Assembly (NCBI GenBank): GCA_030836155.1
Contig: JAURQI010000142.1
Span: forward strand, 1 to 56,306
DNA: 56,306 nt
Reading direction: 5' to 3'
Origin: Crocinitomix sp.
GTDB taxonomy: Bacteria; Bacteroidota; Bacteroidia; Flavobacteriales_D; Crocinitomicaceae
A model generated the notes under the pieces. The model searched no databases, was not told the DNA's origin, and worked only from the letters and a program-made list of their open reading frames with translations. The position numbers and the translations under genes were made by a program. Shown piece by piece: positions 1 to 56,306 of this stretch. Each line of letters begins with the position of its first letter. Within the stretch, counting starts at the first letter, position 1.

Positions 1-551
1 ATATATTGCAAGCTTTTTCTCAAATCCTTTAAATCCAATAACGGTAAATCATTATCATCACAATACGCGAATAAAATGGATAAAACGCCACCTTGCGTAT
101 CGTTGAGTCCTAAAATCTTTGCCAAAAGCGTTGACCCAAATTCGGACACCGTCGCTTTCATTCGTGTTCCTTTGCCTTCAGAAATTGAAAACAATTCCAC
201 GAGCAATTTTATTGGTCGATAGGGTTCTCCAATAGCAAGCGCTCGTTTCTCGATATGCTTATTGGTTTCGCCGGGCTGAGCCAAACCACTTAAATCTCCT
301 TTTAAATCCATCAATAATGATGGGATTCCTTGCATTGACATTTGCTCAGCTAATATTTGCAAAGATTTGGTTTTACCCGTACCCGTTGCACCGGCAATTA
401 GACCATGTCGATTTAAGGTTTTTAATGGGATCTTTACATTTGCTTCGCCAACCGCCTCACCATTTAACATGGCCGCGCCCAGCGTGATTGATTCTCCTTC
501 AAATGCATATCCATCATTGATGGTCTTTCGGAAGTATTTAGTTTCTGACAT
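1..551 (-). CDS. HerA/YjgR-like ATPase (DUF853 family), N-terminal part only
   Basis: The gene starts at ATG 551 and runs leftward off the window, leaving about 183 codons. A Walker A motif, GATGTGKT, sits near residue 57 and is preceded by PLKTLNRHGLIA. It is followed by a Walker-B-like segment with LLMDLKGDLSGLA. This arrangement is typical of the YjgR/DUF853 branch of the HerA/FtsK-like ATPases, cytoplasmic P-loop proteins of poorly known function, often about 500 residues long. The family call rests on the order of these motifs. The C-terminal half, with the rest of the ATPase core, is outside the window. The gene is divergent from sufS with about 180 bp between them. Confidence 0.85.
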   Translation of the reverse strand, partial: MSETKYFRKTINDGYAFEGESITLGAAMLNGEAVGEANVKIPLKTLNRHGLIAGATGTGKTKSLQILAEQMSMQGIPSLLMDLKGDLSGLAQPGETNKHIEKRALAIGEPYRPIKLLVELFSISEGKGTRMKATVSEFGSTLLAKILGLNDTQGGVLSILFAYCDDNDLPLLDLKDLRKSLQY

Positions 552-683
552 GTTTTAAGTTTCGTCCACTGCTAATTTAACCCATTTTTCTCAGAGAATA
601 CGGCAACCTAATCTTAACCCATCTTAGTTTTTGAACTTTATTTGCATTTTTTAAGGATTTATTTAGAATGATTCCAAACAAGC

Positions 684-714
684 TTTGTATTGCGACAGTT
701 TCTCATTAAATTTG
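684..714 (+). promoter_or_regulatory. Bacteroidota-type promoter of the suf operon
   Basis: TTTG at 684-687 and TAAATTTG at 707-714 are separated by 19 bases. This matches the TTTG-N19-TAnnTTTG pattern of the primary sigma factor in this phylum. The start codon follows at 728, so the predicted leader is only about 8-10 bases. It is the only promoter in the window where both boxes fit well. Confidence 0.75.
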
Positions 715-727
715 CACAAAAAAAGGA

Positions 728-1945
728 ATGGCGTTAGACCTCAATCATATTCGAAATCAATTTCCAATTTTATCAACCAAGGTGGGGAAATACCCTTTAG
801 TGTATTTTGACAATGGAGCGACGTCTCAAAAGCCTCGTGTTGTTATTGATGCGATCAATCGATATTATGAGCAGGAAAACGCAAATATTCACCGCGGTGT
901 TCATCATTTAAGTCAAGTTTCAACTGACAATTACGAAAAGGCGCGACGAACAATTCAAGAGCACCTCAATGCTCCCCATGAGCATGAGATCATTTTTACC
1001 AAAGGAACAACGGATGGTATCAATCTTATTGCAGAAAGTTTTGGTAAACTTTTAACTGACGGAGATGAAATTCTAATCACCGAAATGGAGCACCATTCGA
1101 ATATTGTGCCATGGCAAATGTTAGTCGAACGCAAAGGTTTAACATTACGTTATATTCCGATGACGAATTTGGGAGAACTAGATTTCTCGCAATTGGAAAC
1201 ATTAATTAATGAAAAAACGCGATTAATCGCTATTACACATATCTCAAATGCTTTAGGAACGATTAATCCAATTGAAGACATCATAAAAAAAGGACATGCT
1301 GTCGGAGCAAAGGTATTAATCGACGCAGCACAATCATTACAGCACATGAGAGTTGATGTGCAGCAGCTGGATTGTGATTTTCTTGTTTTTTCAGGACATA
1401 AAGTATTTGGTCCTACTGGTGTGGGAATACTTTATGGTAAAGAGAAGCTATTAAATGAGATGCCTCCTTATCAAGGTGGAGGTGATATGATCAAAACAGT
1501 TTCTATGAGCGGCACAACTTATAATGAGCTACCGCATAAATTTGAAGCAGGAACACCGAATATTATTGGCGGAATCGGACTGGGTGTTGCAATCGAATGG
1601 TTATCTGGATTTAATTTCGAGGATATCCAACAACATGAAACTGATTTGCTGGAATATGCTACCGATGCACTCAGCAAAATCGACGGGATTAAAATATACG
1701 GAGAAGCCGAAAATAAAAGTAGCGTCATTTCTTTCTTGATAGAAGGAACACATCCTTACGATATTGGTACGTTGCTGAATCAACAAGGAATTGCAGTTAG
1801 GACTGGACATCATTGTACACAACCAATCATGGAATTTTTCGATATCCCGGGAACAATTCGGGCATCTTTTAGTTTTTACAATACAAAGGAAGAGATAGAT
1901 CAATTTATTAAAGCTTTAGAAAAAGCGATTCAAATGTTAAGATGA
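728..1945 (+). CDS. sufS: Cysteine desulfurase SufS
   Basis: This PLP enzyme removes sulfur from cysteine as a persulfide for Fe-S cluster assembly. The 405-residue length is normal for group II desulfurases. The PLP lysine is K225 in SGHKVFGPTG, and the persulfide cysteine is C363 in RTGHHCTQP. Earlier hallmarks are TKGTTDGINL and EMEHHSNIVPWQ. The next gene, sufE, overlaps by four bases (ATGA), so the two are probably translationally coupled. The scaffold genes sufB, sufC and sufD are not adjacent here, although they often are in this phylum. A promoter with both boxes lies just upstream. Confidence 0.96.
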   Translation: MALDLNHIRNQFPILSTKVGKYPLVYFDNGATSQKPRVVIDAINRYYEQENANIHRGVHHLSQVSTDNYEKARRTIQEHLNAPHEHEIIFTKGTTDGINLIAESFGKLLTDGDEILITEMEHHSNIVPWQMLVERKGLTLRYIPMTNLGELDFSQLETLINEKTRLIAITHISNALGTINPIEDIIKKGHAVGAKVLIDAAQSLQHMRVDVQQLDCDFLVFSGHKVFGPTGVGILYGKEKLLNEMPPYQGGGDMIKTVSMSGTTYNELPHKFEAGTPNIIGGIGLGVAIEWLSGFNFEDIQQHETDLLEYATDALSKIDGIKIYGEAENKSSVISFLIEGTHPYDIGTLLNQQGIAVRTGHHCTQPIMEFFDIPGTIRASFSFYNTKEEIDQFIKALEKAIQMLR

Positions 1946-2364
1946 TGAATATTGCAGAAAAAGAAGAAGCACTGATTGACAGCTTTTCGATCTACGATGA
2001 TTGGATGGATAAATATGAATATATCATTGAGTTAGGAAAAGATTTGCCTTTAATTTCACCCGACCATAAGAAGGATGACAATATTATTAAAGGTTGTCAA
2101 TCGACGGTTTGGTTGCACGCGGAAATGAAGGATGGAAAAGTTAGCTTCACAGCAGATGCTGATGCGATTATTGCAAAAGGAATAATTGCTATCTTAATTG
2201 ATGTATTGTCTGATGAAGAACCAGATACAATCGTAAATGCTAAATTAGAATTCATTAAAGAAATTGGATTACAACAACATTTGTCTCCGACGCGAAGCAA
2301 TGGATTGGTAGCCATGGTTAAACAAATGAAGCGCTATGCGCTAGCTCTAAAAATGACGGCATGA
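1942..2364 (+). CDS. sufE: Sulfur acceptor protein SufE
   Basis: SufE accepts the persulfide from SufS and passes it to the Suf scaffold. The 140-residue protein has the expected acceptor cysteine, C52, in KGCQSTVW, and the preceding KYEYIIELGKDLP segment typical of the family. It overlaps sufS by four bases at the start and the DUF59 gene by four bases at the end. A second ATG at 1945 could also be the start. Position, length and motif all agree. Confidence 0.95.
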   Translation: MMNIAEKEEALIDSFSIYDDWMDKYEYIIELGKDLPLISPDHKKDDNIIKGCQSTVWLHAEMKDGKVSFTADADAIIAKGIIAILIDVLSDEEPDTIVNAKLEFIKEIGLQQHLSPTRSNGLVAMVKQMKRYALALKMTA

Positions 2365-2705
2365 TAGTTTCAAATAAAGGAAATATGGACAAAGTAGTGA
2401 TCAAAGCATTAGAGGATGATATCATCGCTGCATTAAAAGAAATTTATGACCCGGAAATTCCGGTTGATATTTTCGAGTTGGGCTTAATTTACGAAGTGAA
2501 AATCAAACAAGATCGACACGTTGAAATTGATATGACCTTAACCTCACCGAATTGTCCGGTGGCAGAAACTTTACCTGTTGAAGTTAGAGAAAAAGTAGAA
2601 AGTGTTGACGGTGTTGAATCAGCCAATGTAAATATTGTCTTTGATCCACCATGGGACAAAGATATGATGAGTGAAGAAGCGCAACTAGAATTAGGCTTCT
2701 TATAG
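2361..2705 (+). CDS. DUF59/MIP18 family Fe-S assembly protein (SufT/PaaD-like)
   Basis: The 114-residue protein has the DUF59 core: a YDPEIPV motif, then GLIYEV, then TSPNCPVAETLP with the conserved cysteine, and a C-terminal DPPWDKDMMSEEA segment. Family members help mature Fe-S proteins, and a DUF59 gene commonly follows sufS/sufE in Bacteroidota. The ATG at 2361 overlaps sufE by four bases. A second ATG at 2385 is preceded by AAAGGAAAT and would give MDKVVIKALEDD, which also fits family N-termini, so the start is uncertain by eight codons. It is the last gene of the suf operon. Confidence 0.9.
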   Translation: MIVSNKGNMDKVVIKALEDDIIAALKEIYDPEIPVDIFELGLIYEVKIKQDRHVEIDMTLTSPNCPVAETLPVEVREKVESVDGVESANVNIVFDPPWDKDMMSEEAQLELGFL

Positions 2706-2822
2706 TCTGCAGTTAAAATCCGCAAAAGGAATCATAAAGCAATTTCGCTCGGTCATAACCTAGACTTGTGCTCGTCTCAAAGTCATCACAAGCTTGTCGT
2801 GGTATTGCACGGTTACTCATGA

Positions 2823-3116
2823 ACCAGCATCAAATTACCTGCAGGCCTTTATAGCTCTGTTGAGTCAAGATTACAAGCTGAACAGGACGCTTTGCGAATG
2901 ACCTTTATACTAGATCAGGAAAAGCTGGAAGCTGAACGAAAAATCATAGAAGCAGAAGGAACACGTGACGCACAAGTTATTCTCTCAGAAGGTTTAACAC
3001 CTGAAATATTGGAACTCAAAAGAATTGAAGCCATGTTAAAATTATCTCAGTCCGACGGGGCTAAGGTAATCGTCACAGGAGGAGGTGGCAAAACACCCGT
3101 TCTTCTAAACGAATAA
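2823..3116 (+). pseudogene. Remnant of a prohibitin/SPFH-domain protein (C-terminal end only)
   Basis: The frame is open directly after a TGA at 2820-2822 and reads IKLPAGLYSSVESRLQAEQD, then a Glu/Lys/Arg-rich helix, ILSEGLTPEILELKRIEAM, and VIVTGGGGKTPVLLNE at the end. This matches the end of bacterial and mitochondrial prohibitin-like proteins: a coiled coil, the SEGLTPE motif and a Gly-rich tail. About 98 residues remain of a protein normally near 280. The N-terminal membrane anchor and SPFH domain are missing, and the 117 bases after the suf operon do not encode them in any frame I could read. The only in-frame ATG, at 2892, lies inside the helix. Confidence 0.7.
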
Positions 3117-3126
3117 AATATTCGAA

Positions 3127-3954
3127 TTAACTTCTTAAAATGAGCATTGGCTTATCAGAATGGTAAGCCATGCTTTTTGTCAAGCTCTGGTGGAATAAGT
3201 TAGACCAAAAGCCTCTGTCGCGTTTAACAAAGACCATTAAATCTACCCCTTCTTTATCAGCAAAACGAGAAATGACGTCTTCTTTATATTCGCCTGGTAA
3301 GGAGTGGTATTCATGTTTGATTTTATCAAGATAATGATCGATCACAAACTTTTCTGCCAAATCATCTCCAAATAAAGCATTTGCATCTTCTGGGACATTA
3401 ACCACTGCTATTTGCGAACCATGATTCTGGGCTAACTCAATCATTTCTTGAATCTCATCTTTACGATCTACACCTTCTTTATCTACCGCTAACATCATTT
3501 TTGTTGGCGGTGTTAATTGTGCATCTCCAGGAACACAAATTAACGGAACACTTACATGTTTTAGGACATGAGAAGTCATTGTTCCTAAAAACAATTCTCC
3601 TAAGCCATTTGCGCCTTTAGTCCCCATCACGACGACACTGTTATTGGGTTGCTTTTCTTCTAACGCTTGAATGGCATCTACCAAAGAAGTGAACTTAGCA
3701 ACGGCTTCAATTGTCGAATCATCATGACGATCCAACTCTTTAAAACGCGCTTCCATTTCACTCATATTTTTATCAGCTTCCTCTTGAAAGTGTTCCATAT
3801 TCATGGTAACGCCAACTTCCGAAAAGTTCTGCGATACATGAAACGTGTTCAGCAATACAAACTCACAAGGTTGATTTGCATATAATTGAGCAGCATAACT
3901 CATGGCTCTCCATGAGTTGTCTGAAAAGTCTGTTGGTAGAATAACTTGTTTCAT
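3127..3954 (-). CDS. Universal stress protein with two UspA domains
   Basis: The 275-residue protein holds tandem UspA folds. The first opens with QVILPTDFSDNSWRAMSYAAQL and contains the nucleotide-binding pattern GTKGANGLGELFLGTMTSHV. The second begins near residue 150 with MMLAVDKEG and lacks a clear G-2x-G-9x-G motif, so only the first domain is likely to bind ATP. Two-domain Usps of this size are common in Bacteroidota and respond to stress or growth arrest. The gene is divergent from the Gre-like gene. A near-consensus TATATTTC box lies on this strand at 3985-3992, and an 8-bp dyad lies at 4033-4054. Confidence 0.9.
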   Translation of the reverse strand: MKQVILPTDFSDNSWRAMSYAAQLYANQPCEFVLLNTFHVSQNFSEVGVTMNMEHFQEEADKNMSEMEARFKELDRHDDSTIEAVAKFTSLVDAIQALEEKQPNNSVVVMGTKGANGLGELFLGTMTSHVLKHVSVPLICVPGDAQLTPPTKMMLAVDKEGVDRKDEIQEMIELAQNHGSQIAVVNVPEDANALFGDDLAEKFVIDHYLDKIKHEYHSLPGEYKEDVISRFADKEGVDLMVFVKRDRGFWSNLFHQSLTKSMAYHSDKPMLILRS

Positions 3955-4032
3955 TTCTGTCGTTTTAAATGATGATTCAAAAGCGAAATATAGGTAAGAA
4001 GATTCGAGTATAAGATTTCATATATCAGTCCG

Positions 4033-4054
4033 TAAACTGATTTATCTCAGTTTA
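4033..4054. repeat. 8-bp perfect inverted repeat between uspA and the Gre-like gene
   Basis: TAAACTGA and TCAGTTTA are exact reverse complements with a six-base spacer. The dyad lies in the divergent intergenic region, about 40 bp upstream of a TATATTTC box for the stress-protein gene. No T-run follows on either strand, so an operator is more likely than a terminator. Confidence 0.5.
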
Positions 4055-4171
4055 TTATGCGACGCGCAAAAAACTAAAAACTGATAAAAATCAAGTTGAC
4101 AACTAACGAATATCTCAGTTCTTTGGAATATTACAACCTAACTTAGGCAGATAGAAAAGAATATTTCAGAT

Positions 4172-4633
4172 ATGGACAAAATAGCATTTAAAAAAGCAGT
4201 ATTAGAAGCTGCTCGCGTAAAGCAACAAAGTATAATAAATGATTTTAAGACGCGTATTGACGACTTGAATGATGTTGAGCATGTAGCAGATGAGGATCAA
4301 CACGATCTTGATCAAGTGGCTGCAAATCAAAGTAATAAGGAGATGGTTGCCATTCTTTCAAAAGAGTTGCAATTTGCACAAGAAGAAATGGACTTATTAC
4401 AACGGATGTTTGTTCCAGATCATGCTTTAGACCAAGTGGTTATTGGAGCAGTCGTTGAGACGGAGAATCATATTTTCTACCCTTCAGTAAGCTTAGAACG
4501 CTTTGAAGTAGAAGGGAAAAACGTATTCGGTTTGTCAAAGCAAGCTCCACTTTATGCACAGATGCAAAACAAACAAGAAGGAGAATCATTTACATATAAC
4601 GACGCGACGTATCATATACAAGCCATTTATTAG
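4172..4633 (+). CDS. GreA/GreB-like coiled-coil protein
   Basis: The 153-residue protein begins with about 90 residues of acidic, heptad-like helix containing DEDQHDLDQVAANQSNKE. A compact C-terminal domain follows, with VVIGAVVETENHIFYPSVS and QNKQEGESFTYNDATYHIQA. This resembles the Gre-factor layout: an N-terminal coiled coil that enters the RNA polymerase secondary channel, then a C-terminal FKBP-like domain. The classic acidic tip of GreA/GreB cannot be placed with certainty, so it may be a Gre/DksA-like regulator rather than a true cleavage factor. A hairpin terminator follows directly. Confidence 0.6.
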   Translation: MDKIAFKKAVLEAARVKQQSIINDFKTRIDDLNDVEHVADEDQHDLDQVAANQSNKEMVAILSKELQFAQEEMDLLQRMFVPDHALDQVVIGAVVETENHIFYPSVSLERFEVEGKNVFGLSKQAPLYAQMQNKQEGESFTYNDATYHIQAIY

Positions 4634-4657
4634 TGATAGAAATTTTCGGATAATCAA

Positions 4658-4694
4658 GAGGGGCTTTTCATCAAAGATGAGGAGCCTTTTTTTT
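4658..4694 (+). terminator. Intrinsic terminator after the Gre-like gene
   Basis: An imperfect hairpin (GGGGCTTTTCATC, loop AAA, GATGAGGAGCC) is followed by a run of T. It reaches the last codon of the convergent RDD gene. Confidence 0.75.
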
Positions 4695-5427
4695 ATCTTG
4701 TCAAGACAATATAGTCTTGCAATAGCGTTTTCAAAAAAGTCAACTTCTTTTTGGGAACTTCATCTAAATTCAGTTCATCCGCTGCCCTTTTTGCCAATTC
4801 TCGAACCAAATCTTTGTGCGCATCATTCGGATAACGCTTAACCCGATTGATAGCATTTTTGATGAGTATCATATCTTCATCTGTAAATTTAGACACAGCG
4901 AGATAAGTCGGCTCATGCTTCGTACGGTCCTTAATATTTAAAATATCGCGAATGCTATATACTTGCTCCGGTTTATTTCGCACAACAGCTGTTTGAGCTA
5001 GAACATCTCCAAGTCGTTGTCCTTTTTCTGTGGTCGAAATGAACAGCGAACCTATCGCCCCAGCAGAAAACCAAAAGTCAATTATCCGGAAAGTCCAACG
5101 CAAGGTATAATCATTTAATGTCGCATTTTCACCATTTAGATTAACGACACGGATTCCCATTGCCATCTTACCGACCGTTTGCCCTTTTAGTAAGTATTCG
5201 AACAATAAGCTATAAAAGGTTACTGGAATCAATACGATAATATATAATAAAATGATCACCCCTTCTGATGCTCCAAAAGTTGTTATTGCTATAATCTGAG
5301 ACATTATCGCGGTATATACGGTAATGATTAGTAAATCAAGAAATAAAGCGACACCTCTGCTAGCTAGACTGGCTGCTTCATAGTCTATCGAAATGTTATG
5401 TGCCGTTATGACATCTACCGTTTTCAC
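4693..5427 (-). CDS. RDD-family membrane protein
   Basis: The N-terminal 150 residues carry the RDD pattern: ASRGVALFLDLLII begins the first membrane segment, a second hydrophobic segment follows, and then GQTVGKMAMGIRVVN and a third segment near WFSAGAIGSLF. The remaining 90 residues are a soluble, charged C-terminal extension. RDD proteins are small inner-membrane proteins, often of unknown function, some linked to ion transport. The start is GTG at 5427, since no ATG is better placed. The gene ends against the terminator of the convergent Gre-like gene. Confidence 0.85.
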   Translation of the reverse strand: MKTVDVITAHNISIDYEAASLASRGVALFLDLLIITVYTAIMSQIIAITTFGASEGVIILLYIIVLIPVTFYSLLFEYLLKGQTVGKMAMGIRVVNLNGENATLNDYTLRWTFRIIDFWFSAGAIGSLFISTTEKGQRLGDVLAQTAVVRNKPEQVYSIRDILNIKDRTKHEPTYLAVSKFTDEDMILIKNAINRVKRYPNDAHKDLVRELAKRAADELNLDEVPKKKLTFLKTLLQDYIVLTR

Positions 5428-5513
5428 GCTTGAAAATTAAGAAATTTCGCTCAAACTACCCCTTTCTTCTTGTCAAAAGTGACAAGGAAGCGTTAAGAAT
5501 TGAGAAGAATAAT

Positions 5514-5521
5514 TATTTTTG
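5514..5521 (+). promoter_or_regulatory. TAnnTTTG box upstream of the acidic hypothetical gene
   Basis: TATTTTTG matches the Bacteroidota -7 consensus. No well-spaced TTTG is visible upstream. The start codon at 5578 leaves a leader of about 50 bases. Confidence 0.45.
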
Positions 5522-5577
5522 TGTCCAATTAAACGGTTAGCTTTAGGCTAGCACAAACTGCAGTAAACTAGAACAGC

Positions 5578-5937
5578 ATGGTACAGGATGAATCAAATGC
5601 GAAAATCGATAAATTAATCGCACAACTAGAAAAAGGATTTGACATTAAGAAAACAACGAAGGTGTTGATGGATTTGAGAGAAGATGCGTTGAAAGACGAA
5701 GATCCTTTGTTAGCCAAAGTATTGCGACTCGCTTCTGAATATATGACAGAAGAAGAGTGTTTTGATCACACAGTAGAAAAAGAAGAAGATGAAGAAGGAG
5801 AAGAGTTTTTAGTTGAACCGGGAACTGATTCGGAAAATTTGATCTACTTATTAGAGCTCATTAAGCGTGCAGACAACCGATTTAATCGAGAAGAGATTAA
5901 AGAGATGCGTACTTTCTTGAAGCTTAAGCTTTATTAA
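5578..5937 (+). CDS. Conserved-looking acidic hypothetical protein, 119 aa
   Basis: I do not recognise a named domain. The protein is soluble and mostly helical by composition. It has an acidic stretch in the middle (KEEDEEGEEFLVEP) and a basic C-terminus (REEIKEMRTFLKLKLY). It has its own promoter-like box upstream and a strong terminator 26 bp downstream, so it is probably a single-gene transcript. The tight start, coding-like codon use and private terminator make it a real gene. The function cannot be inferred from this sequence. Confidence 0.8.
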   Translation: MVQDESNAKIDKLIAQLEKGFDIKKTTKVLMDLREDALKDEDPLLAKVLRLASEYMTEEECFDHTVEKEEDEEGEEFLVEPGTDSENLIYLLELIKRADNRFNREEIKEMRTFLKLKLY

Positions 5938-5963
5938 TTAGTTACTACATTGTAGCTGAAATA

Positions 5964-5996
5964 AAAAACGACCGTCAATGACGGTCGTTTTTTTTA
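5964..5996 (+). terminator. Strong intrinsic terminator
   Basis: AACGACCGTC and GACGGTCGTT form a 10-bp perfect stem around a three-base loop (AAT), followed by eight T. It ends the 119-aa gene. A-rich sequence on the left also lets it serve the convergent lipoprotein gene. Confidence 0.9.
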
Positions 5997-6012
5997 TGCT
6001 TTTCATTTTTTC

Positions 6013-6585
6013 TTATGAAGGATCTTCAACCTGAGTAGCTGAACGAATGGTTTTAACCATGTCCTCTGCGATAGGACGAAGAGACCCTTCATCCTCATTG
6101 CGCATAACATAATTATATCCGTCAATTTCGACTTCTCCATAGCAGTGGTATGAAACTTTACCACCCTGACCTTCATGAAGTGATCTTTTGTACATAATCA
6201 CTTTTGCTTCATCTACAATGAATTCGAGATCAAAAATAGCTTCGAGTTCACTTAGCCTTTCTTTCTCTTGAGTTACTTTGTTTTTCTCTTTTCCAAAATC
6301 TTCAATAATTAATTTAAATCGAGGACCTATAGAAAGGTACCATAAATAATCTCCATCATCATGTTGAACAGAAGGGTCGATAGAACTTCCTGTTGACGAA
6401 GCGACCTCGGGGAGCATGATTTTCATATTTAAACCTTCCGGCTTTAAAGAAAATTCGCTCATATCATCAAATTGCACTTGCAGGCTATCTGAACCGTCTT
6501 CACCATTATTTCCATCTCCCTCAGAACCTCCACATCCCAACATCAAGAAAGGTGCAATTGTCAATAAAAAGATTAATTTTCGCAT
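6013..6585 (-). CDS. Small secreted lipoprotein of unknown function
   Basis: The N-terminus MRKLIFLLTIAPFLMLGCGG is a lipoprotein signal with a lipobox cysteine at residue 18, followed by a Gly/Asp/Ser-rich linker (EGDGNNGEDGSDS). The mature part of about 150 residues has no domain I can name. It contains a tract of alternating acidic and hydrophobic residues, and near the end YNYVMRNEDEGSLRPIAEDMV. It is probably anchored to the outer membrane. It converges with the upstream terminator and is divergent from the pterin gene across a 360-bp gap. Confidence 0.8.
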   Translation of the reverse strand: MRKLIFLLTIAPFLMLGCGGSEGDGNNGEDGSDSLQVQFDDMSEFSLKPEGLNMKIMLPEVASSTGSSIDPSVQHDDGDYLWYLSIGPRFKLIIEDFGKEKNKVTQEKERLSELEAIFDLEFIVDEAKVIMYKRSLHEGQGGKVSYHCYGEVEIDGYNYVMRNEDEGSLRPIAEDMVKTIRSATQVEDPS

Positions 6586-6945
6586 GTTTTCAAAATTATA
6601 TTTTTCCGTAATCCCTCAACGCTCCCAAATTCGCGATATGCCTAAATCTGCCACAAAATAAACAAAAAAAAAGCTTAAATCCTGCTTTAGATTATTCAAA
6701 ATGTAGGAATTGTGCTTGTCAAAATCCCTGACTTGAGATTATTTTAATATAATTTTTTTAAAAAAAACTACCTCAAAATGGCCTGAAAACCAACCTTGCA
6801 TACCCCAGCAACATTCAATCATCTACTAAACAATTACTAAACTCAGGTGTTCTGAATTTGGTAATTCAACCTAAAAGAAAGATAAGACATACCTTGAATT
6901 ACCATAGTATTTTTAATTTTAAGATTTAAATTCTTCTTCTCGTAT
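6586..6945. other. Intergenic region with an 11-bp inverted repeat
   Basis: These 360 bases are very AT-rich. I found no ORF of note, no RNA gene and no rho-independent terminator. The only clear structure is the inverted repeat at 6859-6904, described separately. TATTTTTA at 6908-6915 is one base from the -7 consensus and could be the promoter box of the pterin gene. Confidence 0.6.
6859..6904. repeat. 11-bp inverted repeat upstream of the pterin synthase gene
   Basis: TGGTAATTCAA at 6859-6869 and TTGAATTACCA at 6894-6904 are exact reverse complements separated by 24 bases. The right arm ends four bases before a near-consensus -7 box, so it could be an operator. It has no following T-run. 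Confidence 0.55.
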
Positions 6946-7359
6946 ATGAAAATTGCCGTTTGTCGTAAATCACATTTTAATTCAGCTCACCGACTGTATA
7001 ACCCTAATTGGGATGATCAAAAAAACGAGGTCGTTTTTGGGAAATGCAATAATCCAAATTATCACGGTCATAACTACCAGATGGAAGTCTGGGTCAAGGG
7101 TGAAATTGATCCAGATACCGGAATGGTCATTGACCTCAAGATTTTAAAGGACATTATTAAACGCGAAATAGAAGACCGTTTTGATCATAAAAACCTCAAC
7201 CTAGATACGGAAGAGTTCAAAACACTAATCCCAACTGCAGAAAATATTTGTTTGGTGATCTGGAAAATTCTCAGAGATCGAATTGAACCTCAACTCGAAT
7301 TGAAGGTCCGCTTATTTGAAACAGATCGTAATGTTGTTGAGTGCGGGAGTAGTTTTTAA
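6946..7359 (+). CDS. 6-pyruvoyl-tetrahydropterin synthase / 6-carboxytetrahydropterin synthase family enzyme
   Basis: The 137-residue length and motifs fit the PTPS/QueD family, which converts 7,8-dihydroneopterin triphosphate. The zinc ligands would be H15 (SAHRL), H40 and H42 (YHGHNY). The catalytic cysteine is C34 in FGKCNNPN, and DHKNLN and the final ETDRN segment are also present. The FGKCNNPN...HGHNY spacing and EIDPDTGMVIDL are closer to animal-type PTPS than to E. coli QueD. Which product it makes (queuosine precursor or tetrahydrobiopterin-type pterin) cannot be decided. The gene stands alone, without queC, queE or queF nearby. Confidence 0.88.
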   Translation: MKIAVCRKSHFNSAHRLYNPNWDDQKNEVVFGKCNNPNYHGHNYQMEVWVKGEIDPDTGMVIDLKILKDIIKREIEDRFDHKNLNLDTEEFKTLIPTAENICLVIWKILRDRIEPQLELKVRLFETDRNVVECGSSF

Positions 7360-7366
7360 GTGGAAA

Positions 7367-8260
7367 TTATTCGTAAAACTCGTATCCCTTAAACTGCAGT
7401 ATCGTTACAAAATCATTTTCAGTTTCGCGATTGATGAAAGCCTCTAACAATAAAGTCTCTGGCTTGTAGACTACTTGCGTCTCTTTTAAGTAATTTTCGT
7501 TTTTATAATAATGCAGTGCCAGTATATTATCGTGCTCATCATATTCATATTTCCAAGAGGATATCGATTTTGAAGTCATACGTTTCTCCATTTTCTTCTC
7601 GATCACTCGACCCATTTCATCATAAGTGAAAAATACATTTGTTATTCCAGACCCCATTACCAAGCGACCTTCTTGCCGAACTAACAAATCAAACTCATTA
7701 AAGAAGAAGAGTTCCTCTTTATAAATCTTTCCAGCGTTATTAAGATACTTTTTTTTGTAATTCTGCCCTTCTAGCGGGACATATTCGAAACGTTCTTCCG
7801 AAACGATAAATGAGCGATCCAATTCAAAATTATATTTGTCCCCATTTTTATTGACATCCCGACGATATTCTTTTTTTGTAATTCGGTTTCGTTCATCATA
7901 AGAAAAATGGTAAGAGTGAAAACCGTAGTTATCCGATTTTCTGAGCACGTCAAGTTGTCCCGAAGCGTTGTATTCGAATATACTGACTAAGGTATCTCCA
8001 AACTGCGTGCGTAGCTCCTTAACTAAACGTCCCTTCGCATCAAATTCATATTGATAGATATCTTTTGTTTTACGAATAACATCCAATGAAGCTTTTGTAG
8101 AGTAAAATCCTTTAATGCACTTAATTTTATTTCGACTAACAAAATTTTGATTGAAATAGGGATAATCACCAAAAGTCTGACCCTCTGTATTGTCCAAGAT
8201 TTGTCCGAATCCGGCAGATCCCAAACAAAATATAATCAACACAATCAAAAGTGACTTCAT
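7367..8260 (-). CDS. Secreted protein with YD/RHS-like beta-strand repeats
   Basis: The signal peptide MKSLLIVLIIFCLGSAGFGQ supports a start at 8260; an ATG 12 codons upstream would put extra residues before it. The mature part of about 280 residues contains repeated strand-turn units such as YEFDAKGRLVKE, FEYNASGQLD, FSYDERNRITK, FTYDEMGRVIEKK and YEYDEHDNI. These resemble YD/RHS repeats and similar beta-rich scaffolds. There is no toxin domain and no sorting domain at the end, so it is probably periplasmic or surface-exposed. The function is unknown. It converges with the pterin gene. Confidence 0.75.
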   Translation of the reverse strand: MKSLLIVLIIFCLGSAGFGQILDNTEGQTFGDYPYFNQNFVSRNKIKCIKGFYSTKASLDVIRKTKDIYQYEFDAKGRLVKELRTQFGDTLVSIFEYNASGQLDVLRKSDNYGFHSYHFSYDERNRITKKEYRRDVNKNGDKYNFELDRSFIVSEERFEYVPLEGQNYKKKYLNNAGKIYKEELFFFNEFDLLVRQEGRLVMGSGITNVFFTYDEMGRVIEKKMEKRMTSKSISSWKYEYDEHDNILALHYYKNENYLKETQVVYKPETLLLEAFINRETENDFVTILQFKGYEFYE

Positions 8261-8371
8261 ATCCACAAAAGAAGTGTAAAATGACATTAATAACATGAAT
8301 TTATGAAACTTTTATTTCACAATCAAATGCTGAAAACGTGCCATTCGCTTTTCGTTTCGGATTTTTGGAAG

Positions 8372-8379
8372 TAAATTTG
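8372..8379 (+). promoter_or_regulatory. TAnnTTTG box upstream of the phosphatase-like gene
   Basis: TAAATTTG matches the -7 consensus and lies 20 bases before ATG 8399. No strong -33 box is visible. Confidence 0.5.
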
Positions 8380-8398
8380 GTACCTCAACAAACAGAAA

Positions 8399-9346
8399 AT
8401 GATAAAATATACCCTCGGCGCATTCTTTACTTTGTATATTGCTTTGGCTTGGTCAAATGGTGATACTCAGACAAAGTATAAAACGGAGAATGTGATCATT
8501 ATGATCATGGACGGACCGCGTTACTCAGAAACTTGGGGCGACTCAACCCACCAGCATATCCCCCACATGGCGAACGACATGGCTGAACATGGCGTTGTTT
8601 ACACCAACTTCAGAAACAATGGCCCTACCTATACATGCTCGGGACATACAGCGATTGCAACGGGTGTATATCAACGGATTGACAATACAGGTAAGAAATA
8701 TCCGAAAAACCCCACCATCTTTCAATATTTCTTAAAAGCGACAGGCAAAAGTAGAAAGGCAGCATATGTGATTGCTAGTAAGGATAAGTTGGCCATCTTA
8801 ACCGATACAAAGAAAAGAAAATGGCGCGAACAGTATCGGCCCTATTCGGATTGTGGTGTTAATGGATTTAGAACGGGTTATCGATCGGATTTAGAAACGT
8901 ACAAAAGTAGTCTTGAAATCCTGAAAAAGGATAAACCAAATCTGGTTTTGATCAATTTCCGTCAACCGGATTCATGGGGACATGCTGCCAATTACGAGCG
9001 CTATCTCTCTAGCATGAAAAAAACGGATGAATACATTTATAAAATCTTTGAATTCATCCGAATCGACCCATATTATCGCGGTAAAACCACCATCTTTGTC
9101 ACGAATGATCATGGACGACATCTCGATGGTCATAAAGATGGCTTTGTCTCTCATGGAGACAACTGCGAGGGCTGCAGAAAAATCAATTGTTTCGCTTACG
9201 GACCAGATTTCAAAAAGGGAATCATTACGGATGAAGCGCGCGAGCTTATTGACATTCCAATCACAACTGCTAAACTCTTAAATATTGAGTTTAACAAAAA
9301 AGCTAAAGGGCAATTAATGACCGAGTTGTTTGTGGAGACTAAATAA
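8399..9346 (+). CDS. Alkaline phosphatase superfamily (phosphodiesterase/sulfatase-like) secreted enzyme
   Basis: After a short signal peptide (about 20 residues), the 315-residue protein has the superfamily metal-site order. VIIMIMDGPRYSETW gives the first Asp, and TYTCSGHTAIATG holds the likely nucleophile. PDSWGHA gives Asp and His, and FVTNDHGRH gives Asp and His. A further His lies in FVSHGDNC. The overall pattern fits type I phosphodiesterases and phosphoglycerate-mutase-like hydrolases. Which residue is the nucleophile is not certain: a Thr, Ser or Cys is available in TYTCSGHT, and I see no clear CxPxR sulfatase motif. It acts outside the cytoplasm on an unknown phosphate ester. It converges with murF-alr five bases downstream. 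Confidence 0.8.
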   Translation: MIKYTLGAFFTLYIALAWSNGDTQTKYKTENVIIMIMDGPRYSETWGDSTHQHIPHMANDMAEHGVVYTNFRNNGPTYTCSGHTAIATGVYQRIDNTGKKYPKNPTIFQYFLKATGKSRKAAYVIASKDKLAILTDTKKRKWREQYRPYSDCGVNGFRTGYRSDLETYKSSLEILKKDKPNLVLINFRQPDSWGHAANYERYLSSMKKTDEYIYKIFEFIRIDPYYRGKTTIFVTNDHGRHLDGHKDGFVSHGDNCEGCRKINCFAYGPDFKKGIITDEARELIDIPITTAKLLNIEFNKKAKGQLMTELFVETK

Positions 9347-9351
9347 TCCTT

Positions 9352-11748
9352 TTACTCCGAAAGATAAACGCGTTGCACACGACCAGAGATGGAGGTTAAG
9401 ATTTCATAAGGAATAGTTCCTAAGATAGCAGCCATTTCTTTCACCGTATTTCCAGGTCCAAATAATTGTACTTCAGCACCTGCTTCATGATTGGATGAAC
9501 CAAGATCGATCATGCACATGTCCATGCAGATTCTGCCAATTATTGGGTAAAAATCGTTCCCAATTTTAACATGCCATTTACCGTTACTTAATTGACGTCT
9601 CAATCCATCTCCGTATCCCACGGGTACAACACCCATTCTTATATCTTTCTCTGCCAAAAAGCTTCGGCCGTATCCCACAGTTTCACCAGCTTTTATATTT
9701 CTTATTTGAGAAATTTGTGAAACAAAGATTAAGGCTTGCTCTAAATTCTTATTCTGAGGATGATTCGTTAAGCCGAACAGGCCTATGCCTAACCTCACCA
9801 TATCATAATGCGTTTTGACATTGGAGAGCGCAGCACTCGAATTGGCGATGTGGCGCATCGTTTTATAACCAACCGCATTCTCTATCTGATCTATGCCTTT
9901 CTCGAAAAAATTAATTTGTTGTAGCGTATAAGATTCTTCTTTTGGATCGTCTGCCACTGCCAAATGCGAAAATATTGATTTGACAAACACTTCGGGCTGG
10001 GTAATAATTAAGTCGATCAATCCTTGTAGTTGATCATTTCTAAATCCCAATCGATTCATTCCTGTTTCCAGCTTAATATGAATCGGAAAGTTAGTTTTAC
10101 CTCGAAGTATCAATTGATGAATAAAATCATTCAAAAGCGCTAATGAGTATATCGCTGGTTCTAAATCTTTCTCAATCATCTCGTCGAATGCTGCTGGTTC
10201 GGGATTCATAACCAGAATTGGTGTTTTTACACCGCCGTTTCTAAGCATCACTCCCTCATCGGCATAAGCAACACCAAAGTAATCGACCTGTTGGTCTTCC
10301 AAAAACTCGGCAATTGGCGTTAAACCACCGCCATAGGATTGCGATTTAACCATTGCCAAAACTTTCACTCCAGGCTCAAGTTGCTTTTTATAATACTGTA
10401 AATTATGACGAATGGCTGAAAGGTTAACCAGTAATCGCGTAATGTGCTTCTTCTCAGTAAAACCAGAAACCGCACGTTCAAGTCGCATGCTTCTAGAACC
10501 CGTAAAAAGAATCGCACAATTTTCTAATTGTAATTTCTCGGCATTTATTGCTTCAGCATTAGGAAAAGTAGCGGTAATAAAATCAAATTGCCTAGCAATA
10601 TCAGCTGAGCCTATATAATAAAGGTCATCCATTGTGATTTTAGATCGGATAGATTGTATCATATTGAGCAATGAATTGTCCTTATCGGCCAACTTAGCAT
10701 CTTCACCTAAAAAGACAACCGCTTTTTTAGCTCCTTTATTTGTGGCCAAGAACCGCAAACCCATTTCCAGTGATTGTTCATCTATACTGTAGGCATCATT
10801 AATAATTAAATTATTGTTATTGCCTTTAATCTTCTCTAAACGCATTGAAATGATGGGCAATGATTTCATGCGTTTCTCAATTTTATTAGAATCAACACCT
10901 AGTTGATTAGCCGTGACTGCAACCAGCGCGGCATTTGATCCTGCTCCTGCTAATCCAATTGGAAGCGTCAGATCATGCTGAAACAACTGGGACAAGCTTA
11001 ATGTACCTGCCTTAGTAATCTCAAATTCAAAATCTTGTTCATTTGCAGCACTCGTGCTTTTGACCTTATTTTCGCTAATTTGAATAAGTGTTTCGACATC
11101 TTTAAACAACTTAAACTTTTCAAGTTTTTTTTCTTCTCGACTTTCAAATGCTGCTTGATGAGCATCCCCTATCCCGGTGAACAAACCTATGGTTGGCTGA
11201 ATCATCTCTAATAAACGATCCATTTCTCCTGGCTTTGATATCCCTGCTTCAATAATCGCTAATTCATGCTCTGAACTAATTTCTAAAAGGGAAAGTGCAA
11301 CCCCAATTTGACTGTTAAAACTTTTTGGACTGCGTACAATTAAAAAATCATCTTTAAGCACATGATACAACCATTCCTTAACTGTTGTTTTTCCATTGCT
11401 ACCAGTTATTCCAATTACAGGAATATTAAATTGCGATCGATGAAATTTTGCTATTTCCTGTAAGGCAATGGTGACATCTGGAACGATCAATTGACTGATC
11501 CCCTCATGGGCCTGTTCAGCATCGGTAAGAATAATTCGTCCCCCTTTATTGTAAAAACCCCCAACAAAGTTTGCACCGTCCGTTCGTTGACCCTTAAACA
11601 AGGCAAAAAGAGAAGAGGAGTTGATCAAAGGAGATCGACTGTCAATTACTATATGCTTGATTATTTCTTGTTGGGTGAGTTTACCATTGTCAAGAAATCG
11701 CGCTCCGATGGTAGCGCAAATTTGTCCTATCGAAAGGTTGAGATTCAC
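9352..11748 (-). CDS. murF: Bifunctional MurF (UDP-MurNAc-tripeptide:D-Ala-D-Ala ligase) / alanine racemase
   Basis: The 798-residue protein fuses two peptidoglycan enzymes. Residues 1 to about 430 are MurF-like, with the ATP-binding GITGSNGKTTVKEW near residue 113 and EAGISKPGEMDRL. From about 435 onward it is a PLP alanine racemase, with LLVNLSAIRHNL, the PLP lysine K468 in MVKSQSYGGG, GMNRLGF, SSAALS, VGYGDG and GRICMDM. The racemase supplies D-Ala for the ligase substrate. Such MurF-Alr fusions are known in Bacteroidota. The start is GTG at 11748 and overlaps the tdk stop by four bases, so the two form an operon. Confidence 0.93.
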   Translation of the reverse strand: MNLNLSIGQICATIGARFLDNGKLTQQEIIKHIVIDSRSPLINSSSLFALFKGQRTDGANFVGGFYNKGGRIILTDAEQAHEGISQLIVPDVTIALQEIAKFHRSQFNIPVIGITGSNGKTTVKEWLYHVLKDDFLIVRSPKSFNSQIGVALSLLEISSEHELAIIEAGISKPGEMDRLLEMIQPTIGLFTGIGDAHQAAFESREEKKLEKFKLFKDVETLIQISENKVKSTSAANEQDFEFEITKAGTLSLSQLFQHDLTLPIGLAGAGSNAALVAVTANQLGVDSNKIEKRMKSLPIISMRLEKIKGNNNNLIINDAYSIDEQSLEMGLRFLATNKGAKKAVVFLGEDAKLADKDNSLLNMIQSIRSKITMDDLYYIGSADIARQFDFITATFPNAEAINAEKLQLENCAILFTGSRSMRLERAVSGFTEKKHITRLLVNLSAIRHNLQYYKKQLEPGVKVLAMVKSQSYGGGLTPIAEFLEDQQVDYFGVAYADEGVMLRNGGVKTPILVMNPEPAAFDEMIEKDLEPAIYSLALLNDFIHQLILRGKTNFPIHIKLETGMNRLGFRNDQLQGLIDLIITQPEVFVKSIFSHLAVADDPKEESYTLQQINFFEKGIDQIENAVGYKTMRHIANSSAALSNVKTHYDMVRLGIGLFGLTNHPQNKNLEQALIFVSQISQIRNIKAGETVGYGRSFLAEKDIRMGVVPVGYGDGLRRQLSNGKWHVKIGNDFYPIIGRICMDMCMIDLGSSNHEAGAEVQLFGPGNTVKEMAAILGTIPYEILTSISGRVQRVYLSE

Positions 11749-12353
11749 TCTTGCTTCAGTTCATTATAACAACTGCGGCATAGTGGTACATATTTATCTT
11801 TCTCTCCTAAAACGACTACTTCACCTTCGGATGAAACACGATGAGAAAAACGAGCTTTCCCCGAACAAAAAGTACAAACCGAATTTAACTTTTCAATTTC
11901 ATCAGCCATTGTCATTAAAGCAGGCATTGGACCGAAAGGATTTCCACGATAATCCATGTCTAACCCTGCAACTAGAACCGTTTTCCCTTGATCAGCAATC
12001 ATCCCACAAACTGAAACGATTGAATCATCAAAAAATTGAACCTCGTCAATGGCAACGACATCTGCCTGATGGAAAAGATCCATAATTTCTACCGGTCGAG
12101 ACACGTTCACTGCAGGTGTCGCATCACTATCATGCGAAACGACCTCTTCTTCTGCGTAGCGGTTATCTAATTTTGGTTTGAAAACAATCACTTTTTTACC
12201 CGCTGACTTAAACGTGTCGATGGTTTTGATCAGTGTCTTAGTTTTACCCGAGAACATCGGTCCACATATCACTTTGATCTTTGCATTAGTCACACGCGAA
12301 CTAAACGAAAATGCGTTCGAGATGTTAACATCGTATTTTTGAGAAATTTTCAA
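11745..12353 (-). CDS. tdk: Thymidine kinase
   Basis: The enzyme phosphorylates thymidine in nucleoside salvage. Walker A is GPMFSGKT (residues 31-38). VVAIDEVQFF is Walker B, with the catalytic Glu, and GLDMDYRGNPF is the lasso/DNA-salvage motif. Two CxxC pairs (VCTFCSG and PLCRSC) form the zinc site. The length of 202 residues is normal. No ATG suits the start: TTG at 12353 is best, because it follows a TATATTTG box by about 20 bases. It is the first gene of a tdk-murF/alr operon. Confidence 0.95.
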   Translation of the reverse strand: MKISQKYDVNISNAFSFSSRVTNAKIKVICGPMFSGKTKTLIKTIDTFKSAGKKVIVFKPKLDNRYAEEEVVSHDSDATPAVNVSRPVEIMDLFHQADVVAIDEVQFFDDSIVSVCGMIADQGKTVLVAGLDMDYRGNPFGPMPALMTMADEIEKLNSVCTFCSGKARFSHRVSSEGEVVVLGEKDKYVPLCRSCYNELKQE

Positions 12354-12377
12354 TTTGATAAGGTTTTGCTATCAAAT
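12353..12377. repeat. 8-bp inverted repeat overlapping the tdk promoter and start codon
   Basis: ATTTGATA at 12353-12360 and TATCAAAT at 12370-12377 are exact reverse complements with a nine-base spacer. On the minus strand the dyad covers the end of the -7 box, the likely transcription start and the first base of the TTG start. Confidence 0.5.
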
Positions 12378-12380
12378 ATA
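12373..12380 (-). promoter_or_regulatory. TAnnTTTG box of tdk
   Basis: Read on the minus strand the bases are TATATTTG, an exact -7 consensus, 20 bases before the TTG start at 12353. Confidence 0.55.
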
Positions 12381-12426
12381 ACTTTAATTTTATACGAATC
12401 TGGAAATTGTGAATAAGTTATAGAAA

Positions 12427-13215
12427 ATGGGTAAAACATCTTATAAAAACACCGCCGAATTAATTAATGATTTGAGCGAACGCATCGATGATCTGAACAA
12501 TGGTAAACTTGGTTTAGGCGACCTAGACAATCTCGTTGAGTCTGGCAAATCCTTATATGAGCACCTGGTTGTCTTGCGTCATTTAGCTTTTGAAAAACAT
12601 GGAGACCCTGCTGTAACAGCTTCAGCTACTGAGGCAGTTGCTGATGTCCAAGAAGAAGTAGAACCGGTTGAAGAAACAGAAACTGAATTAGCCTTTGACT
12701 TAACTGGCGGAGCGGATGTGGAAGAAGAAATGACCGAAGAACCCGCAAATGATTTACACTTTGATTTTACTCAATCAACAGACGAATTTGCCCCCGAAAT
12801 AGAAGAAATCAAACAAACACCTGAAGCATCATTCAACGCGGCGGTTGAAATGCCTGATCCGCCAAAAGAAAATGAATCTTTTTCAGAATCAAACGAGGAT
12901 GATGCAGACGCCTCACTCAATGACGCCTTAAAAAAAGATGATGAACTCTCATTACGCAAGAAATTGCAAAACACACCTGTCAGTGATATAAAGACACATA
13001 TTAGTATAGCTAAAAAGTTTGAATATATTTCCTCACTATTTAATGGTGATTCAGCAGCCTATGATGAGGCCATTGATTTTTTAAATAGCTGCGCTACCGG
13101 AGAAGATGCTCGTCTAAAACTGAATGAATATACCACTCAATATGCATGGGATTTGGAAGATAAATCAATCATCAAATTCATTGAATTGGTTGAACGCCGG
13201 TATATTAGTGCATGA
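12427..13215 (+). CDS. Acidic hypothetical protein with helical N- and C-terminal domains
   Basis: I recognise no named family. Residues 1-60 are a charged helix with DLSERIDDLNNGKLGLGDLD, somewhat like an exonuclease VII small-subunit or coiled-coil domain. Residues 65-175 are a low-complexity acidic linker rich in Glu, Asp, Ser and Pro. The C-terminal 85 residues form a compact helical region ending IKFIELVERRYISA. There is no signal peptide or membrane segment, so it is cytoplasmic. Its stop overlaps the ATG of the M28 peptidase by four bases, so they are probably co-transcribed. Confidence 0.75.
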   Translation: MGKTSYKNTAELINDLSERIDDLNNGKLGLGDLDNLVESGKSLYEHLVVLRHLAFEKHGDPAVTASATEAVADVQEEVEPVEETETELAFDLTGGADVEEEMTEEPANDLHFDFTQSTDEFAPEIEEIKQTPEASFNAAVEMPDPPKENESFSESNEDDADASLNDALKKDDELSLRKKLQNTPVSDIKTHISIAKKFEYISSLFNGDSAAYDEAIDFLNSCATGEDARLKLNEYTTQYAWDLEDKSIIKFIELVERRYISA

Positions 13216-14468
13216 TTCTAAGAATTTCCATATTTCTAATCCTCTTTTCGAGTAGTTATTCTTTTGCACAGAAAGACTATGCCCTTACGATCATGGATTC
13301 TCTTTGCAGTGAACGGTATGACGGGAGAGGTTATGTGAATAACGGAGATGTCAGAGCAGCCGATTTTATTGTTCGCGAATTAAAAGACATTGGACTTGTC
13401 CCGCTGGAAGGTCGTGAGTTCGAACAACACTATACTTTAAACGTCAATACTTTTCCTGGGCGCATGTTGGTCGTTATTGATCAAGACACTTTAAAACCTG
13501 GTGGGAATTACCTGGTTAATTCTATGTCAGGAAGTGCTAAAGGCAGTTGGCGAATTAAAGAAATAAATCCCGCTAATGTTGAGGAAATTTTGAGTCAACC
13601 GAATGCCATTAAAACGATTAATGAAAATGGAGCAATTCCTGTATTTAATTTTGTAGACCTCAAGGACAAGGAGTTACTCAGTAAATTAAAAGATTATGCT
13701 TTACAGTCGATGCAGATTTCGCCAGTGGTATGGATCGAAAAAAACAAACAGATGTTCAGCGTTGGTCGAGCTGAGGCAAAATTTCCAATGATTACCATTA
13801 ACGCTGAAGATTTTAAAGGAGGATCATCCATTGAGCTAGACATTGAGAACAATTATGTCAAAAAGCACAAAACGAAAAATATCATCGCCTATATTCCGGG
13901 TAAACGAAAAAGAAAACAGATTGTTTTCTCTGCTCATTATGATCATTTAGGAAGAATGGGGAGCGACGCTTACTTTCCCGGTGCCAACGACAACGCCAGC
14001 GGAGTTGCCATGCTGCTGTCTTTAGCTAAGTATTACGCCGAAAACCCGCCGAAATACTCAATTGTATTTTGCTTCTTTAGTGGTGAAGAAGCTGGATTAG
14101 TTGGGTCCCGGTATTTTGTTAATAACCCTTGGTTGAAATTAAAGCGTATAAAATTTGTTTTGAATGTGGATATTATGGGCGGAGCCAGCAAAGGAATTAC
14201 ACTGGTAAACGGAACCGTTCACAAAAGAGCCTTTAATCGATTTGTTAAAATTAATGAAGAAAAACAATATTTACCCTTAATCAAAAAACGAGGGCCAACA
14301 GCCAATTCAGATCACTTTTTTTTCTCCCAAATGGGTGTCCCCGCATTCTTTATTTATTCAATGGGTACGGTGAGCAATTATCATGACATATATGACACTG
14401 CTGCAAACACACCTCTGAATCGATTTAATGAGGTGCAAAATTTATTGATTGACTTTGTAGGGAATTGA
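13212..14468 (+). CDS. M28-family metallopeptidase (secreted aminopeptidase-like)
   Basis: A signal peptide (FLILFSSSYSFA) leads a 418-residue protein. The zinc-site order is AHYDHLG, then GANDNASGVA with the bridging Asp, and SGEEAGLVGSRYF with the catalytic Glu. After that come NVDIMGG and a late His in NSDHFFFSQMGVPAFF. These are the M28 aminopeptidase ligands. The first 200 residues resemble a protease-associated or dimerisation region. It probably cleaves peptides outside the cytoplasm. The start overlaps the acidic hypothetical gene upstream by four bases. Confidence 0.9.
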   Translation: MILRISIFLILFSSSYSFAQKDYALTIMDSLCSERYDGRGYVNNGDVRAADFIVRELKDIGLVPLEGREFEQHYTLNVNTFPGRMLVVIDQDTLKPGGNYLVNSMSGSAKGSWRIKEINPANVEEILSQPNAIKTINENGAIPVFNFVDLKDKELLSKLKDYALQSMQISPVVWIEKNKQMFSVGRAEAKFPMITINAEDFKGGSSIELDIENNYVKKHKTKNIIAYIPGKRKRKQIVFSAHYDHLGRMGSDAYFPGANDNASGVAMLLSLAKYYAENPPKYSIVFCFFSGEEAGLVGSRYFVNNPWLKLKRIKFVLNVDIMGGASKGITLVNGTVHKRAFNRFVKINEEKQYLPLIKKRGPTANSDHFFFSQMGVPAFFIYSMGTVSNYHDIYDTAANTPLNRFNEVQNLLIDFVGN

Positions 14469-14763
14469 CTATTTGTTTGTTTTTTTAACGGATAGGGTGT
14501 TTATTGTTTAATTTCAAACGAGTCGGATTACCATGGCTCTTTCTATACCCAACACCTTACGCTAAATGCGTTCAAATCCTCTTTATTAACCAGTATTTAT
14601 GTGATATTAATGACTAACATATCCTCAACCATGTTTCACGATAAAACAGCAGTATATTGTGTTTAATAGGCCCTATATACAGGATAATCAACAAGAAAAA
14701 GACATTCAACTTTTATCTTAGCAATATTTTTTCTACCTTCATCGAAATTTTTTTCTTGAAGAT

Positions 14764-17169
14764 ATGAAACATTACTACAAACTACGCAAAAGCTTATTGG
14801 TGGCTTTAGCGATCTTTGGATCTGCTATGATATCCAACGATGCTCTTGCGCAACTTTACCCTTTTGACACGCACACATTTACAAATGGTGGCGCAGAAGG
14901 AAGAACGGGACCAACACTAGGTGCCGTTGTTGCTGAGTACACGGGTATGGGTGCAACTTGGGCATCTGATCCGGCATTCTTAAACATGACCACTCAAGGT
15001 ATTCAAGAATGGACGGTTCCTGCAACTGGTGATTATGAAATTGAAGTAGCTGGTGCTCAAGGAGGATATCATGCCTATACGGTTGATCCTGAAGATGGTG
15101 GTCTAGGTGCTGTTATTACTGGTACATTCGATTTTACCGAAGGACAAGTACTCTACATTTTAGTAGGTCAAGAAGGTGACCCTTCGCAAACTGGGGGTGG
15201 ATTCTCTGAAGACAATGCAGCTCCTGGTGGTGGTGGTGGTTCTTTTGTTTGGGACCCAACTGATGATGCTTTACCATTAATGGCTGCTGGTGGCGGTGGT
15301 GCCGGAGCTTCTCCTGGTGGTTATGCGTTAAAAGATGCAACAATTGCCGATGATGGTAATCCTACTCAAGGTTTATCCAACGGTGGGCTGGACGGAAACG
15401 GAGGGCGAAACAACACTGGATCTTGCAGCTGGTGGGCTGGTGCTGGTGCTGGTTGGTTGACCAACGGTACAGGTGGAAACCAATTCAGTACATACAATTA
15501 CTTACCGGGTAGTAGCGGCGCTCAAGGAGGTCGTAGAGCACTTGAAAATGGATTAGGTGGAGTAAGATGGAATGATGGATCTGATGAAGGCGGTGACGGT
15601 GGCTTCGGCGGCGGTGGCGGCGGAGGTTCCGACAATATGAACGGCGGCGGCGGCGGCGGATTTTCTGGCGGCGGCGGTGGACGTGGTTGTGAAATTAGCC
15701 CTGGTGGCGGTGGATCATACAACGGCGGAATCGACCAAACAAATGTTGTTGCTAATACAGGCCATGGGTATGTAACGATTACGCAATTATGTGAGCCTCT
15801 TACAGTTTCTATAACTGATATAGGTGTATGTATTGGCGAAGAAATCACAATTACGGGTACTTCTCCAACAGGAGGAACAATAACTTGGGATATGGGTGTT
15901 ATAAACGGAGTTCCGTTCACACCAGTTTTAGGAGCAACTACTGTTACTGCTACTTCTACTAGCCCTGATGATTGCCCATATGCAGTTACTGTATATGCTT
16001 CTGAAGTGCCTGAAATTACCGCGAACTCTAGCTTACCTTCTGCTTGTGAAGGAGCTGTTATCACTCTTTGGGGTGAGGGCGGTATGGCTGTTGATGATGA
16101 AGAAATTTATACTTGGACTGGTACTGATGGATCTACTCCTGAAGATAGTGTTGCTTTCCCTGCTGCAGATGGATCTGTTACTTATACAGTCTCTGGATCT
16201 TACCTTGGTTGCGCAGGACCAGATGCTGAAATCACTTTAGTTAGTGCTCCTCAACCGGATGTTGAAGGAACTGCTACTCCTGAGCAAGTTTGTTTAGGTG
16301 AATCATATGTATTAACTGGTAGTGGTGATGGTGCTGTAACTTTCGAATGGGGCGCTTTAATTGAGGACGGCGAGCCAGTAACACCAGCTGCTGCAGGAAC
16401 ATTTGCACACATGGTTGTAGGTTTCTCTGATGACGGTTGTACTGATACCGCTTTTGTATTCGTAGATGTATTGCCTACACCGATTGTTGATGCAGGTGAT
16501 GACTTCACAGTATGTTCAGAAGATGACATCACATTAATGGGATCTGGTGCTATGACATACGAGTGGGATCCTGCTGTAACCGATGGTGAAGCTTTCCCTG
16601 CTGTTGCCGGAGAAACTACTTATACGGTGACTGGTACAGACATGAATGGATGTACTGATGATGACGAAATCGTTGTAACTGCTATAGAGCGTCCGTATGT
16701 CGCTTCTTCAGTTGTAACGGATGAGTATTATGGTTATGATGGTGCTATTGACATTACTGCTGCTGGTGGTTCTGGAGATTACATTTACTCATGGTCTCAT
16801 GGTCCAACTACGGAAGATGTTGACGGATTAACTTCAGGTGTTATTTATACAGTAACAATTGATGATATCACAACTGAGCCAGGATTATGCTCAGGTGAAG
16901 AGTCATTCGCGCTTATGCGTTTCATCGGTATTGGTGAAAGTGAGCAAAATGGAATTACAGCATATCCTAACCCTACAAATGATCAAGTGACTATTTCTTA
17001 CAACGGAGCATTTAACTACGTTGTAGTAAATATGCTTGGTGAAGAAATCATGACTGGTAATGGTTATGATAACGCAATTATCTCAATGGAGGAATTAGCA
17101 AACGGAACGTATATCGTTCAGGTTAACGCTAACGAAAAAACAAACTTCATTCAGATTGTAAAGCAATAG
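14764..17169 (+). CDS. T9SS type A cargo protein with an ALK/LTK-like glycine-rich domain and Ig/PKD-like repeats
   Basis: The 801-residue protein has a signal peptide (about 29 residues). Residues 30-340 then form a Gly-rich region with poly-Gly runs and the sequence of ALK/LTK-type glycine-rich domains: GQVLYILVGQEGD, PGGGGGSFVWD, MAAGGGGAG, GGGGSYNGG and finally GHGYVTI. Residues 345-690 are Cys-containing Ig/PKD-like repeats of about 85 residues. A T9SS type A sorting domain closes the protein (ITAYPNPTNDQVTISY, ending FIQIVKQ). It is probably an adhesive or matrix protein on the cell surface. Its base composition in 15.6-15.7 kb is far more GC-rich than the surroundings. A terminator follows. 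Confidence 0.88.
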   Translation: MKHYYKLRKSLLVALAIFGSAMISNDALAQLYPFDTHTFTNGGAEGRTGPTLGAVVAEYTGMGATWASDPAFLNMTTQGIQEWTVPATGDYEIEVAGAQGGYHAYTVDPEDGGLGAVITGTFDFTEGQVLYILVGQEGDPSQTGGGFSEDNAAPGGGGGSFVWDPTDDALPLMAAGGGGAGASPGGYALKDATIADDGNPTQGLSNGGLDGNGGRNNTGSCSWWAGAGAGWLTNGTGGNQFSTYNYLPGSSGAQGGRRALENGLGGVRWNDGSDEGGDGGFGGGGGGGSDNMNGGGGGGFSGGGGGRGCEISPGGGGSYNGGIDQTNVVANTGHGYVTITQLCEPLTVSITDIGVCIGEEITITGTSPTGGTITWDMGVINGVPFTPVLGATTVTATSTSPDDCPYAVTVYASEVPEITANSSLPSACEGAVITLWGEGGMAVDDEEIYTWTGTDGSTPEDSVAFPAADGSVTYTVSGSYLGCAGPDAEITLVSAPQPDVEGTATPEQVCLGESYVLTGSGDGAVTFEWGALIEDGEPVTPAAAGTFAHMVVGFSDDGCTDTAFVFVDVLPTPIVDAGDDFTVCSEDDITLMGSGAMTYEWDPAVTDGEAFPAVAGETTYTVTGTDMNGCTDDDEIVVTAIERPYVASSVVTDEYYGYDGAIDITAAGGSGDYIYSWSHGPTTEDVDGLTSGVIYTVTIDDITTEPGLCSGEESFALMRFIGIGESEQNGITAYPNPTNDQVTISYNGAFNYVVVNMLGEEIMTGNGYDNAIISMEELANGTYIVQVNANEKTNFIQIVKQ

Positions 17170-17190
17170 TCTTAGAATAAGATTACATAT

Positions 17191-17223
17191 AAAACCGCCA
17201 GTTTCTGACTGGCGGTTTTTTTA
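17191..17223 (+). terminator. Terminator of the Gly-rich T9SS gene
   Basis: AAAACCGCCAGT and ACTGGCGGTTTT pair around a short loop (TTCTG) and are followed by further T. It lies 21 bases after the stop codon. Confidence 0.9.
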
Positions 17224-17577
17224 TGCCTTATATTTTCTGCCATCCCATGGATCTTCATGTGTAATGGTATCTGTTTGAAACAGTAAAAACACCGGGTTCA
17301 AATGAAAGCCGATACGCGATGGAACTCAATGCGTCAACTCAGTTGTTAATAAGATATGTAAGATCTTGTTCTGACGAACTAGATTGATTGATCAACTGCA
17401 TTATATCGCAAATGAATTAAATCGACATTCATCAATCCACTCTTTGTAAATCGCAGGCTCAATTAATCGAACCAATTGGCCAAAGGTAAAGGCACGGGAT
17501 AGAAATTTAGATGAGGACAAAAGAAACAGATTATCATTTGGGCTAACGATTCATCAAGAAACTACACGTCTTACAAC
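17224..17577. other. Non-coding stretch between the T9SS gene and the sterol-desaturase gene
   Basis: The region is bounded by terminators on both sides. I see no tRNA, no known RNA structure and no convincing gene. A minus-strand frame around 17425-17500 reads FTFGQLVRLIEPAIYKEWID before a stop. It looks protein-like and could be a decayed gene, but I cannot assign it. Confidence 0.4.
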
Positions 17578-17616
17578 AAAAAAACACCCTGCTGATCACA
17601 GATCAACAGGGTGTTT
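17578..17616 (-). terminator. Terminator of the sterol-desaturase gene (possibly bidirectional)
   Basis: ACACCCTG and CAGGGTGT pair, extended inward by TGATC/GATCA. An A-run precedes it on the plus strand, which is a T-run on the minus strand. Confidence 0.8.
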
Positions 17617-17638
17617 TAGAATTTTTTTGACTTACCTA

Positions 17639-18598
17639 CTACTCGTCAGGTCCTTTTCCAAAACCGTAAAATAACTGTCCAAAAAAGGTTTTAGGAAATT
17701 TAGCGACATTATTGAAGCCTAACTTTATATCCCTTCCTTCTGATGGGATATAATTTGTTCTGAATATATAATCCCAGATACTCAATGAGATTCCAAAATT
17801 AACCCCATGACGACGATCTTCTGGTAGCTCTTCAGCATGATGCCAGATATGCATTTTAGGATTGTTAAAAATATATTTTAAAGGGCCGTAAGACCAATTT
17901 AAATTAGCATGATTTAAATGTCCGATGGCGATAGTAGTAAAGTAAACAAGGTAAGCCATTTCCGGAACAAAACCACCTATCAGCATCAACATGATATATT
18001 TCATAGGTGTATAGAAAACATTCTCCATCCAGTGAAAACGCAAGTGAGCAGCAAAGCCCATTTGCTCAACCGAGTGATGTACTTTATGAAAACGCCATAA
18101 GAAATTAAAGCGGTGCAGTAATACATGGGTAAACCACTGAATAAAATCAAGCGCAATAAAGAAGATTATCAATTGCAACCAAAGCGGGTAAGAACTCATA
18201 TCAACAATTGCTAAACTTGATAAACTGCCGCCAAACAAATCTTGAACACCCATTTCTACCAAATTTGAGAAGGCTGTAAATATGACCAACTTAAAGATGT
18301 AGAAATTGAAAAACATATAAAACGCATCCAACCAAAAATCTTTTCTAAAAATCGGCTGATTTTTGCGCCAAGGGAATAATATCTCGAGGCCCCAAACAAT
18401 CAGCGACAGCAGAATCAGGCCCCAAAAATAATTTTCGTACCAATTTACCTGAAAGGTGATTTCTTTCCAGATATAAGATCCATAACCAGCGAAAGTTTCG
18501 AAAAAAACTTCTCCATAACCTTTTTCGTCCTGTGCGTGTGATAGTGTCGGCATGATCACACCCAGCCCCATTAATAAATAATACTTTAAATTTTTCAT
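17639..18598 (-). CDS. Sterol desaturase / fatty acid hydroxylase family membrane protein
   Basis: The 319-residue protein has the di-iron His clusters of this superfamily: HVLLH (with FTHVLLHRF), HKVHH, HLNHANL and HIWHH. Several long hydrophobic segments place the active site at the inner membrane. It hydroxylates or desaturates a lipid, but the substrate cannot be read. Ahead of the first membrane segment it carries a cleavable-looking signal peptide ending SHAQDEKG. Its terminator lies downstream. An 8-bp dyad at 18613-18633 sits 15 bp before the ATG, in the region shared with divergent kbl. Confidence 0.87.
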   Translation of the reverse strand: MKNLKYYLLMGLGVIMPTLSHAQDEKGYGEVFFETFAGYGSYIWKEITFQVNWYENYFWGLILLSLIVWGLEILFPWRKNQPIFRKDFWLDAFYMFFNFYIFKLVIFTAFSNLVEMGVQDLFGGSLSSLAIVDMSSYPLWLQLIIFFIALDFIQWFTHVLLHRFNFLWRFHKVHHSVEQMGFAAHLRFHWMENVFYTPMKYIMLMLIGGFVPEMAYLVYFTTIAIGHLNHANLNWSYGPLKYIFNNPKMHIWHHAEELPEDRRHGVNFGISLSIWDYIFRTNYIPSEGRDIKLGFNNVAKFPKTFFGQLFYGFGKGPDE

Positions 18599-18612
18599 GT
18601 CTTCATTAATCT

Positions 18613-18633
18613 AAACATGTTAAATACATGTTT
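18613..18633. repeat. 8-bp inverted repeat in the kbl/desaturase intergenic region
   Basis: AAACATGT and ACATGTTT are exact reverse complements with a five-base spacer, TAAAT. The dyad starts 15 bp upstream of the desaturase ATG on the minus strand. Confidence 0.5.
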
Positions 18634-18724
18634 GGTTTATTTTGTCTTTATCATATTGAGTCAGAAAGCCTCATTTTACTCCCCATCAATACAATATCAT
18701 TCGAAAATAGTTAAACTGAATCAT

Positions 18725-18732
18725 TATCTTTG
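18725..18732 (+). promoter_or_regulatory. TAnnTTTG box of kbl
   Basis: TATCTTTG is an exact -7 consensus. Its last G is the first base of a GTG that could be taken for the kbl start, so that GTG cannot be the true start. The ATG at 18759 fits. Confidence 0.6.
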
Positions 18733-18758
18733 TGCCAAACATTACAAAGGAAAAGACC

Positions 18759-19949
18759 ATGATAGGAAAATTGGAAAAACAACTACAGGAAGAGCTTGCA
18801 TCTATCAAAGATGCGGGTTTATATAAAGAAGAACGTATCATTGTTTCACCACAAGGTGCAGAAGTAAAATTAGATAATGGAGATGACGTGGTCATCATGT
18901 GTGCCAATAACTATCTGGGGTTGTCCTCTCATCCTAGTGTCATTGAAGGTGCAAAAAAAGCACTTGACACGCATGGTTTTGGAATGTCCTCTGTCCGTTT
19001 TATTTGCGGAACCCAAGATATTCATAAGACGCTTGAAAAGAAGATCGCTGATTTTCTTGGAATGGAAGACACAATTCTATACGCTGCAGCATTTGATGCA
19101 AACGGCGGCGTATTTGAACCGCTATTTACCAAAGAAGATGCAATAATTTCTGATGAATTAAACCACGCATCGATCATTGACGGTGTTCGTTTATGTAAAG
19201 CAGCACGCTATCGTTATAAGAACTCTGACATGGCTGATCTAGAAGAGCAATTAAAGGCAGCGCAGGAACATAGAAATCGTATTATTGTTACAGATGGTGT
19301 TTTCTCAATGGATGGTTATGTTGCCAAATTAGATCAGATTTGTGATTTAGCTGAAAAATATGACGCGATGGTCATGGTCGACGATTGTCACGCTACTGGT
19401 TTTATCGGTAAAACGGGTCGTGGTACTCATGAGCACAATGGTGTAATGGGACGTGTTGATATCATAACTGGTACGTTAGGAAAAGCATTAGGTGGAGCAA
19501 TGGGTGGTTTTACATCTGGTAAAAAAGAAGTCATTGAAATGCTTCGTCAGCGCTCTCGTCCCTATCTTTTCTCAAACTCTTTAGCGCCTAGTATTGTTGG
19601 AGCTTCAAATGCAGTATTTGACATTTTAAGCAATTCAACAGAGCTTCGCGATCAATTAGAAGAAAATACCAATTATTTTAAAGCAGGCATTAAAAGAATC
19701 GGTTTGGAAATTAGAGAAGGTGATTCGCCAATTGTTCCGGTTATGTTATACGATGCTAAAATTGCTCAAGAGTTTGCAAACCGTTTATTGGCTGAGGGTG
19801 TATACGCAATTGGATTCTTCTACCCTGTTGTGCCAAAAGATTTAGCTCGTATTCGTGTTCAACTTTCTGCAGCACATACAAAAGCTCATTTAGATAAAGC
19901 CATCAATGCTTTTGAAAAAGTCGGTAAAGAATTAGGAGTGATTAAATGA
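18759..19949 (+). CDS. kbl: Glycine C-acetyltransferase (2-amino-3-ketobutyrate CoA ligase)
   Basis: This PLP alpha-oxoamine synthase cleaves 2-amino-3-ketobutyrate with CoA to glycine and acetyl-CoA, the second step of threonine degradation. Motifs include [33 protein letters not shown] and the PLP lysine in [26 protein letters not shown] is also present. The ATG at 18759, just after AAAGGAAAAGACC, gives 396 residues. A longer GTG start at 18732 lies inside the promoter box. The downstream lipoprotein gene overlaps by four bases. No tdh gene is adjacent. Confidence 0.93.
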
Positions 19950-20977
19950 GAAAAGCAATAAGTCATATATGCACCATTTTTTTGGTCTTGCTCGCTGCAA
20001 GTTGTGGTAACGAGACAGAAAATGAAATAACTACGGGTAATGTTATTGAAATTGCCCCTTCTCAGGCTGAACTCGATGAATTAAAACTGGAAAAGGAACC
20101 GAAGATTATCCAGGACTTTTTTGCGGTAGATGAAGTTGTAATCGGGTCAGACTTTTGTTATGATCTTGAAGAAGCTAAATCGCTTATATTAGGAGATAGC
20201 ACTCCCGAAAACTGGACGCAATTTGAAGTCCATGATAATTATTTCACGCTCTATAATCGAACCTGCAAAGGAATGCTCGAATTTATGGAATTTGAAATGG
20301 GAGGCGAGTCTTATGCCTTTTTAAGTCAGATGAATTCAAGCATTCAGCAGTTTGATTTTCTAAAATGGGATGCTGCTAAAGCTATTTGGGTTGAACAATC
20401 CTTTTATCCAAGTCCGTCTTTAGAAGATTATTTTGCAGGAATAACGGATCAAGAGTATAAAACCGTTAAAGAATATGGTGCTGATTTTATCTACATCGAT
20501 CCCGGATCAAAATCAGCCACCTTTGTTTTCTCTGAGTTAAATACCCAACTCAACATGGGTGAAAAAGAGTTATTGGAATTTGACTTAAAACCAACTTATA
20601 CTTTTGACTTATTAACGGATAAAAAAGAGTTGTATTTAAAAGCGTCACCATTAAGTGTTGCAGCATCTGATCAGTTTTATTTTGTCGCTTATTCAAAGAC
20701 AAAAAATCGTTCGGAAAGCTTTGGTAAAAAATATAATGACGTTTTGGCTGCTTTGTATAATTACCCTGTTAATACACAAATCATTACCTACGGTGAAAAC
20801 GATTTTGACGTCTACTTTCCTGCCGACACGTTTAACTTCAGTCATATGGAACAATTTGAAGTAAGAGACGGCTTTTGGTTTTACCATAAAGGATATGAGC
20901 CACTAGATCTTGGATTAGACCAAGAAACAGATGTTATTATCCAACGCGCCCAGGCATATTTTGGGGGCGAAGAGTGA
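19946..20977 (+). CDS. Lipoprotein of unknown function downstream of kbl
   Basis: The signal sequence [17 protein letters not shown] places the lipobox cysteine at residue 20. The mature part of about 320 residues shows no domain I recognise. It is rich in acidic and aromatic residues, with [16 protein letters not shown] and a C-terminal [14 protein letters not shown]. It overlaps kbl by four bases and so shares its transcript, which suggests expression with threonine/glycine metabolism but no clear functional link. Confidence 0.8.
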
Positions 20978-21032
20978 ACATAATTTTATCATTCTTGTTG
21001 TTTCTGATTGAAAAAGAGTATAAATTCGCTTT

Positions 21033-21482
21033 ATGATTTTGGCATTATCACTTATCGGGGCTTTCATTTTTATGGAGTTTATGGCTTGGTTTACACATAA
21101 GTATATCATGCATGGTTTTCTCTGGAATTTGCATGAGGATCATCATCAGCCAACTGGAAAGACATTTCAAAAAAACGATCTGTTCTTTCTAATTTTTGCT
21201 ATTCCGTCTTGGTTGAATATCATGTTTGGTTTCATTTATCAGAATGATGTGATGATCGGCATCGGATTTGGTATTGCGGTTTATGGTTTTGTCTATTTCC
21301 TTGTTCATGATGTTTTGATTCACCGCAGAAAAAAATGGTTCGACAATATCAATAACCGTTATTTCCGAGCAGTGCGAAAAGCGCATAAAGTGCACCATAA
21401 AAACATGTACAAAGAGGACGGTGCCTGTTTTGGTATGTTATTATTTCCTTGGAAACACTATAGAGACGCTGTTAAATCCTAG
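21033..21482 (+). CDS. crtZ: Beta-carotene hydroxylase, CrtZ type
   Basis: This non-heme di-iron enzyme adds 3-hydroxyl groups to beta-carotene rings, giving zeaxanthin. The 149-residue length and four His boxes match CrtZ: HKYIMH (residues 22-27), HEDHH (34-38), HDVLIH and HKVHH. Hydrophobic segments lie between them, and LWNLHEDHH plus FRAVRKAHKVHH are typical of the family. A TAAATTCG box, one base from consensus, lies just upstream at 21021-21028. No other carotenoid gene is in the window. Confidence 0.9.
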   Translation: MILALSLIGAFIFMEFMAWFTHKYIMHGFLWNLHEDHHQPTGKTFQKNDLFFLIFAIPSWLNIMFGFIYQNDVMIGIGFGIAVYGFVYFLVHDVLIHRRKKWFDNINNRYFRAVRKAHKVHHKNMYKEDGACFGMLLFPWKHYRDAVKS

Positions 21483-21567
21483 ATTGTTTTAGCTTCATCT
21501 ATTTTGACGAAAAACCTGTGGTCAATTGCTTGGCTGTTTGTATATTAAGCTCACTAAACATTGAATA

Positions 21568-22434
21568 GTGCAAGCCAACCTAGACCAAATTTATAAGGAC
21601 GTAGATTTTCTGACGAAAATTAATCCCCCTCGCAACTTTCAAAACATGTCGTCACTGGCTGCTGTTTGCGATTATATTAAGTATGAAATCAAATTGGCCG
21701 GTGGTGAACCTAAAGAACAAACTTGGACGGCGCAAGGAGAGACCTACACCAATATTATTGTCTCCTATTTACCCGAAAAAGAAGAAAAATTAATTGTAGG
21801 TGCACATTATGATGTGTGCGGTAATCAGCCCGGCGCAGACGATAATGCCAGCGCTGTGGCGGGACTATTAGAAAGCATTCGGATCATATTTCAACAACAA
21901 CCTGATTTGGATTACGGTATTGAATTTGTCGCTTATTGTCTAGAAGAACCTCCTTTTTTTGGAACGGATGAAATGGGAAGTTATATACACGCCAAATCGC
22001 TTCATGACGCTAATACGCCAGTTATAGGCATGATTTGTTTTGAGATGATCGGCTATTTTTCCGACGAGCCGAATTCTCAAACTTATCCTACAGAGGCCTT
22101 AGCTGCCATTTATCCAAGTACGGCCAATTTTATTGTTGTTGTAGGAACCGAAAAGTATCATGATTTTAATTCACTCGTGCATGTTAGGATGCTACCTGAA
22201 GCAAGAATAGATGTGCAATTAATCAGTTTTCCCGATTCCAATAATTCCTTGTCTGCTTTATCTGATCACCATAATTATTGGAGATTTGGTTACCCCGCTT
22301 TAATGATCAATGACACCTCGTTTATTCGTAACCCACATTATCATGAGTCAACTGATACGATTGACACCTTAGACTTTGAAAAAATGACCGCTGTTATTGA
22401 TGCGGTTTATAACGCCATCACCCATTTAAAATGA
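21568..22434 (+). CDS. M28-family zinc peptidase, no signal peptide
   Basis: The metal site is read as AHYDVCG, GADDNASAVAGLLE (bridging Asp) and CLEEPPFFGTDEMGS (catalytic Glu). MICFEMIGYFSDE and the late SDHHNYWRFG follow. No signal peptide is visible, so it differs from the M28 protein at 13.2 kb and is probably cytoplasmic. The 288-residue frame has only one reasonable start, GTG at 21568; the next ATG would remove about 25 conserved-looking residues. Its stop overlaps the DHFR-like gene by four bases. Confidence 0.88.
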   Translation: MQANLDQIYKDVDFLTKINPPRNFQNMSSLAAVCDYIKYEIKLAGGEPKEQTWTAQGETYTNIIVSYLPEKEEKLIVGAHYDVCGNQPGADDNASAVAGLLESIRIIFQQQPDLDYGIEFVAYCLEEPPFFGTDEMGSYIHAKSLHDANTPVIGMICFEMIGYFSDEPNSQTYPTEALAAIYPSTANFIVVVGTEKYHDFNSLVHVRMLPEARIDVQLISFPDSNNSLSALSDHHNYWRFGYPALMINDTSFIRNPHYHESTDTIDTLDFEKMTAVIDAVYNAITHLK

Positions 22435-22973
22435 GAACAAAAAACTCCATATTTATCGCCACCAGTTTAGACGGCTTCATCGCCGATCAAAATGGAAACA
22501 TCGATTGGCTGCACCAGATTCCGAATCCGGATGGAGATGACATGGGTTATCGCGCTTTTATGGGTGAAATTGATGCCCTTTTAATGGGAAGAAACACGTA
22601 CGAAACCGTCCTTAGTTTTGATATGGACTGGCCTTATGACCAACCTGTTTTTGTGCTCAGCACTACACTCAATAGCGTTCCAAAAGAACTAGAAGGAAAG
22701 GTGTTTTTAAAAAAGGGAGACCTCTCCGTTATTCTATCTGAAATCAAGGAGGCGGGATACCATCATCTCTATATTGACGGAGGAAAAACAATTCAGCGTT
22801 TTCTGGAACAAGATTTGATTGATGAAATGATCATAACGTCCATACCCATTTTATTGGGGGGAGGAACGCCTCTGTTTGGATCAAACGATAAACGGTTAGC
22901 ATTTACCTGCACAAACACAAAAAGATTTGTAAATGCGGTGGCACAAAATCACTACACGCGCAACCGCGATTAA
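22431..22973 (+). CDS. Dihydrofolate-reductase-fold protein (RibD C-terminal domain family)
   Basis: The 180-residue protein opens with SIFIATSLDGFIADQNGNIDWL, the N-terminal strand and loop of RibD-C/YyaP-type reductases. LLMGRNTYETV, FVLSTTL, LYIDGGKTIQRFL and ITSIPILLGGGTPLF follow. These are the nucleotide-binding elements of the fold. The family is named for pyrimidine-reductase relatives of DHFR, but the substrate of stand-alone members is usually unknown. It overlaps the M28 gene upstream by four bases and is followed four bases later by a secreted-protein gene. Confidence 0.87.
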   Translation: MRTKNSIFIATSLDGFIADQNGNIDWLHQIPNPDGDDMGYRAFMGEIDALLMGRNTYETVLSFDMDWPYDQPVFVLSTTLNSVPKELEGKVFLKKGDLSVILSEIKEAGYHHLYIDGGKTIQRFLEQDLIDEMIITSIPILLGGGTPLFGSNDKRLAFTCTNTKRFVNAVAQNHYTRNRD

Positions 22974-22977
22974 AATA

Positions 22978-23412
22978 ATGATAATGAAAAAAATTCTCTT
23001 CTTATTGCTTGGCTTCCTGATGCTTCAAACAGCAAATGCCCAATTACAACCTCAGCTTGAAAATCCAGACGCCGAACCGAACTGTAAAATGATTCGGAAT
23101 AATTCTTTTCTCAATCGTGAACCGAATGGCAAAAACACCCCCGATTATCAAATTGTGTTTTCAGATGGTTTTGTTACCGAATACCTCGAAGGCGGGAAAT
23201 ATTATGTCAGAACGAAAGTAACTTTTACTTCTCCTTGCGAATACACCTCTACTGTTGTTGAAGTGACCAAGCCTCACTTTTCGATTAAAGTTGGCGACAC
23301 TTTTCGCACAACCATACTTGCAACTTCGACGGCCAATGGGTTGATTAAAATCAAAATCCAAATGAACGGTACTACAAATTTCATTATCCTCGAACAGATA
23401 AAGAAATCGTAA
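22978..23412 (+). CDS. Small secreted protein of unknown function
   Basis: The signal peptide MIMKKILFLLLGFLMLQTANA supports a start at 22978 or at 22984. An in-frame ATG at 22933 would overlap the DHFR-like gene and add unrelated residues. The mature part of about 120 residues has a few cysteines and a beta-rich composition (FVTEYLEGGKYYVRTKVTF). I recognise no domain. It is the last gene before a convergent outer-membrane protein gene, whose stop lies three bases away. Confidence 0.72.
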   Translation: MIMKKILFLLLGFLMLQTANAQLQPQLENPDAEPNCKMIRNNSFLNREPNGKNTPDYQIVFSDGFVTEYLEGGKYYVRTKVTFTSPCEYTSTVVEVTKPHFSIKVGDTFRTTILATSTANGLIKIKIQMNGTTNFIILEQIKKS

Positions 23413-23415
23413 GAT

Positions 23416-24108
23416 CTAAAGAATACCGATTTTAAGACCAATAATGGGTGTTGGATAAGTCAAGCTATGACCGTCTCTTAAGGTCCAAACACCTCTTCTC
23501 TCCGGCATACCGCTACCCGCTGGCACTTCCGAATTAGAACGTACTTTGATATAGCGAATACTTAATCCTGCATAAAAATCAATTGCAAAGTTTTCGTTTT
23601 CTCTTTGAACTCCAATTTTTGTGTCCACAAAGGTATTGAAACGATGGAAGACCATCGGGACATTTTTGAAATAAGCAAATTCCTCCATGCCAAATTCATT
23701 GGTCACCCCCTCCATACCAACTGCAAAATCATCTCGAATAATCAAGTGTCGAAACGTTAAGCCAAAGGCTAAATAACGCTCCGTTTTAACAAGCATATAT
23801 AAACGTCCTTCAGTTCGCAAACGATATCCGCCCATGCGGTCATAATCATTAAATGCTTCTGAAGAAAGGTATTGTAAAAAAGAAGGGATAACCGCCGCAC
23901 CGAATTGCAAAGAAGTTGATTGAGGCATTTTCACCTCTACGTCTGCTCCGAATGTCGGAATAACCGAAATATAGTCAAACGGACTAAGTTTCACGATCTT
24001 ATCTGTGGCCTTTAACGACCAAGGTTCAGCCGGAATAGAATCTGTCTGTGCTATAAGTGTCTGGACACTCAAAACAAACATCAAAAATATCGTTACAATT
24101 GGTTTCAT
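23416..24108 (-). CDS. Predicted outer-membrane beta-barrel protein
   Basis: A signal peptide (MKPIVTIFLMFVLSVQTLIA) leads a 230-residue protein. It has alternating hydrophobic-polar strands such as YRLRTEGRLYMLVKTERYLAFGLTF, split by turns, which is typical of small outer-membrane barrels in Bacteroidota. I cannot assign a specific family. The gene lies downstream of the LVIVD lipoprotein genes on the same strand, with 42 bp between, and may share their transcript. Confidence 0.65.
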   Translation of the reverse strand: MKPIVTIFLMFVLSVQTLIAQTDSIPAEPWSLKATDKIVKLSPFDYISVIPTFGADVEVKMPQSTSLQFGAAVIPSFLQYLSSEAFNDYDRMGGYRLRTEGRLYMLVKTERYLAFGLTFRHLIIRDDFAVGMEGVTNEFGMEEFAYFKNVPMVFHRFNTFVDTKIGVQRENENFAIDFYAGLSIRYIKVRSNSEVPAGSGMPERRGVWTLRDGHSLTYPTPIIGLKIGIL

Positions 24109-24150
24109 ATCAATAGAATTTGAGGGTTATCCCTTTCTTTTTGTTGTGAT

Positions 24151-24930
24151 TTATTCTACACTTATCACTGACTTTTGCGTCAATTCAAGTGGGTTTGTTG
24201 CATCATATTGATAAACACCTTGTCTGGTCAATACAATGAGGTTGTTGTCTGTATCAGGAATGACATCAATGGCATCAAGACCTTCTAAATGCATGACCTG
24301 TTCAGGCATTTCCGGATTTGAAATATCAAAAGCTTTTACACCAGCATATCCATCACAGATATAAACTAGATCCGTTGAGTTTTCAGCAAGACCTAATCCA
24401 TAAGGGTTTAATAGTTCTGTGCTTGAGATCAAAGTTGGATTTGTGATATCTGAAATATCAATCAGATCCAATTGGTTCACATTTCCATTACAAGGTGTTC
24501 CACCTCTTAATGTTGCTAAGGCATATTCATCATTCGCCACTACTGGATCGCAGCTCGTTACATGATCAAAACGCGACACTTGCTCTGGCTGACGCGGATT
24601 GGTAACGTCATAAATACGCACTCCATTTTGTGTGCCAATAAATAAATGATCATTTTGCGGGAAAATCGTCTCAATTCCAACTCCTAAATTTACGGTCTCC
24701 AATAATTCTGGATTAGCTGGATCTGCAAGATGGAATACTTTTAATGACTTATAGTCTACCGTATATAAATAGTTTCCTAAGATGGTAAACTGAGCCATTG
24801 ATCCACCCTCCCCAAGCGTTGCTTGATTCATCGAGTTTGTATTGGCATTTCCTTGTGCCGGCTCTTTTTCGCAACTAGCAAAAAATACCAGTGTGACTAA
24901 AACAATTGTATAATTTCTAAGATTTTTCAT
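24151..24930 (-). CDS. LVIVD-repeat lipoprotein
   Basis: The start at 24930 gives the signal MKNLRNYTIVLVTLVFFASC with the lipobox cysteine at residue 20. A longer upstream start would add a non-signal segment. Propeller-type repeats follow, such as LKVFHLADPANPELLETVNL, VRIYDVTNPRQPEQVSRF and LIDISDITNPTLISS. Then come VKAFDISNPEMPEQVMHL and VYQYDATNPLELTQKS. These are LVIVD-type units of a beta-propeller, often lipid-anchored at the outer membrane. It is probably a surface protein of unknown ligand. A similar but shorter lipoprotein precedes it by ten bases. Confidence 0.87.
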   Translation of the reverse strand: MKNLRNYTIVLVTLVFFASCEKEPAQGNANTNSMNQATLGEGGSMAQFTILGNYLYTVDYKSLKVFHLADPANPELLETVNLGVGIETIFPQNDHLFIGTQNGVRIYDVTNPRQPEQVSRFDHVTSCDPVVANDEYALATLRGGTPCNGNVNQLDLIDISDITNPTLISSTELLNPYGLGLAENSTDLVYICDGYAGVKAFDISNPEMPEQVMHLEGLDAIDVIPDTDNNLIVLTRQGVYQYDATNPLELTQKSVISVE

Positions 24931-24940
24931 TTGTCTAATT

Positions 24941-25462
24941 TTATTTGAAACACTCTGGGTTCGATAATGTGGTTTTCTCCCAACCAACTACAATTCCTTT
25001 TGATGGATCGACACATTCGAATGCCCCAAATTCATCTGGAAATTGTTGTAATGGAAATACATCCTCAATACGGTTAACATAATCTGGTGAAGCTGGATTT
25101 GTAATATCAACAACCACCATATCGGTAATGTTATCTGCATATAACATTCCATTACTCACAGAGAAATCCAGGTTTCCAGGAATAGCGATAAACGAAACCT
25201 CAACCGGAGAAGATGGATTAGTATTGTCGTAAATATGAATTCCTTTCGCCTGATCATTGATCAACAAATACTCACCATAGACATACACTCTGCCTGGATT
25301 TTCTAATGCTTCTTCTGCAGCAACCGACACTTGCTTTAGATCAGCCCCATCTGCATAAATAGGTTTGTAACCCTCTACTGACTCTTGCTTTTTTTCTTTA
25401 CCACAAGCTACTAAAAGCAGCATGGAGCAAACAACAGCAGTGGTTCTTTTTAAATTTTTCAT
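24941..25462 (-). CDS. LVIVD-like lipoprotein, shorter paralogue
   Basis: The 173-residue protein has a lipoprotein signal (TAVVCSMLLLVACG, cysteine at residue 20). It carries two LVIVD-type units: IHIYDNTNPSSPVEVSF and MVVVDITNPASPDYVNRI. A C-terminal extension ends VGWEKTTLSNPECF. With only two or three repeats it is shorter than its neighbour and cannot close a full propeller alone, so it may pair with it. It lies in the same operon and is transcribed first. Confidence 0.8.
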   Translation of the reverse strand: MKNLKRTTAVVCSMLLLVACGKEKKQESVEGYKPIYADGADLKQVSVAAEEALENPGRVYVYGEYLLINDQAKGIHIYDNTNPSSPVEVSFIAIPGNLDFSVSNGMLYADNITDMVVVDITNPASPDYVNRIEDVFPLQQFPDEFGAFECVDPSKGIVVGWEKTTLSNPECFK

Positions 25463-25542
25463 TGTTCTGAATTTTTAGATTCGACCTCATCGAGCTTATC
25501 TTCTCGATCGTTTTCATATGCGAGTCGTGATCATTTCTATAC

Positions 25543-25552
25543 CCCCCTATTC
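25543..25552. repeat. Left arm of a CCCCCTATTC / GAATAGGGGG pair flanking the ECF sigma gene
   Basis: CCCCCTATTC lies about 50 bases upstream of the -7 box of the sigma gene. Its exact reverse complement occurs at 26169-26178, at the end of the shifted sigma frame and 30 bases before the anti-sigma start. Confidence 0.45.
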
Positions 25553-25598
25553 TGAATTGAGATTTTTTTATTTAACAGCGGTAAATGCATAAAATTAT

Positions 25599-25606
25599 TA
25601 GCTTTG
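25599..25606 (+). promoter_or_regulatory. TAnnTTTG box of the first ECF sigma gene
   Basis: TAGCTTTG matches the -7 consensus. It overlaps a TTG codon at 25604 in the sigma frame, so the first ATG after it, at 25625, is the probable start. Confidence 0.55.
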
Positions 25607-25624
25607 AATTCGATCTATTCGTTA

Positions 25625-26104
25625 ATGACTATAGCCGAATACCATATCCTCTTTGAAACGCATTATAATGCCTTGTGTAATTATGCATACGCCATCGTAA
25701 AAGATTATGATGAAGCAGAGGATATCGTACAAGGGGTATTCATTAAATTTTGGAACAACGAAAATAAAGCTGAAATAGCAGATAAAGCAAAACAATACCT
25801 TATCCGCTCGGTAAAATTTAAATGCATGGATTACCAACGCAAAGCGATTGTGAAGCGGAAATATGAAAAAGAAGCTGTCCATACAATGGAAGCCGATCAA
25901 CGCACTGCTACTGATATTGATTTTGAACTGGAGGAATCAACCGATTTGAAAGACGTATTGATGATGGCTATTTCAGAATTGCCGCAAAAAACACGGGAAG
26001 TTTTTATGATGTCCAAACTAGACGGACTTCGTTATAAAGAGATTGCTGACCATTTGGACATCTCTCCAAAAACGGTCGAAAATCAAATGGGTAGAGCCTT
26101 TTAA
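25625..26104 (+). CDS. FecI-like ECF sigma factor with an apparent frame break at its 3' end
   Basis: This RNA polymerase sigma-70 factor of the ECF group directs transcription of the adjacent receptor genes. Region 2 shows LFETHYNALCNYAYAIVKDY, EDIVQGVFIKFWNN and AKQYLIRSVKFKCMDYQRK. Region 4 ends in LPQKTREVFMMSKLDGLRY, then KEIADHLDISPKTVENQMGRAF. The frame stops at TAA 26102-26104 inside what should be the recognition helix. In the +1 frame from 26103 the reading continues KHLREKLKDYKDLL, then a hydrophobic tail, to a TAG at 26172-26174, a usual FecI ending. The natural product is therefore likely longer, or the gene is broken. Confidence 0.85.
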   Translation: MTIAEYHILFETHYNALCNYAYAIVKDYDEAEDIVQGVFIKFWNNENKAEIADKAKQYLIRSVKFKCMDYQRKAIVKRKYEKEAVHTMEADQRTATDIDFELEESTDLKDVLMMAISELPQKTREVFMMSKLDGLRYKEIADHLDISPKTVENQMGRAF

Positions 26105-26174
26105 ACACCTGCGAGAAAAACTAAAAGACTATAAAGATTTATTGGTCCTCATTATTTTTTTAATGATTGAATAG
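26099..26174 (+). other. Frame-shifted C-terminal extension of the ECF sigma (possible +1 frameshift site)
   Basis: The context is TTT-TAA-A. If the tRNA on TTT moves one base forward to the overlapping TTT, the next codon is AAA. Reading then gives KHLREKLKDYKDLLVLIIFL plus a few residues before TAG. This matches the usual end of FecI-like sigmas. The site is only a four-base T-run. Confidence 0.5.
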
Positions 26175-26207
26175 GGGGAAACCAATCTTTAAACGATTTA
26201 TAGACAA

Positions 26208-27149
26208 ATGAACGAATTGAATGACATATTAGCACGCTACTTTGCCGGAGAGGCAAATGCTGATGACACTCAAAAAGTGGAAGCTTGGAAAGCCTCGAAT
26301 CCAGAGGAGTTTGAAGCTTTGCAAAAGTCGTGGTCTTCTATAGACAATGATTTGATTGCTGATTTAGAATTCAAAACATTTGATAAAAAAGCGGCTTGGG
26401 ACAAAGTTGAACCTTCATTAAATCCTGAACAGGAAACACGGGTTATTCGTTTGCAATTTTATAAAAAAGTGGCTGCTGCTTGCGCTATTCTATTAATCGG
26501 ACTGGGTGCTTTTTGGTATCTGAACGGTACTAGTACAATGGTCATCACCAATGATACGGCAGGTCAAAAAGAATTAAACTTACCCGATGGTTCACAAGTT
26601 TGGTTAGCCGAAAACACACGATTAGAATACAATTCAGATTTTAATGACGATCGGACATTAAAATTAGAAGGAGAAGCTTTTTTCGAAGTGACAAAAGATC
26701 CTGATCATCCTTTTATTGTTCATACAACCCATGGTGATATCGAAGTTTTAGGTACTGCTTTTAATGTCTCCACCAAAGAAAATGAAACGGTTGTGTCAGT
26801 CGATCATGGTCGCGTTGCTGTGACGAATGAAAAAGGCACGGTGGAGCTTACAATTGGCGAATCAACTTCTGCGAATTCAGAAGGGGTTGCTGATCCCAAA
26901 CCAGCTGATCCAAATTTTGATGCTTGGAAAACTGGAACTTTTGTTTTTGACGGCATGCCTTTATCCGCTGTCCTTGAACTGCTTAATGATCACTACACTA
27001 CAAAGATCAAATTAGCAAATGATTCAAAAAATGACGAACTTTATACAGGTTCATGGGAAGATGAATCGATCCATACGATCATTCAGTCCATTACCAAAAC
27101 CTGCAATGTAACGGCTGATTCTTCTGGAGCAGTCATTGAACTTCGTTAA
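26208..27149 (+). CDS. FecR-family anti-sigma / signal-transducing protein
   Basis: The 313-residue protein has an N-terminal cytoplasmic domain with YFAGEANADDTQKVEAW that would bind the sigma. A single membrane segment (VAAACAILLIGLGAFWYL) lies near residue 95. The periplasmic FecR domain follows with LPDGSQVWLAENTRLEY, GEAFFEVTKDPDHPFIV and GTAFNVSTKENETVVSV. A C-terminal DUF4974-type segment (LSAVLELLNDHY) is also visible. It sits between the sigma gene and the TonB receptor gene, the normal order for this signalling cassette, and should relay receptor occupancy to the sigma. Confidence 0.93.
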   Translation: MNELNDILARYFAGEANADDTQKVEAWKASNPEEFEALQKSWSSIDNDLIADLEFKTFDKKAAWDKVEPSLNPEQETRVIRLQFYKKVAAACAILLIGLGAFWYLNGTSTMVITNDTAGQKELNLPDGSQVWLAENTRLEYNSDFNDDRTLKLEGEAFFEVTKDPDHPFIVHTTHGDIEVLGTAFNVSTKENETVVSVDHGRVAVTNEKGTVELTIGESTSANSEGVADPKPADPNFDAWKTGTFVFDGMPLSAVLELLNDHYTTKIKLANDSKNDELYTGSWEDESIHTIIQSITKTCNVTADSSGAVIELR

Positions 27150-27158
27150 TAGCAATCT

Positions 27159-29717
27159 ATGCGTCTAGCGCTATGGCTTTTTATTGTCTTTTTTGTTTCG
27201 GGGCTAAATGCTCAGGAATTGTTAGATCGTAAAATTACCATTCGCTTTCAAGATCAGCAATTAGAGAAATGCCTTAAAGAAATTGAGCAAAAATCCGGTG
27301 TTCACTTCTCTTACAATGCTAAACAAATTCGCGCCGTATCCAAACCGATTCGTCAAACATTTGAAGATAAAGAAATACGATTCGTATTGGATCAATTACT
27401 CACGGGAACCGGATTACAATACGAAGAAATGGGTGGGCAAATTACCCTCTATCAATTAGTATCAAACGAAGAAACCGTTATACTCAGTGGTTATCTCCGA
27501 TCAAAAGCATCGGGTGAACATTTAATAGGCGCGCGTATTTATTTCCCAAGTTTAGGTATTGGTTGCATCACCAATACTTATGGTTATTATGCCATTGATC
27601 TACCAAAAGGTTCCCATACTTTTCAAGCGCGATCGATTGGTATGCAATCACTCATATCTGAATTGAATCTTCAAGAAGACCGTGTTTTTAATATCGAATT
27701 ATCTGAAGATACGGTGATGCTTCATGCTGTCGAAGTTCATGCTGATTCAAGCGATGAAAAGATCGTAAATCCAAAAGACTTGCCTCATTTAGAGAAAACA
27801 GTGATCACCCCCGGTGCCATTGCGAAAGTACCACCAGCCAGTGGCGAACGTGACTTATTGCGTCATATCCAACAATTGCCTGGTGTGCAACCTGCAGGCG
27901 GTGGAAGATCCAATTTTACGGTACGCGGTTCGGGTACTGGTGGGAATTTAATTCTCATCGATGAGATTCCAATTTATCATCCAACTCACTTATTGGGTTT
28001 ATACTCCATTATTAATACGGATGCTTTAAAATCAGCCACCTTATATAAAGATTATATTCCGGCTCGTTTCGGCACAAGAAGTGCTTCCGTATTGCAAGTT
28101 CATAAACAAGAAGGTGATCTTAATCGGTATCATATTTCGGGCGGAATAAGTGGATTTATGGGGCGCCTGAATCTACAGGGTCCTATCCAAAAAAATAAGG
28201 CTTCCTTTTATACATCTTTCAGAGCTTCGACTTTCCCAGGCGCTTTGCTTTCTATTTTAAGTGATCGCGATTTAGGTAGCCCGACGTTTTTTGATTGGAA
28301 TGGTAAAATTAACTACCGCATTAACGCGAATAATCGCATCTATTTTACGGGTTATATCGGTCGAGATGGGCTCAGTGATTCGCTGTCTGACTATCAGTGG
28401 GGAAATAATGCCTTTGGATTCCGATGGAATCATATTATCAATGCCAAGACATTCTCAAATCTAAGCTTAACACACAGTGCTTTCTTATATGGTTTTGAAA
28501 ATAGTAATACATACCAGAGTGTCAGTTATGGACAACGTGTCGTCACCGATAAAATAACGTATGACTTTACGTATTTTATGAATAATTCCACTCGCATTAA
28601 CTATGGATTATCGGCTGCGTTTATCCCCACCAATAAAGGAAATTTTGGTGATGCTGCCGATTTATTTCTTCAACGCCAAGCAATTGAAAGCGGATTATAT
28701 GCAACGGTTGAACAGCAAATAAATAAACGCCTCGAGCTGAAATTAGGGTTGCGTATTCCTTTCTCAATGCATATCGGAACCGGAGATACCACCGCCTACT
28801 TAACACCGGAATTTGATTTAACAGAGGTGATCTATGAACGCAATAAACTCTATGACCCTTTAGTTTATCTGGATCCACGCATCTTGCTCAAGTATAGACT
28901 AGGAGCTGCAAGTCAATTACAATTGGCAGGCACCATTACCAGTCAGAACACACATATCGTCAATTACATCAATAATTTTTTACCGATCGAAATTTGGACG
29001 CCGTCTACCAGTTATCTTAGACCCGAACGTAATTATCAAGTCTCCTTAGGTTATACGGGTCAATGGAAAAAGTGGGACTTGTCCGCATCTGCCTATGTGA
29101 AGCATGTCCGCAATGTACTCGATTATGCCTCTCCAATTTTTACCAATTCAACCGATATTGAAAGTAATCTTTTAGCAGGAAACCTGAATGTACAAGGTTT
29201 TGAATTAATGATGACCTATAAATTCACCTCTTGGTACTCTACTGCTTTCTCTTATGCTTATACCCGTACGCGCCAAAAAGTGGAAGGCATCAACTATGAC
29301 GAAGACTACGTTGCGGCAGGAAATCGTCCCCACTATTTCTCGTGGAGTCAATTTTTTAATTGGTCAAAAAAATGGCAGTTTACCACTAATTATATCTGGC
29401 ATTCAGGTGCGGCTGTCACTTTACCGAATGGTCAATTTGTAATCGACGGTACTGCTTTTCCGCTTTACGAAGCCAATCGTAATACCGAACGTCTGCCCAC
29501 CTTCAGGAGGTTGGATTTAGCTTTTCGCCGACAATTGGGCGTTAAGAAAAAGAAAGATCATTGGGACTTGACCTTTACCGTGACCAACTTTTTTAACCGC
29601 TATAATCCGTCGGTTGCTTTTCCAGATCACCAAACCGGCCAACCTGATCAGCTTGTTATCCGTTCAATAGATTACTCACCGCTTATGGTTTCTATGAGCT
29701 TAAATTTTAGATACTGA
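27159..29717 (+). CDS. TonB-dependent receptor with STN and carboxypeptidase-like N-terminal domains
   Basis: The 852-residue outer-membrane receptor has a signal peptide. Residues 20-100 form the STN domain (KITIRFQDQQLEKCLKEI, SGVHFSYNAKQI), which talks to FecR. A carboxypeptidase-regulatory-like domain follows (GYLRSKASGEHLIGARIYF). The plug comes next (RDLLRHIQQLPGVQPAGG, FTVRGSGTGGNLILIDEIPI) and then a beta-barrel ending SPLMVSMSLNFRY. The STN domain implies ligand-induced signalling through FecR to the sigma. The ligand is not known; the DUF4249 lipoprotein next door suggests a non-siderophore substrate such as a peptide or oligosaccharide, which is inference. Confidence 0.93.
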   Translation: MRLALWLFIVFFVSGLNAQELLDRKITIRFQDQQLEKCLKEIEQKSGVHFSYNAKQIRAVSKPIRQTFEDKEIRFVLDQLLTGTGLQYEEMGGQITLYQLVSNEETVILSGYLRSKASGEHLIGARIYFPSLGIGCITNTYGYYAIDLPKGSHTFQARSIGMQSLISELNLQEDRVFNIELSEDTVMLHAVEVHADSSDEKIVNPKDLPHLEKTVITPGAIAKVPPASGERDLLRHIQQLPGVQPAGGGRSNFTVRGSGTGGNLILIDEIPIYHPTHLLGLYSIINTDALKSATLYKDYIPARFGTRSASVLQVHKQEGDLNRYHISGGISGFMGRLNLQGPIQKNKASFYTSFRASTFPGALLSILSDRDLGSPTFFDWNGKINYRINANNRIYFTGYIGRDGLSDSLSDYQWGNNAFGFRWNHIINAKTFSNLSLTHSAFLYGFENSNTYQSVSYGQRVVTDKITYDFTYFMNNSTRINYGLSAAFIPTNKGNFGDAADLFLQRQAIESGLYATVEQQINKRLELKLGLRIPFSMHIGTGDTTAYLTPEFDLTEVIYERNKLYDPLVYLDPRILLKYRLGAASQLQLAGTITSQNTHIVNYINNFLPIEIWTPSTSYLRPERNYQVSLGYTGQWKKWDLSASAYVKHVRNVLDYASPIFTNSTDIESNLLAGNLNVQGFELMMTYKFTSWYSTAFSYAYTRTRQKVEGINYDEDYVAAGNRPHYFSWSQFFNWSKKWQFTTNYIWHSGAAVTLPNGQFVIDGTAFPLYEANRNTERLPTFRRLDLAFRRQLGVKKKKDHWDLTFTVTNFFNRYNPSVAFPDHQTGQPDQLVIRSIDYSPLMVSMSLNFRY

Positions 29718-30526
29718 TGCGTTTTAAGGCCTATATACTGATGCTGCTGACAATCGCTGTGTACGGTTGTAAAAAAGACATCTTAGACCTTGACTTAACC
29801 GACCACCAACAAGAGCGCATCATCGGCGAAGGAATGATTACCCAACATTTTAAAAAGCAACGCTTTTTCTTTAGTTTAAGCAGCAATTTAGGCGATGTCA
29901 ATCAAACCGTGACAAACGAAGCTAACTTATTAATAAAAACACCAGCAGGTATAATGTATTACACACCTATTGGTGGTGGTTGGTACGAATCTGAAATAGA
30001 ATTTCAAGGCCAAGCAGGTTTTAATTACACGATTCAATTTACGTACGAAGGTGAGTTTCACGAGGTAGTGACTGAAATGCCAGAAGAAGCGGATATAAAA
30101 TCGCTTATATTGCCAGATACAGGCTCATTTTCTTATCCTCATTTTGCCAATTCTATCACAATAGAAATGAGTTCAGAAGCGAATCAAATGGTTCATTTTG
30201 ATATTTATCATGTTAACCAAGAATGGCAAGAAATCACCCTCCCTGTTTATCAGCAATTTTCATTGTATCCAGACACAAGTCAAATCATAACAGTACCCTT
30301 CGACAATGCCACCAGTCCAGCCATACACATTGGAGATACACTGGTCGTTGTATCCAAAACACTTTCAAACGATGTGAGTGATTATTTGCAAGGATTGCAA
30401 TCTTATGTAACCAGTGAGGTGCTCAATAGTCAATATTACAATCCGCCATTCTATTATTCTAATGGAGCCTACGGTCTAGGGTACGGAACATTTATCGACA
30501 CCATTTATCATGTCGTCGGCCAATAG
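29717..30526 (+). CDS. DUF4249 lipoprotein, partner of the TonB-dependent receptor
   Basis: The signal MRFKAYILMLLTIAVYGC has a lipobox cysteine at residue 18. The mature part has the features I associate with the DUF4249 lipoproteins coupled to TonB receptors: FHEVVTEMPEEADIKSL in the middle and late aromatic-rich segments with QSYVTSEVLNSQYYNPP. Such proteins may form a surface lid on the receptor. It overlaps the receptor gene by one base (TGATG), so they are co-translated. It converges with the outer-membrane protein gene directly after it. Confidence 0.83.
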   Translation: MRFKAYILMLLTIAVYGCKKDILDLDLTDHQQERIIGEGMITQHFKKQRFFFSLSSNLGDVNQTVTNEANLLIKTPAGIMYYTPIGGGWYESEIEFQGQAGFNYTIQFTYEGEFHEVVTEMPEEADIKSLILPDTGSFSYPHFANSITIEMSSEANQMVHFDIYHVNQEWQEITLPVYQQFSLYPDTSQIITVPFDNATSPAIHIGDTLVVVSKTLSNDVSDYLQGLQSYVTSEVLNSQYYNPPFYYSNGAYGLGYGTFIDTIYHVVGQ

Positions 30527-31228
30527 TTATTCAGCAATTTTCTCTTCTTTCTTTTTTCTTAGATGATAGCGAATGGCGATATGCGCACTCGTTTGAAAAT
30601 CGAAAATAGCTGGGGGATTACCCACAAATTCAACATAGGGGTCGATTATAGCAGAAGCCCCCATATAAATCGGCAAACTACCTCTTGCCGAACCTCCCAC
30701 ACTTAACGTGAATTGTTCACTTATGGGTACGTTCATGATGGCAGAAAAGCGCAACCCTGGTATCATGTAATGTCTACGGATCTGAGCTCTGTCATTTGTA
30801 AAACCGCCAAAAGGTGCTACTTGCGGGACCTCAACATTATGGAAATAGGTCATATTATAACGTTGTTGTTCTCTGGATTGATAAGCCAGTTCCACATCCA
30901 AACCAATACTAAATAGGGATTGTTTAATGCGGTGCTCTCCGCCAAACCTTAGGTTCGCATATTCTGATGATTCATTATAATAGCGCTGAACAACAGATGT
31001 ATCCGTAATATCGATGATCTCATAATATTGATTACCAAAATAACTGTATTTAGACCCGGCTAAAAGACCAAGTTTTAGCTTCCACTGTTCACTAACTGCT
31101 TTTCTAAATTCCAACCCAATCCGAGATGTTTCATCTTGTGAAAAGATCAATCCAATGTCTGATTTTTCTTGTGCAAAAAGTGTCGGTGAAAGAAATAAAA
31201 CGATGAGTCCAATTAGTCCATTTTTCAT
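30527..31228 (-). CDS. Predicted outer-membrane protein
   Basis: A signal peptide (MKNGLIGLIVLFLSPTLFAQ) leads a 233-residue beta-strand-rich protein with SRIGLEFRKAVSEQWKLKLG, IGLDVELAYQSREQQ and AHIAIRYHLRKKKEE. The regular strand pattern and final RYHLRKK suggest a small barrel with a short charged tail. No specific family is evident. It has the same general layout as the barrel gene at 23.4 kb. About 120 bp upstream of its ATG is a perfect 22-bp palindrome. Confidence 0.68.
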   Translation of the reverse strand: MKNGLIGLIVLFLSPTLFAQEKSDIGLIFSQDETSRIGLEFRKAVSEQWKLKLGLLAGSKYSYFGNQYYEIIDITDTSVVQRYYNESSEYANLRFGGEHRIKQSLFSIGLDVELAYQSREQQRYNMTYFHNVEVPQVAPFGGFTNDRAQIRRHYMIPGLRFSAIMNVPISEQFTLSVGGSARGSLPIYMGASAIIDPYVEFVGNPPAIFDFQTSAHIAIRYHLRKKKEEKIAE

Positions 31229-31348
31229 GATGCGATCATTTAAGTTGTGGATGATAAAACGAGAGTTGCAGATGAATATTGTCAGAGGTGGGTCAAAGAA
31301 CAGCTATTTTGAAGTGATGCACTTCCTCAATGCTTGCTGTCAGTCCCT

Positions 31349-31370
31349 GTGATTCGTTATAACGAATCAC
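31349..31370. repeat. 22-bp perfect palindrome
   Basis: GTGATTCGTTA is followed directly by its exact reverse complement, with no spacer. It lies 121 bp upstream of the outer-membrane protein gene at 30527-31228 and about 50 bp from the terminator of the VWA gene. No T-run adjoins it, so it looks like a dimeric operator rather than a terminator. Confidence 0.65.
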
Positions 31371-31421
31371 TTTTCTGAGAGTTAGTTACAATATATATCA
31401 CACATATTTCTCAACATAATT

Positions 31422-31456
31422 AAAAAAAGCGAACACCCCAATCGGAGTATTCGCTT
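31422..31456 (-). terminator. Terminator of the VWA gene (minus strand)
   Basis: AAGCGAACACCCC and GGAGTATTCGCTT pair, allowing G-U pairs, around AATC. The A-run on its left is a T-run on the minus strand. It lies 33 bases beyond the stop codon. Confidence 0.8.
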
Positions 31457-31488
31457 CTTTGCCAACTTCTACTTATCCTTCTCTGTTT

Positions 31489-33402
31489 TTAGCACACCAT
31501 TTTGGCGGCATCTACCAATTTGATAAATTCTGCACGATAGCCATTTTTATCATCTCCAATTCCTTGTTCTGCAAGTTCAATGACTTTGTCAAACAGCATG
31601 TCTCCGGCGTATTCTGATTCGCGTAATAGCATTCCGAAACCGGCTACGGCGGCAGAGAATTTATAATTGTCTGATAATTTCTCCCATCGTGTGATTTCAT
31701 TTTTCAGGTGACGCTCTAATAATTTACTCTTAGACCCGTTTGGATCTTTGTATCGGAACTTCACGGTCAATAATTCATTGAGGCGAGTCGGCTTTCCATC
31801 TGCATCTTGATAACGTAAAGGGTCAACCGACGGCGTTGTTGCTGTTTCTCCCTCACCTTTCAACACCACTTCGTACAACGCCGTGACGGAATGACCGGCT
31901 CCTATTTCCCCTGCATCTTTCTTATCATCATTAAAATCTTCAGCATTTAATAAACGGTTTTCATATCCAACCAATCGGTAGCTTTCAACCACCGCTGGGT
32001 TAAATTCTACTTGAATCTTGACATCCTTTGCTAAGGTCACGAGCGTTGCTCCAATCTCTGTGACCAATACTTTTTTTGCTTCAAATACATTGTCGATGTA
32101 GGCGTAGTTTCCATTACCAGCATCTGCCAATGTTTCCATTTTAGAATCTTTTAAATTACCGGTTCCAAATCCTAAACAGGTTAAGAAAATGCCTGTCTCT
32201 CGTTTTTTCTCGATCAATTGCTTCATAGAAGCATCTGAACTCATTCCGATATTAAAATCACCGTCTGTTGCCAAAATAACACGGTTATTTCCGCCATCGA
32301 TAAAATTCTCTTGAGCAACCTTATAAGCCAGTTCAATTCCAGCTCCACCTGCAGTAGAACCTCCTGCACTTAACTTCTCCAATGCTTCTAAAATCTGACT
32401 ATTATTATCAGCACTAGTTGAGTTTAAAACAACACCCGCAGCTCCAGCATAAACGACGATTGCAATACGATCTCGTTCACTTAGCTCATTGACCAACATT
32501 CGAAATGACTTCTTGAGTAATGGTAATTTATTTGGACTGTTCATTGAACCCGACACATCTAAAAGGAAAACTAAATTACTCGCGGGTAAGTCCGTTTTAT
32601 CGATTCGCTCACCTTGTAAACCAATATGAACTAATTTATTTTTACTCCAAGGACAGTCGCCAATTTCTGTAGTAATTGAAAATGGATGCTCATCTGTTGG
32701 GTTGGGATAATCATAGTCAAAATAGTTGATCATCTCCTCTACACGAACGGCACCTTTTTCTGGCTTTTGACCTTGCATTAAAAAACGACGTACGTTTGAA
32801 TAGGATGCCGCATCTACATCTACTGAAAATGTCGATAAGGGACTTGTTGTGGTTAGTTTATATCCATTTTCCTCAATCGCATTGTAGGACTCAGTGTTAT
32901 GATAAGGAGCTTCTGATCGTGAAATAGAACCACCGGCCCAGCCTAAATTAGAACTCGTTTTTCTAGAACGCCCCATGTCCTTAAGTGCATCCGTTCTCGT
33001 CACCGGTGCATGATCATATTCGGCGTCTACTTCTTCAACCACTTCTATTTCTTTTGGCGGATTGGGTGCGTCAATCGTCATTTGGATATTTAGATGCTTG
33101 ATTTGTTTTGAATTGACTTTTACATCCTTCTTTTTATAGTCTTCATAGCCTAACATCGTAACGCTCAAATCATATGATCCAGGTCGTACATTTTTGATTT
33201 CATAAGCCCCTAATTTGTCTGTTTTTGTTTGACGTTTATGATTGCCATTCTTGATGATTACAAATGCTGAAATGACAGGATCACCTGAATTTTTATCCGT
33301 AATTTTTCCAGTTATGGATCCTAAATTAGATTGTGACCAACCGGCTATTGCCAGCGTCATGGACAGTAATAAAAATGTGAATCGAAGTGCTATTGTTTTC
33401 AT
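31489..33402 (-). CDS. Secreted VWA-domain protein with carboxypeptidase-like N-terminus (YfbK-like)
   Basis: The start at 33402 gives the signal peptide MKTIALRFTFLLLSMTLAIA. Domains in order: a carboxypeptidase-regulatory-like fold (SITGKITDKNSGDPVISAF, near residues 30-110), and a YfbK-type pre-VWA segment (FSVDVDAASYSNVRRFLMQG). A VWA domain follows, with the MIDAS motif LLDVSGSMNS near residue 285 and ATDGDFNIG. A C-terminal DUF3520-like part of about 200 residues closes it. It probably acts outside the cytoplasm in metal-dependent protein binding. It follows an anti-sigma/TonB gene and an ECF sigma gene on the same strand, so the three are likely one regulated unit. Confidence 0.9.
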   Translation of the reverse strand: MKTIALRFTFLLLSMTLAIAGWSQSNLGSITGKITDKNSGDPVISAFVIIKNGNHKRQTKTDKLGAYEIKNVRPGSYDLSVTMLGYEDYKKKDVKVNSKQIKHLNIQMTIDAPNPPKEIEVVEEVDAEYDHAPVTRTDALKDMGRSRKTSSNLGWAGGSISRSEAPYHNTESYNAIEENGYKLTTTSPLSTFSVDVDAASYSNVRRFLMQGQKPEKGAVRVEEMINYFDYDYPNPTDEHPFSITTEIGDCPWSKNKLVHIGLQGERIDKTDLPASNLVFLLDVSGSMNSPNKLPLLKKSFRMLVNELSERDRIAIVVYAGAAGVVLNSTSADNNSQILEALEKLSAGGSTAGGAGIELAYKVAQENFIDGGNNRVILATDGDFNIGMSSDASMKQLIEKKRETGIFLTCLGFGTGNLKDSKMETLADAGNGNYAYIDNVFEAKKVLVTEIGATLVTLAKDVKIQVEFNPAVVESYRLVGYENRLLNAEDFNDDKKDAGEIGAGHSVTALYEVVLKGEGETATTPSVDPLRYQDADGKPTRLNELLTVKFRYKDPNGSKSKLLERHLKNEITRWEKLSDNYKFSAAVAGFGMLLRESEYAGDMLFDKVIELAEQGIGDDKNGYRAEFIKLVDAAKMVC

Positions 33403-33508
33403 ATTGAATTTTTTCTTGATTTGCACTTCTGTAAAATCAAGTTTCAGAAAGGTTCATTTTTTTTTGATGGGGAATAAAATTCACCTTCATTTTCAGAAAA
33501 TGATGGAC

Positions 33509-34402
33509 TTATTCTTCACGGATTTCAAAAACAATAGGAAGAATAAAATTCATAGAAGTTGGCTCACCTGCGACTTTACCCGGAGACCATTTTGGCATTT
33601 TCTTAATGATGCGCATGGCCTCTGCATCTAATTCATTATTGACACTTTTATGAATTTTATAATTGCCCAGTTGGCCCGTTTCAGAAATTGAAAAGCTGAC
33701 CTCCACCGTTCCCGTTATTCCTTGATTAAACGCATTCTGAGGATATCGAATATTTGTCGCAATAAATTGACGCATGGCAGATCGGCCACCCGGAAATTCG
33801 GGCTGAATGGCGTTATCATTATCTGTTTGGTGCATATTGGAATTATCGCTACCCCCTCCTGTTCCCGAATAATGCTCATCATCCAATACTTCAATATTGA
33901 TAATCGTGTCGATCTCGAGAATCGTGTCGGTTATGATTTTTAAATCCTCCGCCGTCTCAGTGACCTCCTCTATTTCGCTTTCAATTATTGGGGTTTCAAT
34001 CATTGGCGCTGGCGGACATGTGTCAATGCATTCGGGTTGGTTCGGCATGGCATCTTCGGAGTGTTCAATAGTTGCCATTTCCTTTTCGCTACAAATACAA
34101 TATGCTTTTTTGTCCTCTAAACTGACAAAATACCAGATACCTGCGCCAATTATCAAAACACCTAAAGCGATACCGATTTGACTGGCCCACATTTTTAATT
34201 TATAGCGTCTATAACCAGTTTGCGCATCCGTTTTAAGTCCCACTCTCTCTAGACCTTCCATCATCTCTTTTTGAACAGCCACCGACTCTGCTAAGTTATG
34301 GTCGGAAGCCATGACTTGTTCAAAAGCTTTCGCTTCTTCCCCATTCATTTTGCCCAGTAGATACTGTTCAATTTTCTCTATTTCCATCAGTTCTTTTCTC
34401 AT
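33509..34402 (-). CDS. Anti-sigma-like protein with a TonB C-terminal domain
   Basis: The 297-residue protein has a cytoplasmic N-terminus resembling anti-sigma zinc-finger-less domains (IEQYLLGKMNGEEAKAFEQV). One membrane segment follows (IGIALGVLIIGAGIWYFV, near residue 75), then a periplasmic acidic and Pro/Thr-rich linker. A TonB C-terminal domain closes it (PEFPGGRSAMRQFIATN, ISETGQLGNYKIHKS, AMRIIKKMPKWSPGKVAGEP). It overlaps the sigma gene by four bases (ATGA). The fusion links sigma control to an outer-membrane energising domain in one protein. Confidence 0.85.
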   Translation of the reverse strand: MRKELMEIEKIEQYLLGKMNGEEAKAFEQVMASDHNLAESVAVQKEMMEGLERVGLKTDAQTGYRRYKLKMWASQIGIALGVLIIGAGIWYFVSLEDKKAYCICSEKEMATIEHSEDAMPNQPECIDTCPPAPMIETPIIESEIEEVTETAEDLKIITDTILEIDTIINIEVLDDEHYSGTGGGSDNSNMHQTDNDNAIQPEFPGGRSAMRQFIATNIRYPQNAFNQGITGTVEVSFSISETGQLGNYKIHKSVNNELDAEAMRIIKKMPKWSPGKVAGEPTSMNFILPIVFEIREE

Positions 34403-34971
34403 AGTGCTGATGTTTTAAGGTTTGACTCTTCATTTGCCGCAATAGCTAGCTTGCGTGCATGCTCCATGCATTTATATTTCTTTGTTTTGGCAGATTGAAC
34501 CGTTTTATACCCAAACTTTTTTGCGATGCTATCCATTGATAATCGTTTATAATAAAAAGCATTCAACATGTCTTTGCAGGTCTTTCCTAAATCATTTAAG
34601 ACTTCTTCTATTACACTTAATTTCCTTTCTTTTTCAACCTGTTCTGCAATTTCATCTGCATATGCTAGCTGTTGCAATCCATCTTCTCCAGAGTTTTTAC
34701 GGACCTTTTTCTTTCTTAACTCATTACTCCAAAGCAGCTTGCATGTATTGACCAAAAAACCATCCATATTCACTTCTGAATGGGTCGAGATGGTCTGTAC
34801 TTTTTTATAAAGAACAATCAATGCTTCTTGAAAGATATCCAAGGCTTCTTCTTTAGAGCCTGAATTCATTTTGATATACCGTTCAATTTTTGGGAAATAG
34901 CGATAAAGACGCGCAAATGCTTTTTCGCGATCGCCTCCCTTAAGTTGTGCTATGATTTTAGCTTGATTCAT
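34399..34971 (-). CDS. ECF-type RNA polymerase sigma factor (second cassette)
   Basis: The 190-residue protein has sigma region 2 (ARLYRYFPKIERYIKMNSGS, EEALDIFQEALIVLYKKV, NTCKLLWSNELRKKK). A region 4-like part follows (VLNDLGKTCKDMLNAFYYKR, LSMDSIAKKFGYKTVQSAKT, KKYKCMEHARK). It differs from the FecI-type sigma at 25.6 kb. It is first in the operon and is followed by an anti-sigma/TonB fusion and a VWA protein. It would normally be held by the anti-sigma until a surface signal arrives. Its target genes cannot be read from the window. Confidence 0.9.
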   Translation of the reverse strand: MNQAKIIAQLKGGDREKAFARLYRYFPKIERYIKMNSGSKEEALDIFQEALIVLYKKVQTISTHSEVNMDGFLVNTCKLLWSNELRKKKVRKNSGEDGLQQLAYADEIAEQVEKERKLSVIEEVLNDLGKTCKDMLNAFYYKRLSMDSIAKKFGYKTVQSAKTKKYKCMEHARKLAIAANEESNLKTSAL

Positions 34972-35105
34972 TCAATTCCTTTTTTATAAGATGTAAGACA
35001 TTTTAAAAAGTCACCGCAAAAAATACAAATTCCGGCCCAAGATGCAGGAAATATTAATCGTACTCGCTGATTTATTTTTATTTTGAGGTCGATTAAATCA
35101 CAAGT

Positions 35106-35595
35106 TTGTTGCAAATCAGAACAAATATCAACCTATTTGTCGTGACTCTGCTATCGCTGAGCGCAATCAATATTTCTTTTGGTCAAAATTCGGTTGATGA
35201 AAGTATTAAATATTTGGACGAACATCTTTACGACAATCTAGATTCATCATTGACCATTGCCAATAAAGCACTGACTGAGGCTGATGAAGGATCTCAAGAA
35301 TATGCGACTATTCTCTCCCGAAAGGCAGTTGTTTTAGACATTAAAGGTAATACCGAAGCTTGCTTTAGAAAACTTTCATAAAGCCATTAAAATTCAAGAA
35401 GAAATTGGCGATTCAACCGGTCTTTCTTATAGCTATAATAATTTAGGCATCAGCTATTTTTATATGTTTCGGTATGAAGAAGCCATCCGTTATTATCGCC
35501 AGTCCGCAGAAATTGATAGTATACAAAATGACTATGCGGGATGGGCAGGAACGATGATCAATATTGCCGTAATAGAGTCAAACGGGAGTTGATCA
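35106..35595 (+). pseudogene. TPR-repeat protein broken by a 4-bp duplication and truncated
   Basis: The frame begins with a signal-peptide-like FVVTLLSLSAINISFG and then TPR-type helices (NSVDESIKYLDEHLYDNLDS). It is cut off near 35357. The sequence GCTT occurs twice in tandem at 35358-35361 and 35362-35365. Removing one copy restores the frame, which then continues with ALENFHKAIKIQEEIGDSTG and SYSYNNLGISYFYMFRYEEA, then RYYRQSAEIDS. The restored frame ends at a TGA near 35593. Such proteins normally carry many more TPRs and often a C-terminal kinase or DNA-binding part, so the gene is also truncated. The start may be TTG at 35106. Confidence 0.8.
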
Positions 35596-35738
35596 ATAAC
35601 AACTGATATATTACTGAGTCTGCAGACCAAGAGCAGGCTGAAAAAATTCGATTTTAAGAGCTGATTCAATGTGATAAACACATTGATATCGACTGTCTCT
35701 CAAGGGGGAGGCATTCGTTTCTTTATGTTTAGCTAATA

Positions 35739-37280
35739 CTACAACGGAATATTACCGTGTTTTTTCTTAGGTAAATGCGCCACCTTATTCTTCAGCATAT
35801 CAAATGCGCGAATGAGTTTTTTACGCGTTTCTGAAGGCTCAATGACCTCATCAATAAAACCGTGCTTTGCCGCGTTGTATGGATTCGCAAATAATTCAGC
35901 ATATTCTGCTTCTTTCTCTTTCCATTTAGCTTCAGGATCTTCTGCTCCTTGAATCTCTTTACGGAAGATAATCTCAGCAGCACCCTTTGCACCCATCACC
36001 GCAATTTCAGAAGACGGCCAAGCGTAGTTCATATCTGCGCCAATGTGTTTTGAGTTCATCACATCATAAGCGCCACCGTATGCTTTCCGTGTAATTATCG
36101 TAATTCTTGGAACAGTTGCTTCGCAGAACGCATACAATAATTTTGCTCCGTTATTGATAATTCCATTCCATTCTTGTTCTGTTCCAGGCAAGAAACCCGG
36201 CACATCTTCTAATACTAAAAGAGGAATATTAAACGCATCACAAAATCGAACAAAACGTCCTCCTTTATTGGAAGCATTATTGTCTAAAACACCCGCTAAA
36301 AATGCAGGTTGATTGGCAACAACCCCAATACTTTTCCCACCTAAAAGTGCAAAACCAACCACTATATTTTCGGCATATGCTTCATGTACCTCATAAAAAG
36401 AGCCCTCGTCAACGATTTCGTTGATCACCTCTTTCATATCATAAGGTTGATTCGGATTTTCCGGTACAATATTATTCAATCCTTCTCGAAGCTCATCACT
36501 TGCCTCATATGCATAACGCGGTGATTGCTCCTCACAGTTTTGAGGAATATAGGTCAATAGTTTTTTAATATCGTTGATACATTTTAAATCATTCTCAACG
36601 GAAAAATGTGCGACACCCGATTTTTGGGAATGCGTTGAAGCACCCCCTAATTCTTCTGAAGTAACTTCTTCGTGCGTTACCGTTTTAACCACATTGGGTC
36701 CTGTCACGAACATAAAAGAAGAATCTTGCACCATGTAGATAAAGTCAGTCAATGCCGGCGAATAAACCGCACCACCAGCACATGGCCCCATGATAGCAGA
36801 AATTTGCGGCACCACTCCTGATGCGAGCGTATTGCGATAAAAGATATCGGCATATCCACCCAATGAAACAACGCCTTCTTGAATACGTGCACCACCAGAA
36901 TCATTTAAGCCGATCAAAGGAACACCATTTTGTAGAGACAAATCCATGATACGAACTATTTTCTTCGCATGCATTTCTGCTAATGACCCTCCAAATACCG
37001 TAAAATCTTGCGAAAAAACGTAAATCGGTCTCCCATTTACAGTTCCGTATCCAGTTACTACACCATCACCCGGAAACTGTTGTTTATCCAAACCAAAGTT
37101 GGAGGAACGGTGAGAAGTTAACATTCCGATTTCCTCAAAACTATCATCGTCCAGTAATAATTGAACGCGCTCACGCGCCGTCAATTTACCTTTACCATGT
37201 TGAGATTCAATGCGTTTTTCTCCGCCGCCTTTTAAGGCTTCGGCTTTCTTTGAATTGAGAGTGTCAAGCTTAGATGTCAT
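35739..37280 (-). CDS. Acyl-CoA carboxylase carboxyltransferase (propionyl-CoA carboxylase beta-type)
   Basis: The 513-residue protein has the biotin-dependent carboxyltransferase folds. The N-terminal half contains GKLTARERVQLLLDDDSF, FSQDFTVFGGSLAEMHAKKI and GGARIQEGVVSLGGYADIF. GPCAGGAVYSPALTDF and the C-terminal AYGGAYDVMNSKHIGAD follow. This is the beta subunit of propionyl-/methylmalonyl-CoA carboxylases, cytoplasmic and paired with a biotin carboxylase subunit encoded elsewhere. The last residues KKKHGNIPL are the usual end of these enzymes. Whether it acts on propionyl-CoA or another acyl-CoA is not settled by sequence alone. Confidence 0.93.
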   Translation of the reverse strand: MTSKLDTLNSKKAEALKGGGEKRIESQHGKGKLTARERVQLLLDDDSFEEIGMLTSHRSSNFGLDKQQFPGDGVVTGYGTVNGRPIYVFSQDFTVFGGSLAEMHAKKIVRIMDLSLQNGVPLIGLNDSGGARIQEGVVSLGGYADIFYRNTLASGVVPQISAIMGPCAGGAVYSPALTDFIYMVQDSSFMFVTGPNVVKTVTHEEVTSEELGGASTHSQKSGVAHFSVENDLKCINDIKKLLTYIPQNCEEQSPRYAYEASDELREGLNNIVPENPNQPYDMKEVINEIVDEGSFYEVHEAYAENIVVGFALLGGKSIGVVANQPAFLAGVLDNNASNKGGRFVRFCDAFNIPLLVLEDVPGFLPGTEQEWNGIINNGAKLLYAFCEATVPRITIITRKAYGGAYDVMNSKHIGADMNYAWPSSEIAVMGAKGAAEIIFRKEIQGAEDPEAKWKEKEAEYAELFANPYNAAKHGFIDEVIEPSETRKKLIRAFDMLKNKVAHLPKKKHGNIPL

Positions 37281-37499
37281 TTGCCAATTTTTAAATGGGA
37301 AACTAAGTTAATACTTATTTTTCTAAGCGGGATTTCTGCCACATATTTAATGAATATATGCCTTTTGGAAAAATCACAAAAAAGAAAAGAAAAAAGTATC
37401 TTTTAATGCTGTTCATCGTAACGATTATGAGGGATTGATTAAAAACAACTTAAAAATAGGTATTGGTACAATTTATGTAACCATTATCATGAATCAACC

Positions 37500-37507
37500 T
37501 ATATTTG
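37500..37507 (+). promoter_or_regulatory. TAnnTTTG box directly before the VWA surface-protein start
   Basis: TATATTTG matches the -7 consensus and ends only four bases before ATG 37512. If it is used, the transcript would start at or near the ATG, so the mRNA could be leaderless. Confidence 0.4.
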
Positions 37508-37511
37508 AAAC

Positions 37512-38987
37512 ATGCGCGTATTACTCACACTGATTTTAGCGAGTTTTGCTTTTTTAGCGAATGCTCAGGTCACTGCTGATCGTACCTCATACGATTTTGG
37601 TGACTTGTACCCGAATGCGCAAACTTATGTAGATATCCATTTCACGAACAAGACTGACAAACGTCAATTTCTATTGACTATCGATAAACCAAGAGATATC
37701 TATTACATCTTTTCTGGTAAAACGATGGAGCCTGACAGTTCCATTACGATCCGACTTAAAATCAATGATAGTCAAAAGGGACGTTTTACAAATGATATTG
37801 ATATCTATTTCAGTGATTCTCGTGATCCCGTCACCATACGTTTAACTGGAAATATAAAAGAAGTGGCTTCCAATCCGCTGACAGCTTGTCCTGACTTTAA
37901 TAGTAATCCGCCAGCAAATAGCGCTTATTCATATGGCGTTACGATTAAAGTGATCGATTCCTTGACCGGAGAGCCTATTCGACGTTCACGTGTGAATGTC
38001 ATTAACAATAACAGTCTTGAAGGCACCTATTATACCAATAAAGATGGAATTGTTCATGAGGATATACCACTAGGATATTATTATATCGCTGCCGAAAAAG
38101 AAGCCTATCTCGGCAATTATCATATTGGTTATATAAACTTTCAACACAATTATGTCTTGATTAAGCTCCGCCAGCCTGAAGTTGAAGAAGAAGAACCTCC
38201 GGTCTATGTGGACAATAATCCCGAGCCACCAGTCATTGAAGAAGATCCGATCCTTGATGAACCCATAGAGGATGAGATAGTCATTGATTTTAATGAAGAT
38301 CCGGAGCCTGAAATAGAAGAACCTGTTATCATCGATACCATTCCTGAAATACCAGAGGTTGTCGAGCCTGAATATGTCAACGATACACCTTTTGAAGATT
38401 TGCCGGACACCCTGTTCGATCAAGCTCATTTTAGAACAAACAATATCACTTTTATTCTGGATGTATCCAGTTCAATGAATGGAAATGGCAAGCTGGAATT
38501 GCTGAAACAATCCATGTATGAATTAACCGCCGTATTGCGCCCAGAAGATCGGATTTCAATTATTAAATACTCATCGACTGTTTCTATTGTGGCCGACGGA
38601 TTAGGTGGAGAAGAAAAAGACGAAATAAATGAAAGAGTTGCTAAATTACGCACGAGTAGTTCTACCGCTGGTGGCGATGCGATTAAAGTCGCTTATCGAA
38701 TTAATAATCGCATTTACGCTCCTAAAAAGAATAATATCGTCATCATGATAACGGATGGTGCATTCAATAGTGGAAGCAAAGATTATAAAGAGATTATTGA
38801 AAAGAACTATCAGGAAAAGGGTATAATATTTTCGGTGGTCGGAATTAAAACATCTGAATATATCACTGAACACATGGATAATATTGTTGAAACGGGAGGT
38901 GGTGATTTTATTCAGATTCGTACCATGCAAGATGCTAAAACCAAGATTTTCCACGAAATAAGAAGGACTTCCTTTAGGGGAAGGTAG
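37512..38987 (+). CDS. Secreted VWA-domain protein with a DUF1573-like N-terminus
   Basis: The 491-residue protein has a signal peptide (LLTLILASFAFLANA) and a DUF1573/Ig-like domain (ADRTSYDFGDLYPNAQTY). A carboxypeptidase-like domain follows (VTIKVIDSLTGEPIRRSRV). Residues about 225-305 are an acidic, Pro/Glu-rich linker. A VWA domain follows with the MIDAS motif FILDVSSSMNGN, then a conserved STAGGDAIKVAYRI segment and ITDGAFNSGS. The STAGG signature is also in the VWA protein at 31.5 kb, so the two VWA domains are related. It is probably a surface or periplasmic binding protein. I see no sorting domain at its end. Confidence 0.85.
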   Translation: MRVLLTLILASFAFLANAQVTADRTSYDFGDLYPNAQTYVDIHFTNKTDKRQFLLTIDKPRDIYYIFSGKTMEPDSSITIRLKINDSQKGRFTNDIDIYFSDSRDPVTIRLTGNIKEVASNPLTACPDFNSNPPANSAYSYGVTIKVIDSLTGEPIRRSRVNVINNNSLEGTYYTNKDGIVHEDIPLGYYYIAAEKEAYLGNYHIGYINFQHNYVLIKLRQPEVEEEEPPVYVDNNPEPPVIEEDPILDEPIEDEIVIDFNEDPEPEIEEPVIIDTIPEIPEVVEPEYVNDTPFEDLPDTLFDQAHFRTNNITFILDVSSSMNGNGKLELLKQSMYELTAVLRPEDRISIIKYSSTVSIVADGLGGEEKDEINERVAKLRTSSSTAGGDAIKVAYRINNRIYAPKKNNIVIMITDGAFNSGSKDYKEIIEKNYQEKGIIFSVVGIKTSEYITEHMDNIVETGGGDFIQIRTMQDAKTKIFHEIRRTSFRGR

Positions 38988-39328
38988 CATGAATATCCAT
39001 GAACTTTAGGAGCTAGCCATTTGGCTTGTCTTCCTTTCAAAAGAAGGTAATAAAATAGATTTAACCCGATAGATTAAATCGGATATTGAAATTTTGTGTA
39101 CTCAAAAAAAGTAACACAATTAAGCCAAGAAACCTGAAGCAATCAGGAAGGCCGCTAATACAAGTAGGATCAATTTAGTTCGCATAATGTCAACGTTCTA
39201 TTTACAATAACGCTATGAACAGGGCTCCGTTACCCTGCCGGAAATTTCAGTTTCCAACAAGTTTTTAACAAAGTCAGTGCCAAAAGGGTTTTCAGAAGTA
39301 GAAAAAAAATTCTTTTTAAGCGAAAGGC
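38988..39328. other. Intergenic region with a mini-ORF and small hairpins
   Basis: The region holds no ordinary gene. On the minus strand it encodes a possible 21-residue peptide (39120-39185). Upstream of it on that strand are short dyads: CAGGG with CCCTG, and GGAAA with TTTCC. No strong terminator is visible at the end of either flanking gene. Confidence 0.5.
39120..39185 (-). CDS. Possible 21-residue hydrophobic peptide
   Basis: The minus-strand frame reads MRTKLILLVLAAFLIASGFL plus one residue before TAA. It has two basic residues followed by a single hydrophobic helix, like a membrane peptide or a free signal sequence. It lies about 140 bp downstream of the GT22-like gene on the same strand. 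There is no close promoter with a perfect box. A chance ORF cannot be excluded, but the clean basic-then-hydrophobic pattern from ATG to stop is suggestive. Confidence 0.35.
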   Translation of the reverse strand: MRTKLILLVLAAFLIASGFLA

Positions 39329-40807
39329 TTATTCAGATTCTTGAAATACGGTATTGGTTTTCCAGATTTCAACATATTCATTTGCGTTTCTTGGATTTAG
39401 CCAACGCAATAAGGCGTCTACCGTGCTCGGCTCGCATATTTTAGCTAAATCCATATTTGGGTAAATCGTCTTATATTGACTAATACGATCATCCAATCGT
39501 TCATCTCCCATAAAAATGATATAGTCATATTGATAACCTTCGTAAACGGTTAATGATTGGGAAGAATCTTTTCTGGCTACTGCTGGTAAGACCCAATTAT
39601 TGGCATAGAATTTTGGCAACATCGTTGCATCAGTTTCGGCAGAAGCCTCTTGCAAGATTCGAATGGGTTCTTTTTCATAGAAATAATACATAGCTTCCAC
39701 CCTCGATTTTTTGGTATAAGTATAGCTTGCAAAAAGCAAAACCGGAATATTTAATATCCAAAACACTTTCCATGATATTTTCCAAATCCGCTCCCATTTC
39801 CAAGTCGTTCGTAATAGATCGTAACCAATTACGCCTAATATTAAGAATAGAGGTAATACCGGTAAAATAAACCGCTCTTGTTTACTTGGAAAAAATGAGT
39901 GAAATAAGATAAAAAGCAAAACCGGTACAAACAAGAGTAAATGTTTCTTAAATCCTCTAAAAAAGCCAATACCTATAAGTAAACCAAGCGGAAATAAGAA
40001 GGAGCCCATCAATACCAAGAGGTACATAAAATAATTATTGTTGGGGATATACGCTGTTCCTTCATTGGCATTATAAGTCGCATAGCGAATGAATTCTGCA
40101 AAAGGATAGTCCCATATTAAATAGTCAACCAAACCTTGCGTTAATCCGAAAACCACAAGAACTCCTGCGCTGAATAATAAAAAGGCTCGCCATTCTTTTC
40201 TAAAAAAGAACACAGCTGCCATTCCAACGGCAAAAACGCCTACCTGATAACGAATGGAGATCGCCATACCCAACAATAAACCGGCCCATAAAAAGCGATT
40301 CCGGTTTTCAGATTTAACGATGAGCCAAATTCCCCACATCATAAACGGAATGCATACGATCTCGACCAAATTCCGCACAGAGAGAAAAGGAAGGACCCAT
40401 AATAAGGCGAGTATCCACCCAACGACTACCGCATTCTTCTGACTACTCAATTTTTCAGTAATCTTATACCCAAAAGACACGATTAGCATTGACAATAATG
40501 CGTGGATCAAACGGTTAAAAAACATGAGTAATTTCGGATCAGTCATTCCCATTCCTTTTAGGGCTGAAAAGAATACATAATTTAATCCAACATATGTAAA
40601 ACTATGACCTTCTGGACCATTATTATTGGGTGATCCTGGTAACCAATGGTTATAGTCATACCCATCAGTCCAAGAAGCCGAAGCCTCCACAACCAAAAAA
40701 TGGTCATCATGCATACCATAACCTTGTGAGAAAATAGCCGCAATTAACCGAATGCAAAATGCAGCAAGCAAAATAGTTCGATATGAAGTCCAATCAATTT
40801 TACCCAC
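39329..40807 (-). CDS. GT22-like (ALG9/PIG-B type) membrane mannosyltransferase
   Basis: The 492-residue protein has about ten hydrophobic segments. It shows motifs of polyprenol- or GPI-type GT-C glycosyltransferases: FSQGYGMHDDHFLVVEASA (the acidic loop near the start), GMAISIRYQVGVF and FPSKQERFILPVLPL. The last motif resembles the HKEERF region of GT22 enzymes. It would transfer a sugar from a lipid-linked donor on the outer face of the inner membrane. The start is GTG at 40807. A short ORF precedes it by 11 bases. No other polysaccharide genes are nearby. Confidence 0.75.
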   Translation of the reverse strand: MGKIDWTSYRTILLAAFCIRLIAAIFSQGYGMHDDHFLVVEASASWTDGYDYNHWLPGSPNNNGPEGHSFTYVGLNYVFFSALKGMGMTDPKLLMFFNRLIHALLSMLIVSFGYKITEKLSSQKNAVVVGWILALLWVLPFLSVRNLVEIVCIPFMMWGIWLIVKSENRNRFLWAGLLLGMAISIRYQVGVFAVGMAAVFFFRKEWRAFLLFSAGVLVVFGLTQGLVDYLIWDYPFAEFIRYATYNANEGTAYIPNNNYFMYLLVLMGSFLFPLGLLIGIGFFRGFKKHLLLFVPVLLFILFHSFFPSKQERFILPVLPLFLILGVIGYDLLRTTWKWERIWKISWKVFWILNIPVLLFASYTYTKKSRVEAMYYFYEKEPIRILQEASAETDATMLPKFYANNWVLPAVARKDSSQSLTVYEGYQYDYIIFMGDERLDDRISQYKTIYPNMDLAKICEPSTVDALLRWLNPRNANEYVEIWKTNTVFQESE

Positions 40808-40818
40808 TAAATTTTAGC

Positions 40819-40956
40819 TTACTTTTCTATGCTTTTAAGCACTCTATAACTTTGCAACTTGTCCGATTCACTATAACTTTCTGAACGAATAGATCCAACA
40901 TTCTCTGCAATCCAATCGATAGATTTGAAAGTTTTATCAATGAAACTCATTTTCAT
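40819..40956 (-). CDS. Small hypothetical protein upstream of the mannosyltransferase
   Basis: A start at 40956 gives a 45-residue protein, MKMSFIDKTFKSIDWIAENV with a Ser/Glu-rich middle and RVLKSIEK at the end. A longer frame from 41001 exists but begins with less plausible residues. It has no signal peptide or cysteine motif. Its stop lies 11 bases before the mannosyltransferase GTG, so the two could be coupled. Its reality rests on this spacing and a soluble, balanced composition. Confidence 0.4.
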   Translation of the reverse strand: MKMSFIDKTFKSIDWIAENVGSIRSESYSESDKLQSYRVLKSIEK

Positions 40957-41126
40957 GATTCTTGTTTTTAAAATAAATGAGTTATTATTAGTTGATGCCA
41001 TTAATAACCATAATGTAACCGCTGATATTGATTTTCACCGTAAAGATAAGTGAAAAAAGCAATCATGATAGACCGAATTGTTCAAAAGAGCTGAGTAGTT
41101 ATGTGAATTATTAATGGTATTTATCT

Positions 41127-41134
41127 TATTTTTG
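41127..41134 (+). promoter_or_regulatory. TAnnTTTG box of the aldehyde dehydrogenase gene
   Basis: TATTTTTG matches the -7 consensus and lies 24 bases before ATG 41159. No well-spaced TTTG is seen upstream. Confidence 0.5.
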
Positions 41135-41158
41135 TTAAAAATTTAAAAGTAATAGATT

Positions 41159-42715
41159 ATGGCCTTAACAGCAGTTGACAGTAGTATTCAAGCCCTTCTC
41201 AATCAATTAGGAATTGAAGAAATGAACCATGGTGCCTCCACGGGTTCAAAATGGATGGCGACGAATGGAACTAAATTTGAATCTTATTCCCCTTCTAATG
41301 GAGCATTAATTGCTTCTGTGAATGGAGCAACAGAAAGTGATTATGAGGCTGTAATCGGGCAGGCTCAGGAAGCTTATAAATCATGGAGGACTGTTCCTGC
41401 CCCAAAAAGAGGTGAAGTGGTTCGTCAACTTGGGGTTAAACTTCGTGAATACAAAGAGCCACTTGGTAAACTTGTTTCTTACGAAATGGGGAAATCCTAT
41501 CAAGAAGGTTTAGGCGAGGTTCAAGAAATGATTGATATCTGTGATTTTGCTGTTGGTTTAAGCCGACAATTAAACGGATCAACGTTGCATTCAGAACGAC
41601 CTGCTCACCGTATGTATGATCAATATCATCCATTAGGTGTTGTCGGAATTATATCAGCATTTAATTTCCCAGTAGCAGTATGGTGTTGGAATACAGCTCT
41701 TGCATGGATTTGTGGAGATGTTTGTGTTTGGAAACCATCAGAAAAAACACCTTTGACAGCGATCGCTTGTCAAAAAATTGCAGCAGAAGTTTTCGCTGAA
41801 AATAATGTCCCTGAAGGTGTATCCAACTTAATCATTAGCGGGGCAGATTTAGGAATTGCTATGTCAAATGACACGAGATTTCCTCTTGTATCTGCAACCG
41901 GATCAACCCGAATGGGTAAAGCTGTTTCTGAAGCAGTTGGAAGACGTTTAGGAAAGTCGCTTTTAGAATTGGGAGGAAATAACGCGGTCATCATTACGCC
42001 AACGGCTGATTTAAAATTGGTAATACCAGGTGTCGTATTTGGAGCAGTTGGAACAGCGGGACAAAGATGTACTTCAACACGAAGATTAATCATTCACGAA
42101 TCAATTTATAATCAAGTAAAAGATAGTATCGCAAAAGCGTACGAGCAAATTAAGATTGGTGATCCTTTGGATGAATCATTTCACATGGGGCCATTGATTG
42201 ATGAGGATGCTGTAAACACATACCTAAGTGCTATTGAAAAGGTAAAAGCTGAAGGTGGCAAGATGGTAGTTGAAGGTGGCAAATTAGAAGGTGAAGCATA
42301 TGCCTCTGGTTGTTATGTTTCTCCATCAATTGCTGAAGTTGAAAATGGATATGAAATTGTTCAACACGAAACATTTGCACCTCTTTTATATTTGATCAAA
42401 TACAGCGGAGATGTGCATGATGCGATTGAGATTCAAAACAATGTAAAACAAGGTTTATCCTCTGCTATTTTCACGAATAATGTGCGTGAGTCAGAACTCT
42501 TCTTATCTGCGGCAGGATCTGACTGTGGAATTGCCAATGTCAATATCGGAACATCGGGCGCTGAAATTGGTGGTGCCTTTGGTGGTGAAAAAGAAACTGG
42601 CGGTGGCCGTGAATCGGGATCAGATGCTTGGAAAATCTATATGCGTCGTCAAACCAATACCATTAACTACTCAACGGAATTGCCGTTAGCACAAGGCATT
42701 AAGTTTGACTTTTAA
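41159..42715 (+). CDS. Aldehyde dehydrogenase, ALDH7 (alpha-aminoadipic semialdehyde dehydrogenase-like)
   Basis: The 518-residue NAD(P)-dependent enzyme has the catalytic cysteine in GTAGQRCTSTRR and the catalytic glutamate in LLELGGNNAVI. HPLGVVGIISAFNFPVAVWC and SATGSTRMGKAVSEAVGRR are also typical. The N-terminal STGSKW segment, the NFPVAVWCWNTALAW loop and GGEKETGGGRESGSDAWK near the end fit antiquitin, ALDH7A1. This oxidises alpha-aminoadipate semialdehyde in lysine degradation. A terminator follows and there is no other lysine-pathway gene nearby. Confidence 0.93.
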   Translation: MALTAVDSSIQALLNQLGIEEMNHGASTGSKWMATNGTKFESYSPSNGALIASVNGATESDYEAVIGQAQEAYKSWRTVPAPKRGEVVRQLGVKLREYKEPLGKLVSYEMGKSYQEGLGEVQEMIDICDFAVGLSRQLNGSTLHSERPAHRMYDQYHPLGVVGIISAFNFPVAVWCWNTALAWICGDVCVWKPSEKTPLTAIACQKIAAEVFAENNVPEGVSNLIISGADLGIAMSNDTRFPLVSATGSTRMGKAVSEAVGRRLGKSLLELGGNNAVIITPTADLKLVIPGVVFGAVGTAGQRCTSTRRLIIHESIYNQVKDSIAKAYEQIKIGDPLDESFHMGPLIDEDAVNTYLSAIEKVKAEGGKMVVEGGKLEGEAYASGCYVSPSIAEVENGYEIVQHETFAPLLYLIKYSGDVHDAIEIQNNVKQGLSSAIFTNNVRESELFLSAAGSDCGIANVNIGTSGAEIGGAFGGEKETGGGRESGSDAWKIYMRRQTNTINYSTELPLAQGIKFDF

Positions 42716-42760
42716 AATCTTCCTAAAAGCAATTTTAGAAAACTGAATAACTAGTTTGAA

Positions 42761-42794
42761 AGCGGATCGGGGTAACCTGATCCGTTTTTTTTTA
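42761..42794 (+). terminator. Terminator of the aldehyde dehydrogenase gene
   Basis: CGGATCGGGG and CCTGATCCG pair imperfectly around a short loop (TAA) and are followed by nine T. Confidence 0.85.
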
Positions 42795-42841
42795 CTTATC
42801 ACTGAAAAGGACTTCAGTAAATCTGTAGTTTAAACACCAGA

Positions 42842-43600
42842 CTAATCCTTTTTCAAACCAAATCCAAAAGCATAAGCAACGCTAAACTGAATATATTGAT
42901 AAGTCTGAAAGGCAGATGAGGCCTTGTCTGAACGGAATGATAAAAGTCCAAAATTATAGGCCGTTGAAAAACTCAGCCTATCGACTGTAATTCCACCACC
43001 AAGACGAAAGCCTGCATCCCAATCGTTTAAGCCGGATTTTGAAGCGGATTCTCTAAAGCTATAACTATACGGTTCAGGTAAAAAAGCACTCAATTGCCCG
43101 TCGGGATCGAGAGCATCTAGGTCGATCACTTGAAGCGCTGGAGCCTCTGATATTTCTTCAATGCGAGAGCGAGCAAATAATTGATAGCTCAGGTATGGCC
43201 CCATAAAAACATGATGTGTAGACCAATTAAATTCGGCAATGAGCGGCATCTCAACATAATATTGTGATACGCTTCCATTGGTATATTCATAAGTGCTCAA
43301 ATCAACATTTTCTATACCGGGAATTTGATCCTCCTGTCCAAACAAATTGATTTGTCCAGAATCTACCTGTGCGTAAGCATGTCTTTTTTGCGAAAAATAA
43401 GCGCCAGAACGAAATGACCAGTGATCATTCAGCTGATAACGAATCAAAGCTCCACCTCTAAATGCGGGCTGCGCTGTTAATCCAAATTGACTGTCCTCAA
43501 CAGGCATTAGGTTTACTCCTATATCCGGACCAAATTGCCAGTTTTGCCCATAAATGGACATAGTAGCCAAAAGAAATAATGAAAAGAGGAGCTGCTTCAT
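42842..43600 (-). CDS. Outer-membrane beta-barrel protein (PorT-like fold)
   Basis: The signal peptide is MKQLLFSLFLLATMSIYGQ. The mature part has the pattern of PorT-family barrels: WQFGPDIGVNLMPVED, RGGALIRYQLNDHWSFRSGA, YFSQKRHAY, VEMPLIAEFNW and a final FSVAYAFGFGLKKD. These 200-250-residue barrels are common in Bacteroidota. It lies six bases after the stop of the 1334-aa T9SS gene and shares its operon, so it may help display or secrete that protein. Confidence 0.83.
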   Translation of the reverse strand: MKQLLFSLFLLATMSIYGQNWQFGPDIGVNLMPVEDSQFGLTAQPAFRGGALIRYQLNDHWSFRSGAYFSQKRHAYAQVDSGQINLFGQEDQIPGIENVDLSTYEYTNGSVSQYYVEMPLIAEFNWSTHHVFMGPYLSYQLFARSRIEEISEAPALQVIDLDALDPDGQLSAFLPEPYSYSFRESASKSGLNDWDAGFRLGGGITVDRLSFSTAYNFGLLSFRSDKASSAFQTYQYIQFSVAYAFGFGLKKD

Positions 43601-43606
43601 AATTAC

Positions 43607-46600
43607 TTAGAAATTGGTGGTATCCACTTGGCGCATGGCTCCGTACCATTTAATAATCTTCTCTCCAACGCCAGGAACTGAAATATGGAAAATATACATA
43701 CCGCTCGCAATTGGAATGCTTTGATGATTCTTTAAGGTCCAATCAGCAAACGTTAACGGATTGTCTTTGCGAATAGTTTTTACCAGTCCTCCTTGCATAT
43801 TGAAGATATTAATCTCGCAGCGTTCTGGAAGGTTCGTAATCTTTACGCGGTTGTCAATTCCATTTGCTTCGTATTGCGAATATGCATAGTACGGGTTGGG
43901 AACCACTTGAATTTGATCCAACGCAGAGATTGATGTTTGTGTCTGTTCGTATTGCGAATGAATTCCGTCCGTTGAGAAACGATAAGCAGGTAAACCTTCA
44001 TTGATACCCGTATAGGTTTCGGTCTGGTATGGATGATTTACACGCAATTTAATACGGACATTTGAACTTAAAAATTCCTGATCTTCTTCGAGCAATGGCT
44101 CTATAACCCAAATACAATTCTTCCAAGCCTTAATATATGACGGAGCCGTCTCCTCAACTAATTGATTATACAGCCAATTACCATTATCATATGTTGGCAT
44201 CCCTGAATCGTCAATATCCGTTCCGAAAATATAGATAAAATGACCTCCACCTAATAGTGGTTCACCACTCAATCCGTTAATAAAATCGCTTGTTGGATTC
44301 CATAACATATCTTGCCCATTTGAGCCCAACAGCCATGAATTTTCACCAAAAGCTAAGTTAAGTCGTTCACCAGTCTCCACATCAATCGCATAACCAGGAA
44401 ACCATCCCATACCCGTCTCTGATGTTATTTCGTTTCCATTAATATCTTTTGAATTCGATTTACGCAATTTCATAATTGTGGAACCACCAATGGTTTGATT
44501 GGCAATATGGCTTGTTTCAATAACCGGACAGCGTGTCCATTTTGTTTGATCTGAAGTTATCACCAAATCAACACCATGCAAATCAGCCAAACTACTCTTG
44601 GACTGACTTGTAATTGGATTAAACCAAGAAGTTGGTGAGCCATCATCTGTATAGGTCACATCTGGATACCCAACAGGCATTCCGATAAACTCATTACCCA
44701 ATAGTCTAAACGGCCCTGCCATACCCTCTAATAATGCTTCGTATTCTTGATCGAAATCCACATTTTTATCGGCGTAATAACAAGGGTTAGAAACTACTGT
44801 TCCGAGACATTCCTCTTCCGTTGGTGAATAGGTTCCTGATCGGATCCAATTCGTTGGGTTATATGCATCTGAATCAAAAACACCAGTTAGCCATCGTTTC
44901 GATGAATCTGCAAAGACCATTTCTGCACCAATTGGGCGTGTTTCATACGATTTATATCCGGCTGATTTATTCGTGTATTCTGTTTGCAAAACTGAAACAG
45001 ATATTCCCCAATCCGGAATTAATTGATCTCCAGCAAAATCGATTGTATAGTTGCTGTATATGGTATCGTTGGTAGTTAGATTCACCAAATACCAAGATGC
45101 CGTGTCTAGATTCTCTGGATCATCAGCTGTAAAATAGAGTTCAAAATTATTGGCTGGAAGACTCAATGGATCAACCACTTTAATTTCAATTGGTCCGGCT
45201 CCTGGCTGATAGGTCAACTCATCTATTTCGCCTTCCGCCAGAATTTCTAACTCAGAAGCGGGGTCGATATCTGTCCATCGGCCACCATTACCCCAACCGT
45301 CAATGCGGGTGATTGGTAACTCATAACCATATGGTACACTGAAAACGGTTCCTCCATTTTCTGGATTTGGTGAATGCGGGATGCCTTCATAGGCAACAAT
45401 CTCACCAACGGCACCCTTACGGCTTCCTAAATAAGGTGCTTTTTGGCCATCCAATGAACTTGCATCATCAGGATCATATTTTTTAAACTGGTTGGATGCA
45501 TATGCAACAGCCATAAAATAGTAGCGCTTAAAATTGACCAAATTTCGATCACCAACAGCAAAAAGGTCCTCCTTAACATTAAAAGAATGGGTTAAACCTT
45601 CATTTTCTCCTTCTACCATTACTTCTGGCATCTCTCGACCTATATCATCGTCATAGGTATAGTTAACAAGCCTTGAAATAGAATCACGAATATCACATTG
45701 AAAAACGAGTCGTGCTTTACTGACATCATTCAATTCTGTAGGTGAAACCGTTTCGTCAACGATTTGATAAACCTGATATCCTTGAAAACGATAGATATTA
45801 TCAAAGCCTTCAATATCTCCTGGGTCTACAATGAATGGATCTCTTTCTTGATAATCTTCATTCGCATTGTTTGAGTTTAGCGGATTATAGATCGAAATAA
45901 TAAGCTCATTCTCCATTTCTTGAATGGAAAGATCGGGTGCGTGTGGGCCATCTAGCACTTTAAAACAATTATCAAATAATGCTTGTGCTTTATCATCTGC
46001 TTTCTGCAATTCAACTACTGATTCAAATGGATCACCGGAGTTTGCTCTTGCCCATACCACACCAGTTGTAATATTATTGACAGCGCCTGGTTTTAGTGTG
46101 AATGGCCCTGCAGATTGAGCAAATCTACGATCGAATGGAACGTTTCCTGCTGTTTGTTCTGTCCATTCTGCTTGTGGAAATCCTCCAGTACCCCATCCGA
46201 TTGGATCGGTTGCTCCAGGGAACATATAATCACTTTGAACAGTAGGGTCAGCTTCAGCATCACTTAAGTGTCCACTCCCTCCGTATATAAAAGGTGTTCC
46301 ATCTTTCCAAAATCCACTTAAATAATTGTAATAGTCTTGCCCCGTAATTGGATCTGTTTGGGCCGCAGTACCACCACCGCCGAGATTATTATAATATAAA
46401 AATCGACGCATCCCAAGACGTTCATTATCGACAATTTCATCTCCATATCCGATGCCAAGACCTGGATAAGGAATTCCATTTTGAGAAGTTGCAGCCGTAT
46501 AATTCTCTACCAATGGGTTATCAATCCCATCATTGTCCAAATAAGGCCCTTCAAAAAAATCAACTCCAGCCGCGGGTGGATTATCTCCATAACCTAAATA

Positions 46601-47611
46601 ACCGCCATCTGTTCCGTCAAAACCATCGCCGTTATATGTATATCCCAATCCACGACTTACATCACAACCAACATAGTCATCATTCGGACCTCCTAGTGCC
46701 CCATCAATAAAAACACCAAAATAAGTCCCATACAAAGTCTGGGTTGATCGGTTGACGAGTTCATAATTATAAAATGTCATATTATTGACATCGTCGTTGG
46801 TGGCAAAGGCAAAGGCTTGTGCTCGAATTTCCATTCCCAAAGGATCTCCACCTGTTTCAGTGTGAATATTCCCTTTATCATTCATCACCCACCAAATGGT
46901 TTGATCTCCATAAAGCGTTACGCGGCGATCTGTTCGGCAATCAATTTCTTTTTCAATGTCATACCATGGATAATCGCCATTTTCAGGTTCATATACCCCA
47001 TTTGCGTCGCGATCATAAAAAGGTGCTAGATAGAAGTTCTGACCTAGTGAAGGGTCAGCATGCGCCGGCCACTCGGTTATTGACAAGGGAATTTCATAAT
47101 CAAGAAAATTATCCGCCTGAGTAGTTGTTCCATTTTCAGCGTCAAATTGACCAGCATTAAACCAAGCATCAAACTCACGCACCTCATCTTGTGTTATTAC
47201 AAAATGGCGATCGTATTCTTGGCATGTGGCTGGAATTATTTCTGCTTCGCCTCCGTCGGTTAATGGACCAGTCCAATAATCATTTCCTTGTCGATATCTG
47301 ACTGCCGCAATTTTGAGCTGACCATTAATATCAATTCCGCCCAACCATAATGCGGAAGTAAACAGTGCCATTATTCCTGATCCTTTCGGTACTTCGTATT
47401 GAGAAAAATTTTGTCCAGATATCTGCCAAAGATTACCTCCTGAATGAATCAATGCTTTGACATTATTAAACTCCAAAAAAGTAGATGCTGATGCTGGAGC
47501 ACAACCCGCCGCTCTATGACTAAGCGCTTCTGGGGTTTGCGCCCCTTTATATGGCTGCGCTTGTAATTGCGTCGAAATCAATGCAATGCAAAAAATGAAC
47601 AAATGTCTCAT
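43607..47611 (-). CDS. Large secreted T9SS-type surface protein, 1334 aa
   Basis: The signal peptide (MRHLFIFCIALISTQLQA) is followed by a long beta-rich extracellular region with no domain I can name. It contains FTSALWLGGIDINGQLKIAA near residue 90, several Asp/Asn-rich loops such as FYDRDANGVYEPENGDYPWY, and Tyr/Trp-rich segments. The end has a type A sorting domain: QIQVVPNPYYAYSQYE, RCEINIFNMQGGLVKTI and GMYIFHISVPGVGEKIIKWY. It is exported by T9SS to the surface. It is first in an operon with a beta-barrel gene, which suggests a coupled surface assembly. Confidence 0.82.
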   Translation of the reverse strand: MRHLFIFCIALISTQLQAQPYKGAQTPEALSHRAAGCAPASASTFLEFNNVKALIHSGGNLWQISGQNFSQYEVPKGSGIMALFTSALWLGGIDINGQLKIAAVRYRQGNDYWTGPLTDGGEAEIIPATCQEYDRHFVITQDEVREFDAWFNAGQFDAENGTTTQADNFLDYEIPLSITEWPAHADPSLGQNFYLAPFYDRDANGVYEPENGDYPWYDIEKEIDCRTDRRVTLYGDQTIWWVMNDKGNIHTETGGDPLGMEIRAQAFAFATNDDVNNMTFYNYELVNRSTQTLYGTYFGVFIDGALGGPNDDYVGCDVSRGLGYTYNGDGFDGTDGGYLGYGDNPPAAGVDFFEGPYLDNDGIDNPLVENYTAATSQNGIPYPGLGIGYGDEIVDNERLGMRRFLYYNNLGGGGTAAQTDPITGQDYYNYLSGFWKDGTPFIYGGSGHLSDAEADPTVQSDYMFPGATDPIGWGTGGFPQAEWTEQTAGNVPFDRRFAQSAGPFTLKPGAVNNITTGVVWARANSGDPFESVVELQKADDKAQALFDNCFKVLDGPHAPDLSIQEMENELIISIYNPLNSNNANEDYQERDPFIVDPGDIEGFDNIYRFQGYQVYQIVDETVSPTELNDVSKARLVFQCDIRDSISRLVNYTYDDDIGREMPEVMVEGENEGLTHSFNVKEDLFAVGDRNLVNFKRYYFMAVAYASNQFKKYDPDDASSLDGQKAPYLGSRKGAVGEIVAYEGIPHSPNPENGGTVFSVPYGYELPITRIDGWGNGGRWTDIDPASELEILAEGEIDELTYQPGAGPIEIKVVDPLSLPANNFELYFTADDPENLDTASWYLVNLTTNDTIYSNYTIDFAGDQLIPDWGISVSVLQTEYTNKSAGYKSYETRPIGAEMVFADSSKRWLTGVFDSDAYNPTNWIRSGTYSPTEEECLGTVVSNPCYYADKNVDFDQEYEALLEGMAGPFRLLGNEFIGMPVGYPDVTYTDDGSPTSWFNPITSQSKSSLADLHGVDLVITSDQTKWTRCPVIETSHIANQTIGGSTIMKLRKSNSKDINGNEITSETGMGWFPGYAIDVETGERLNLAFGENSWLLGSNGQDMLWNPTSDFINGLSGEPLLGGGHFIYIFGTDIDDSGMPTYDNGNWLYNQLVEETAPSYIKAWKNCIWVIEPLLEEDQEFLSSNVRIKLRVNHPYQTETYTGINEGLPAYRFSTDGIHSQYEQTQTSISALDQIQVVPNPYYAYSQYEANGIDNRVKITNLPERCEINIFNMQGGLVKTIRKDNPLTFADWTLKNHQSIPIASGMYIFHISVPGVGEKIIKWYGAMRQVDTTNF

Positions 47612-47717
47612 AAGAACGAATTTATGAAAAAATGCAGAGTTGGATTACTTATTTCCTTTGAAAATTCGCAATTATTAAACTACTCTGATTTGGTGATCGG
47701 AATTTAAATGCTTTCTG

Positions 47718-50700
47718 CTAATCGCGCACAAGCTGAACATGGCCTTGGCCTGTGATTACCGTCCCGTTAGTAGACTTCGCCGAATAGGTATAGAAATATA
47801 CGCCATTATTACAATTACTCCCACTCATATCTGTGCCATCCCAAGCGTCGTTTATATGCATTAATTCTGCCACTTTAACACCCCAGCGATTAACGATGGT
47901 GCAATTAAACTCTATGATTCCCTGAGCTCTATACTCAAAAGTAAATTCATTATTGGCACCTGAGCCAGGTGTGAAAATATTAGGTGCGACTAATTCAGGT
48001 TGAACATGCACCGTTATCAACTTACAAGTTGTGTCTGTACAGCCATTTTTATTGATAGCTACTAAGCAAACTTCGTAAACTGCTTCTCCAGCATAATTGG
48101 TGTCGGGTTGTTCAAAATAATCATGGCTGACAAACCAATCATCCATCGGGTGATTCAGATTCCAGAAGAAGGTTGTGTCGGCGTCTGGGTCATTCGGGTT
48201 TGCAAAATATTCAGACTGATTCGTAAAAGTAGCAAAGACAATCTCCGTTCCGATCAAATCCTCATTTAATTGCTCAGAACTAACCGTAAAAGCAGCCTCT
48301 GGATTCACGGAGTCCAATTCGACATAATCAAACATTACACAACCATTTTCATCTGTCACCCGCATTCGGTATAGTCCAGGGTTGAGTCCGCCCCACGTTG
48401 TATTATCTTCTGTTTCTAGGGTCTCCATATTCATCCACTCATAGTTGTAATCTGGAACGCCTCCTGCAGCTCCTGCATAGACAACCCCATTGCCATTTTG
48501 ATAACCAAATAGTCGACAAAATGCTGGATCGTACCCGAACTCCGTAAAATACATTGCCGGTGGTTGAGCTATCGTAAAATCAAGAACAGTGGAGCAACCA
48601 AAGTCGTCATTTATGGTCGCCGTATAATCCCCTGCATATAGCATATAAGCAGAGTCAACCCCTATCCCTTCATCGCCAAATGTATTTGGCATCCAGAAAA
48701 AAGAAATATTTGAAAGGTCTCCTTGGGCATTATAGACTGAATCAATCACTGCAAACCCAGTTGAATCACCATAACAAAGCGGATCTGTTGTTGTAATCGT
48801 TGCATAAAGTGAGTCCGGTTGTGTCATTTCAAAAACGAGTGTGTCCCGACAGCCATTCGCATCTTCTGCATATACCGTGTATATACCAGCCGTCATATTG
48901 TTATAAGTCGGACCTTCAAAAGGGTTTTCTGGAATCCACGTATAGTCAACAGGGTCTTCACCGAGTAAAGTTTCTACCGTGGCTGATCCATCATTAAACC
49001 CATAACAAGTTGGTGAATTAGCTAAAACAGTATCCAGTCCCATATTTTCTCCCGTTTCGATTTCCGCTACACCGACAAATGCGCAACCACCTGAATCAGA
49101 CACAAAAATGGTGTGTATCCCGACACATAGATCTTCCAGTATTCCGTCATCATCAGCTACGCCGTCGAACTCATAATAGAAAGGAGCATCACCCGTTGTG
49201 GGCACTAATTCAATCGACCCGTTGCAAGCGCCAGGACAAGCCTCATCCAATACAATCATATCAACATCAATCGAATCCCCGGCTTCAATAATAATCAAGT
49301 CCTCATAGGTGCAGCTATCCGAGTCCGTCACAATTAAGTTATATTCACCTGGGCAGAGGTCTTCAAAAACACCGGTTTCATTCACATCACCTTCCAAATC
49401 AAATGTGAATGGGGGAAATCCGTCCTCTACCGTCACGGTAACAGCTCCGTCACAAGAGGCTCCGCATGACTCATGGTCAACATCCACATTATATGTTCCT
49501 GGAGCACCAATAATAACTTCTACAGAGTCGGTTTTTGCGATGCTATCACAAATTGCATTGGTCCAATAAACAGTAGCTGTATGCCAACCAACACAGAGGT
49601 CAGTTGCGGTTATTGTTGTTTGCCCACTTGGACTCCACACCACACCAGCGTATGAAAAATCATCACTTGTTGCGGAAAAATCAGATACTGTTGCCGTTCC
49701 TTCACATGCACCGCAAGGTTGTGGGGTAGAACTCATTTCAAAATCAACTTCAGGAAATTCAATATCCCATGCTTGGACAAAATCTTTACCCGATGCTGTC
49801 ATTCGATTTCTTTCAATTCTCAAATCATAGCAAGTATCTGGGAGAGCAATTGATTCCACAAATTCTAGATCTCTGGTGTATTTTATCAAACTGGTTTCCG
49901 TACCAACATATACATTGCCGTATACATCCGTATCAATTCCTCCACAATAAGCTAAATCCCCCCAAGGTCCTAAATCTGGACCTGTAACCTCAACGGAATC
50001 AATTCGGGCGCCGGTTGCCTTATCCCATTTATACAGCCAATCCCCATCGTAAGTATACAAATCATAACTGGCAGCAATTCCGTTATGTCCGTTAGCCGAA
50101 TACCAATCGGGTCCTTCACCTGTCATGACTTCGTAGCCCATATAGCCAATACAAGAAATTTCTTCAAACGCATGTGATCCACCTACTTCCCAAATCACCG
50201 TGGCCGGATCAGCCTGATCTAACTTATACAAAACATTATCATAAAGCGGAACACCGTCTCCTGAACAGAGTAAATAAATGGCGTCACCACAAGGATCCGA
50301 TTCTAAGAATGTAGCATCCGTTAAATTCGGTGGTACTGGTGGTAAAGGTGCATAGGTTGAGTTAATGAGCAAGTCGCCATCCAAAACACATAAATGGGAT
50401 TCACGCGGTAATCCTCCTGCACCCACAATAACCTCATCCGTGATGCGGTTGTAATGGATACGCCATAATTCTCCTGGATCATACCCAGAAATGAAAGCTT
50501 TGTTGGCAACGACATCCCCATCTAAATTCAGACACCACACATCCTCGATGCCTAGAAACAGTGCCATGAACATATAATATATTTCCCCATTATAAGGATT
50601 CATATCCATGCCCCCATAAAATTCATTTAAGTCTCCTGGACTTAACCAAACCCACATTAAGGTTCCGGTATTATCATATAGCGCAACTTCATTGCCGTGT

Positions 50701-51545
50701 TCTCCAAGTATCGCAACATTGCCCTCACGATCAATTCCTACATCATAAGCTTGTTGAACATCTGTAAAAGGCAATCCTGTCACAAGCCAAGGATCAATAA
50801 CTATTGTTTTTAAAGAATCATATTCACCTAATAAAAAAGACACATTTTGACCATCTTGCTCAAATTTAACAGGAATATCACTTGATTTGTCTTGATACCA
50901 GCAAACTGGAGCCTTGTCTATATATTCATGAGGCCACGATGCTATTTCAACTTCGCCTCGATCATTTAATTCAATATCAGCATCCTCAAAAAACATCGAG
51001 ATATCACTTGGATCTCCACCCGGTCTGACGATGTACTCATATTTTAAACCACCTTCTTCAGGCAAGGTGAATCGTAAGTCTATATGCTCATATATGTTTT
51101 GATAAACTAAAGAGGCGTGTGGTGTTTCTTTGATCGTCTTCGACGAATTATGAATGTCCTGATAATTGTATGAAAATTGATAAGGCTCATCCAACGTTAA
51201 TTCAACTGCTGAAGAGATACCCGCCCAAGCAATAGTATAGGTGGAAAAATGAGGTAAAGAAACAGGCAAGCCTTTTTCTGCACGTTCATGTCGCTCATAT
51301 TTTTCTTGTGGACTCGATTCTTCCGGCTGCCGTACAATCAAACCGCGATTGGTAAACAAATATTTCTTTTCTCCACGCTCTGCAAAATAGAGCACTTCTT
51401 CACCATTGACTTTATCAAAGCGAGCGTTGTTTTTTACGATCCCAAACTGACTGCGAAGATCAACCTCCCAGCTTTCACCAATGGATTGTGCATTGACTGA
51501 AAGGCCAAAACAAAATAATAATATGACTATTAGTGTTTTGCTCAA
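47718..51545 (-). CDS. Gliding-motility-type protein with SprB-like repeats and a T9SS type B (CHU_C) end
   Basis: The 1275-residue protein starts at TTG 51545, since no ATG lies near the signal peptide LIVILLFCFGLSVNA. The N-terminal half has a DUF7948-like region with RFTLPEEGGLKYEYIVRPGG and propeller-like units (NVYVGTETSLIKYTRDLEF). The middle has Cys-rich SprB-type repeats of 75-80 residues, with GTYNVDVDHESCGASCDGAV, YNLIVTDSDSCTYEDL and IYTVYAEDANGCRDTL. The end is a CHU_C domain (APNIFTPGSGANNEFTFEYR, VNRWGVKVAEL, WDGTDMSGSNCNNGVYFYTY). It is surface-displayed and may act in adhesion or gliding. Confidence 0.9.
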   Translation of the reverse strand: MSKTLIVILLFCFGLSVNAQSIGESWEVDLRSQFGIVKNNARFDKVNGEEVLYFAERGEKKYLFTNRGLIVRQPEESSPQEKYERHERAEKGLPVSLPHFSTYTIAWAGISSAVELTLDEPYQFSYNYQDIHNSSKTIKETPHASLVYQNIYEHIDLRFTLPEEGGLKYEYIVRPGGDPSDISMFFEDADIELNDRGEVEIASWPHEYIDKAPVCWYQDKSSDIPVKFEQDGQNVSFLLGEYDSLKTIVIDPWLVTGLPFTDVQQAYDVGIDREGNVAILGEHGNEVALYDNTGTLMWVWLSPGDLNEFYGGMDMNPYNGEIYYMFMALFLGIEDVWCLNLDGDVVANKAFISGYDPGELWRIHYNRITDEVIVGAGGLPRESHLCVLDGDLLINSTYAPLPPVPPNLTDATFLESDPCGDAIYLLCSGDGVPLYDNVLYKLDQADPATVIWEVGGSHAFEEISCIGYMGYEVMTGEGPDWYSANGHNGIAASYDLYTYDGDWLYKWDKATGARIDSVEVTGPDLGPWGDLAYCGGIDTDVYGNVYVGTETSLIKYTRDLEFVESIALPDTCYDLRIERNRMTASGKDFVQAWDIEFPEVDFEMSSTPQPCGACEGTATVSDFSATSDDFSYAGVVWSPSGQTTITATDLCVGWHTATVYWTNAICDSIAKTDSVEVIIGAPGTYNVDVDHESCGASCDGAVTVTVEDGFPPFTFDLEGDVNETGVFEDLCPGEYNLIVTDSDSCTYEDLIIIEAGDSIDVDMIVLDEACPGACNGSIELVPTTGDAPFYYEFDGVADDDGILEDLCVGIHTIFVSDSGGCAFVGVAEIETGENMGLDTVLANSPTCYGFNDGSATVETLLGEDPVDYTWIPENPFEGPTYNNMTAGIYTVYAEDANGCRDTLVFEMTQPDSLYATITTTDPLCYGDSTGFAVIDSVYNAQGDLSNISFFWMPNTFGDEGIGVDSAYMLYAGDYTATINDDFGCSTVLDFTIAQPPAMYFTEFGYDPAFCRLFGYQNGNGVVYAGAAGGVPDYNYEWMNMETLETEDNTTWGGLNPGLYRMRVTDENGCVMFDYVELDSVNPEAAFTVSSEQLNEDLIGTEIVFATFTNQSEYFANPNDPDADTTFFWNLNHPMDDWFVSHDYFEQPDTNYAGEAVYEVCLVAINKNGCTDTTCKLITVHVQPELVAPNIFTPGSGANNEFTFEYRAQGIIEFNCTIVNRWGVKVAELMHINDAWDGTDMSGSNCNNGVYFYTYSAKSTNGTVITGQGHVQLVRD

Positions 51546-51698
51546 AATTATTTATTGCCTAAAAATAGGGAATTCGTTTTGAAGATCAACCTATAAACCC
51601 ACATAATCCTTTGTGAATTATTGGATACCCGCAACTAGACGTAATTACATCGGTTAAGGATGCATGACAACCTGAATAGTACTGAACAAATCTTGAAG

Positions 51699-51729
51699 AA
51701 CTGAGTTATTAGAGCAGTTCGTCTCAGTT
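51699..51729. repeat. 7-bp inverted repeat upstream of the MFS gene promoter
   Basis: AACTGAG at 51699-51705 and CTCAGTT at 51723-51729 are exact reverse complements, with GAACTG/CAGTTC also pairing inside. The right arm is 15 bases before the -7 box, overlapping the expected -33 region. Confidence 0.45.
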
Positions 51730-51744
51730 GTTAATGTATGAACG

Positions 51745-51752
51745 TATCTTTG
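51745..51752 (+). promoter_or_regulatory. TAnnTTTG box of the MFS gene
   Basis: TATCTTTG matches the -7 consensus, eight bases before ATG 51760. A TTG at 51728-51730 is too close for a normal -33 box. Confidence 0.5.
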
Positions 51753-51759
51753 CAAATTA

Positions 51760-52986
51760 ATGAACCGAAGATTTATACCTGCTTATTTGCTCACACTCGT
51801 GAATGTTTTGGGCTTCTCCATTCTGATGCCCATACTTCCTTTCTTAGTGGAGGATTATGGTGCAGATGAATGGGTATATGGCTTGATGCTCACTCTTTAT
51901 TCGGCTTTTCAATTTATTGGGGCACCTTATTTAGGTGCAAAATCAGATGAATTAGGAAGAAAGCCTGTTTTACTGATCAGTCAATTAGGCACACTTATTA
52001 GCTGGTTCATTTTTATGTTAGCTTTATTTTTGCCTGACATTCCTTTATGGGGCATCGCTCTTCCTTTGATTGTCATCGGACTTTCGAGATCCTTGGATGG
52101 TTTAACAGGCGGAAATACGTCCGTTGCAAACGCTTATGTTTCTGATGTCACGACAAGAACAGAAAAGTCCTATATTTTTGGCTATTTAGGGGGGATTTCA
52201 GGTATTGGAATGATTGTAGGTCCGGGTATTGGTGGATTAGCTGCCAGTACTTCATGGGGCTATAAAGGCACGATCGCCGTTGCTATTGTTATTTCAGTAA
52301 TTACTTTAATTACGATTGTCGCCTATCTTAAAGAATCACATCCCGAAAGTGAACGAAAGAAGCGCAAAAAAGAACCCATTTGGAAATCGTTATTCATTTT
52401 ATCTAAAATACGAGAGGTAGACCCTAAACCAATCATCAAACTCTTATTTTTGACCAAGCTATTCTTTGCCTTAATGATGGCTTTTTATATCAGTACTATT
52501 GCTTTATTCGTTATTGATTTATTTAATTTTGACCAAAAAGAGCTCGGCATTTTCATGGTGATTGTAGGGATATTTCTAGCCTTCAATCAAGCCTTTTTAT
52601 CTCGGATTGTTATTCGCAAATTAGGTGAATTTCCAACACTGATTCTTGGGCTATTATTATGCACAATTGGTTTAGTTTGCTTGACGATAACGGAGAATTT
52701 TTGGCTATACATTAGCTTTTACTACATTATGAATCTGGGACTATCACTCACTTTTCCCACTTTCAATGCTTTAATATCTGCGCATGCCGATCCGCAAAAA
52801 CAAGGAGCTGTCATGGGTATTAGTGAGTCGATCAACTCCTTTGCACGAGCCATATTTCCGATTCTGGGTGCCTACCTTTATGGCGTTATGAATTATAAAG
52901 TCTATTATATAATCGCCTTTTTACCCTTGATTGCTCTTTTGATTGCATTCTTTGGATATCAAAAATTTAAAACAGAAACAACTTAA
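51760..52986 (+). CDS. MFS transporter, drug:H+ antiporter (TetA-like) family
   Basis: The 408-residue protein has about 12 hydrophobic segments. Motif A is GAKSDELGRKPVLL after the second segment, and motif C is GMIVGPGIGGLAA in the fifth. These are signatures of 12-TM proton-driven antiporters of the DHA1 type. A charged cytoplasmic loop lies in the middle (ESERKKRKKEPIWKS). The substrate is unknown. A promoter box lies eight bases upstream, and the histone deacetylase-like gene follows 12 bases after the stop, so they are an operon. Confidence 0.9.
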   Translation: MNRRFIPAYLLTLVNVLGFSILMPILPFLVEDYGADEWVYGLMLTLYSAFQFIGAPYLGAKSDELGRKPVLLISQLGTLISWFIFMLALFLPDIPLWGIALPLIVIGLSRSLDGLTGGNTSVANAYVSDVTTRTEKSYIFGYLGGISGIGMIVGPGIGGLAASTSWGYKGTIAVAIVISVITLITIVAYLKESHPESERKKRKKEPIWKSLFILSKIREVDPKPIIKLLFLTKLFFALMMAFYISTIALFVIDLFNFDQKELGIFMVIVGIFLAFNQAFLSRIVIRKLGEFPTLILGLLLCTIGLVCLTITENFWLYISFYYIMNLGLSLTFPTFNALISAHADPQKQGAVMGISESINSFARAIFPILGAYLYGVMNYKVYYIIAFLPLIALLIAFFGYQKFKTETT

Positions 52987-52998
52987 ATTGGTATTAAA

Positions 52999-53901
52999 AT
53001 GAAGGTTGCTTTTAGTCCCGTTTATACCTATCAACATTTACCAGATGGTCACCGTTTCCCAATGGAAAAATACGACCTCATTCCGATCCAATTGCTGCGC
53101 GAAGGCATCGTTGAGCAGGGTGACTTTTTTCATCCAGAAGCTTTGTCAGAGGCTCAAATATTAAGGACACATACGAAAGAATATTGGAAGAAACTGAAGG
53201 CAGGCGATTTAAGTAGACATGAAATTCGTGCAATGGGGTTCCCATACCACCCCTCACTGATTCACAGAGGGCGACACATTGCAAACGGCTCTTTGGAATG
53301 CGCAAGACACGCAATAAGAGATGGAGTTTCGCTCAATGTCGCTGGAGGCACGCATCATTCTTATGCCGATCGTGGAGAAGGGTTTTGTATTTTTAATGAT
53401 TTCGCTATAGCGTCTAATGAATTATTGCATAACAAGGAAGTAAATCAAATCATGATCGTTGATTTGGATGTGCATCAAGGTAACGGCACTGCAAAAATTT
53501 TTGAACACGACTCACGCGTTTTCACCTTTAGCATGCATGGCGCAAAAAACTACCCACTCAAAAAAGAGAAATCTGATTACGATTTGGGCGTAGCAGATGG
53601 TATTGAAGACGATGAATATCTAAAAAAATTAGCCGCTGTTTTACCGGAGTTAATTGAACAAGTACAGCCTGATTTGATCTTTTACTTGAGCGGTGTTGAT
53701 GTTTTAAAAAGCGATAAACTTGGACGCCTATCCATGACAAAAGAAGGCTGTCTTAAAAGAGATCAATTTGTATTTCAAACTTGCTACAACAAAGGTATTC
53801 CGGTTGCAACAAGCATGGGTGGAGGCTATTCAATAAAATTAGCGGATATTGTAGATGCTCATGTTAATACATTTCGGACCGCAAAATCAATCTTTTTCTG
53901 A
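52999..53901 (+). CDS. Histone deacetylase-superfamily (acetoin utilisation/AcuC-like) hydrolase
   Basis: The 300-residue protein is a zinc deacetylase of the arginase-fold HDAC superfamily. The active site reads GGTHHSYADRGEGFCIFND (the His-His pair), IMIVDLDVHQGNGTAKIF (Asp and His ligands), and FYLSGVDVLKSDKLGRLSM (second Asp). A final GGGYSIKLADIVDAH segment is also present. Bacterial members act on acetylated polyamines, lysines or other small amides; the substrate is not known here. It shares a transcript with the MFS gene. Confidence 0.92.
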   Translation: MKVAFSPVYTYQHLPDGHRFPMEKYDLIPIQLLREGIVEQGDFFHPEALSEAQILRTHTKEYWKKLKAGDLSRHEIRAMGFPYHPSLIHRGRHIANGSLECARHAIRDGVSLNVAGGTHHSYADRGEGFCIFNDFAIASNELLHNKEVNQIMIVDLDVHQGNGTAKIFEHDSRVFTFSMHGAKNYPLKKEKSDYDLGVADGIEDDEYLKKLAAVLPELIEQVQPDLIFYLSGVDVLKSDKLGRLSMTKEGCLKRDQFVFQTCYNKGIPVATSMGGGYSIKLADIVDAHVNTFRTAKSIFF

Positions 53902-54057
53902 TTGTAAATCAACCTACTGATGCTTTCTTGCTTGTGCGAGAAATAGAAAGGGTCAACGAATGGATGTTAGGTGATTTTTAACTAATTTGCGAATTATTAC
54001 AACTTTTTTAACCGCATTTGCGTTTTAGAATAGCATCAAGCCTAAAACAAATAAATA

Positions 54058-56306
54058 ATGATTATGCTTTATAAACAAACCTTTACACTCATTCTTGCTT
54101 TGGTTGGATTAAGCGGATACACCCAGGTTCAAACTGAATCGATACCATTGGTGCATTCAAAAATTCAATTTATCCAAAATGACGGACAATGGCATAACAA
54201 TGTCCGATATAAAAGCTCACTTGGAGTTGGCGCGGTTTTCTTGGAAAACAATGTCTTTACCTATGTTCAGTATGACGCTGAACAAGTGCAAAATATTCAC
54301 GACCACGACCATGACGATCACGTTCATAACATGGAATCAGCGCATGATATGGAAATCATGATTGACGGTCATGCTTGGCGTACCCATTTCGAAGGCGCGA
54401 ATGATAATCCTAAATTATCAGGAATTGACAAGCAAAAGGCTTATCACAATTATTTTATTGGTAATGACAAATCGAAGTGGGCATCTCATGTGCCACTTTT
54501 TAATGTTGTTGAATACGACAATCTATATGATGGCATCGATATGAAGGTATACAGCAATGAAGGCGTATTCAAATATGATTTTATTGTTGCTTCAGGTTCA
54601 GATCCATCTTTGATTACCATGACGAATACTGGATTAGATAAAATCGAAATTCGTGATGGAAATTTAGTTTACATTACATCCGTTGGTGAGTTTATCGAGA
54701 AAAAACCATACGCCTATCAAATCATCGACAGCACTCAAATTGAAGTGCCTTGTTCATATATTGTAACAGATGGAAAAGTTTCATTCGAATTTTCTGAGGG
54801 ATACGATTCAGATTACGAATTAGTTATTGACCCAGAATTAATCGGGGCTTCACTTTCAGGAAGTACCGTAACCAATTGGGGACACTGTGCTGCCTATGAC
54901 AAAGACGGCTTTATTTACACAGGCGCACGTTCTTTTGGAGCTGGTTACCCTACGGACGATGGATCATTTCAGAACGATTTTGGTGGCGGTGGTGTTGATA
55001 TCGCTGTCAGTAAATTAGAACCAGATGCGTCTGATTTGGTTTATGCATCCTATTTAGGTGGTAGTGGACAAGATATTCCGCACAGTATCGTCGTAAGCGA
55101 TGACAATGAATTGTACACTTTTGGTTCTTCTCAATCTATTGACTATCCGGTTTCTGACGATGCCTTTGACGGCGTTGGACCAGATGGGGGTTCTAATACT
55201 GATATTGTAATTACCCACTTAACATTGGACGGTTCTGATATCGTGGGGTCTACTTATATAGGCGGTGCAGCAGAAGGTGATGGAATCAATACACTGACAT
55301 CAAATTACGGTGACCAATACCGTGGAGAAATCATTACGGATGAAGATGGAAACTGTTATGTTGCCTCATGTACGACTTCACCGTCATTCCCGACAACGGC
55401 CGGAGCATATCAAGAAACATACGGAGGTGGAGCCCAAGATGGTGTTGTTTTCTCATTTAACCCAGAATTATCAGATTTGCGCTGGTCCACTTTCATAGGT
55501 GGCGCTTCAGGTGAAGGAGCTATGGGCCTAAGACTGGATAGTGATGGTAATGTATACTTCAGCGGAGTTTGTTCTGACGAATTTGTCGCTATGACAGGTT
55601 ATCAAACAGCTTTTGGAGGCGGCACTAGAGATGCTTTTGTTATGCGATTGATTGATGATGGAGCAACTGTATCGACGAGTAGCTTGTGGGGTACAGGAGG
55701 CACAGATGCGGCCTTCTTTTTAGATCTTGATAATGATGGTAATGTATTTCTGTACGGACAAAGCTCTGCAGGCTCTGAAGTTACTCCTGATGTATACAGT
55801 AACCCTGGTAGCCAACAATTCATTTGTAGCTTGAGTCCAGATTTAGTTGACTTAAACTTCGGAACAGTTATCGGTGCTGGAGGTAACGACTTTACTCCAA
55901 TTGCCTTTATGGTTGATGCTTGTGGTTACGTCTATTTTTCAGGTCACGGAAACTTGGGTATGATAACAGGCGTTCCTGTTACGGATGATGCCTTGTTTGA
56001 TTCAGGAGGGTTTTACCTAGGCGTATTAACGCCAAATGCTGAAGATTTAGAATTCGCAACCCATTATACTGGAAACCATGTTGATGGTGGAACGAGCCGA
56101 TTTGATCCAGACCGCGGGATTGTTTATCAATCGGTGTGTATCTCAGGTGGATTTGCAACTTCTCCAGATGCTTACTCAACCACATCACCAGGTTATGATG
56201 TTGGTGTATTTAAGATTGACTTTGGAATTAGCCATGTAAATGCAGCGGCAGCAGCTGAACCTTCAACTACGGGATGTGCTCCATTTACCGTTGATTTTGA
56301 CAATAT
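54058..56306 (+). CDS. Large DUF7948/SBBP-repeat secreted protein, 3' end outside the window
   Basis: The frame from ATG 54058 stays open to the window edge, 749 codons. After a signal peptide (FTLILALVGLSGYTQ) comes a DUF7948-like region with SKIQFIQNDGQWHNNVRYKS, DLYDG-like NLYDGIDMKVYSNEG and YELVIDPELIGAS. It holds an unusual His/Asp-rich insertion (IHDHDHDDHVHN, with more His after it). Then SBBP-type propeller units of about 55 residues follow, for example YASYLGGSGQDIPHSIVVSD and RWSTFIGGASGEGAMGLRLD. A PKD-like start (TTGCAPFTVDFDN) is at the edge. Such proteins normally end with a T9SS type B domain. Confidence 0.85.
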   Translation, partial: MIMLYKQTFTLILALVGLSGYTQVQTESIPLVHSKIQFIQNDGQWHNNVRYKSSLGVGAVFLENNVFTYVQYDAEQVQNIHDHDHDDHVHNMESAHDMEIMIDGHAWRTHFEGANDNPKLSGIDKQKAYHNYFIGNDKSKWASHVPLFNVVEYDNLYDGIDMKVYSNEGVFKYDFIVASGSDPSLITMTNTGLDKIEIRDGNLVYITSVGEFIEKKPYAYQIIDSTQIEVPCSYIVTDGKVSFEFSEGYDSDYELVIDPELIGASLSGSTVTNWGHCAAYDKDGFIYTGARSFGAGYPTDDGSFQNDFGGGGVDIAVSKLEPDASDLVYASYLGGSGQDIPHSIVVSDDNELYTFGSSQSIDYPVSDDAFDGVGPDGGSNTDIVITHLTLDGSDIVGSTYIGGAAEGDGINTLTSNYGDQYRGEIITDEDGNCYVASCTTSPSFPTTAGAYQETYGGGAQDGVVFSFNPELSDLRWSTFIGGASGEGAMGLRLDSDGNVYFSGVCSDEFVAMTGYQTAFGGGTRDAFVMRLIDDGATVSTSSLWGTGGTDAAFFLDLDNDGNVFLYGQSSAGSEVTPDVYSNPGSQQFICSLSPDLVDLNFGTVIGAGGNDFTPIAFMVDACGYVYFSGHGNLGMITGVPVTDDALFDSGGFYLGVLTPNAEDLEFATHYTGNHVDGGTSRFDPDRGIVYQSVCISGGFATSPDAYSTTSPGYDVGVFKIDFGISHVNAAAAAEPSTTGCAPFTVDFDN

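Follow-up and report, generated by a model that had tools for sequence, protein, structure and literature searches.

A FecI-like ECF sigma factor gene in the window (the whole 56,306-nucleotide stretch of Crocinitomix sp. DNA analysed here) is interrupted by one extra base that is private to this assembly and absent in the relatives found, while the tail beyond the interruption is intact and the spacing to the downstream fecR gene matches. The extra base is best explained as a consensus error in the draft, a reading to which we give practically an even chance, with a recent real indel as a close second; that it represents error rather than mutation is what we infer. Under the preferred explanation, the CC/TTTT tract at 26097-26102 of the draft consensus would contain one base too many within an ordinary sigma/FecR/TonB-receptor cell-surface-signalling operon, the sigma gene of which is whole in relatives. 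The real gene would then encode the full sigma factor, with a complete recognition helix and a hydrophobic tail, and frameshifting would not be involved.

Organization of the sigma factor locus

The part of the sigma gene that precedes the stop was assigned to the FecI-like ECF family TIGR02985 (143.5 bits versus a cut-off of 126.4) and was shown to match Pfam Sigma70_r2 and Sigma70_r4_2. It adjoins a FecR anti-sigma factor and a TonB-dependent receptor gene, both identified by Pfam, in agreement with the first-pass annotation, which had described these two genes as intact (Table 1). As assembled, the gene is an interrupted member of TIGR02985, as its region 4 is not complete in a single frame, which stops inside the recognition helix according to an orthologue model. 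TTG 25604, given in a mechanical list of open reading frames, is probably not the start codon; ATG 25625 is preferred, since the orthologue at congener locus L041 starts at the equivalent position. The same congener locus encompasses three open reading frames in identical order.

The unshifted frame terminates with the residues ...SPKTVENQMGRAF, followed by TAA 26102-26104, and the +1 frame reads KHLREKLKDYKDLLVLIIFLMIE up to TAG 26172-26174. These readings, together with the position of the T run (26099-26102), had been given correctly in the first-pass annotation, and the FecI-like ending that it described for Bacteroidota was indeed seen in related sigma factors of the phylum. The extra base has no unique placement, as GCCTTTTAAA may be read either as GCC-TTT-AAA with an extra T or as GCT-TTT-AAA with an extra C. 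Four of the five congeners carry GCT-TTT followed by an arginine codon, representing a four-T run within an unbroken frame, and T-run length is therefore not diagnostic by itself; a run of three T, previously proposed as the mark of a whole gene, is not the sole route to one. Transcriptional slippage and phase variation were set aside, the run consisting of just four T.

On the minus strand of the window (24151-25462), two adjacent lipoprotein-like genes, listed as overlapping in different frames, were seen by eye to encode similar proteins with repeats such as ITNPASP and DISNPEMP. These are probably tandem paralogues with a mis-called start.

Table 1. Features of the sigma factor operon and of the site of interruption (window coordinates)
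Feature	Position	Strand	Basis
ECF sigma-70 factor (FecI-like, TIGR02985), frame before interruption	25625..26104	+	159 codons plus TAA; Pfam, NCBIfam, orthologue alignment
Site where the CC/TTTT tract gained one base, with the in-frame TAA 26102-26104 that it creates	26097..26104	+	Sequence; absent in 9/9 orthologues found
Expected sigma C-terminus (end of recognition helix and hydrophobic tail)	26103..26174	+	+1 frame, 23 codons plus TAG; orthologue tails
FecR-type anti-sigma factor, intact	26208..27149	+	Pfam FecR, FecR_C
TonB-dependent outer-membrane receptor with STN signalling domain, intact	27159..29717	+	Pfam TonB_dep_Rec_b-barrel, Plug, STN, CarbopepD_reg_2

Continuity of the frame in orthologues and wider relatives

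Orthologues of the sigma gene were identified in five of the eight other genomes of the genus (E 1.5e-70 to 8.3e-65) and, with at most 15 best candidates scored per genome, in nine of 239 other genomes of the family (E up to 1e-36), these nine comprising the five congeners (67-73% identity) together with four genomes outside the genus, which belong to three genera (51-62%). The other three congeners, each 98-99% complete, yielded no match to the sigma gene at E up to 1e-36, indicating that not every member of the genus possesses it, a point in favour of a real insertion.

In each of the nine orthologues found, the frame is continuous through the site and ends exactly 23 residues later. An orthologue alignment had been set beforehand in the first-pass annotation as a check able to refute its reading, and the orthologue half of that check went against it: all nine frames are continuous and the extra base occurs here only, which leaves the earlier lean towards a functional shifted gene unsupported.

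The same pattern was observed among wider relatives. The 30 best loci of the genus search include 24 other sigma genes (27-39% identity), none of which has a stop directly after the site. Likewise, in a genome_contigs scan none of the best 80 of 119 relatives (the nine orthologues included) shows a stop codon immediately behind the corresponding residue. This set derives from 84 rows, from which L033-L036 were dropped: their site codons, tails and identity values equal those of L044-L047, and they are taken to be the same genes. For L056, L114 and L118, among the 84 rows, the stretch read contains no stop, and the frame runs on beyond the site in all three. The scan may omit records very near the genome of the window, so that the species may have a second genome that escaped it. 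A viral_contigs scan with window letters flanking five unspecified bases returned no match; owing to the fixed length of the middle it could meet only copies in which this site is as long as it is here, and it says nothing about uninterrupted copies.

Preservation of the tail and of the spacing to fecR

Between 12 and 19 of the 23 residues encoded in the +1 frame are identical to those of the nine orthologue tails, all of equal length, in line with the earlier claim of preserved downstream codons. Given these identities and the single common length, the match is more than chance. Codon position 2 was shown to carry the fewest differences in every one of the nine tail comparisons. Conservation is higher in the 21 codons that precede the site than in the tail, which is consequently described as undecayed within a fairly variable region, with no special constraint shown. 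The sigma gene was whole until very recently, or is whole still.

Furthermore, the fecR start codon lies 33 nt from the shifted stop and 103 nt from the unshifted one. In seven of the nine orthologous loci, the distance from the sigma stop to the next long open reading frame is likewise 33 nt, with 32 and 34 nt in the remaining two, and the spacing to fecR thus agrees with that of the orthologues only when it is counted from the shifted stop.

The comparative evidence is equally compatible with a real, very recent one-base insertion, resulting in a 159-residue, probably impaired sigma factor and an operon heading to loss in the strain or lineage, to which we give somewhat less than an even chance. 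Such an insertion is at odds with the lack of decay in the tail and in both downstream genes, and, if real, it must be very young for this reason.

Predicted consequence of the truncation

An AlphaFold2 model of the L041 orthologue was obtained with a mean pLDDT of 79.4 and a pTM of 0.43 from 22 aligned sequences, the last two blocks having pLDDT values of 71 and 66. In this model, a helix at residues 144-162, which we take to be the recognition helix from general knowledge of region 4, is followed by a last, hydrophobic helix at 166-177, and the break in the window's sigma gene maps to a cut behind residue 155. According to the model, the short sigma factor would keep the conserved SPKTVENQMG and would lose seven residues at the end of the recognition helix together with the terminal hydrophobic helix, consistent with the earlier proposal that the unshifted form lacks the end of this helix. 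The 159-residue protein is therefore predicted to be functionally impaired, and a truncation that cuts into the modelled recognition helix speaks for a real insertion. Among solved structures searched by sequence (E up to 1e-4), the single match was SigW (5wuq), extending to query residue 157 and not covering the tail.

A strongly hydrophobic stretch (9-residue Kyte-Doolittle mean of at least 1.6) past the core of the recognition helix was observed in 57 of 80 related sigma factors (L039-L118) and in the +1 tail (window 26103-26171). Such a hydrophobic tail may perhaps bind the membrane or FecR. A literature search found neither hydrophobic sigma tails in Bacteroidota nor a role for them at the level of titles and abstract openings, which is not proof of absence in print.

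Programmed +1 frameshifting

The first-pass annotation had likened the site to the +1 frameshift of prfB. In a shift of this kind, a P-site Phe-tRNA paired with UUU would re-pair with the UUU that overlaps it one base on, UAA being in the A site, and termination efficiency would set the ratio of short to full sigma factor. We hold such a regulated shift to be highly improbable. The UUU-UAA-A sequence does permit full re-pairing one base forward and may thus be shift-prone, the +1 frame retains the tail, and ribosomes of the phylum are capable of this reaction, as prfB is shifted in 523 of 726 Bacteroidia genomes according to PMC8710568. Conversely, the stop is found in none of the nine orthologues and in none of the best 80 loci that include them. 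Of the three options originally put forward (regulated shift, recent insertion and sequence error), the latter two are favoured here and the first is not supported.

The presence of a Shine-Dalgarno-like stimulator was assessed for the 15 nt upstream of the site, pairing of which with the anti-Shine-Dalgarno sequence was shown to be weak (-3.8 kcal/mol). The nine unshifted orthologues span -3.5 to -7.8 kcal/mol, which includes this value, and the Flavobacterium johnsoniae prfB element, as presented in PMC8710568, reaches -13.2 kcal/mol. The sigma site has a putatively shift-prone P-site codon followed by a stop, as in prfB, and lacks both site conservation and a Shine-Dalgarno-like stimulator.

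The prfB gene of the host genome, moreover, is itself one continuous frame, matching TIGR00020 from position 2 to 352 without an internal stop. Its frame from ATG runs uninterrupted through QLKDFERRVGELHGYLNIEEKR, a stretch presumed, by comparison with the Escherichia coli protein, to be the expected place of the shift site. A CTTTGA near the start of this gene (codons 9-11) is out of frame, being read as GAC-TTT-GAG. The known example of the mechanism thus appears to be absent in this genome, and the prfB analogy is left unsupported by site conservation, pairing energy and the host's own prfB alike. Antonov et al. (PMC3711429, Table 1) treat a conserved site as required for programmed frameshifts, and the sigma site is without such conservation.

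Slippage at TTT-TAA is possible; the only observations in its favour are that the site is prone to slip and that the tail is intact. A lineage-specific +1 slip at UUU-UAA, yielding two forms of the sigma factor, of which only the full one would carry the hydrophobic tail, is likewise highly improbable, and so is the notion that termination efficiency would, in such a lineage, set the amount of sigma factor held by its tail. If a regulated shift were true, it would place a sigma factor under ribosome recoding control; no case of a recoded sigma factor was found in the literature at the level of titles and abstract openings, which does not prove absence in print.

Consensus error and recent insertion

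The assembly is a 180-contig draft, estimated to be 94.31% complete and 2.22% contaminated. None of the searches made on it gave a sign of a pathogen. A run of four bases is short for a homopolymer error, which counts against a consensus error. Frame changes within genes were sampled by tblastn and observed at two of ~180 places in this genome, the sigma gene and one other, versus none of ~213 in three congeners (reverse direction), the samples covering 490,764 of 3,194,873 bases of this genome and 1,585,820 (G001), 619,510 (G007) and 173,043 (G003) bases of the relatives. Places were counted at E up to 1e-20, identity of at least 35% and coverage of at least 60%, with those within 250 bases merged, and a frame change was called where a further collinear match with E below 0.1 lay in a different frame, so that interruptions near gene ends can escape. 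The sigma gene had been known in advance; without it, the independent count is one of ~179, no meaningful difference from none of ~213. This single independent broken gene gives a weak tilt towards errors and is also compatible with young pseudogenes.

The second broken gene (L121, at 12894-13850 and 13879-14382; contig C135, bases 13725-33724) contains a +1 frame change, placed by eye near a six-A run, as would result if one base were gained or two were lost. Its two parts match a congener homologue (L156, a single frame of 487 residues) at 60% and 32%, and the product appears, by eye, to be glycosyltransferase-like.

Antonov et al. (2013; PMC3711429) expect BLASTp-validated singleton frame transitions to be sequencing errors and not genuine indels. 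The same source regards singleton frameshifts near the 3' end as likelier to be true indels than those elsewhere, and the position of the present one near the 3' end accordingly counts against an error and leans towards a real insertion. A preserved tail behind a shift-prone stop calls for caution, since an error of one base or a fresh indel would leave precisely this picture; most of the question is settled once a few congeners are compared.

Comparison with known systems

Like the programmed +1 frameshift of prfB, the sigma site combines an A-site stop with a P-site tRNA able to re-pair one base forward. It differs in having UAA instead of UGA, in the lack of a strong Shine-Dalgarno-like element and of conservation in the relatives found, and in the lack of an evident autoregulatory logic, in a host whose own prfB is unshifted. 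With the singleton frame transitions, as characterized in PMC3711429, the sigma case shares its occurrence in one genome only and the presence of homologues that span both sides in one frame, and the tests made revealed no difference between the two. Finally, the gene resembles the FecI-like TIGR02985 sigma factors of sigma-FecR-TonB receptor operons in its domains, gene order, FecR partner, STN-containing receptor, C-terminal sequence and spacing, and it is set apart from them by a one-base break in the frame ahead of the final 23 codons.
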